From: a virus
Direction: 5' to 3' (one strand)
DNA length: 38,971 nucleotides
IMG/VR virus record: IMGVR_UViG_3300044630_001509
Coordinates: 1-38,971 of that record
Within the stretch, counting starts at the first letter, position 1. Every line of letters starts with the position of its first letter. The translations under genes were made by a program, and so were the position numbers. Below the pieces are notes generated by a model, which was not told where the DNA came from, ran no database searches, and saw only the letters and a list, made by a program, of their open reading frames with translations. This document shows, piece after piece, positions 1 to 38,971 of the stretch.

Positions 1-148
1 TTGCTGCGGCCTTGTGTGCAGCATCTGACCCTTTGACTCCATGCACACGTTTGGCCCATGGTGCTTTAGTTAGAAGGTCGGCATAATGCATATCGGCATT
101 AGGTTCGTCATAGCTGAGAAATACAATATCAAATTCTACTATTTTCAT
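1..148 (-). CDS. Glycosyltransferase-like protein, N-terminal fragment (gene runs off the left edge)
   Basis: An ATG at 148 opens a frame that stays open to the window edge (49 codons). The protein begins MKIVEFDIVFLSYDEPNAD and continues through WAKRVHGVKGSDAAHKAAA. I recall this FLSYDEPNAD ... AKRVHGV.G...AHKAAA pattern from T4-like aquatic phage proteins that look like nucleotide-sugar transferases with a GT-A fold. The catalytic part is outside the window, so the activity is not confirmed. The start overlaps the stop of the preceding gene as ATGA (148-145), which implies translational coupling and makes this the last visible member of the operon starting at 2808. Two more GT-A-like genes upstream in the same operon support a sugar-transfer role. 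The family call comes from recall and context, not a search. Confidence 0.55.
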   Translation of the reverse strand, partial: MKIVEFDIVFLSYDEPNADMHYADLLTKAPWAKRVHGVKGSDAAHKAAA

Positions 149-774
149 TTTATGTCAATCAAATAATTTTTAAAAATTCTTCTTGTGTATAAACTGAATT
201 TAGGCGGCAAAGACAGATTGGTAAATTTTTTAGATTTTTCTATTAGATCAGAAATTTTTAACGATATTGTATCGTATATAAAATTAGGGTCGTTATAATC
301 TGTAAGAAAAAATCTCATTTCAGTGTCACCAGACCAGGTAATATTTTTTTTCTTTACTGGTTGAAATTTTTCATGTTGGATATATGTTCCTGTATATTCT
401 TCACTTAATTGTAAAGTTAAAGATTTTTCTTCGATGCTATATTCTATGTAAAGATCAATTTTTTCATCATCGGCGTATTGTTTTTCAATAATTCGATGCA
501 GCACATCATCTATCTTAACAGCGGTTTTAACTTCGGCGATTTGAAAAGTATTATCTATAAGATCCACGAAACAAGAACTTATTTTTATCTTACCCTCAAC
601 TATCATTTCGGCTGTTTCTTGATCAACATCTATTGTATATTTTTCATTTCCTAAAACAGATTTTGGCCCTATACAATGTAATGAGCCCGAATTAGGATCA
701 TATACTGCTGTATACTTTGGTTCAGGCAATACCATGTTTTCAAATAGATCTTTTAGATTTTCTATTTCTTCCAT
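145..774 (-). CDS. Hypothetical protein, 209 aa, in the glycosyltransferase operon
   Basis: I do not recognise this protein. It is acidic and soluble in appearance, with no signal peptide, membrane segment or obvious catalytic motif. It begins MEEIENLKDLFENMVLPEPKY and its middle alternates charged and hydrophobic residues as in beta-rich proteins (for example IDLYIEYSIEEKSLTLQL near residues 105-125). The start is supported by AGAGGAA about five bases before the ATG. It overlaps the end of the upstream glycosyltransferase by 13 bases and its own stop overlaps the next start as ATGA. Sitting between glycosyltransferase-type genes suggests a joint role, but nothing in the sequence names one. 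Confidence 0.8.
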   Translation of the reverse strand: MEEIENLKDLFENMVLPEPKYTAVYDPNSGSLHCIGPKSVLGNEKYTIDVDQETAEMIVEGKIKISSCFVDLIDNTFQIAEVKTAVKIDDVLHRIIEKQYADDEKIDLYIEYSIEEKSLTLQLSEEYTGTYIQHEKFQPVKKKNITWSGDTEMRFFLTDYNDPNFIYDTISLKISDLIEKSKKFTNLSLPPKFSLYTRRIFKNYLIDIK

Positions 775-1601
775 ACCAATTCCTCTAAAATGTTAATCAT
801 TTCTTTGTTAATTTTATCTTTTTCAACGTAATGAACAATATCATATTGTTGATAATTTCCTAATTTTAATTGACCTTTTCTATTAAGATAAAATCCTATA
901 TGATCACTCCATGAAGTTGCTGGCCAGGGCCAATTCTGTATCATTGGTTTCATATGGACTACTCTAGGAAATTCTAATTCATAGCTGATGTTATCTTCTA
1001 TACCTAGTATTTTTGCGCTGAGCGCAAATGCTTCGTCGGTTCCTACGATCCTAGGTCTGTATTCAGATAAAAATGTATTCGAAAACTCAGTGGGATTTTT
1101 GATTATATACCGACCCAACGTAAAGAATTCTTTAGCTGATTCAGAATCCGTTTTGAAGAATGTGTATAGTGAATATAAATTAGGTAGATTATTTTTAGTA
1201 AATGCTCTACGATATTCGTCTGAATTAACTAACTCACTTCTATAATTATAAGATTTATTAGTGACATATAGTTCTGTATTAGCGACAAAATAATCAATCC
1301 AATGGCTGTAATCTCGCAGAAATAACATATCGGCATCAAGACACACAGTATTATCAAACGGAGTTAATTGATCCATCCAACTTCTACCATCCCAAAAAGA
1401 TTCTTTATCCCACGCTATCACATGATCAAATACCCAAGCAGAATTTAATTTTTTTACAGCATTGATGTCGTCGGTAACTAACGCCACTTTATCATATCCA
1501 GGTTTCTGTGTATGTTTTATACTTAATGCAAGACCGTAGGCCAATTCGAGATAATCAACTTTATCAGATGTTGAAATAATAATAAGATATCCAAAACTCA
1601 T
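762..1601 (-). CDS. GT-A-type glycosyltransferase (family 8-like), 279 aa
   Basis: This is a probable sugar-nucleotide-dependent glycosyltransferase. The N-terminus (GYLIIISTSDKVDYLELAYG) resembles the first beta-strand and nucleotide-binding loop of GT-A enzymes. A metal-binding DxD motif is visible as LDADML (D89, D91) after a hydrophobic strand, at the spacing usual for GT8-like folds. A later segment, RVVHMKP near residues 212-218, could supply the C-terminal histidine that often completes metal coordination; this is inferred. The start has GGAG five bases upstream. The first bases overlap the stop of the upstream glycosyltransferase as ATGA (1601-1598), so the two are probably translated in series. 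There is no membrane segment, so it should act in the infected cell's cytoplasm. Whether the acceptor is a virion protein, DNA or host glycan cannot be read from sequence. Confidence 0.75.
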   Translation of the reverse strand: MSFGYLIIISTSDKVDYLELAYGLALSIKHTQKPGYDKVALVTDDINAVKKLNSAWVFDHVIAWDKESFWDGRSWMDQLTPFDNTVCLDADMLFLRDYSHWIDYFVANTELYVTNKSYNYRSELVNSDEYRRAFTKNNLPNLYSLYTFFKTDSESAKEFFTLGRYIIKNPTEFSNTFLSEYRPRIVGTDEAFALSAKILGIEDNISYELEFPRVVHMKPMIQNWPWPATSWSDHIGFYLNRKGQLKLGNYQQYDIVHYVEKDKINKEMINILEELVWKK

Positions 1602-2461
1602 TTTATCTCCAAGAGTTTATCTGATTGTCTTATTAAACTTTGTTTATTCATAACATGAATATCTACATTATTCACTGATGCTGCAATATAATTTGAATCT
1701 AAATTTGGAGAAACTAACATTGTTAGTTTTCCTGATGTAGAAACATCTAGTAGAACATCTTTATCTAACATCGATAATACTGGTGGAAGGCTACTAGTAA
1801 TATCAGTTTCGTAACCATCTAATATATGTTTTGCAATACTAAATGCGATGTCATTCCTATATTGTCTACTATCAAATCTAAACAAATCTGAATAGTATTG
1901 ATAATTTTCTCTAATTTGATCTACTAAATTAAAAAATGTTTTCGAATATTCGCTTTTTGAGAACATCACAGTTGTAGCCCAATACAAATGTATTCCTGTA
2001 TCAGAAATATATCTATCGTGATAACCTAATCTTTTTTGATCGTAGATATCATTTATAGCTGAGGAAATTAATATATCCGAATCAACGTCCCAATAATTTT
2101 CTAGTGTATTAGAAAAAATTAAAAAATCACTATCTATTAATAGAGTTCGATCATAGGGAGTTAATTCATATGCAGAATATCTATTGGAATTTATAAACGG
2201 AACTAGTTTATTTTCAACTCCGTCATGCAGATTACGTTGATTATCAGTAACTGGTTTTTCTATTTCAATAATCTTATCAAACACTGATTTGGCTTTTTGA
2301 TAGATTTTAGATTGTTTCATCCATTGAATTGTAAACTTATCTGTTATTAGTGACACAGGAACCTGTAAATATTTTCCAGCTAAATGACCGGACACTATCG
2401 ACATTAACGCATAGTCAACGTCTCTGTTATTATGTGCAAAAATTAATATACCACGTGTCAT
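1598..2461 (-). CDS. GT-A-type glycosyltransferase-like protein, 287 aa
   Basis: This is a second glycosyltransferase-like protein, only distantly similar to its neighbour at 762-1601. The N-terminus MTRGILIFAHNNRDVDYALM fits the first strand and loop of a GT-A fold. A DxD motif occurs as LLIDSDFL (D110, D112), following TPYDRT, which parallels TPFDNT before the DxD of the next gene. That shared context argues for common ancestry and a duplication. The start lacks a clear Shine-Dalgarno and overlaps the upstream stop as ATGA (2461-2458), so translation probably depends on termination-reinitiation. The substrate is unknown. Confidence 0.7.
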   Translation of the reverse strand: MTRGILIFAHNNRDVDYALMSIVSGHLAGKYLQVPVSLITDKFTIQWMKQSKIYQKAKSVFDKIIEIEKPVTDNQRNLHDGVENKLVPFINSNRYSAYELTPYDRTLLIDSDFLIFSNTLENYWDVDSDILISSAINDIYDQKRLGYHDRYISDTGIHLYWATTVMFSKSEYSKTFFNLVDQIRENYQYYSDLFRFDSRQYRNDIAFSIAKHILDGYETDITSSLPPVLSMLDKDVLLDVSTSGKLTMLVSPNLDSNYIAASVNNVDIHVMNKQSLIRQSDKLLEIK

Positions 2462-2808
2462 AGATCTAATAGTTTTTCAACACTTCTGCTTTTTTTCAAA
2501 AGTTCGTACTGCTCATAATATTCTAATGTAGTGGTAAAATATCTATCAAAGATCTCATCTTTGAAAACCTGCAGGTCTTCGATCATTATTGGATTGTTAT
2601 TTACATCGAGAAGAGGCACACCCGACGTTCTGCCTTGATCGATCAACAATTGAACGAATGTAATCAGCGTCTGATCGATTTTAAATATACCGCCATTATA
2701 TCCGTAGGTCAGTGTAGCTGCAATTTTTTCTTTAAGTGTGCGTTTTTGAATTGCAAAGGTTTGTCGATAATTAGCAAATTCTAGAGATTTTTTTAAACGT
2801 TCATCCAT
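2458..2808 (-). CDS. Conserved phage hypothetical protein, 116 aa, first gene of the accessory operon
   Basis: This is a small, largely helical protein beginning MDERLKKSLEFANYRQTFAI and ending KKSRSVEKLLDL. I recall proteins of this shape (ANYR near the start, a YxNGGIF segment, a C-terminal KSRSV) as conserved genes of unknown function in T4-like aquatic phages. No catalytic motif is visible. An AGGA sits seven bases before the ATG. That ribosome-binding site lies inside the right arm of the inverted repeat at 2810-2867, so its translation may depend on which promoter made the transcript. Its stop overlaps the next gene's start, so control here would extend to the glycosyltransferases downstream. 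Confidence 0.75.
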   Translation of the reverse strand: MDERLKKSLEFANYRQTFAIQKRTLKEKIAATLTYGYNGGIFKIDQTLITFVQLLIDQGRTSGVPLLDVNNNPIMIEDLQVFKDEIFDRYFTTTLEYYEQYELLKKSRSVEKLLDL

Positions 2809-2809
2809 G

Positions 2810-2867
2810 TATTTTTCCTAACAATATAGTAGCAGTTTATTTATTTGTTGCTACACTAGGAAAAATA
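2810..2867 (-). promoter_or_regulatory. Nested inverted repeat over the ribosome-binding site, with a late-promoter box in its loop
   Basis: The arms 2810-2820 and 2857-2867 are perfect 11-base inverted repeats (TAGGAAAAATA with TATTTTTCCTA). Inside them a second perfect 6-base pair of arms lies at 2829-2834 and 2849-2854 (TGCTAC with GTAGCA), leaving a 14-base loop. The AGGA ribosome-binding site of the 116-residue gene is in the promoter-distal outer arm, so an RNA reading through from the fibre gene upstream would bury it. An RNA started from the box in the loop would lack the other arm and leave it free. There is no U-tract after the stem, so it does not look like a terminator. The repeats are seen directly; the switching role is inferred from T4 precedents. 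Confidence 0.6.
2838..2845 (-). promoter_or_regulatory. Late-promoter-like box AATAAATA
   Basis: The minus strand reads AATAAATA, matching the NATAAATA form described for T4-like cyanophage late promoters and seven of eight positions of T4 TATAAATA. With T4 spacing, transcription would start near 2832, giving a leader of about 24 bases that contains the AGGA of the gene starting at 2808. It lies in the loop of the nested hairpin. Confidence 0.5.
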
Positions 2868-2870
2868 TTT

Positions 2871-4919
2871 TTAAGGAGTTATTGCGCCCACAGTAATTGA
2901 TGGTGTTTCTACTGAGAAAGTGCCAGCTGACACAGGTGTAAGCGTCCCTGATGCTTCGAGAGTGTTTACTGATAAGGACACAGTTCCATCAACAGCATCG
3001 TAGGAAACTGCACCAGGATGTGAATCTAGCCATTCTACTAAGAATTCAATAGTGTTGGCTGTTCCTGAACTATTATCAGATACTGACGGAGTTCTAGCTG
3101 CTATTCTATAGATATTTGCAGAATATGGGCTAGTTGAACTGGCCGTATAAAAATATTGAAAAACGCTTGAAAGTCTGTAGAAATTTTGACCATCATTGGG
3201 TTCTGTTGTTGGACTTGGTTTTACCCCACCAAATGCCACTGTGCCGGCACTGTTTAACAGTGTGGTCCAGGATGAGTTTTGTTGCGATGCGGCACCACCT
3301 GTTCTAGAAGAAATGAATCGGATTTCGCCACCACTGTTAAAAAATGCTCGAGCTTTATTTGCTGTTGTAAACGACACGGTCACTGTACTTTGAATCTTAG
3401 TAGACCATGATACTCCATAGACTCCGGGCCATGTCTGTTGTGCGTTCCAAAAGACACCAACTGATGGGCCAGTTCTTGTAACAGCTTGGCTAGAGTGAAT
3501 TCCAAATCTGTTAGCAAGTAATACATTAGCGAACGGCTGATATGAAGAATATGGAGATGTACCGGAATTAGCTCTGACTAGATCGCCTACAGCCGCTGTT
3601 ACCGGTGCTGGTGCTGATCCAAATTGATGTATCCATGCATTAATTATATCATATCGTAGATTGGCCCATTCATTTACTGTTACTCTACTATCATCAGTTA
3701 CCTGAGAGCTTAACAACGTTTGCCCGTACCCAAAATCAGCTGTTCCTGTTCCCATCACAGATGCTACATTACTTTGTGTGGCATTATAGTCTACTTTCTG
3801 TATTTTTTTATCTAAAATAACAGCTGGCCCACTTGTTATTGATAGATCACCTACCGTGAAAGTTTTTGAAGCAAATCCATTATTTAAAGTTATAACTGCG
3901 GTTTCGTTTCCTTCAGTGGTTGATTCTGAAGCCATAGTTAAAGTAACCGATGCAGTTCCAGTAAGTCCTCCATCAGTACTCGAAACTGTAAAATTACCAG
4001 TGAGTGTGGCTGGGCTGAAATCTGCTGCTGCAACCCCAGTTATGGTATAAGGAAATACAGCGCCATTAGAAACATTTCTAGTTGATAACGTTATCGTTAT
4101 AGGACTGCCTTCTGCCACACCCGGAGATGACGTTGTTATTTTAAATTCAGCTTGGTCGTACTCTACAATGATCAAACCAGTACCGCCTGAACCGCCATTC
4201 TGAGCACCTAGTGTTAGAGCAGGTGCCGGTGGTGAATTATTATTATTCGCTAATGTACCAAATGTAGTTAATGTTCCGCCTGCACTACCCCCGCCACCGC
4301 CACCTCCGGTATTTGCTGCACCGTTAGCACCAGATCCTTCGCTTCCTCCACGGCCACCACCACCTGCTCCACCGTATGGAGAAGCCACTGGTCGAGCAGA
4401 ACCAGCAGAATATGTTCCGTTTCCGCCGCCGCCGCCTCCACCATACGCAGTTCCATTGAATAAATATCCGTTTCCGCCAAAACCGCCAGATGTACCAGCG
4501 ATTCCATTAGCTCCAGAACCGGCTCCGCCTCCTCCAATTCCACTACCAGTCACTGCACCGCTGTAATTTGTAGTTGTTGATAGAATCAGTGATGAACTTG
4601 CACCACCTGTTCCTGTACTGCCGCCAGATCCGCCAGCTACAGTAGTTGATCCGAACGTAGTCGTTCCACCATTCCCACCATTCGCAGCACCTGCTGAACC
4701 TAATGTATATGTAACTGTTCCTCCAGGGGTTACAGAAATGCCCATAACATATCTAACTCGGCCACCGCCACCGCCACCGCCACCGTTGGTAGTTCCATTA
4801 CCGGCTCCGCCACCACCACCACCACCTACAAGAAATGCATTTACCAAAAAGCAATCAGAGGGAACTGTCCAACTAGATGAAGGAACTGTAGAAGTAAGGG
4901 TGACTGTTTGCAATGCCAT
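2871..4919 (-). CDS. Glycine-rich tail-fibre or adhesin-like protein, 682 aa
   Basis: This is a probable virion adhesin or fibre component with three parts. Residues ~1-255 are a glycine-rich domain: a short beta segment (TVPSDCFLVNAFLVGG) leads into runs of seven to eight glycines, as in the glycine-rich domains of many phage fibres. Residues ~265-360 look like a Calx-beta or Ig-like beta-sandwich (VAEGSPITITLSTRN ... TEGNETAVITLNNG). Residues ~365-682 are paralogous to the whole neighbouring 313-residue protein, sharing FFNSGGxIRFxSSRTGGA, TSPYSANxYxI and DSHP/DTHP elements. In T2-type gp38 adhesins, glycine-rich motifs form polyglycine-II sandwiches at the tip; a similar fold here is inference. 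AGGAAG lies upstream of the ATG at a rather long spacing. Confidence 0.75.
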   Translation of the reverse strand: MALQTVTLTSTVPSSSWTVPSDCFLVNAFLVGGGGGGGAGNGTTNGGGGGGGGRVRYVMGISVTPGGTVTYTLGSAGAANGGNGGTTTFGSTTVAGGSGGSTGTGGASSSLILSTTTNYSGAVTGSGIGGGGAGSGANGIAGTSGGFGGNGYLFNGTAYGGGGGGGNGTYSAGSARPVASPYGGAGGGGRGGSEGSGANGAANTGGGGGGGSAGGTLTTFGTLANNNNSPPAPALTLGAQNGGSGGTGLIIVEYDQAEFKITTSSPGVAEGSPITITLSTRNVSNGAVFPYTITGVAAADFSPATLTGNFTVSSTDGGLTGTASVTLTMASESTTEGNETAVITLNNGFASKTFTVGDLSITSGPAVILDKKIQKVDYNATQSNVASVMGTGTADFGYGQTLLSSQVTDDSRVTVNEWANLRYDIINAWIHQFGSAPAPVTAAVGDLVRANSGTSPYSSYQPFANVLLANRFGIHSSQAVTRTGPSVGVFWNAQQTWPGVYGVSWSTKIQSTVTVSFTTANKARAFFNSGGEIRFISSRTGGAASQQNSSWTTLLNSAGTVAFGGVKPSPTTEPNDGQNFYRLSSVFQYFYTASSTSPYSANIYRIAARTPSVSDNSSGTANTIEFLVEWLDSHPGAVSYDAVDGTVSLSVNTLEASGTLTPVSAGTFSVETPSITVGAITP

Positions 4920-4921
4920 AT

Positions 4922-4963
4922 CGTAATTATCTTCCTTTTGTTGTGCTATTTAACACTATTACG
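4922..4963 (-). promoter_or_regulatory. Inverted repeat flanking a weak late-promoter-like box before the glycine-rich gene
   Basis: Six-base arms at 4922-4927 and 4958-4963 (ATTACG with CGTAAT) flank GTTAAATA (4947-4954), which matches six of eight positions of the T4 late box. The proximal arm lies between the AGGAAG and the ATG at 4919. The layout resembles the stronger structure at 2810-2867, but the arms are short and AT-rich, so chance is a real possibility. Confidence 0.25.
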
Positions 4964-5900
4964 TGGCAGTGATAGCAGATATTGAATAAGATGGACTAGT
5001 GATAGAGAATGAACCACTAGGTATTAACGATCCTGCTGCTTTTAATTCTTCGACTGTGAGACTAAGAGTTCCGTTTACTAGATCTCCCGGAGGGTCAGGA
5101 TGAGTATCAACATAATTATCTCCCCACGTAATTCTAAATGTCACTACGCTAGCTGTACCATTTACATTGGTTGGGTCTGTACAGTTACACAATGCTTCTA
5201 TTTTATAGAAATTTGCTGAGTAAGGACTACTTGAAGATACAATGTACCATTGTTGGTATGATGTAGTTAGAGTATAGAAGTTAACAGTTGCGGGAGTTTG
5301 TGCTCCAAAATTAATAGTACCTGCTGCGGTGCTTAACAAATTTGTCCATGCATTGTTTTGCGAAGTTGATGCTCCGCCTGTTCTCGAACTGGTGAATCTT
5401 ATTTTACCACCACTGTTGAAAAAATATCTAGCGTCGTTGGCTGTAGCAAAAGTCACTGTTAGAGTGCATTGGCTCTGTGTGGTCCAAGATCCTGTTCTAG
5501 ATATCACTCCTGTACTAGTTTGCCCGGTCATTGTTGGTAATGATAAAACAGATTGTCCTGCACCTATATTAAATCTATTCAGTATCGCTTGTTCTGCTAA
5601 GGTGTCATAGTTGGTATTAGGGTATCCAGCACCGTAACCAATAAAATCTCCGCTGGCCACTGTTATTATAGTTGGTAATACTCCGTCTTGATGAACCTTG
5701 GCGTTTGTTAAATCATAACGCAGAAGATCCCACTGAGCTTTAGTTATATTGTTACCAGCAAATGTTGCAGAACTAGCTATGGGCTGACCGTATCCTTGTT
5801 GCCCTGATCCAGTACCGAGCACAGCAATAATTTTATTTCTTATAGCATTATAGTCTGTGGCCGCAATTCTTTGTGGGCTTTCTGTGTCAAACTTAGGCAT
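4959..5900 (-). CDS. Fibre-associated structural protein, 313 aa, paralogous to the C-terminal half of the glycine-rich protein
   Basis: This probable virion protein begins MPKFDTESPQRIAATDYNAI. Its full length aligns by eye with residues ~365-682 of the next gene. Shared elements in order are DYNAxxxxVxxVxGTG, WxxLRYDxxNAxxHQ, FFNSGGxIRFxSSRTGGA, SPYSANxYxI, a D(S/T)HP turn and VxxL(K)AxGxL. The conserved DYNAIRNK-type start and the beta-rich remainder suggest a folded, possibly trimeric, fibre module rather than an enzyme. It starts two bases after the stop of the 591-residue fibre gene, so it may be co-translated with it. The function is not known to me. Confidence 0.75.
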   Translation of the reverse strand: MPKFDTESPQRIAATDYNAIRNKIIAVLGTGSGQQGYGQPIASSATFAGNNITKAQWDLLRYDLTNAKVHQDGVLPTIITVASGDFIGYGAGYPNTNYDTLAEQAILNRFNIGAGQSVLSLPTMTGQTSTGVISRTGSWTTQSQCTLTVTFATANDARYFFNSGGKIRFTSSRTGGASTSQNNAWTNLLSTAAGTINFGAQTPATVNFYTLTTSYQQWYIVSSSSPYSANFYKIEALCNCTDPTNVNGTASVVTFRITWGDNYVDTHPDPPGDLVNGTLSLTVEELKAAGSLIPSGSFSITSPSYSISAITAT

Positions 5901-5903
5901 TTT

Positions 5904-7679
5904 TTACAGCACCACTGCTTCAATTGATTTAATTCCAGCATCGTCACTGGATTCTAAAGCTATAGCAAAAACATCTTTACATTCGTTAGACACTATAGCA
6001 CATCCGTAATCGCCAGCAGTTAATCTGTCTCCTTTCTTAACTGTACCATTTACCTTAACTGGTACACGTCCTTTTAGTGCGATATAAGTACCGCCTTCGA
6101 GATCTTTGTTCATCATAAATGCAGGATTAGCACTTACAACACCAATCGCTCTTTGTCCGGCTATTGATGCAGTAACTTCTGCCTCGCCGCCAACAACGAC
6201 TACAGTACCAACTTCATAGTCTTGATCTGCAAGATATTTTTCTGCTAGGTCAGCATATCTAGCTGCTGTGGCTGTGCCTTGAAACAATGAGGCATATATA
6301 TCACCACTAGCATCTCTAGCTGCGATTGTGTTAGCTGTTGCAGTAGTCGCTGATGATCTATATGCTGCACCGACTAGTAATTGATCAGCTTTGTCTGCTA
6401 TTCCAGTGAACCTTACAGCAGTTATATTACCAGACGCATCTCTGAGTGCTAGTGTATTAGGTGTCGCAGCAGTTGCTGGCAGTTTAGAATCTAGGGCAGT
6501 AGCGTTTGATGCTGTACCTGTAACATTACCTAGTACGTTACCAATTAGTGTTCCCTGTAAATTAGCAGCGGGATATCCGATCTGTTTGGTTGTGGCATTT
6601 ATTAATACTGTAGAATCAGTGCCTACAACATTTCCTGTGAATGAACCTGTGAATCCTTTTGTTGTGGCATTGTAAGCTGTGGTCGAATCATTGGCTAATA
6701 TATTACTGTTTGTAGCTGTGGCATAGACTGTGGCCCATTTGTTAGTGGCTGATCCTAGATTATACACATTTGTCGTACCAGGAACAACGCCTGAGCTGTT
6801 GAATACTGCAACATCTCTTTCATCAGTGGTTTCCGATACTGTGATACGCATCGTGATCTCATTACCTAGACGATTTTCAATGATAACTTCGTCTGAATTT
6901 TCTACACGAATACGAAGATCGTTGCCGTCTCCTAGATTAAATCCTGGATCCTTGAATGATATTTCACTGTCAAATACAACACTGCCTTTTTGTAGATAAT
7001 CAGCAGCCAATACACCACCTAATCTTAGAGCATTTGATGATGTTCCCCAATATACATAATCGTTCTGACTCACTCCCGCTGAGTTAGTAGATGCTAGAGT
7101 AATACCTTTCTTAATGGTGTTTGGACTTGTGAATCCAGCAATTGGGTTCACTGTGGTACTTAGATTGAACGCAGGATCATTATTGATGATAGCTACGCAA
7201 TTACCTGCTGCTAAAAGTTTGAGAATAGTATGACTGTTATTGAGATCATCTTTAACCACTTGCGCTACAACAGAACTAGTACCTAGATCTGGACTAGCTT
7301 CAGGTCCAACTAGTACAAATTGAGCGCCGTCATAGGTATATAATTGCTTGGCTGTGGAATCCCACCAAAATTCTCCTACTGCTAGTCCGCTGGGTGCAGT
7401 TACGCTAACTTCGGCACCGCCGGCTACTTTGAATTGAGAACCATTATAGAATTTTAGACGCTTGTTGGCGCTGTCATACCAAATTTGCCCTAATATTGAT
7501 TTAGGTGGCTGTGTGGTATTTGCAAAATTTTCTAATAAATGCAGAAAATTTTCATTCTGTACTTCACCATACCCTGCGTAGTTTTTACCTACAAAACGCA
7601 GATCGGTGGTACTGTCAATGGTTCCGTCTTCTACAGAAGTTAAAAATGTCCCGTTAAACTTGTCTACTTGGTATGCCAT
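5904..7679 (-). CDS. Tail-fibre-like protein, 591 aa (paralogue 4 of the array)
   Basis: The N-terminal ~130 residues carry the domain shared by all four array members: MAYQVDKFNGT, GYGEVQNENFLHLLENFA, then two W-x-D units (GQIWYDS... and GEFWWDS...). It is the likely baseplate or fibre docking part. The shaft has repeats of the type TxxTLALRDASGNITA ... FTGIADKADQL and a YNLGSATNKWATVYA motif common in phage fibres. The C-terminal ~115 residues start ARYADLAEKYLADQDYEVG and contain beta-rich segments (GRVPVKVNGTVKKGDRL). I recall this C-terminal type from many phage fibres, probably a distal or trimerising domain. GAGAGA precedes the ATG, and a GATAAATA box at 7705-7712 gives it its own likely late promoter. 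Confidence 0.8.
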   Translation of the reverse strand: MAYQVDKFNGTFLTSVEDGTIDSTTDLRFVGKNYAGYGEVQNENFLHLLENFANTTQPPKSILGQIWYDSANKRLKFYNGSQFKVAGGAEVSVTAPSGLAVGEFWWDSTAKQLYTYDGAQFVLVGPEASPDLGTSSVVAQVVKDDLNNSHTILKLLAAGNCVAIINNDPAFNLSTTVNPIAGFTSPNTIKKGITLASTNSAGVSQNDYVYWGTSSNALRLGGVLAADYLQKGSVVFDSEISFKDPGFNLGDGNDLRIRVENSDEVIIENRLGNEITMRITVSETTDERDVAVFNSSGVVPGTTNVYNLGSATNKWATVYATATNSNILANDSTTAYNATTKGFTGSFTGNVVGTDSTVLINATTKQIGYPAANLQGTLIGNVLGNVTGTASNATALDSKLPATAATPNTLALRDASGNITAVRFTGIADKADQLLVGAAYRSSATTATANTIAARDASGDIYASLFQGTATAARYADLAEKYLADQDYEVGTVVVVGGEAEVTASIAGQRAIGVVSANPAFMMNKDLEGGTYIALKGRVPVKVNGTVKKGDRLTAGDYGCAIVSNECKDVFAIALESSDDAGIKSIEAVVL

Positions 7680-7704
7680 GGTCTCTCGCCCTTAATAATA
7701 CTGT

Positions 7705-7712
7705 TATTTATC
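7705..7712 (-). promoter_or_regulatory. Late-promoter-like box GATAAATA upstream of the 591-aa fibre gene
   Basis: The minus strand reads GATAAATA, an exact NATAAATA match and seven of eight positions of T4 TATAAATA. It lies in the 38-base gap between the 147-residue gene and the fibre gene start at 7679. The predicted start of transcription near 7699 leaves a leader of about 20 bases containing GAGAGA. A CTG/CAG pair flanks the box but is too short to mean much. Confidence 0.5.
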
Positions 7713-7717
7713 AGCCC

Positions 7718-8161
7718 CTATTCTTCTGTAGGTACAGTGGGTTTTGGCCACCAACTATAGGTATTAGGGTTAGATGCGTATGCATCGATAGCTGAATTGT
7801 GATTTGCAACTTTTTGACCTATCCAGCTACGCATTTCTTGGAATTCTGGTGTTAAAGGAATTCCGGATTTTTCGATACAGTCCGCAATAATGTTCAATTG
7901 TGTGTGGATTGGGTATCTAGCCAATATTTCTTTGTTGATGATAGTATCTAACACCACCTCTTCAACAATAGGTTGATCGTTTCGTGATCTGATAGAGCCT
8001 GTGGCAAAATCTCCCCAATAGTATTGGCTGGCTAAATCTATGGTCAACACCTTGTGTTTTACATTATTTGTTGTAAGATTAGTTACAAACGATGAATCGT
8101 AATCCATCATAGAAATCACATGGCTACCAGTTTCATTAAAAATTGCTATTTTTTGTGTCAT
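7718..8161 (-). CDS. Hypothetical protein, 147 aa, possible fibre assembly factor
   Basis: I do not recognise this protein firmly. It begins MTQKIAIFNETGSHVISM and has a central segment, ILARYPIHTQLNIIADCI (residues ~79-96), followed by a helix and a short tail rich in tryptophan and proline (YSWWPKPTVP). Small proteins next to fibre genes with a YP..QL-type helix and an aromatic C-terminus are often tail-fibre assembly chaperones; that is an analogy, not an identification. Its start overlaps the oxygenase stop as ATGA (8161-8158), so the two are coupled, and it ends just before the promoter of the 591-residue fibre gene. Confidence 0.75.
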   Translation of the reverse strand: MTQKIAIFNETGSHVISMMDYDSSFVTNLTTNNVKHKVLTIDLASQYYWGDFATGSIRSRNDQPIVEEVVLDTIINKEILARYPIHTQLNIIADCIEKSGIPLTPEFQEMRSWIGQKVANHNSAIDAYASNPNTYSWWPKPTVPTEE

Positions 8162-8652
8162 AATATTTTACCCCAGCTTAGTGCTAGACTGTATTTAGGT
8201 TCTTCGTCCTGTTCTATTTCAGTTACTTCATGTTCGAGATTCACCGGCATCTTTAATAGCATACCTGGTTTTTCTTCTACCAAATGTCCTTGGTTGTTTT
8301 CATCATACCATTTAAAATGTGGCTTAGTGGACTTTAAAAATATCAACTTAAATTTCCAATATCCACCAACGCTGTCTCTATGACGTTTTAAAAAATCACC
8401 TGGTTCATATTTGTTAATCACAAATCCATCACAGCTTCTATCTTCTTCTGGTAATGATTCATATACTAACTTTTTTAAATCTTCTGGCATATTCCAACGA
8501 AACATGCTTTTTAGCTGACTGTCTCCGTAGGCTGTGGAAAAATTATATTTTTCTCCAGGTTTTCTTACATTAAACTTATCAGAGTATTTTTCTGCTAGGT
8601 CTATTATAGCATCAACATTCTTGCAATAATTTTCCACACAGCTCACAGTCAT
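8158..8652 (-). CDS. 2-oxoglutarate/Fe(II)-dependent oxygenase (prolyl-4-hydroxylase-like), 164 aa
   Basis: This is a probable non-haem iron oxygenase that couples 2-oxoglutarate decarboxylation to hydroxylation of a substrate. The double-stranded beta-helix signature is present: H91-x-D93 in LKRHRDSVGG, a distal histidine H141 in NLEHEV, and K153 in PKYSLALSW at the position that normally holds the 2-oxoglutarate-binding Arg or Lys. NKYEPGDFLKRHRD matches the usual N.Y..G.....H.D run-in of phage and prolyl hydroxylase-type members. I place the start at the ATG at 8652, not the in-frame GTG at 8667, because GGAG lies nine bases before the ATG and the ATG overlaps the fibre stop as TAATG. Lying inside the fibre array, it may hydroxylate a fibre; that is inference. 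Confidence 0.85.
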   Translation of the reverse strand: MTVSCVENYCKNVDAIIDLAEKYSDKFNVRKPGEKYNFSTAYGDSQLKSMFRWNMPEDLKKLVYESLPEEDRSCDGFVINKYEPGDFLKRHRDSVGGYWKFKLIFLKSTKPHFKWYDENNQGHLVEEKPGMLLKMPVNLEHEVTEIEQDEEPKYSLALSWGKIL

Positions 8653-11006
8653 TATACGTAACTCCACGATCCTGTATAATTCCAGGTAGAACCGTTTGAT
8701 TGGTATATTAATTTAAATCCTGTGGCTGAATCAAATAGTGTTGTTGTGGCTGCCACTGACAGTGTTCCGTATTGATAGGCGCTAATCCATTGTGCACCAC
8801 TAACAGATGTTGCCGTAGTAGCAAATAGCACATTTATAATAAAATCAAATGTTGTTCCCACTGTGACTGTATTTGCAGGTAGATATGCTTGTATTAGATC
8901 TCTATATTGACTGCTTGGTGTAGTTACATTTGGTACTGGATCACTGACCACTAATCTGTTAGGAATCTTAGCTAACATATTATCTACATAAGCTGTGGTA
9001 GCAATTCTTGTACTGCCATCAAATGGAGATCTAGTTGTAGAAAATTGTGCATTAACTGCTGTCGTGTTTAACACATTAGTTGCAGCATTATAGGTCATAT
9101 TAGTGTTGACCTTTGCTGGAGTATTACCAGAGGATGCTGTGGCGAATGTTACATAGGCTGTGGTAGAACTAGTATCATCAGTCACTGCTATGTTAGCAGC
9201 ATTGGTAGAGTTTGTGGCTGTACCTGTTAGATTAGCGGTGATTGTCCCAGCAGCAAAATTTCCGCTGGAATCACGTGCCACTACTTTGCTGACTGTATTT
9301 GAGGAGGTAGCATCAACAAAAATTGTTACTGGAATAGCACTGGATCCATCATAGGTAGCTACAGGTGCATCTGTAATTGTATTTTTTAGTGCTAGATAGC
9401 TGCCTGGAGTTAATCCTTCAAATGTTGGATTTGACCATATTAAAGTATTGCTAGCCCCTGCTTTTAAAATCTGTCCGGGCGTGCCTACTGATAATAGTCC
9501 TGTTGTAGATATTGCTGTTTGATATACTAATGCACCTGCACCGCCACCTGCAACATTAGTCGCTGTGGTTGCTAGTGTTGCTGTGTCAGCATTACCTACC
9601 AAATTATTGGCATAAATCTTATTCCATTCTGCTGCAGGATGACCTAGATTAGTCACACCTTCTGTGTCAGGAATAAATGCCGGAGCATTCAACCCTCCTA
9701 ATGCCAATGATTCCGATGCTGGAATAAAACTTAAATCTGTTACAGCACCTGGTTGACTGGTATCTGCAATATCAAAATTAATTTTTTTGTTTGTGGCAGT
9801 AACACGGATGGTAGGAGTTGCACCATCTATCAGCATCTTAAATTGACTGCCAACATTTATTCCAGCATCAGCTACATTTAAATTAGTCAGTAATCCTACA
9901 GTGCTTAGATTAGATTGTGACACAGACGGATTAATAAATGTACCTGTTAGTGTTTCAGCATTAGCTGGTACAGTAACATTATCTGTGCCATCAAACAATA
10001 CACCGTTGATACTTCTAGCTGTGACTAATCTTGTAGCCGAAGCTGCATTACCACTCAGTGTTGGGCCAACAAATTCGTTAGCAATTACCTTATTAAATGT
10101 ACTGGTTCCAGAAGCAGCAGTGACATTACCTGTTACTGATCCTACTAAATCCGCTGTTATTGTTCCGGCGGCAAATCCACCTGAACTATTTCTCACAACT
10201 ACTTTGCCAATGATGTTGGCTGAGCTAGCGTCTACAGCCCACGTTATTTCACTGGATCCATCAAAATCTGATCCTGTTAGATAATCGCCTTTGACCAGCT
10301 TGTTTGTGGTGCTGGATTTCACTATGATGTTTGATGCACCGTTGAATAACACACCATTGATAGTTCTTGGAGTTTCTAAGAACGTTGCGCTGGTGGCGTT
10401 TCCAATTAGGCTTCCTTTAAATTTTCTTAGACTTGAAAGAGTGATTCCTGTTTCAACATCTAAAAATCCTTCTACAGCGTTCGATGCTGCAATAGTAAAT
10501 GCTATTGAAGAACAGATAGCAGTAACTATTCCATTGACAGTGATTAAAATCACCGGTCTTGTAGTGCCTGTGGTATCTATTAGAGTTGTGCTTCTAGCCC
10601 TTGTAGTACCAAATCCTGCCACAGCTTCTGGGCCGATAAATGTCCACCCTGCTGCGGTCCACACATGCAGTGTGTTGTCTGTGGTTCGCAACCATAGCTG
10701 TCCTAATGATGCACCTTCTGGGGCTGTTGAGGACAATACCGCTGCTCCCACAATGGCCCATTTTGCTCCATCATAGACATACAATATACTGGTAGTAGAA
10801 TTAAACCAAGTCTGTCCTTTTAAGGGTCTTGCTGGCGGTGCTGTGTTAGCAAAATTTTCTAACAAGAAAACAAAATTTTCATTCTGTGTTTCACCGTAAC
10901 CAACGTAATTTCTGCCAACTAATCCTAGACTGGTTGAGGTATCAATGGTTCCGTCTTCTAGAACTACTAGTTCCGTGCCATTAAATTTGTTTATCGTGTA
11001 TGCCAT
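8652..11006 (-). CDS. Tail-fibre-like protein, 784 aa (paralogue 3 of the array)
   Basis: It has the shared N-terminal domain (MAYTINKFNGTELVVLEDGT, GYGETQNENFVFLLENFA, two W-x-x units, then GPEAVAGFG). The shaft holds recognisable fibre repeats: TPRTINGVLFNGASNI (~209) and TARSINGVLFDGTDNV (~325), plus an internal duplication in which VDASSANIIGKVVVRNSSGG (~255) and VDATSSNTVSKVVARDSSGN (~555) are each followed by FAAGTITA. NLGHPAAEWNKIYANN is the LG...W..IYA motif seen in the other members. A distal SPFDGSTRIATTAYVDNML segment is typical just before a fibre tip, and the final ~90 residues are probably that tip. It should be a virion fibre that binds the host surface. Its stop overlaps the oxygenase start. 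Confidence 0.8.
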   Translation of the reverse strand: MAYTINKFNGTELVVLEDGTIDTSTSLGLVGRNYVGYGETQNENFVFLLENFANTAPPARPLKGQTWFNSTTSILYVYDGAKWAIVGAAVLSSTAPEGASLGQLWLRTTDNTLHVWTAAGWTFIGPEAVAGFGTTRARSTTLIDTTGTTRPVILITVNGIVTAICSSIAFTIAASNAVEGFLDVETGITLSSLRKFKGSLIGNATSATFLETPRTINGVLFNGASNIIVKSSTTNKLVKGDYLTGSDFDGSSEITWAVDASSANIIGKVVVRNSSGGFAAGTITADLVGSVTGNVTAASGTSTFNKVIANEFVGPTLSGNAASATRLVTARSINGVLFDGTDNVTVPANAETLTGTFINPSVSQSNLSTVGLLTNLNVADAGINVGSQFKMLIDGATPTIRVTATNKKINFDIADTSQPGAVTDLSFIPASESLALGGLNAPAFIPDTEGVTNLGHPAAEWNKIYANNLVGNADTATLATTATNVAGGGAGALVYQTAISTTGLLSVGTPGQILKAGASNTLIWSNPTFEGLTPGSYLALKNTITDAPVATYDGSSAIPVTIFVDATSSNTVSKVVARDSSGNFAAGTITANLTGTATNSTNAANIAVTDDTSSTTAYVTFATASSGNTPAKVNTNMTYNAATNVLNTTAVNAQFSTTRSPFDGSTRIATTAYVDNMLAKIPNRLVVSDPVPNVTTPSSQYRDLIQAYLPANTVTVGTTFDFIINVLFATTATSVSGAQWISAYQYGTLSVAATTTLFDSATGFKLIYQSNGSTWNYTGSWSYV

Positions 11007-11022
11007 TTATTCGCCCCTGGTC

Positions 11023-12837
11023 TTAGAATGTTGCACTATCTGAAATATGTGTCCATGATCCCACTTGAATCTGGAATGTCTTAATAAATCTCAACACAGA
11101 TATTGGCGCAGCAGGCACAGTGGCTATACCAATCGCAACGTTGGTCACTGCTGGTGCAGTTCCTGTTGGCGTGGTAAATGTTGCTGTGCTCTGACTTATC
11201 AGCGGATTTATATCCAGTGTTGTTGTAGAATTGTTAGCAATACTGCAGAGAATCCTGCAATATGTTTGATCTCTGTATTCTGGTCCTGGTGGTGCCATTA
11301 CATTCAATATGTTGTTAATGATATAGATATTAGTTGGAGTGTCGCTAAAATCCATGCTCAATATTATTGAACGTGTTTCCACTACATAATCTACGTATTC
11401 TTTTGTGGCAGCGTCTTGAGCGCCTGTGGGGTCTGCCAAACCTGTGATCTTAGGCGAACCAATTAAGGCCACATTGCCAGTGCCATCTGGTTCTAATTCA
11501 ATATCAAAGTTACTAGATACAGTAGAGATTCTATGATTCTGTAGGCGCATTTGCGTAACCGGTGGTGCACCTGGTCCAATGTTCACTGTGTTTTGTGTAC
11601 CGAATGATGTTACACCAGGAATTGCTGTGATTCCAGGGCCTAGGCTAGTGCCTGATAGCACAGTAATACCGTTGATTTTGAATTCTTTACCAGCAACTAA
11701 GTTGATATGTTCTGTGCTGTCCCAAGCCGTCTGAGGACCATTCCATAAAAATTCATGGTCTGTAGTACCTCTTAGAATGATGCCGCCGCCGTCAGCATTC
11801 GCATCTGATCCTGCTGTACTGTCGCCTGCGCTGGCTAATACTATGTTTTTATCTTCAATGGTTAATACTTCAGTGTTCACTGTGGTAGTATTACCTGTAA
11901 CTGTTAAATCTCCAGTTACCAACAAGCTGCCGCCAATATTTACTTGGCTGGTAATTTGCCCTGCATATAAATCAATAATTCTAGAAGCAGCTTGTATCGA
12001 TATAGCATCTTCTTGATTGATACCTTTACGAACGTTTAAAATGAAATTCTTGTCTGCGGCGGTGTTTTGTAAAAACACATTACCAGTGTTTACGTTAAAG
12101 GCTCCTTGACCCGCCGATCCTATTACAAGTCCAAGATCTGCCGTAAGTTGAAGTTGTCCGTTAATTGAATTTGAAGTATCCTTTCTCACGTAGGTAGCTG
12201 CTGTAACCCCGCCTAAAGATTCTGAATTTGTGCAGGTAACAGCAAATTTCAATCCGGCAAGATTACCGGCATTGAAGCCGGGAATGATACTACCTGTAAA
12301 TCCTGAAATAGCAACTTTCGGAGTGAATGAATCTTTAGCAAATATACCTAGTAGTATTCCGTTGTTATAGAGATAAGTGACAACTCGAGTTTGATTTAGA
12401 GTATCTAATATGCTCGCTACTTTTAATCCGCTGATTCCTTGGCTACTAGAGTACGCTGGTCCCAAAAGTATAACAGTTGTGCCATCAAAGAAATATAGTT
12501 GTCTATCAACGTCATTAAACCATAGATCGCCAACTCCCAGTGATGTAGGTTGAGTATTGGCAATAGTTGCAGAGCTAACTGGTAAGAATTGTGTACCGCT
12601 GTATACTTTTAATTTAGATTCCGAAACATCAAACCATATCTGACCACGTATCGGATGCGTAGGTCTTGTTGTGCTGGCAAAATTTTCCAGCAACTTGATA
12701 AAATTCTCATTTAAGGCTTCTCCGAAGCCGCTGTAATTTTTTCCAATGAGTGTTAGATCCGTAGATAGTGTATCAATCTGACCATCTGCGACTGTTGCTA
12801 CAACGGTTCCGTCTTTCTTGTTTATTTGATATGCCAT
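11023..12837 (-). CDS. Tail-fibre-like protein, 604 aa (paralogue 2 of the array)
   Basis: The N-terminal ~130 residues match the other array members (MAYQINKKDGTVVATVADGQ, GFGEALNENFIKLLENFA, GQIWFDVSESKL, GDLWFNDVDRQL). The middle has a beta-rich segment, LTVTGNTTTVNTEVLTIEDK, followed by GGGIILRGTTDHEFLW, a unit that recurs in phage fibres and structural proteins. KITGLADPTGAQDAATKEYV near residue 470 is the classic pre-tip motif. The last ~110 residues (from MDFSDTPTNIYII) are unlike the tips of its paralogues, so receptor specificity probably differs. It is separated from the 784-residue gene by 16 bases. Confidence 0.8.
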   Translation of the reverse strand: MAYQINKKDGTVVATVADGQIDTLSTDLTLIGKNYSGFGEALNENFIKLLENFASTTRPTHPIRGQIWFDVSESKLKVYSGTQFLPVSSATIANTQPTSLGVGDLWFNDVDRQLYFFDGTTVILLGPAYSSSQGISGLKVASILDTLNQTRVVTYLYNNGILLGIFAKDSFTPKVAISGFTGSIIPGFNAGNLAGLKFAVTCTNSESLGGVTAATYVRKDTSNSINGQLQLTADLGLVIGSAGQGAFNVNTGNVFLQNTAADKNFILNVRKGINQEDAISIQAASRIIDLYAGQITSQVNIGGSLLVTGDLTVTGNTTTVNTEVLTIEDKNIVLASAGDSTAGSDANADGGGIILRGTTDHEFLWNGPQTAWDSTEHINLVAGKEFKINGITVLSGTSLGPGITAIPGVTSFGTQNTVNIGPGAPPVTQMRLQNHRISTVSSNFDIELEPDGTGNVALIGSPKITGLADPTGAQDAATKEYVDYVVETRSIILSMDFSDTPTNIYIINNILNVMAPPGPEYRDQTYCRILCSIANNSTTTLDINPLISQSTATFTTPTGTAPAVTNVAIGIATVPAAPISVLRFIKTFQIQVGSWTHISDSATF

Positions 12838-12851
12838 TTATTTTTCTCTAA

Positions 12852-14966
12852 TTAAAATGAGGGTGGTCCGGATCTAATAATATAATTTATTGTTAGATAT
12901 GGATTCATAATACCTATTGCTGTCCCTAGTGTAAACGAAGGATCTGGTTTTTTGATAGGACCCGATGTGTTCAAGTATTGTGTCTGTCCCGAAGCTGTTG
13001 GTCCTAGGCCTGTGGTTGCCGGTGGATTAATTGCTGAGTCAACTCTAACAACAGAATACTGTACTCCAGAATTTTGCAATGAATGTTCGTGATCAGGAAG
13101 ATTGCTTAATGTTAATGCCACTGCACTTGAACCAGCACCTTCGCCTAGAATGTCTGCTTTAGTATCTGGCACACGATCTATGTTGCCGCCACCTGCGTCA
13201 ATATATCCGCCAAGCGCATTAGGAACTGTACCACCATTATCCATATTGTCTTTACCCAGTGCAAATCTACCTCTCAAATCAGGTAATCTAAATGTGTTAC
13301 TTCCATTTAGAGGTGTAGCGCCGTTATACAAGGTACCAATAGCATCAAATAAGTCTGGAAACTTTGATTTTTCAACTTCGGAACCGTCACAGAATAGATA
13401 TCCATATGGAGCACTAGCACCAGCATATGGCATGATACCTCCCATAGGTACACCAAGATCTCCAACAAATGTATTTCTGGTTTGCTTTAATAATCCTAGA
13501 GATGCGGTAGCTACTTCTGAAGCTCTATAAGTTAGAATATAATCATTTTTCTTGGAAACATTTGGGAATGGTTCTAATTTACTTTGTATAATATTAGCAG
13601 TCAAGCTAGTCGTAAATACCTTGGCATAGCTTCCTACTTGACCATCAAATGCTACTGTGGGCGAAGATACGTCACCGGATAATTGAAAAGTTGTAACATT
13701 TTTTAAGTTTGTAGCAGTGTTGGCATTACCATTGATGTTACCGTTGAGCACGCCTTCGATTTCATCTGCTATGATAGTTTTTGCTCTAATTGTTTTCCAT
13801 CTTCTTAGACTTGTTCCAATATCATATGTTTCTGTGCTTTTAGGTTGTATGGTGTTAGTCTGTGTAACGCCTGTAACATCTAATCCTGTACCAACGATTA
13901 AATTTTTAGTAATACTTGCACCGCCGGCGGTTCTTAACGAACCATTACTGAAATTAGTGCTTTCTGTAGTATTAGAAATTATTAATGCACCATTGGTAAA
14001 AATATTTCCATCAACATCAAGAGCTTCAGCAGGACTGGCTTTATTAATGCCTATTTTGTTATCTAATATTCTTAAAATAGTGCTAGCAATACCATTTCTG
14101 TTGACCTGTAGATCTAATGAACTTCCAGCCGCACTATTGTAAATTTTTGCGGCAGTTGCTGATGTAGAAACAGTAAATGTTCCATCAATACCCACAGTAA
14201 CTCCCGAATTATTTCTTATATTAAGACCAAAGTCTGTGGTATTAACTGTGTCGGTGCGTAGAAATTTTGATGCTGGTACTTGTGCAGTACCGATATTCAA
14301 TGCATCTGCACTTTGTGCAGTGCCATAATATTTAGGTAATAATCCGCCTACGAATTGTGCAATTTCTGGTGCAGATACCGGCACATTGATATTCATTCCT
14401 GCACGTATTACTGCATAACCAGAAATAGTATTCTTGGGAGTAAAACTATCTTTACTGAAAATTACTACTGGAATGTCAGCAATATAAAATGTCAATATAG
14501 ATCTAGTTATGTTATCTGAGTCTGCTATCTGTTCGATTGCAGGTCCATAACGCAAACCATCGATAGAACTTTCTGAAGGTCCTACTAGAATCCATCTTGT
14601 TCCTGAATAGATACGTAACTGTTGATTAGTGGTATCTACCCACAACTCGCCGACTTTTGAAGTTTCTACACTAGGTGCAGATGCACTTTTTTGTATGTTT
14701 GATGCTGATTTCCAATTGGTATTATCCCATATCATTAAGATACCGTTTTCGCTATCGTACCATAATTGGCCTTCAGTTGGGTTCACTGGTGCTGTTGCAC
14801 TGGCAAAATTCTCTAGAATGTGTAGAAAGTTTTCTGCGATAATCTGTCCATAACCTGTGATATTTCTTCCTGGAAACTTTAGACTGGTATCTGTGCTGGA
14901 GGTATTATCGTACACCGTTATAGGTGTCTTGTTGTCGCTATCTGTAAAATTAACAATATATGGCAT
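12852..14966 (-). CDS. Tail-fibre-like protein with phage tail collar domain, 704 aa (paralogue 1 of the array)
   Basis: The N-terminus shows the shared docking domain in a more divergent form (MPYIVNFTDSDNKTPITVYD, GYGQIIAENFLHILENFA, GQLWYDSENGIL, GELWVDTTNQQL). The shaft includes YDIGTSLRRWKTIRA, the counterpart of the LG...W..IYA motif. Residues ~505-575 form a phage tail collar domain: GGIMPYAGASAPYGYLFCDG, then LFDAIGTLYNG and NTFRLPDLRGRFALGKDNM. This domain is found in T4 gp12-type short fibres. The C-terminus ends NPYLTINYIIRSGPPSF, the usual end of collar-domain fibres. It is therefore the best candidate for the functional equivalent of the T4 short tail fibre. AGAGG precedes the ATG. 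Confidence 0.85.
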   Translation of the reverse strand: MPYIVNFTDSDNKTPITVYDNTSSTDTSLKFPGRNITGYGQIIAENFLHILENFASATAPVNPTEGQLWYDSENGILMIWDNTNWKSASNIQKSASAPSVETSKVGELWVDTTNQQLRIYSGTRWILVGPSESSIDGLRYGPAIEQIADSDNITRSILTFYIADIPVVIFSKDSFTPKNTISGYAVIRAGMNINVPVSAPEIAQFVGGLLPKYYGTAQSADALNIGTAQVPASKFLRTDTVNTTDFGLNIRNNSGVTVGIDGTFTVSTSATAAKIYNSAAGSSLDLQVNRNGIASTILRILDNKIGINKASPAEALDVDGNIFTNGALIISNTTESTNFSNGSLRTAGGASITKNLIVGTGLDVTGVTQTNTIQPKSTETYDIGTSLRRWKTIRAKTIIADEIEGVLNGNINGNANTATNLKNVTTFQLSGDVSSPTVAFDGQVGSYAKVFTTSLTANIIQSKLEPFPNVSKKNDYILTYRASEVATASLGLLKQTRNTFVGDLGVPMGGIMPYAGASAPYGYLFCDGSEVEKSKFPDLFDAIGTLYNGATPLNGSNTFRLPDLRGRFALGKDNMDNGGTVPNALGGYIDAGGGNIDRVPDTKADILGEGAGSSAVALTLSNLPDHEHSLQNSGVQYSVVRVDSAINPPATTGLGPTASGQTQYLNTSGPIKKPDPSFTLGTAIGIMNPYLTINYIIRSGPPSF

Positions 14967-14969
14967 CTA

Positions 14970-15617
14970 TTATACCTCTGTAAAACCGGTTAAGCTCTGT
15001 ACACGGATCGTGTAATCGATTTGTAACAGTCTGTTTAGACTTTTTTGTACGGGGTGGAATACCACATGTGTCAGCAATTTGCCATCACCGTTGGGATTGT
15101 AACTCTTAAGACCAAGTTCATCAAATACGAAATTACCGCTTAGGTCTACAGAGTTGTCAAATGCTTCTTGATCAGTGGGCTCACCGTAATCTAGCAGACA
15201 GCTGATTATAATATCGCTGTAGGTTGCGCCGCTGACATGTCGAACTTCCATTTTGTTTCTTACTGGATCTGTATTATTTGATTGATTTTCGTCAACTATT
15301 TTAGCGTATGTTTGATTATACAAACTGGAATTTACACCAACTGTGTTAGGAGTTAGATATGATATCAGCCCGGTTGGATCTACCACTGTGCCGCCGGTTC
15401 CGAAGGCCATTTCATAAATAGTTCCTTGACCTTGGTTACTTAAACTGTTTACCATAGCCACACTCATGTTTTCGTAGTGTATAGCGTTGCGCTTGTCGAT
15501 AAAGACTTCTCCGCTTTCCGGATCAAAAATCTTTATATGTCCTTCAAAATGAACACCACCTGTTTCGTTTGGTCTTCGTTCTACCTGTTGGTTTTTTTGG
15601 TCTTTGTTTTCTGGCAT
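14970..15617 (-). CDS. Phage structural protein, 215 aa (unknown baseplate or tail component)
   Basis: This is a conserved type of protein in T4-like aquatic phages that I recall only as structural. The core is HFEGHIKIFDPESGEVFID, then NAIHYENMSVAMVNSL, YEMAFGTGG, DPTGLISYLTPNT and LLTHVVFHPVQKSLNRLLQI. It contains no enzyme motif. I choose the ATG at 15617 (MPENKDQ...) because AAGAGA lies five to six bases upstream. The longer start at 15638 (seven extra residues) has no Shine-Dalgarno and would coincide with the predicted transcription start of the box at 15644-15651. It lies between the giant baseplate gene and the collar-domain fibre, and may link baseplate and fibres; that is a positional guess. 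Confidence 0.75.
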   Translation of the reverse strand: MPENKDQKNQQVERRPNETGGVHFEGHIKIFDPESGEVFIDKRNAIHYENMSVAMVNSLSNQGQGTIYEMAFGTGGTVVDPTGLISYLTPNTVGVNSSLYNQTYAKIVDENQSNNTDPVRNKMEVRHVSGATYSDIIISCLLDYGEPTDQEAFDNSVDLSGNFVFDELGLKSYNPNGDGKLLTHVVFHPVQKSLNRLLQIDYTIRVQSLTGFTEV

Positions 15618-15643
15618 ATTAGTCTCTTGTGATTCCATAGTTG

Positions 15644-15651
15644 TATTTATT
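15644..15651 (-). promoter_or_regulatory. Late-promoter-like box AATAAATA at the end of the giant gene
   Basis: The minus strand reads AATAAATA, an exact NATAAATA match, overlapping the stop codon of the 4621-residue gene. With T4 geometry, transcription would begin at about 15638. It would let the structural protein and the fibre array be transcribed independently of the nearly 14-kb gene upstream. Confidence 0.4.
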
Positions 15652-18600
15652 CGGGCAATTTAGTAGTGCGTTTAGCAATGAATTCTGCCATAGGTGTGGT
15701 ATTTTCCAGCAACGATTCGCCTGCGCTGGCTGTGGTTTCACCACGATCGTACCATACTTTACCAGTCCTCCTTATCACAGATATTCTAGTTCCTGCCGGA
15801 ATCGCAGTGGTTAATCTTATGTAATTTGCAACCCCGTCCACGGCAAATTCAGCTTCAAGCTGCGTATCTGCTGCAGGACTGCTGGCTCCTAATGTTTCAT
15901 CGTATACAGCTAGAGGATCTTTGCGTAATCTTTTACCTGCAGCAAAAACTTCTACTTGATCGCAGGGGCCGTGTGTGGTCGGAATCGTTGATCGATACCA
16001 TGTGGTTCTAGTGCCTTGTACTGGTGTAAAATCCAACGGACCTACTAACAAGCTGCTACCATCTGATACAAAATCCTGACGGTCTTGTGTTTCATTATAA
16101 GGCACAGTTTCTCGAGGACCGACGTCTGCTACAACACTGCCTGTAGCATGTAATACCGGTATCGCAGTACCAAAGCTTCCTCTACGTAATTTTGACAATA
16201 CATTGCCTACTTTGCTGTTGTATTCAATACGTTCGCCATTAACAGTGATTATACCCGGAACGTTTCTCGAAACGATAGGTTCTCCTAATAGGCTACCGTC
16301 ATTGACTGTGATTTCTTGATCATAGTAATTTAGATCTTTGGCCAGTTCTACAGCACCAATAGAATATCGTTTGAAATGATAGATATTCAACATGTCTTTG
16401 TGTATTTCGAATGCGCTAGGTGCACGATAAATGTCTGAGCCAAATGTCACTACTTTGATTAAATCTGCCGCAGTGGAATTGGCTGTGAGGTACAGTACAC
16501 TTCTTGGTAGTGATACATAATAATCTTGATCTTTGGTTAATCTTACACCATTTTTATAAACCCATACATAGCTAGCAGCCAGTGGTGTTTGTGGTAGATA
16601 ATAGTTAACCTTGCCTCCGGTATATTCGTCTGAAACTATACCCATCGATGGATATTCACTGAACCATGTTACATTTATGATATCATCATAAATCATAGCA
16701 ACATCAGCATCAATTACTAGATTGTTATCTACTACAGCATACTGCGATCTAAAATCGTTTTCAATCTTAACAACATCGCCTTCGACAAGTATCGCTGGAT
16801 CGATAGCTACTGTTTTAGTAGTACCGTTGTAGGTATAATCTTGAATTACTGTTTTTAATTCATCATTGACAAATACTTTGATATTCTGTGACAGAATGGC
16901 ACCAGCTGGTTCCTCGGGGTCAACACCTAATACAACATTTGCTGTTATTCCATCATAGGTTGTATAAACAGTATCTACTCCTCTAAGTGCTATTCCATTT
17001 AATTCTACTACCATAGAAGATACAGCCGACGCCCGAGATAGATTCACAAATGTATCTAAATCAAAACTTCTTGTGCTGCCTTCAAACTGTATAGATTGTC
17101 TGTTTACACGAACTATCGGCAATTCTGTAGAATCTACATCTGATACTGATCCTATACAGATTATTTTCACAACATCTCTGAAACTAGGATTAGTACCAAA
17201 TCTTATCAATGTTTTTCCCGCGGTAGTAACAACACCAGTGCTGTCAGTGAATCCCACGTCCTCATATTCTCCATTTACTGTAACTAACACAGCAGAAGTA
17301 TCGCTGTAGTTTGCACCTGTTAGGAATAAGCTGGTTGTGCCATCAGCAACAAATTCTTGGTAATCCAATAGTGTAACACCTCCTAATCCAACCTCTATTA
17401 TTTCAATCACTGCGCCAGCAGCTGGTGCTGTTGTGAATTCAATCTGTTTAGCGATAAAATCGATGCTGTAATTGATTGTAGAATCTGTACTATTATATTC
17501 TTGTTTGATCTTATTAACATATACCAATAGTGATCGAGATTCTAAGATTTCTAAATCAATGTCATAGATCTTAGTAACACCGTCTGAGATGATGGTCTTA
17601 GATTGTAAAGGTGCTGCGCCAGAACGAGTGTTATTAAACACTTTGATGCTGACGCTGTCTAATACCTGACCCGGAACATTTTCTTCTGGTGCTGGCACTT
17701 GATCAGGAGAAATAAATGTATCACCATCTATAGATATTTCTTCTGCTAATGTTCCTCTAGCAATCGCATACATACCGTCTATGGTATTTGGAGCAATGCT
17801 GGTGGCTGTAGATCCTGTTGCTGCAAATGTACCACCACTTAGTCTAGTATCTAAAAGATTATTATCAGTAATAGTTACACTGCCGTCGCTTTCTACAGGA
17901 CGAAATATCAGTATGTCTCCAACATTGGTCTGTATGTAATCTCCGATCTCTACGGTGTTTGTAACACCATCACCAATAAAGGTAGGCATCTGAGCGTTGG
18001 GATTTACGGATGTTGATGAATCATCTCCTAATATAAAATAAGGAGAATCTATTCTCACAGCCGCGGGTGCCTGTGTGGATTCAACAAATACCACTGTTGG
18101 TGCTGTTGCCGGACCAAGTGTATCAATGTCTCTTGCGATTCCTGTTCCTGCACGTTTTAAATAGATATTGATTTCTTGGTCCACAGCTGGTATGAATGGT
18201 AGAGTCACTGAAGTAGTGCTTCCGTCACAGACCACATAATAATCAGCTGCTGCTTCTACGCTGTCCCAGTTATCTGTGAACCACGGTAAAGCATCCCAGC
18301 CGCCAGTGACATCGAATGTTGTGCCTTGAATTTGTACACCACCAAAATCTATGCCAGTCATTAACTGTGATAATTCTTTGCCTCGCATTCCTGAACTTGG
18401 TGCGTAGAATTTTTCTATACGATTAACTGCATCCAGCAAGGAGTCATTTTTCTCATAGGCGACTTTAATAATACTACCTGCTTCGGGTACTGTTACAAAT
18501 ATAAGTTTGCCTTTTAATAAACTGTAGGTATCTGTGGTGGATGTGTATAGATTGATTATGTATTCATCATTTAACACCACTTGATTGTCTTTGGTAATAG

Positions 18601-21600
18601 TGATTTTAGTTTTATCTCTAGTTGGTGCATAGTTTAAATCAAATACCGCAGTAAATCCTGTGGCAGTGAATGTCTGTTCCTGAGATAGATCAATGTAAGT
18701 ACCTTGTTTAGATAATCTATCAAATTTCACTGTTATACCAAATGTCCTAGCTTTAGAATCGCCAAGTACTGCAATCGCAGATGCTGGTTTGGTGCTGTTT
18801 CCACCTACTAATGTTATAGTTGGTGTTTGTGTATACCCGGTACCTTGATCTAGGATTTCAAATCCAGAAATTTCACCGTTAGACACAAATGCTCTTGCTT
18901 TGGCTCCGGTGCCATTACCGGAAATCAATACATTAGGTACTGTGGTATATCCTTCGCCTGCATTAGATACTTCTATTGCAGTTACCCCAAATCCTTGATT
19001 ATCTAACCACCAACGCCAAGGATACGATTGTATTTCTTCATTGGATGTAGATATAGGAACTATTTTTCCTTCGGCTGTGGAGAAAGTCGGTGGTAGGTCA
19101 AAATCTGTTATTGCCTGTCCTAGTGGTTCTGTGGTTGAATATTTGCTGGAATATTCGCGAACCGTGGTTCTATATGGTTTAACTTCTTGAATGTATTCTT
19201 GGAAACTTGCTAAATTATCGTTTTTATAATTTAATTTCTGTTCAAGGGGTCCAACAATATGTGTGGCATTCAAAAAGCTGGTTTTAAATGCCCAATCAAT
19301 GTATTGTTGTTCAGCGAAGGCATATCGTACAGCAGTAAAGAATAATGTATTCCACTCAACGGCATATTCACCGATGTATAATTTATTTTTGATATTATCT
19401 AATATGATACGCAATTCTTTACTGTTATCAATGTCATATGATTTAGTATCAAAAGATGCGGTATTATCAAAGCCAATTCCTGATTGTTCATTGTTCCATA
19501 GAGATGAACTTAATTGGAATGTGCCTGCGCCCCTTCCCACTAGTTTATAATTGTCAAAGAAATATGCATTAGTATCTGCTGTTTTTTTAAACACTGCCCA
19601 ACTGCCGCTGCCATATTCTGTAATTCTAATTAAATCACCTATCGCTACTGTCACAGAAGGTATCAATGTAAAATATACGACTTCCTTAACAATTCTACTA
19701 GTAGATCCGTACCCCTCGGCCCACCAGTCCTCAGAAAATTGATATTTCGTTGTGTCATAGGCCTGCGTTCTACTTCTATAGAAAGTTTTTCTAATATCGT
19801 CCCAGGCATAGATAGACCAAAATCCGTTAGTGGTTTCGTCTGCATTAACTAACACTGAAAATTGTCTGACTACAGCAGTGGCTGATGTATATTTTCTTCC
19901 TTTGGTAATAACTGTCGCAGAAATTACTCGGCCCTGATTATCAATAGATAATCTTGCTGTGGCTCCTGTACCATTGCCCTCAATGACTATAGGAGGAGCT
20001 TTTTTATACCCGAACCCGCTGTTAACTATGACAATGTTATCAACTTGATTGTCTATGATGTTGACTGACAGAACGGCTTGACGGACTCTAGCTGTACCGA
20101 TAGTGATTAAATCAACTTGATTATCTACTGTTTGATCATACAAGTTTAATACTTCTGATGGAGCTGCTTCAAAATCATTTAATGTGTCAAATGGGACAAT
20201 ATCCAAGAAAGGTTCTTTCTTTAAGAATGTGTTTATTTTATCGATAGTGATTTTTAATATTCTTCTTCGATCTATAAACATTCCCTGACGTGGGCGGAAG
20301 TTGATTCCATATTTCTGTTTGGCAGGCAATTTAGGATCAGGAATAACATTACCAACTACGTCGCTGCCTATCAAGCTATCAATCCATTTAGTTTCTAAAC
20401 TTACTGTTGGCAGACTATCTGCTAATCCCTCTGTCAACAGCTGATATTCATTGTGAATAGCATTCAACTGTTTTTTATTTTTAAGATATTGAATGTTTAA
20501 CAATGCAGTGTCTGAAGCTAGTATTGATTCAAAATTGTATGTTAAAAATTTATCAGAATCGATTAAAGCGATAAAGGCTACGCCCGATCCTGCTGGATTT
20601 TCAATCGCTGAAGCTACTTCCGAGGCTGCAATTCTTCTGCTTGGTTTACCTGAAGGAGTAATTGTTTTATTTCTTACCCAATAGTAATATAATGTGCTAG
20701 TGGCTAGTCCAGTATTAGGATTTATTAATTCTTTTATTGTATACACTGTGTTATTAGGATACAGAGGCTGTCCAGAAATTCCTTGAGAAATTCCGTCGTT
20801 AGTATCAGCAAGAGCTGCCCATTCGCTAGGCAGTAGTAATGTTTCAACCCATTCGTAAACATCAATAGAAGCTCCATGTGCTAGAGAATTCCAGTTACCT
20901 GTTCTATAAGCAGCATCGCCCTGTTCATAATACTTCCATTTGGCTGTGGATAGGTCCCACCATAGTTCTCCAACATATCTTTCAGCCCATGCTGTTGTTG
21001 TGTCTACTGCCTGTTCATCAGTCCCGATGGTATAAACTGCCGGATCATAGATAGTTTTAAATTTGATTTCTTGTTCTGCAATATTAAGAATTTTTAATTT
21101 AGCATTATCGACATAATCTATGTCTTGTATTTTAACATTCTTGACATTGTCATATAATTCAATACTCTTGATCTCTGTTGTATCAACGACAGCCTTCCGA
21201 GCCTCTAGTGTATTCCAAGAATTTACCAATGGGTCTTTTCTAAATAATCTAACTATACCAGTCTTAGGTCCATCATACGCTAGTACAGTTCCATGTGTTG
21301 CAGGAGCGATATAATCAGGAGATCCTACTGCAATCGCTGAGTGCGAGCAATCAACACTAAATCCAAATGATTCAAATGGGGATAGTGTGGCTTCTAATTT
21401 TTCGACTAAGAAATAATTTTCGTCTTTTTTCTCAAACACATATACCGCACCAGAATATCCTTTTCTGTCAACGAATCTAGTCCTGCTTTGGTCAAATGTT
21501 GTGCCTTGTGTGATGTCAAATCTAGTAGGCAATGAATATGGAGAATTGTTAGCACCTATAGCTATTCTATCTCCATTGTAACTAATCGATGCACTTTGTC

Positions 21601-24600
21601 CAAAATACTCGTTGGGATAAATTTCAAAACTTTCGAGTTTTTGTTTGAGTCGATATTCGATACCGGCAAAACTATCTGTGCGCAGAATATAGGCGCTGCC
21701 TTGATTTTGAAAATTGATATCTGCTTTGGGGCTGGTAACCAGCAGAGTCGTTCCAGAATAATCTAGATCTAGACTCCAACCAAATTGATCGCCTGCTGAG
21801 ATCGGAGTAGTTCCGGAATCTATATCATTGAGATCAATCATTGAACCTGAAGTAACGGTTTGTTTTAATTCATAAATTCCAGCTAGAGATCTTTGGTAGA
21901 TGAAAACCTTTCCTGATGATTCTCCTGTGCTGTCGCCGACATTATCCCAAGGTTGTCCTAGGTCTGGGGCTTCATTATAACTTCTAGTTGTGGAGTCTAA
22001 TGATTCCCCAAGCCTCTGTACTAATTTGTAATATCCGGTTTGATATCTGACTACATCTCCCTCGATATACTCTATATCAGGTCTCCATACACCTCGGAAG
22101 TTAGGAAAATATTGACCATCACTGAATGGTGAGCCAACTGCTAACACGCTACCATCTCTGTTCATTGAAATACTGGTTCCAAACTTGTCGCCTATTTTAA
22201 TCAATTCTGCAAGCTGAGAATTTGATAGTATTCCAACCTGCGTTTCTAATAAGTTGCCTAATGTTGAACCATCGTCATCGATGGCAATGTTTGTTGGCAA
22301 TGAATTATGTGTGGAGATAGGATCCATTCTTTGCCAACCTGAAGATTCCACAGATATAGTACTACCATCGCCGTGTGTTGAATCTTCTAAACACATCCAT
22401 AATGCTGAATCATACCATACAATTTCACCTGCATAGTAAGCCGTGGACACCGGATCATAGATACCTTTGTAATTTTGATTTTCTAGATGTTTCCATTCTG
22501 TGCCATTATAGGTATAAAGATATACCCGACCGCGACCATCCAAGGATTCTACCGCAGATACTGCCATGTAATATGTGTTTCCTGACTGACCAATAGTTAT
22601 ATCAGATGCAAACAATTCGTCATTATTAGCACGAGGACTAACAAAAGAAGATTTAAGAGACCAGCTTTGATTTTCCCATTGGTATATTGAAATCATACCT
22701 TGATTGGTATATCCAGGTGCTGTCCCTGCTGAGAAAGCTGGAATTGATGTTGCCGGAGCCCAATCATTGGTGTCAAGATTTATGGAACTTCCGTCACCTA
22801 CATTAGTGGCCAATGATTTCCACAGTTTGCCTGCATATACCACAATGTCGTCTGTGAGATAGGTAGCAGAAGGATTGAATGTTCCCTTGTAGTTACTACG
22901 GATACCGCTGGCATTAGGTGAGCCAATAATCAGCCATCTATTATCCGGACTCACTGCCATGGATTTACCGAATGACCCTAATACTCCAGATTCGAATCCT
23001 GCGGGCGGAGCTATGATTTGTTTTAATATTAACCCTGATGAATTTTCAATATAAGACATCACGTATCCAGATCCAGGGATACTAGAAATTGTTTGTTTTA
23101 GATTGTCAATGTATAATACTTTTGATCCGGTGTATAACGGAGAAGTTGTTCCGTATTCTGTGAGTTGTTTTTCGACAAATTGTTTTTTCTTCTCAATGAC
23201 TTCCCAACTGTTAGTGCCGTTATTATCAATCCATAATTTAGAACCATCTTTTAATATAGCAGACTGTTGAAAATCTAGCACATCATATGATGCAAATCTA
23301 GCTGGTGTTAGTGTATAGATATACGCTATAGTGCTGTTGTCAAATAAGGGATCTTGTGCCGTCGAAGAGACTTCAACTGTTATTGTAAATTCTCCAACTG
23401 CTGTGATCCTAAAGAATCCTTCAAGATTTGTGATTTCTTTAAAACCAACAATATCTTCCACAACAAAATTATGCCTGCGATCCAGTGTTATTGTAACATC
23501 GGTTTCAGATCTAGTGACAGTTGTTATTGTTATAATCGGTGACTGATTGTATCTCAACACAGACCATGTATAATTATCAAATGTGATCCATATATGATCG
23601 TTTTCAATCACAGAATTGATATCAATATTTAGGATATCATCTCTAGATGCAACAACAAAATCTATTTGATTTGTTTTTACATAGCCTGCAGTTCTAACAG
23701 GCTCGGCTTCGGTGGATGTTGGATTTATGTGAGTTGTAAAAGGAATTGGTTGGATAGAAAAATCTGATCCTACTATTCTATAATATTGATCTAGTATATT
23801 ATTGGGTTCAGTTTCAAGTACTAGTATCGGCTGCGGATTAATTTGAAATTTGTCTTTTTCTAATCTAATTTCTATTTCTTTAAGTTGGTCTATTCCGCCT
23901 AGTCTACCTACTCTGAAAGCCCACTCTTCATTTAATTCACAAGCATCGGCGGTACGACTGAGTTTGTTGAATATCTTGGTCACAGCATTAGCTGTACCTT
24001 TTTCACGAATAAATCCTTGATACAATCTAAATTGTGTTACAGGATCTTCCGATATATTCTGTAGATATTCTCTGGTTTGATATCCTACGGAGTGTCGAGC
24101 CAGTGCTCGTTGATTTTCTCCTATGCCTGACGATGTAGTATCATAGTAATCTTCAAACTGATTAACTTTATAATCAAAATTTGCTACTAATTGTTTTTCT
24201 GGTGTTGAATCTAATTTGGACCAATTAACAGGTTTGAATTCCTCAACTCCTAATTGATTAACCAAGCTGGTCCAATTGTAACTTCTGTATGAAACGATAT
24301 CACCTAGTCGATAATCTGTAAATGGTTGCCACGCTTGTATGTTTACATTGTCAAACAAGAATCCTGGGCTGGTATAATCGCCGTCCCAATCCACTGTGCG
24401 GAATCCCTGAGACTTAATACGTTCTTGACGATACCCTGTGGTCTTGTCATAGAGAATATCATTGAACACAGTTCTATCATCAAAAATAGTCACATGTTCT
24501 TTTAGAACATAATAGAGTTTTAGATAATAGATGCCTTCTTCTGTGTTTGCAGTTTCGACTGTGATATTTTGAAAGGTTCTATTAACATTAATCAAGTTAG

Positions 24601-27600
24601 GTGTTATTGGTTTTCCGTCGCCTTTAAGTACTTGATAATCGTAAAATCCATCAAGAATGTTATCAGCCACTCCCACAGGAATAGTAACGTCTAATTTTTG
24701 TGCAGCGGGACTTAGTGTAATCAATGATCCCACAGCCCAATTATGTCTGGTCCAGAACATAAATTCTTTACAGCTGGTTAGCCAATCCTGTGCCACTTGA
24801 TTTTCAGCATCATATCTATCAAATTTAAATCCCTGGGATTTGAGATATTCTTCATAGCCTAATAAGAAATCAACAACTTCTTGTACAGCGGTCAATTTAG
24901 TCCCATAACTTAATTTTTTAACAGCTCTATTGAAATTTCTTCTTCTGAATGCTTCAACTGCGCCTATCAATGGCAGTTTAGGTAATTTTTTCCATAAAGT
25001 ATTGTCAAACTCAGTACCGGCTGTATGTGTCTTCAACGCTCTATAGAAAGTATTGTTTAATCTACAAATCTGTCCATTATTGAACTGCTTTCCTGCTTCC
25101 CAGTTAACAAAAGTTTCTGACACACCTCCTACAGATATTAGCGGATCCTTTTGATTAGGTGACACATCGGTATAATTGAAATATGGCGTTGAATCATCAT
25201 AACCTGTGATAATCCAGCCACCTTCTGTTTTTTCTAAAATAACTCCGCTGTAGGTTACATTAGAGATTGGTGCACTGACATTAAAAATTATATCATAATT
25301 TTCTGGCGGTACAAATACACTGCTGCTGACTGATTTTGGACTCTTAGAGTCTAAAAGATATCTCTGTTGACCTTTGTCAACGAACCCACTTAACCGTGTA
25401 GTCAGTCTTACATCAAGATTTTTTATTTTTCTAGTAACTTCGTCTATGGGCACGCCGATTGATTTTGCATAATCTACAAGATAGTTTAACAATCCAGCAG
25501 TTTGATCACTGCCGGCCACAGGCATCACAATATCATTTAATGTGATAAAGAGATCTGTGGTTTTATGCACAGTTTGACCTAGCTTGTTTAATTTCACTCT
25601 AGATCTATCAAGACTGTCATTGATAAAATCAAATGGTTTCATCAAGCACATTGCTATTGTAACAGCGAATGGCCATTCTGAGCTAGCTCTCCAAGCATAT
25701 TCAACTGGTGCAATATCACCAAGGACAAACAAACCTTGATTATTAATTAGTGCAAAGTCGCCTGCGAGATTTGAATCCAGTGGACTTAAAAGTTTACCGT
25801 CGCCGTCAACTGGAATATGTGACATCAGAGATGGTCTTTTATATCTGTCATAGATACCTTTACGATCTCCTTGGCGAATGATGCCGTCACGCAGATCTTC
25901 CCATAAAATTAAATTGTATTTGGTGTATGGTGCTGGTCCATATTCATCTTCCCACCATGTTGGCATTTCAGAAAAACCTAACATTTCCCAAGGGCAACGA
26001 TGAGGACGATCTGTGTCATAGAACCATTTATACACTCCTCTCCAATAGCCAGGCAAGCTCTGCAGACCCGTTGGATCAGTCATGTTGGTATAGGTATATG
26101 TGAAACTGTTTTCTGAATCGAAGGTCGTGTTAGCGGTGTAACTAATATTTGTGTTTTGTATCCACTTTAAAAATTCTTGATTTACCACGGCATCAAGTTG
26201 AGGTTTAGTATATAAAGCATTTCCATAATATCCACCAACAACTTTATCAATGCTAAACAAAGATTCATTATATTCTTGTTTGATATTATTGTATATTCTG
26301 TATTCTAATTCTAATAACAATTGATCTCGGAAATCATCATATGCAATAGTGATGCTGCCATCGTGTCCTTGTATGACTGTTTTCGGCTCTATATACGTGT
26401 CATCAACAAATTGCATAGGAGTATATTTTTTATACAATCCAATAGCTGTTGGAGTTGTGGGAATGTAATTTGTTGCTGTTGATACATATTCTCTGATTTC
26501 AATTAAATCGTTAATTGCTAAGGCTTTGCTGATAATAACAAAACCAAATGTAGAATTGAACTCGTAGTCTTTGGCATTCAATAATTGTTGATTGTTAATA
26601 TAAACATATACAGCTCTGCGACTAAGTTCTGTTAATGAGAATTTTGCAGAGAGAGCGAATGTGTTAATTCCGGTGTCTTCAACAATATATTTTATAGCTG
26701 TATAAGCACCGCTACCGATCATGTCACTGTCAGCAAACGCACTGTCTATGGTTTTTGTTCTGGTTAGATCTGCGATAATATCATCTACGAAATCTGCGAC
26801 ATTGTCGTTGTATGGCAATGTTGTAGCTCTATCTAAGAAATTATTTTTAAAGTTAGTATATGATTTCTTAGCATACTGCAGAGCCTTGATGACGTTATTT
26901 GTTTTATCACACAACAGGCTTACCGCAATTGGTGCTATCCCAGAATGATGCATGTATCTGGTACTGTAAGTGTTCCAAGATTTTCCAAACTCGTCTAATG
27001 GAATGTCTCGTAGATCATTTAGTCCTGGAACTACTCCAGTCCAATTAGGATTAAAATCCAATCCAGAATTCAAATGGTCAGCTGCTTGGCCAAGTGTCCA
27101 TTCCGCTACAGGTGCGTTAAGAGGATTTTTTTCTAACCCCATAGGTATTTCATAATACCCAGTGTCTGGCGGAACATCGGTTACTAATTTAATAGATATA
27201 ATGTCATTTACTTCGAATGTTTTTTCACTGAAAATAAATTTGTTAAAATCTCGGGTGTACGGGCTTTTAAATATTCCGCCATTGAGATAGAATCTAATTT
27301 CATAATCGCTATCGCTTTCTATTTCATTCCAATCAATAATAGTAAGTGTTAGAGTATTGGTAGGTTCTGTTATTATTACGCTGTCTATTAATGGCATTAG
27401 ATATTTTCTAGAAGTATCTATCCATCCATTACCCCAGCCGCCATAGCCTCCAGAATCATCTAGATAATAAAAACCTGTGGCTATTCTTCGAGTTACGGTC
27501 TCAGTGCCTTCTTTGTATCTAAAGGTATCAGTATCCCAATTAAAATGAAACAACAAATCGCCAATGTTATTGATATTAAGATAAGCTAATGGAAATCCTA

Positions 27601-29512
27601 ATTTAGAATCTATCGGTCCTGTTCCAACTTTATACCCTACGATTTCAGAACCAACAAATGTACTTTCGGGATATCTTTCTGGATCTGCAAAACTTATGCC
27701 ATCGGCATCGTATACATCAAATAAAGGAGCTTGATTTACTTTGGTTTTTTCTTGACTTTTAACCCATGCAGTGCCGTTAAAGTGGAACATTAGTCCTGCA
27801 TTTTTTGAACCACGTCGAATCAGTACACACTCACCTTCTGCGGAATCGCTGTCTGCTGGTTCCGCTAGGTGAATTTGTTTTTTTCCGTTGTGCATGATAA
27901 ACTGCACTTGATAAATTTTATTATTTGTTAAATCATCTTCGTCTGCAACGACTAAAATTCTTGCACCTTCAAATAGTGATTCTCCGTCGATGCTGTAACC
28001 TGTACTACCTTCAATGTTAGTTAAAACATCGGTGGTGTAATCGTCAATATAGTCAACTGTTTGTTTTGCGATACGTCCATGATTGAATAATTGTATGCCT
28101 GGTAAAAATTCAAAGATTGGACGTTTAGCTCTAGCAGTTTCCGGAGCAGAGAAATCTTCTCCTCGTAACTGATGTGCGTATTCTAGAACTTGGCGATGAA
28201 ACCAACGATTATATCGTGTCCAAGGGTTGAGATCTATGCTATCTCTACTAACAACAATGTAATCTTGTTCTGTAGGATATGTACTAGCATCATCAAAGGG
28301 TTCTGTGTCAAATCCCGCATTATCAAAAACTATTTCAGGTACAGTTTTTGCCAGTTTAGGGATAACCAAATCATCCCAGTTAACCACATTAATCTTAACA
28401 CCTACGTTTTCGATCACCCAACGGCCTGTGGCATATTTTGCTGGGGTTACATTGCCTTTGAATTCTACAATCAATCCCGTGGTAAACTTGACTCCATTAC
28501 CGCTGGTGTATGTTTCTTTACCTATGACTTCTTTTTCAACATCAACGAAAGTATTTGATTCGATGTTAGCAATTACAATACGACCAAATCTATCAGGTGT
28601 TATATTTCCTTGATAGAACAGTACATCTGGCGAATCATAAGGAACTTTAAATTCTAGAATGCCGTTTTCGACACCGTTATTGGTCACACCGTTGTTATAG
28701 TCAAGTGCTGTTCCTGTGGATATATCTTCTACGTATGTCCAATTGCTGTTTTCTGTAGATATGGTACTGTCGTCACCTTGTAAAATATCGGTATTAGCTT
28801 TCCATAATTTGCCGTCGTACACTGCAAACTGCCCTGCGGCATAGGCTCTGTTAGGATTGAATATCAGCGAACCAGTATCATAATTGGTTCTAATAACAAA
28901 TCCCTCTTGAGGACAGTTAACTTTAAACTTATAGGTTTCGCCACGATATAATGTCAGAGTAGGATTATTAGTATATCCATCCGGACTTAGAATAAATGAA
29001 TTTACACCTAGCTTGACACCGTATTGACTGCCCACTGTGCGAGGTTGTCCATAAACATCAACTGGTGGTGGTCCTTCTGGTATCCAATAACATTCGAGGA
29101 AGTTTACATATTTGTCGCAGTGCTTAGGAGGATTCCAACTGTAGTGATCCTGTGATGTTATTAGATTATCACGCTCATCATTGTTGCCAAAGAATTTTAA
29201 TTGATTTTTAAAGTCAATAAAGTCATAAAATTTTTCCACAGACCCATCATCTTTTTTAACAACGACTCCTGGTTCTAATTGATATCGACTTCTTAGTGTA
29301 TTATCAGAATCTAGGTAAACATCTGGGCTACGATATGTCTTGCCATATCTACGACCAATATATCCTACTAATTTTTCTAATGATCCCGGTTGAACCAACG
29401 GATCAACTACCGCAGACATGAATTTGTCATTGGTTTCTGATCTAAATATCGAAGGCAACAGGTCTACTGTTTTTCTAATCGGTAATCCGCTTTTTGGAAA
29501 TTTATCTGCCAT
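15647..29512 (-). CDS. Giant baseplate/virion structural protein, 4621 aa
   Basis: This is one uninterrupted frame of nearly 13.9 kb, in the position occupied by genes 7-10 in T4. The N-terminus (MADKFPKSGLPIRKTVDLLP) and region ~60-150 (RYQLEPGVVVKK, SQDHYSWNPPKHCDKYVNF) match a type I recall from very large T4-like cyanophage structural proteins. Visible modules are: chitin-binding-type-3-like units near 219, 1471, 1726, 2207, 2346 and 2470 (Y..GD.V.Y.G.LW pattern); a six-repeat propeller-like block at ~2170-2760 (FG.S......G..LAVGSP); GxGY/GNGTGA repeats near 3155-3200 and 3509-3571; and a C-terminal series of DG.T...F.L beta units from ~3760 to the end. It probably forms the wedge backbone and peripheral baseplate. 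One base separates it from gp6. Confidence 0.85.
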   Translation of the reverse strand: MADKFPKSGLPIRKTVDLLPSIFRSETNDKFMSAVVDPLVQPGSLEKLVGYIGRRYGKTYRSPDVYLDSDNTLRSRYQLEPGVVVKKDDGSVEKFYDFIDFKNQLKFFGNNDERDNLITSQDHYSWNPPKHCDKYVNFLECYWIPEGPPPVDVYGQPRTVGSQYGVKLGVNSFILSPDGYTNNPTLTLYRGETYKFKVNCPQEGFVIRTNYDTGSLIFNPNRAYAAGQFAVYDGKLWKANTDILQGDDSTISTENSNWTYVEDISTGTALDYNNGVTNNGVENGILEFKVPYDSPDVLFYQGNITPDRFGRIVIANIESNTFVDVEKEVIGKETYTSGNGVKFTTGLIVEFKGNVTPAKYATGRWVIENVGVKINVVNWDDLVIPKLAKTVPEIVFDNAGFDTEPFDDASTYPTEQDYIVVSRDSIDLNPWTRYNRWFHRQVLEYAHQLRGEDFSAPETARAKRPIFEFLPGIQLFNHGRIAKQTVDYIDDYTTDVLTNIEGSTGYSIDGESLFEGARILVVADEDDLTNNKIYQVQFIMHNGKKQIHLAEPADSDSAEGECVLIRRGSKNAGLMFHFNGTAWVKSQEKTKVNQAPLFDVYDADGISFADPERYPESTFVGSEIVGYKVGTGPIDSKLGFPLAYLNINNIGDLLFHFNWDTDTFRYKEGTETVTRRIATGFYYLDDSGGYGGWGNGWIDTSRKYLMPLIDSVIITEPTNTLTLTIIDWNEIESDSDYEIRFYLNGGIFKSPYTRDFNKFIFSEKTFEVNDIISIKLVTDVPPDTGYYEIPMGLEKNPLNAPVAEWTLGQAADHLNSGLDFNPNWTGVVPGLNDLRDIPLDEFGKSWNTYSTRYMHHSGIAPIAVSLLCDKTNNVIKALQYAKKSYTNFKNNFLDRATTLPYNDNVADFVDDIIADLTRTKTIDSAFADSDMIGSGAYTAIKYIVEDTGINTFALSAKFSLTELSRRAVYVYINNQQLLNAKDYEFNSTFGFVIISKALAINDLIEIREYVSTATNYIPTTPTAIGLYKKYTPMQFVDDTYIEPKTVIQGHDGSITIAYDDFRDQLLLELEYRIYNNIKQEYNESLFSIDKVVGGYYGNALYTKPQLDAVVNQEFLKWIQNTNISYTANTTFDSENSFTYTYTNMTDPTGLQSLPGYWRGVYKWFYDTDRPHRCPWEMLGFSEMPTWWEDEYGPAPYTKYNLILWEDLRDGIIRQGDRKGIYDRYKRPSLMSHIPVDGDGKLLSPLDSNLAGDFALINNQGLFVLGDIAPVEYAWRASSEWPFAVTIAMCLMKPFDFINDSLDRSRVKLNKLGQTVHKTTDLFITLNDIVMPVAGSDQTAGLLNYLVDYAKSIGVPIDEVTRKIKNLDVRLTTRLSGFVDKGQQRYLLDSKSPKSVSSSVFVPPENYDIIFNVSAPISNVTYSGVILEKTEGGWIITGYDDSTPYFNYTDVSPNQKDPLISVGGVSETFVNWEAGKQFNNGQICRLNNTFYRALKTHTAGTEFDNTLWKKLPKLPLIGAVEAFRRRNFNRAVKKLSYGTKLTAVQEVVDFLLGYEEYLKSQGFKFDRYDAENQVAQDWLTSCKEFMFWTRHNWAVGSLITLSPAAQKLDVTIPVGVADNILDGFYDYQVLKGDGKPITPNLINVNRTFQNITVETANTEEGIYYLKLYYVLKEHVTIFDDRTVFNDILYDKTTGYRQERIKSQGFRTVDWDGDYTSPGFLFDNVNIQAWQPFTDYRLGDIVSYRSYNWTSLVNQLGVEEFKPVNWSKLDSTPEKQLVANFDYKVNQFEDYYDTTSSGIGENQRALARHSVGYQTREYLQNISEDPVTQFRLYQGFIREKGTANAVTKIFNKLSRTADACELNEEWAFRVGRLGGIDQLKEIEIRLEKDKFQINPQPILVLETEPNNILDQYYRIVGSDFSIQPIPFTTHINPTSTEAEPVRTAGYVKTNQIDFVVASRDDILNIDINSVIENDHIWITFDNYTWSVLRYNQSPIITITTVTRSETDVTITLDRRHNFVVEDIVGFKEITNLEGFFRITAVGEFTITVEVSSTAQDPLFDNSTIAYIYTLTPARFASYDVLDFQQSAILKDGSKLWIDNNGTNSWEVIEKKKQFVEKQLTEYGTTSPLYTGSKVLYIDNLKQTISSIPGSGYVMSYIENSSGLILKQIIAPPAGFESGVLGSFGKSMAVSPDNRWLIIGSPNASGIRSNYKGTFNPSATYLTDDIVVYAGKLWKSLATNVGDGSSINLDTNDWAPATSIPAFSAGTAPGYTNQGMISIYQWENQSWSLKSSFVSPRANNDELFASDITIGQSGNTYYMAVSAVESLDGRGRVYLYTYNGTEWKHLENQNYKGIYDPVSTAYYAGEIVWYDSALWMCLEDSTHGDGSTISVESSGWQRMDPISTHNSLPTNIAIDDDGSTLGNLLETQVGILSNSQLAELIKIGDKFGTSISMNRDGSVLAVGSPFSDGQYFPNFRGVWRPDIEYIEGDVVRYQTGYYKLVQRLGESLDSTTRSYNEAPDLGQPWDNVGDSTGESSGKVFIYQRSLAGIYELKQTVTSGSMIDLNDIDSGTTPISAGDQFGWSLDLDYSGTTLLVTSPKADINFQNQGSAYILRTDSFAGIEYRLKQKLESFEIYPNEYFGQSASISYNGDRIAIGANNSPYSLPTRFDITQGTTFDQSRTRFVDRKGYSGAVYVFEKKDENYFLVEKLEATLSPFESFGFSVDCSHSAIAVGSPDYIAPATHGTVLAYDGPKTGIVRLFRKDPLVNSWNTLEARKAVVDTTEIKSIELYDNVKNVKIQDIDYVDNAKLKILNIAEQEIKFKTIYDPAVYTIGTDEQAVDTTTAWAERYVGELWWDLSTAKWKYYEQGDAAYRTGNWNSLAHGASIDVYEWVETLLLPSEWAALADTNDGISQGISGQPLYPNNTVYTIKELINPNTGLATSTLYYYWVRNKTITPSGKPSRRIAASEVASAIENPAGSGVAFIALIDSDKFLTYNFESILASDTALLNIQYLKNKKQLNAIHNEYQLLTEGLADSLPTVSLETKWIDSLIGSDVVGNVIPDPKLPAKQKYGINFRPRQGMFIDRRRILKITIDKINTFLKKEPFLDIVPFDTLNDFEAAPSEVLNLYDQTVDNQVDLITIGTARVRQAVLSVNIIDNQVDNIVIVNSGFGYKKAPPIVIEGNGTGATARLSIDNQGRVISATVITKGRKYTSATAVVRQFSVLVNADETTNGFWSIYAWDDIRKTFYRSRTQAYDTTKYQFSEDWWAEGYGSTSRIVKEVVYFTLIPSVTVAIGDLIRITEYGSGSWAVFKKTADTNAYFFDNYKLVGRGAGTFQLSSSLWNNEQSGIGFDNTASFDTKSYDIDNSKELRIILDNIKNKLYIGEYAVEWNTLFFTAVRYAFAEQQYIDWAFKTSFLNATHIVGPLEQKLNYKNDNLASFQEYIQEVKPYRTTVREYSSKYSTTEPLGQAITDFDLPPTFSTAEGKIVPISTSNEEIQSYPWRWWLDNQGFGVTAIEVSNAGEGYTTVPNVLISGNGTGAKARAFVSNGEISGFEILDQGTGYTQTPTITLVGGNSTKPASAIAVLGDSKARTFGITVKFDRLSKQGTYIDLSQEQTFTATGFTAVFDLNYAPTRDKTKITITKDNQVVLNDEYIINLYTSTTDTYSLLKGKLIFVTVPEAGSIIKVAYEKNDSLLDAVNRIEKFYAPSSGMRGKELSQLMTGIDFGGVQIQGTTFDVTGGWDALPWFTDNWDSVEAAADYYVVCDGSTTSVTLPFIPAVDQEINIYLKRAGTGIARDIDTLGPATAPTVVFVESTQAPAAVRIDSPYFILGDDSSTSVNPNAQMPTFIGDGVTNTVEIGDYIQTNVGDILIFRPVESDGSVTITDNNLLDTRLSGGTFAATGSTATSIAPNTIDGMYAIARGTLAEEISIDGDTFISPDQVPAPEENVPGQVLDSVSIKVFNNTRSGAAPLQSKTIISDGVTKIYDIDLEILESRSLLVYVNKIKQEYNSTDSTINYSIDFIAKQIEFTTAPAAGAVIEIIEVGLGGVTLLDYQEFVADGTTSLFLTGANYSDTSAVLVTVNGEYEDVGFTDSTGVVTTAGKTLIRFGTNPSFRDVVKIICIGSVSDVDSTELPIVRVNRQSIQFEGSTRSFDLDTFVNLSRASAVSSMVVELNGIALRGVDTVYTTYDGITANVVLGVDPEEPAGAILSQNIKVFVNDELKTVIQDYTYNGTTKTVAIDPAILVEGDVVKIENDFRSQYAVVDNNLVIDADVAMIYDDIINVTWFSEYPSMGIVSDEYTGGKVNYYLPQTPLAASYVWVYKNGVRLTKDQDYYVSLPRSVLYLTANSTAADLIKVVTFGSDIYRAPSAFEIHKDMLNIYHFKRYSIGAVELAKDLNYYDQEITVNDGSLLGEPIVSRNVPGIITVNGERIEYNSKVGNVLSKLRRGSFGTAIPVLHATGSVVADVGPRETVPYNETQDRQDFVSDGSSLLVGPLDFTPVQGTRTTWYRSTIPTTHGPCDQVEVFAAGKRLRKDPLAVYDETLGASSPAADTQLEAEFAVDGVANYIRLTTAIPAGTRISVIRRTGKVWYDRGETTASAGESLLENTTPMAEFIAKRTTKLPE

Positions 29513-29513
29513 A

Positions 29514-32500
29514 TTATGTTGTGGTTACAATACTATTAATAGGTGCTCTAACCTCAGATGCGGTTATCGCAGAAACTATCACTATGTCATCTACTGTGGC
29601 GCCGTTAACAAAAATCTCATCTGGACCACTCTGTATTTCAAACAGACTACCAAATGACTGGCTTGTCTGTCTTGGAACTATTATTATGTTGCTGATATCG
29701 GGTGCTACTTGATTCAGCACATAAGTAACTAATTCGCTGAGATAAAATCTATCACCAAAATCCCAGTTTGCGATATCAAAAAATTCATTAATGGCAGTGA
29801 CTATTCTAACTTTTAATTCATTATCATTAATTGTTTGTCCGGGATTTTTAACCACTTTAAATTGCGCCTGCAATTTTGTTTCTGCTTTTGATCCAAACAA
29901 TACTTTGTATTTCACAGGATGATAAATGATATCGTCGCTGATAGATTTAATAGCATCTAATTTGGTACCGAAGCTGATCTTTAAACTGTCGCTGTTTGGT
30001 GCTTCGGGTTCAGTATCTGTTACACCTGTTAGGTAAGTTCTAAATGCAGAATCATAGCTTCTAGTCAATAAGAAAATGTCAACGATATTACTTACACTAG
30101 GATCAATTCTTCTATCAACACTGGCGTTGTGTACATATTGAAATTTAAGATTGTCTCGTCCTATCACGCCTTTGTATGCACTTTCTAATATCAGCGTATT
30201 AGTTGTTCTATCAACACGTTTAACTTGATCTTCTGCAGAATCATAAAAATATATCAACTGACCATCTATATAATCAGAAATTGTAATCAGCGATTCTCTT
30301 TCAACTATCAATATTAAATTATCTGAATTGTCCACTAATTGATATACCTGAGAACCAGCCTCGTCAATTATTTCTTCAAAGAACAAATAGTTTAATTGTG
30401 TGTCTTCGCCTACTATCTGTTCAAAGGCTTCGGGATTATCCACAACACCATCATCGTCTCGATCAGAGAATGCCACTTTAATTTCTATAGAACTTTCATA
30501 GCCATCATCAAATTTAATTGTGTCATCGATTTCAAAAGTAAAATCGTTGCTGATAGGAACAGCCGATCCTGTGCTAGATTTATTGATTCCTAGAACCTTC
30601 ACTTGATCTTTGACCACTCGTCCTAGGCTGTCGTTGTATTGTTTTTCATTAGCATCAAAATAAAATCTATTTTGTTCCACGCTACCAAACACATAATTTA
30701 ATCCACGGATTCGTATTACATATTGATCTACGTCTTTCACAAATGCCAATATCCAAGATGCATCTAAATTACTGTTTGTAGCATCTCCCGCTTTACCTAA
30801 ACTGAAATTAGATACTAGATCTAAATCGCTGGCGGAGATTATTTTCCAGGTTGAAGTAGCTACATCAAATCTCAGACCAAAGTTTAATTCTTGGAATATC
30901 TGATTAACGATTTCTGTTTCTAGTGCTGTAGGTAAATCATTAACAAACTTAGGAACGATTCGATTCGCTATCGCACCCGTTGGCACTGGATCATTAAAAG
31001 TTATTGGTCCAAGACCTGTAGTTAACACTCCTCTGCCGGCATTGGTACCGTCACCAACTATTCTTACAGTCTTAGTCCATAGTCTATCCGTTTGTTCCGA
31101 GTCGTTGGCATCAATCAATACTAGCTCGCCTTTTTTGAAAGCATATCCTGCAGGGGGAATAAATTTAATCAATGCACCCGGAGCGAGATATTTTAAGCTG
31201 CTGGTAGAATATACTCCTACCTTTAATAAAGAATTGTCAACCACGTTTTTAAAATATCCTGTGGCCATATTAACATCTGAAGTAACGCTCTGCCAAACAC
31301 TGTTTAAGTCTGTAAAAAGAATTTTATCAAATTTAGTGATATAGAAATTATATACATCTGTGTCAGTAAAAATAGGTTCAACACTACGTCTAATAAAATT
31401 TAATATTTCAATTCTACTAGTAAATTTAAAATTTAATTGACTTTCTACCTGTTCTTTATAGATAAACCCGTCATCAGCAAACACATTTATACTGCTGTAT
31501 TTTCCGCTGGCATCGAGTATATCAAAATTTCTACTAATACCACTAGATGTTCTGTTTATAGATTTAATTTTCAATATGTCTTGAGAACTAGATAACGGCG
31601 CAAGATTATAGTCTTCGCCTGTGATCATTCTATTCTGTGTATAATATACTGCAGGAGCATTAGTTCTAATTGAATCAATATCTTCCGATGCAGCACTAGA
31701 TGACACCGAATATTGTAGAGCTAATCCCACAGTTAATGTCTGAGACTGCCCGTTCCTACTAACATACGGAATTGAAATATTAATTCCTCGCAACTCTGCA
31801 GGAGCAATAGTATAGCTTAATCCGTTACTGACTCTATAATAAGCACGAAATGCACCTTGTGGTAGATTACCGTATACTCCATCGGCAAATGCTAGATTAA
31901 TTCTGTCTTCTTCTTTGGTTTCAACTGCAAAAATGTTTCTAATATCTTGTGTCAAACTGTTATAAGCGATATTGTTACCAATTAAACTGACAACTTGCGT
32001 CCATTGGTCTAATTGATTACCGCTGCTTCCGAGACTGAATAACCATACATCATCATTGTTAATATTTGCACTATCAACTGCAACTGTTTCGTTAGTTGTT
32101 GGAACATCTATAGAAAAATCTGCAAGTTCTAAACTGCCTTGTTTGAACATTAGATAAAATCCAGTGTTCTGGCTTCCTGGCCCTTTGCCGTCGTTGCGAT
32201 ATATGAATCCTAATTGATTTCCTGGTACAGGTGGTTCTTCATACACTGCATCACTGTCTTTGAATGCTGTGCTGACTATTTCAAAGGTCATAGATCTTGC
32301 CGCTACTGTTTTATTGAATGTATAAATTGGAACATCGGTGCTGGTTGTCTTGAATCTATATTGTTCTGTGGGAATTCCCTGTATTGTTCCAGATCCTTGG
32401 CTGCGACCAAATTCTGTATTATCGGCCATGGCTGCATTGAGAATTGTGATAAACTGTTCTAACCAGTTGGTATTGGTTGGGTCATTCCATGATACTATTT

Positions 32501-32918
32501 GATTAGAGAGATTTTTACCGTTTGAATCTAATAACTCTTCTGTGGTCGTTACGCTGGAAAATTTAATTAATCCGTTGGCCGCTATGTTTCTTTTAGCATT
32601 GTAGCTGAGCATGCGAGCCAGGCGCAAAACGCTTTCTTTACGTTCTGCTAGTTCGATGAAATTTTCTCTCGATGCTAGGTCAATACGGAAAGCTAGACTT
32701 TGTCCTAAAAATGCCACTGCATCAATAAGAGCCATGTATTCCGATGATTCGATATAATCATTAAAATCTTCTGGATAATTCTCTCTTAGATAAGTGATAA
32801 TAACCCTACGTAGATTTTCAAAGTCATATGATTTAAAATCAGCATTCTTAAATGTCTGATAGACTCTGGTCCAATCTTCATTGAGTATTAGGTTATTTTG
32901 TCTACTAGTTGTTGTCAT
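29514..32918 (-). CDS. 6: Baseplate wedge protein gp6 (baseplate J-like C-terminus), 1134 aa
   Basis: This is the wedge ring protein that links neighbouring wedges around the hub. The N-terminus (NEDWTRVYQTFKNADFKSYD, then LRENYPEDFNDYIESSEY and ASRENFIELAERKESVLRLA) matches the pattern I recall for gp6 of T4-like cyanophages. The last ~180 residues have the J-like arrangement: VKYKVLFGSKAETKLQAQF, ELKVRIVTAINEFFDIANWD, FYLSELVTYV and FGSLFEIQSGPDEIFVNGAT. At 1134 residues it is much longer than T4 gp6 (about 660), with the extra material in the middle. AGGAA sits seven bases before the ATG. It lies between gp25 and the giant protein. Confidence 0.8.
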   Translation of the reverse strand: MTTTSRQNNLILNEDWTRVYQTFKNADFKSYDFENLRRVIITYLRENYPEDFNDYIESSEYMALIDAVAFLGQSLAFRIDLASRENFIELAERKESVLRLARMLSYNAKRNIAANGLIKFSSVTTTEELLDSNGKNLSNQIVSWNDPTNTNWLEQFITILNAAMADNTEFGRSQGSGTIQGIPTEQYRFKTTSTDVPIYTFNKTVAARSMTFEIVSTAFKDSDAVYEEPPVPGNQLGFIYRNDGKGPGSQNTGFYLMFKQGSLELADFSIDVPTTNETVAVDSANINNDDVWLFSLGSSGNQLDQWTQVVSLIGNNIAYNSLTQDIRNIFAVETKEEDRINLAFADGVYGNLPQGAFRAYYRVSNGLSYTIAPAELRGINISIPYVSRNGQSQTLTVGLALQYSVSSSAASEDIDSIRTNAPAVYYTQNRMITGEDYNLAPLSSSQDILKIKSINRTSSGISRNFDILDASGKYSSINVFADDGFIYKEQVESQLNFKFTSRIEILNFIRRSVEPIFTDTDVYNFYITKFDKILFTDLNSVWQSVTSDVNMATGYFKNVVDNSLLKVGVYSTSSLKYLAPGALIKFIPPAGYAFKKGELVLIDANDSEQTDRLWTKTVRIVGDGTNAGRGVLTTGLGPITFNDPVPTGAIANRIVPKFVNDLPTALETEIVNQIFQELNFGLRFDVATSTWKIISASDLDLVSNFSLGKAGDATNSNLDASWILAFVKDVDQYVIRIRGLNYVFGSVEQNRFYFDANEKQYNDSLGRVVKDQVKVLGINKSSTGSAVPISNDFTFEIDDTIKFDDGYESSIEIKVAFSDRDDDGVVDNPEAFEQIVGEDTQLNYLFFEEIIDEAGSQVYQLVDNSDNLILIVERESLITISDYIDGQLIYFYDSAEDQVKRVDRTTNTLILESAYKGVIGRDNLKFQYVHNASVDRRIDPSVSNIVDIFLLTRSYDSAFRTYLTGVTDTEPEAPNSDSLKISFGTKLDAIKSISDDIIYHPVKYKVLFGSKAETKLQAQFKVVKNPGQTINDNELKVRIVTAINEFFDIANWDFGDRFYLSELVTYVLNQVAPDISNIIIVPRQTSQSFGSLFEIQSGPDEIFVNGATVDDIVIVSAITASEVRAPINSIVTTT

Positions 32919-32935
32919 TGTCAGTTCCTATATCA

Positions 32936-32943
32936 TATTTACC
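32936..32943 (-). promoter_or_regulatory. Weak late-promoter-like box GGTAAATA upstream of gp6
   Basis: The minus strand reads GGTAAATA in the 41-base gap between gp25 and gp6, matching six of eight T4 late-box positions but not the NATAAATA form. A start from it would leave only about a dozen leader bases. It is listed as a possibility only. Confidence 0.2.
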
Positions 32944-32950
32944 AAACAAA

Positions 32951-32968
32951 ATTAACTGCTTAGTTAAT
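32951..32968 (-). terminator. Seven-base-pair hairpin at the gp25 stop codon, terminator-like
   Basis: The minus strand has ATTAACT, a four-base loop AAGC, then AGTTAAT, a perfect 7-bp stem overlapping the gp25 stop codon and followed by TTTTGTTT. The stem is AT-rich, so at best it would be a weak or partial terminator or a processing/stability element between gp25 and gp6. Confidence 0.35.
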
Positions 32969-33397
32969 GATAGAATTATTCTTGTCAAAATCAAATGTCA
33001 TGCGTTCATTGATATTAAACGGTATGTATGTGACATCTGCCTGTATGCGTATTCCAATATCTGTGCTATCAATCAACACTTCGTTTACTACGATCCTTGG
33101 ATCATAATTGATTATAGTTTCTACATCCTTAGCTATCATTTCTTTCACATCTTCAGTAAATTGTTCAAACAGCATATCCCAAATAATAGTACCAAATTCT
33201 GGGTTTTCTAATTTTTCGCCTTTGCGAATATAAAAATGATTGATTAAATCCTGCTTGACTAAATCAATATCATAGATTTTATAATTTTTAGATGATTCTC
33301 TAGAATTGAATCCCTTATAGGTAAATATTCCGCCTTTGTCGCCTACAGAAGCTGTGTTAGTTGCAACAGTTTTTTGATTGTATAATTTATTTGCCAT
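32960..33397 (-). CDS. 25: Baseplate wedge protein gp25 (GPW/gp25 family), 145 aa
   Basis: This is a baseplate wedge subunit that sits near the hub and triggers sheath contraction. The family signature is clear: residues 58-78 read RKGEKLENPEFGTIIWDMLFE, here cited only by its key R58, G60, E61, N65, P66, F68, G69, W73 and F77. It is followed by the DPR motif (YDPRIVVNEV) and a beta strand pair at the end. Length is close to T4 gp25 (about 132). The start has GGAG six bases upstream. It lies eight bases after gp5 in the order gp5-gp25-gp6, which supports the assignment. Confidence 0.92.
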   Translation of the reverse strand: MANKLYNQKTVATNTASVGDKGGIFTYKGFNSRESSKNYKIYDIDLVKQDLINHFYIRKGEKLENPEFGTIIWDMLFEQFTEDVKEMIAKDVETIINYDPRIVVNEVLIDSTDIGIRIQADVTYIPFNINERMTFDFDKNNSIIN

Positions 33398-33405
33398 GTT
33401 ATCTC

Positions 33406-35082
33406 CTAGACTTCTCTATCGGTCTTATCAGGTGTGAGTTGATCTGGTGCTTGATTTTCGTGTAACAGCCAGGGCTCGTGCATGGGAATTCTTTTCATGA
33501 TGCTGGATATAGTTCCTGATTGATATTTTGTTGTGGCCCAATCGGCTGTGGTAGATGTCGCTGGATTGGCATGTGTTGTTAATGGTATTACTTGTTCTGC
33601 TACATCTGCTACATCTGCTAATTCTCCGTTCATATGAATTGTGCTGGCACTTTCCCTAAGCTCTCCTGCTGCTGCTATATGTGTGCTTGCTCCTGAGGTG
33701 AATCTATTGTTGGCTGCAGATACTAGATTAATATTACCAGTTGATGCTAATTTTGTTGTTCCACCTATTTTTTGATCCCAATTTGATCCCACAGTAATTT
33801 TTCCATCTGCTCCTATTAATAGTTCCATGTTGGTTCCAATGTCTGCCTTTAGTCTGCCTCCGGATTTCATATTGATATTTCTGCCAGCTTCAAAATTAAT
33901 GTCTCTATTGGCAAACACATTGAAATCAGTTTCTGTATGAATGCTGACACTGTCTTGAGCGTAGATATCAATCTTACCGTTTGACGTTAATTCAATCCAT
34001 GTTGTTCCTCTAGAATTTCCGATGTAAATTAGATCTTCTGAATTGTGCATCAATATCTGATGCCCGGTTCTGGTTCTTACACGGAAATATTCATTATAGG
34101 GAATCGTTGATTCGCCGGCATTGGTTGCTGTTTCGCCTGTGCCTACTACTTTCTTTTCAAGAAGATCAATATATTTTACTGGTCCTGATCCTGCAGATGT
34201 TGCTCGATGATATCTGTCATCGCCGTCATCCATAACGAATTGTGTTCCGCCTAATCTGCTTATAGGAACCGGTGAGCTTGTTTGTCCGTTTATCGAACCT
34301 ATGTTTGCTCGTTTAGCATTTTCTCTGCGATCTACGGGCCCGGGTGAAGATATACCAAATACCATCGAAGGAGCTTCGCGCCTGCTGGATGACGTTGTAA
34401 CTCCTCTAACATCATCTTCTAATAATCCCTGTTCTAGAAATCTATCTGCAATAGGATGTACTGCTTTTGGAATTTTTTCTACATCAATTGTTTGATCTTT
34501 GGAATTTAATTTTCTATTAACTTCTGCTACCGGTAAAGGAGTTCTTTTAGTAACATCTTGATTAACCCCATACTTTCTCTTGTCTGCGGCATCTATATCG
34601 AGTTCTGTTGATCCTCCGATCGCAGGCACCATGTGATTTGCAAATCTACTAGGCACGCATCCTATCCAGTATCCCTGTGATGGGTCCCCGTCTATGAATA
34701 CTACCAATACCGTGACTCCAACATCTGGAGGTACGAACCACATACCATAGGATTTTTGTGTGTCGTTATAGGCTTCTGCTGTAGTAGATCCTTGAGCACT
34801 AGGTCTTTGCCCTAATGCTTGTTCACCTTGAGACTGTTTTGCTATCGCAGAATTCTGTCCCATAAACTCAAATCCGGTGTATCCGAAGAAGGGTTGAGCG
34901 CAGCTCACAACATAGGTCTGAGTATCTTGTCCTATGGTATTTCCTTGATCCCTAAGCAGTGTCACTTCGAGACTGCCCATAAAACTTGGATCAAGGTGAC
35001 TGATTATCCTTGCAAGATAAGGACCGTTGCCTATTCCTCTAGAGTTGGTTAATTCCGCCGACGAGCGTTTATCTTCTGCCAT
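33406..35082 (-). CDS. 5: Baseplate hub spike protein gp5 (VgrG-like), lysozyme domain absent, 558 aa
   Basis: This is the central spike of the baseplate. Residues ~18-150 form the N-terminal OB-fold (GPYLARIISHLDPSFMGSLE ... YGMWFVPPDVGVTVLVVFID ... GYWIGCV). Residues ~330-490 are a beta-helix with the period typical of gp5/VgrG spikes (IELTSNGKIDIYAQDSVSIH, then NRDINFEAGRNINMKSGG). T4 gp5 carries a lysozyme domain between these parts. Here that stretch (~155-320) is hydrophilic and low in structure, without the E...D/C...T pattern of T4-type lysozyme. Murein-degrading activity must come from elsewhere, or is not needed. It is three bases downstream of the 787-residue gene. Confidence 0.85.
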   Translation of the reverse strand: MAEDKRSSAELTNSRGIGNGPYLARIISHLDPSFMGSLEVTLLRDQGNTIGQDTQTYVVSCAQPFFGYTGFEFMGQNSAIAKQSQGEQALGQRPSAQGSTTAEAYNDTQKSYGMWFVPPDVGVTVLVVFIDGDPSQGYWIGCVPSRFANHMVPAIGGSTELDIDAADKRKYGVNQDVTKRTPLPVAEVNRKLNSKDQTIDVEKIPKAVHPIADRFLEQGLLEDDVRGVTTSSSRREAPSMVFGISSPGPVDRRENAKRANIGSINGQTSSPVPISRLGGTQFVMDDGDDRYHRATSAGSGPVKYIDLLEKKVVGTGETATNAGESTIPYNEYFRVRTRTGHQILMHNSEDLIYIGNSRGTTWIELTSNGKIDIYAQDSVSIHTETDFNVFANRDINFEAGRNINMKSGGRLKADIGTNMELLIGADGKITVGSNWDQKIGGTTKLASTGNINLVSAANNRFTSGASTHIAAAGELRESASTIHMNGELADVADVAEQVIPLTTHANPATSTTADWATTKYQSGTISSIMKRIPMHEPWLLHENQAPDQLTPDKTDREV

Positions 35083-35085
35083 GTG

Positions 35086-37449
35086 TTATCCTATTCTACC
35101 TGTTAGAGCTGCACGACGTTGTGCGTCTTGACTTGTTGGGACTGCTCTTGCTTTTGTAGCGGTATCTGATACACTATTACGATCAGGTAATGGAGATCCA
35201 AACTCGTATGCTCCTTCGTCACCGTTTTGCGCTCTAATAGTTTGACCTGCTTCTGGCGGTAATTCTTTGTATTCTATATCCTGACTTGGCATTCTCATGC
35301 AGGAAAGTTTTTGTCTAAAAGTACCATCAGTGAATACACTTTCACACTGATTGACTTTGTAGATACCGCTGAAAGGGCTTTCTTTTCCGCCATAGGAAAA
35401 TTCATAGGTTCCATTTCCTTCATTGATATCTGATGGTGTTCTAAATGTTAGATATATGTATACGTCGCTGCCTTCATAATTCATTGTGCCATCTTCAGTT
35501 ATCTGAGAATTATTTTCTGTAGCCGGAGCAAAGTAATTAGCAAATCCGCTGTCCACTATCCAATAAGGATCTCCTAGGATTTCTATATTGATAGTGACCA
35601 TTTCTGTTTGATTCTGTGTGAATGCTTTATGAAAAGCTTCTGCCACTGCCTGTTCAACATCCTGCTGTCTTGATCCGCCTTTGATCTTGTCGTCTAAGGC
35701 ATCAGGCGTTCTGCGATTTCTCTTTCTACCGCCTGTGGCTAGGGCAGCGGCTACCGCAGCACCCTTGCCGGCCTTGGCTTCGTTATTTTTTTGTGGCGCT
35801 GGGCCTCCACTGGTATTTGGATCAGACGCTTTAGCACTGTCTGCTGGATTACCGGGGGGTGTCCCTGTAAAGAATGAATTTTTAATTTCGATGTCGAATC
35901 TTAGAACATCAACGTTTTGTCCAGTGTAGATATAATTATATGCCTTAGTAATTTTTTTCTTTATAGGGGCATAGTTGGGCACCGAAGTTGGATTTGAAAA
36001 TATTGATTCGTGAACTAAGAATGGCACAACTCGATATGTGAATCTTTTAGCAAAATCACCAGTGAGTATATCATAATCTAAAAGTTCTATTTGCACGTCT
36101 AATCTAAACCACTTGATAAATCCGTCTGCGGTTCGACCTATTTTTGATTGAGGATTAATAGCTTCTTTAGCATACTCAGAGCTTAGGATAACCTGATTTA
36201 TAATTGACGTCAGAGACTGGCCTTGGGCAAATTGAAAGGTTCTATCCTTGGGATTAATGGTCATGTTATCTCTTCTAACAATCCCATCCTTGCTGATCTG
36301 ATCACCGTGCTTAGGCATTACAAAATTTCCGCCTTTGTTTTGACCGAATCCAAAGGTAGATTTACCTATGTCATTGGCGTCGAAACTTGTCTGTACCTTA
36401 ACATTTGCATTTCCCTTTAGTGTCAACGGTGCTGCTTCATTAGGATTAACTGTGGCTGTTTTATCCACACTTTTGATATCACGCATGGCATTGAATGTAG
36501 ATGATGATGTTGGAAAATCTATCACGTATTCGTCTTTGATTCCGATTTGGTTATCTTCAAACAATCTCTGTTCAATGTCGTTTAATACTTTTTGAAGGCT
36601 TTCGCTTTGGCCTGCTAGTGCTGATTCTACCGTACCAGCTTTACCAGCAGTGATCTTTACATCGTTGTATGCTACGTTGATGGCGTCGCTGAAGCCTTGA
36701 TGATTGTAAGGAATCGCTTCCATTTTATAGGTGCTGCCGCTTTCGTTAACTTGAAATTTAACATTGATCAATTTCATCACAAAAAACTTTGGCTTAACTG
36801 TTTTATATTGTTTTCCTAGTTCATCATAGCCTAGAAAATCTAATCTTAAAACATAAGGAGCATTGTCTAGATAATTAGCATATCCAGCACTTTTTGCAGC
36901 GACCTGTAAACTCTGTAACAGTGTGCCCATGGAATAGGGTTCGTATATTTCCCATTCAAATTTAAATGCGTTGGTGTTTCCTGTTTTAGCACTACCACCT
37001 GCGACCAATCCTTTCATTGTGAAATTATTGATAAAAAATTCCGGAGTACCGTGAGCGGTGTTAACTCGTTGACTGTCAAATCTGCCACCGGAACTCATAA
37101 CCACAAATTTAAGATCTGCTGGACTGTTCCTATATGACGGTGGGTTATTGAATTGTTTCTTGGTCAAACAGGCCATGGTCCACATAGGTGAAAAAGAAGC
37201 AAACTGTTCTAGGGGATTTAAAATCACCGAAGGAAGATTGGCACTGGTTGTTAGCTGTTTGTTGGGATTTGAAGCTGTGGTACTGGATCCTTTGATTATG
37301 GGATCTATTGATCTCGCTGGGTTCAAGCCTGTTACTCTTTCTGCCAGTCCTTCTCCAATACCCACAGAAGAAAAACTAAGGTCTAAAATTTTTCCTCCAT
37401 CTGGTCTAACGATGTCTGCTACTGCTCTTCCGATGTCTCTGATAGCCAT
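35086..37449 (-). CDS. Virion structural protein, 787 aa, candidate baseplate hub component
   Basis: This is a large soluble protein between gp53 and gp5. It begins MAIRDIGRAVADIVRPDGGK. Recognisable segments are SPMWTMACLTKKQFNNPPSY (~87-107), FKFEWEIYEPYSMGTLLQSL (~164-183) and APYVLRLDFLGYDELGKQYK (~201-220), which I recall from unnamed structural proteins of T4-like aquatic phages in the same position. A low-complexity linker rich in A, G, K and P lies at ~540-590 (PGNPADSAKASDPNTSGGPA). The C-terminus includes a beta-rich block ending SCMRMPSQDIEYKELPPE. T4 gp27, the hub ring that carries gp5, has no other obvious counterpart here, so this protein is a candidate for that role; this is inference from position. 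AGGAG precedes the ATG. Confidence 0.75.
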   Translation of the reverse strand: MAIRDIGRAVADIVRPDGGKILDLSFSSVGIGEGLAERVTGLNPARSIDPIIKGSSTTASNPNKQLTTSANLPSVILNPLEQFASFSPMWTMACLTKKQFNNPPSYRNSPADLKFVVMSSGGRFDSQRVNTAHGTPEFFINNFTMKGLVAGGSAKTGNTNAFKFEWEIYEPYSMGTLLQSLQVAAKSAGYANYLDNAPYVLRLDFLGYDELGKQYKTVKPKFFVMKLINVKFQVNESGSTYKMEAIPYNHQGFSDAINVAYNDVKITAGKAGTVESALAGQSESLQKVLNDIEQRLFEDNQIGIKDEYVIDFPTSSSTFNAMRDIKSVDKTATVNPNEAAPLTLKGNANVKVQTSFDANDIGKSTFGFGQNKGGNFVMPKHGDQISKDGIVRRDNMTINPKDRTFQFAQGQSLTSIINQVILSSEYAKEAINPQSKIGRTADGFIKWFRLDVQIELLDYDILTGDFAKRFTYRVVPFLVHESIFSNPTSVPNYAPIKKKITKAYNYIYTGQNVDVLRFDIEIKNSFFTGTPPGNPADSAKASDPNTSGGPAPQKNNEAKAGKGAAVAAALATGGRKRNRRTPDALDDKIKGGSRQQDVEQAVAEAFHKAFTQNQTEMVTINIEILGDPYWIVDSGFANYFAPATENNSQITEDGTMNYEGSDVYIYLTFRTPSDINEGNGTYEFSYGGKESPFSGIYKVNQCESVFTDGTFRQKLSCMRMPSQDIEYKELPPEAGQTIRAQNGDEGAYEFGSPLPDRNSVSDTATKARAVPTSQDAQRRAALTGRIG

Positions 37450-37450
37450 G

Positions 37451-37750
37451 CTAGACTCCTAAAAATTTTTCTAGGTTTGACCTTTTGGGAAGATAGATAA
37501 CTGTTCCTGGTTCAAAGTCGTAGATAGGATCTTTGATTACACTCATATTACGCTGTACAAATACCCACCATAATTTAGGATTACCGTATAGATCGTAGGC
37601 TAATAGATCTGGTCTATGTTTATATTGATTTTCAATCACATATCTAAAATCATCTGATTCTGCAGGCACCGGTCTAATTTCCAACAATTCTAGATAAAGA
37701 TTGTTTTGTTGGGTTGACGTGTAAGGACTTGATTTAGTATATGTTGCCAT
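37451..37750 (-). CDS. 53: Baseplate wedge protein gp53, short form, 99 aa
   Basis: This wedge component binds late in wedge assembly and helps wedges associate around the hub. Residues 43-90 carry the family's LysM-like core: YKHRPDLLAYDLYGNPKLWW, followed by DFEPGTVIYLPKR. At 99 residues it is about half of T4 gp53 (about 196), retaining an N-terminal strand region (ELLEIRPV) and the core only. It begins one base after the gp48-like stop, and AGGA lies ten to twelve bases upstream of the ATG. The order gp48-gp53-hub-gp5-gp25-gp6 supports the assignment. Confidence 0.85.
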   Translation of the reverse strand: MATYTKSSPYTSTQQNNLYLELLEIRPVPAESDDFRYVIENQYKHRPDLLAYDLYGNPKLWWVFVQRNMSVIKDPIYDFEPGTVIYLPKRSNLEKFLGV

Positions 37751-37751
37751 A

Positions 37752-38876
37752 TTAGATATATCCTACGCTGTCTGCGGCCTTGCCTCTTGAGTAGTCCTGC
37801 AGACTGAATTTTCTCAATCTACGTCTGTTGTATATCGGTGACACTGTAACTGAGATAGTGCTCATTACAGGTACCCATGTGTTGGTTCCAAATGTGTTAC
37901 ATTTTATATAGTTAACATCATCTTTGAGATCCACAGAGAACGATTTAACCACTACAGGTACTTTGTCAAACACACTGGAACCGTAACCTGTTAGGTTACA
38001 GATGATCGGAGGATTGCCGGCATTTTCTCCTTGGCCAAAAAACATTTTAGTTGCTGTTTTAAAGAAAGTAGTGGCTGCGATCCAATAGGCTGCGTCAGTT
38101 TCGGTTTCGCAACTGAATTCACCGCTGATTGTGATGTCATCTATCACGCTGTTTTTGTATGCCTGGAATTGATAATTGCTGTGTGTGGCATCTATGGTTT
38201 GATAATTTGCTTTGGTTGACACAGTAATGTTTGGAGTGTAGGGCCAAACTACTCCGCCGGTATTTTGTAAAAGTTTAAACAGGGGACTATTAAACAGATT
38301 CCATTCTGCATTGATTCTCACACGCCAGTCATTTTTAGCATTGGGCTGTAGTTGAATTTGACTGCCCTGTTGAAGAAATAATTCTGCGCCTGCTGGAAGG
38401 TTAGCACCTCTTTTCAAGCTCAAGAAATTATTCAACATGCCTGCTGCCGAGGAGATCTGTCCGGCTAACCCTTGTACACCACCTGCAAGGTTTCCGCCTG
38501 TTAATTTATTCAGCGTACCTGATATATCTGCAGTAATATTACTAGTGGATCCTGCTACTGATTGTAGTGTGGATATACCGCCGGACACTGTGCTCTGTAT
38601 AGTATTGCCGATACCCCCCAGTGCTGTGCCTGCACCTGCAACAAAATTGCTGGCTCCGCTTTTAAGTGTACCAAACGCACTGCCTGTGCCCGCAGTTAAC
38701 CCATTAAGACCACTACCAATTTCTCCGCTGAGTCTAGAAATAGTCGCATCAAGATTGGCTTTAGATAATGCATCGCCTACCTGAGGTATCGCTGCTTGAG
38801 CTTCGTTAGTGGCTTTTGATATAGCCTGCGATGCTGACGTAATTAACTGTGCTAAAGGATTTATAGATAATGCCAT
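37752..38876 (-). CDS. 48: Baseplate tail tube cap (gp48-like), 374 aa
   Basis: This protein connects the baseplate hub to the tail tube. Residues ~1-155 are a low-complexity, helical, Ala/Gly/Ser/Thr-rich region with heptad-like repeats. Residues ~180-374 form the conserved part: WRVRINAEWNLFNSPLFKLL, NTGGVVWPYTPNITVSTKAN, YQFQAYKNSVIDDITISGEF, AAYWIAATTFFKTATKMFFG, then VVVKSFSVDLKDDVNYIKC and VPVMSTISVTVSPIYNRRRL. I recall this set as the tail tube cap gp48 of T4-like cyanophages; gp54, a homologous tube initiator, is the alternative. GGAG lies upstream but with an unusually long 14-base spacing to the ATG. It is the first gene of the leftward block. Confidence 0.7.
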   Translation of the reverse strand: MALSINPLAQLITSASQAISKATNEAQAAIPQVGDALSKANLDATISRLSGEIGSGLNGLTAGTGSAFGTLKSGASNFVAGAGTALGGIGNTIQSTVSGGISTLQSVAGSTSNITADISGTLNKLTGGNLAGGVQGLAGQISSAAGMLNNFLSLKRGANLPAGAELFLQQGSQIQLQPNAKNDWRVRINAEWNLFNSPLFKLLQNTGGVVWPYTPNITVSTKANYQTIDATHSNYQFQAYKNSVIDDITISGEFSCETETDAAYWIAATTFFKTATKMFFGQGENAGNPPIICNLTGYGSSVFDKVPVVVKSFSVDLKDDVNYIKCNTFGTNTWVPVMSTISVTVSPIYNRRRLRKFSLQDYSRGKAADSVGYI

Positions 38877-38903
38877 TTTGAGTAAATATTCTCCGTTATA
38901 CTC

Positions 38904-38911
38904 TATTTATT
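38904..38911 (-). promoter_or_regulatory. Late-promoter-like box AATAAATA upstream of the gp48-like gene
   Basis: The minus strand reads AATAAATA, an exact NATAAATA match, 28 bases before the gp48-like start. It is well placed to drive the whole leftward baseplate block late in infection. Confidence 0.5.
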
Positions 38912-38929
38912 CTTTACAAAATGTGCTAT

Positions 38930-38935
38930 TATAAT
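38930..38935 (+). promoter_or_regulatory. Sigma-70-like -10 box TATAAT for the divergent gene
   Basis: The plus strand carries a perfect TATAAT 24 bases before the rightward ATG at 38959. No -35 hexamer lies at the usual spacing; TTTACA at 38913-38918 is only 11 bases away. A -10-dominated early-type promoter is possible, but an AT-rich chance match cannot be excluded. Confidence 0.35.
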
Positions 38936-38958
38936 AAGTAATAGGAGAATCACATCTA

Positions 38959-38971
38959 ATGACACTGATAC
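38959..38971 (+). CDS. Start of a divergent rightward gene (fragment)
   Basis: An ATG at 38959 is preceded by AGGAG at 38943-38947 with an 11-base spacing and by a TATAAT box. Only four codons (MTLI) are inside the window. The divergent orientation and a promoter unlike the late boxes suggest a different expression class. No product can be inferred. Confidence 0.4.

Follow-up and report, generated by a model that had tools for sequence, protein, structure and literature searches.

The window, by which we mean the whole stretch of 38,971 nucleotides analysed here, carries on its minus strand a tail-fibre-like gene followed, after a gap of 62 nt, by a run of four genes. The gap holds a late-type promoter box enclosed by two nested stems, the outer of which includes the Shine-Dalgarno sequence (SD) of the first gene of the run. 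The features, given in the coordinates of the window, are as follows.

145-774, minus strand: gene for a 209-aa protein, function unassigned, the final gene of the run to lie complete in the window
762-1601, minus strand: gene for a 279-aa protein, a second glycosyltransferase by eye only, no family match
1598-2461, minus strand: gene for a 287-aa GT-A-like glycosyltransferase, in ATGA overlap with the 116-aa gene and with no SD of its own
2458-2808, minus strand: gene for a 116-aa protein whose predicted fold resembles that of DUF4376 proteins, the first gene under the proposed lock
ATG at 2808, minus strand: start codon of the 116-aa gene
2810-2820, minus strand: 3' arm of the outer stem, UAGGAAAAAUA, containing the SD
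2816-2819, minus strand: SD AGGA, 7 nt 5' of the ATG
2829-2834, minus strand: 3' arm of the inner stem, UGCUAC, from the fold and from inner-only covariation
2832, minus strand: predicted transcription start, placed at the box plus 5 nt by the T4 rule
2838-2845, minus strand: late-type promoter box AATAAATA, with its TAAATA core at 2838-2843
2849-2854, minus strand: 5' arm of the inner stem, GUAGCA, from the fold and from inner-only covariation
2857-2867, minus strand: 5' arm of the outer stem, UAUUUUUCCUA, upstream of the promoter box
2871-2873, minus strand: stop codon TAA of the fibre-like gene
2871-4919, minus strand: tail-fibre-like gene, 682 aa, with a PF21722 glycine-rich domain and a weak match to phrog_863 (tail fibre assembly)
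4947-4952, minus strand: late-type box TAAATA before the fibre-like gene

The label 'fibre-like' rests, in the window, on the weak phrog_863 match and the glycine-rich domain. Several genes further upstream in the window look structural, some with late-type boxes before them, and an uninterrupted reading frame of 4,621 codons (15647-29512) lies between a baseplate-like gene (29514-32918) and the fibre-like genes.

Downstream of the gap, what the sequence-only reading had called a glycosyltransferase operon does contain a GT-A-like gene, but in second place, the first being the gene for the 116-aa protein. Sequence searches gave no convincing family match for this protein, and among the Pfam matches (E ≤ 1) obtained with 27 members of its family DUF4376 did not occur. 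Its AlphaFold model (pLDDT 89.5), compared with BFVD by Foldseek, matched an uncharacterised phage protein (E 9e-7) and then DUF4376 proteins (E 5e-5 to 1e-3), the latter at a TM of about 0.5-0.6; a fold search of the PDB returned nothing below E 0.36, and a sequence search of the PDB gave six weak matches (E 0.29 or more) for the 116-aa alignment and none for the 287-aa one. The Alteromonas phages V22 (fibre and chaperone gp26/gp27) and A5 (gp8/gp9) have tail-fibre chaperones with a DUF4376 domain, encoded directly behind the fibre gene (PMC7289586, PMC10579305), and the T4 fibre chaperone is likewise encoded directly 3' of its fibre gene (PMC7289586). On its modelled fold, we regard the 116-aa protein as a candidate tail-fibre chaperone, with the difference that the likeness of the 116-aa family to DUF4376 is one of fold and not of sequence. 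The passages of those two accounts that deal with the chaperones do not mention an RNA lock.

For the 287-aa protein the nearest PDB structures are those of glycogenin (E 4e-8, TM about 0.45-0.5), and its modelled fold is of the GT-A type, as judged from the best model of five (pLDDT 89.7, with 79.7 to 46.2 for the remaining four); the one weak Pfam match, to GT8 at E 0.031, lies below the cut-off. The 209-aa protein has no family match above the cut-off and one below it. Neither the DNA of the operon (145-2808) nor the 116-aa and 287-aa proteins had a match in the cultured-phage collection.

A late-type promoter box inside a hairpin

Read along the minus strand, the gap runs from the stop codon TAA (2873-2871) through UAUUUUUCCUA, GUAGCA, AATAAATA, UGCUAC and UAGGAAAAAUA to the ATG, with 3 nt separating the stop codon from the outer 5' arm. 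The outer arms pair at 11 of 11 positions and the inner arms at 6 of 6, and the predicted start at 2832 splits the inner 3' arm; on re-reading the sequence, the positions that had been given for arms, inner stem, box, SD and ATG proved exact throughout. This is the sole 11/11 inverted repeat with a loop of 3-40 nt in the window. Because dinucleotide shuffles of the whole window hold 0.74 such repeats on average (100 shuffles, maximum 4), the window alone would not settle the matter; shuffles of the 62-nt gap itself hold an 11/11 repeat, with a loop of up to 60 nt, in 6 of 5,000 cases. The hairpin is more than chance, and the strong evidence for it is comparative.

Folding of the two transcripts gave the contrast that the sequence-only reading had foreseen, with the SD closed in read-through RNA and open in RNA starting at 2832. 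The read-through RNA (2780-2880, minus strand) folds at -15.5 kcal/mol (z -2.28; equalled by 6 of 200 shuffles), with the SD at 2816-2819 paired to 2858-2861 and a predicted SD openness of 0.01. The RNA from 2832 folds at only -4.3 kcal/mol (z +0.64; equalled by 141 of 200 shuffles) and takes up no fold that closes the SD. Rfam gave no match at E ≤ 1 within positions 2400-3200 of the window.

The TAAATA motif is scarcer in the window than expected (23 observed against 56 expected, both strands together), and its placement is uneven: 6 of the 12 minus-strand copies fall, by half of their length or more, within the 333 noncoding bases, directly 5' of genes, as against 1 of the 11 plus-strand copies in such gaps. 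Among the relatives described below, a TAAATA lies within 75 nt of the start of the 116-aa gene in 80/80 distinct upstream regions and 32-37 nt 5' of it in 75/80, and the loop (TAAATA and the bases flanking it; AACTGC or AAGTGC comes next in most cases) is the best-conserved part of the leader. Of 20 relative contigs, 9 have a T4-type Gp23 and the other 11 are at most 97 kb long; all eight long relatives examined have a partial match to gp55 that is weak yet consistent (31-39% identity to T4 gp55). The assignment of the phage as T4-like thus holds for the lineage, the Gp23 and the gp55-like late sigma factor coming from contigs of relatives and not from the 39-kb window. Given its position before genes and these Gp23 and gp55-like matches, the box is likely a late promoter. 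T4 late transcription starts 5 nt past the promoter box, and it is by analogy with this rule that use of the box and a start at 2832 are predicted. The T4 late transcription system has been reviewed (PMC2988020).

Conservation and paired change of the arms

Relatives were drawn from IMG/VR as the best 80 of 125 for the 116-aa gene, the best 80 of 347 for the 287-aa gene and, in a third set, the best 80 of 358 loci. The 116-aa gene was matched in 154 entries including the window, of which 151 had a usable start and 5 were too short upstream, leaving 80 distinct upstream regions; one of these is the window's own sequence, found identically in a second locus (L003). We scored an SD as closed at an openness below 0.3 and modelled the late RNA from box+11. 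Nearly all 80 distinct sequences retain the leader, some of them with a protein identity as low as about 60%. Over the 80 regions the median SD openness was 0.01 for read-through RNA, rose to 0.70 for RNA begun at the predicted start, and stood at 0.37 with the part 5' of the start shuffled. The SD was closed in read-through RNA in 70 regions and not so in the other 10; openness rose by more than 0.3 in the promoter-started RNA in 64/80, and exceeded 0.6 there in just 53/80.

Seven sequences forming a subclade (L007, L008, L009, L011, L012, L013 and L092) have a late RNA that is partly closed (SD openness 0.12-0.58); in these the box stands about 4 nt farther from the start, with the partner of the SD at or behind it, so that the late RNA retains part of the helix. 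In two others (L063, L080) the SD is predicted to be closed even in the late RNA (0.02-0.03), and two more (L075, L076) were scored with a box at -15 that is probably not the promoter.

The second gene of the run appears to share the leader of the first. The start of the 287-aa gene lies in the 4-nt overlap in 76 of 80 loci, and an SD-like motif precedes it in 1 of 80 distinct loci, the other 79 having none. From the overlap and the missing SD we infer that translation of the 287-aa gene is probably coupled to that of the 116-aa gene, which would place both under one lock.

Whether the arms change together was assessed with an alignment-free arm-swap test, in which each 5' region was paired with its own leader and with those of the others, after removal of near-duplicates (45 of the 80 sequences retained). 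Own arms paired better than swapped arms by a mean of 3.6 kcal/mol (z -9.67; 0 of 20,000 permutations). The excess was present for the outer stem only (z -7.2), for the inner stem only (z -8.6), with T-runs replaced (z -6.3) and inside subclades (z -4.4, n = 18; z -2.2, n = 14), while the reversed-arm control gave z -1.5. Set against the three nearest differing relatives, own arms were better in 33 of the 45 and worse in 12 (Wilcoxon p 0.0002). The own 3' arm was the best of the 45 for just 8 sequences and among the best five for 25, ranks that may be expected when relatives share arms. On the opposite strand the excess was almost as strong (z -7.4), but the mRNA strand has more G-U than A-C pairs (90 vs 61, p 0.022, under neutral scoring; 64 vs 17 in the fitted alignment), which points to RNA.

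RNAalifold found no consensus structure in a plain alignment of all 45 sequences, because the arms slide against each other. A covariance model built from 8 of the sequences and searched at E ≤ 1 in 81 sources found the site in 60 of them, its 8 builders included, and thus in 52 of the 73 others; it missed 21, and at 12 of the sites it matched on the opposite strand too. The window, one of the 52 non-builders, scored 37.9 bits (E 1.7e-7). In the model-fitted alignment both sides had changed in 16 of 16 pairs, and 86.6% of cells were paired against 75.2% when shuffled, counts that lean towards the model to which the alignment is fitted and that took in the 12 opposite-strand matches and one unrelated match in the window; with these matches removed (60 rows, 56 distinct) the figures were 85.7% and 73.1%. 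The compensatory change that the sequence-only reading had proposed to look for in relatives is thus present, and arms that change together across relatives are strong evolutionary evidence that the leader is selected.

Look-alikes and known T4 switches

Counted by a simple ORF rule rather than by a gene caller, seven long relatives and the window together contain 122 genes that have a usable SD and a TAAATA in noncoding sequence. The 116-aa gene was closed in all eight, as against 23 of 107 other late-box genes, 17 of which were also open in late RNA; the group sorted as baseplate-hub genes includes one mis-sorted gene, and of the 6 true hub genes 5 were closed. Run over 1.10 Mb at E ≤ 1, the covariance model found the 116-aa site in 6 of 7 contigs (G004 was missed) and the hub site in 3, with further matches to one opposite-strand copy and one other place; the site in contig G005 scores the same as L104, a sequence from which the model was built.

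The hub gene (PF12322 / phrog_150) was the closest look-alike. From 80 loci, one of them without a box with a scorable start, 59 remained after removal of duplicates; 50 of these were closed and 46 gained more than 0.3 in the late RNA. We rejected this hairpin as an instance of the same element, since its own arms pair no better than swapped ones (z +0.9, 34 dereplicated sequences). Its 3' arm overlaps the late box of a divergent gene, and the SD is closed without covariation because that box supplies the complementary letters. In the hub gap (L212-L291; G001 at 187873, G002 at 152112, G010 at 62266) two opposed late boxes form a near-palindrome over the SD, which looks like a by-product of the two promoters. 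Among hub genes of cultured phages, those of Phosso and Atu_ph07 had no clear switch, and that of PA5oct had no SD accepted by the rule. Separately, one long relative has a strong late-box hairpin predicted to cover the SD of an FkbM-type methyltransferase gene (L158 18178-19332; G001 at 58178), with a change in openness from 0.00 to 0.99.

That T4 places late promoters inside hairpins, as the sequence-only reading had noted, is in print: leaders that sequester the SD or hold a promoter in a hairpin are described for e, soc, 49, I-TevI/II/III and segB of T4 and for mobE of Aeh1 (PMC3014915, PMC2988022), and for gene e a repression of about 100-fold is reported (PMC3014915). Our own computation covered e, soc, 49 and I-TevII, segB lying too near the end of its piece to be scored. 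Of the two precedents that had been named, e passed the accessibility test and soc did not: the SD openness of e rose from 0.00 to 0.58, with the box 32 nt 5' of the start, whereas soc was without a switch by this measure (0.80 to 0.68), its predicted helix covering the AUG and not the SD. Genes 49 and I-TevII switched from 0.00 to 0.66 and 0.89 respectively.

The leader described here resembles that of e in having the late box inside the hairpin, the SD in the 3' arm, a closed read-through RNA and an open late RNA; it differs in the gene that it precedes and in the blocked RNA, which is early in T4 and probably late here. The remaining T4 and Aeh1 leaders likewise share the promoter-in-hairpin or SD-sequestering logic, but there it acts on late genes carried on early or middle transcripts (PMC2988022). 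RNA structure is also found at the starts of T4 genes 38 (the fibre chaperone) and 25; according to a passage of PMC3014915, that structure lies between SD and AUG and aids translation, whereas here the SD is inside the stem. A review of T4 predicts the structure of gene e in closely related T4-type phages alone. A literature search that was far from exhaustive found reviews of T4 and no report of such a lock for the present lineage. On comparative sequence evidence, the leader is most likely a new and deeply conserved instance of the T4-type lock; T4 locks are known gene by gene, and here one lock is kept across nearly all 80 sequences.

Proposed mechanism and alternatives

We consider it quite probable that the leader acts in cis as an RNA lock of the T4 e / 49 / I-TevI type. 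In the mechanism that we infer, including its read-through, the size of its repression and its purpose, read-through RNA from the fibre-like gene would carry both arms and fold the SD of the 116-aa gene into the outer stem, and with the SD inside that stem 30S subunits would be excluded. A T4-type late promoter inside the hairpin would start RNA at about 2832; without the 5' arm, this RNA would have an open SD and the 116-aa protein would be made, the 287-aa gene following by coupling under the same lock. The purpose would be to uncouple the dose of chaperone and glycosyltransferase from the long structural message. The promoter-in-hairpin mechanism proposed from the sequence is in this respect well supported, the support being computational throughout (folds, conservation and covariation), and as judged from the sequences the hairpin is real and most likely a working lock. 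The further suggestion that late expression is enforced twice, by promoter and by structure, is doubtful, since a late-type box (4947-4952) also precedes the fibre-like gene. With this box, the read-through RNA is probably a late one as well, though it may also be made early, and what the lock keeps apart may thus be two late messages and not an early one from a late one.

The alternative with most in its favour is a translational-coupling hairpin, in which ribosomes finishing the fibre-like gene open the lock and the chaperone-like protein tracks fibre translation; we hold it unlikely, though it may act jointly with the internal promoter as one of two keys. A same-strand ORF of at least 60 aa ends within 400 nt upstream in 79 of the 80 regions (median 58 nt), the stop lies 54-65 nt before the ATG in 76 of these 79, and the 5'-most partner of the SD is a median of 8 nt past the stop (69 regions with such a partner), although compact gene packing alone would place the stop there. 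Since the stop codon adjoins the 5' arm, terminating ribosomes may open the read-through RNA as a second key. When the 12 nt past the stop were held unpaired, in the 79 regions (the one other having no upstream ORF in reach), median SD openness rose from 0.01 to 0.59 and 53 were open (> 0.5), compared with 65 of the 79 for promoter-started RNA; the effect depends strongly on the footprint assumed, a 9-nt one giving a median of 0.31 and 27 of 79 open. That the first locked gene encodes a candidate fibre chaperone fits coupling, but the lock is also present behind genes that are not fibre-like by eye: the upstream gene resembles the fibre-like genes of the window in 22 of 24 loci read by eye, and of the two exceptions L039 is closed and L097 has an openness of 0.39. 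In L047 the SD is closed with the stop 115 nt away, and because the lock is kept there the promoter key looks primary.

The other readings are far less probable. A palindrome acting at the DNA level (promoter architecture, a cruciform or opposed promoters) that covers the SD by chance and has no role in RNA likely explains the hub look-alike, with its 3' arm overlapping a divergent late box, and it draws support from the own-arm excess on the opposite strand (z -7.4) and the 12 other-strand model matches; yet the gap of the window has no plus-strand TAAATA, and the excess of G-U over A-C on the mRNA strand (90 vs 61, p 0.022) argues against it, so that we consider it very improbable for the 116-aa element. 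We give even less credence to an operator for a translational repressor protein, as with T4 gp43, gp32 and RegA, in which the loop would be a binding site and not a promoter: the start site of T4 gp43 does carry a hairpin operator to which gp43 itself binds (PMC3014915), and the TAAATA loop is the most conserved part here, but TAAATA recurs before many other genes without such a hairpin, and the register and length of the helix vary more widely than a protein operator would be likely to tolerate. The least probable is an intrinsic terminator, processing site or mRNA stabiliser of the fibre-like gene; the hairpin does stand directly behind the upstream stop codon, but in the window the U run of the mRNA-strand stem lies on its 5' side, the stem is not followed by a U tract, and the hairpin persists behind other upstream genes (L039, L097).

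Returning to the RNA lock, a version with two keys, in which the cassette is silent on passing RNA and opened either by the internal late promoter or by a ribosome finishing the fibre gene, seems to us on balance unlikely. If it were true, the dose of the fibre helper would follow both promoter use and actual fibre synthesis, a selected design would run across a large uncultured T4-like lineage, and the known early/late switch would be extended to telling two late messages apart. The dose of fibre helper and glycosyltransferase is a possible reason suggested by the conserved leader, and the hairpin offers a simple reporter system for testing.

In L097 (3141-4235) the upstream gene looks radical-SAM-like by eye (CxxxCxxC), with the weaker lock given above, and L095 has an upstream ORF as long as that of L097. 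A pattern-based scan of 84,980 species genomes yielded one further relative of the 116-aa family (L295 90-260); it lies on a 7-kb contig in a Bacteroidetes MAG, which may be a phage contig and from which no firm host follows, and by eye it has the box, the arms and the SD in the same layout.
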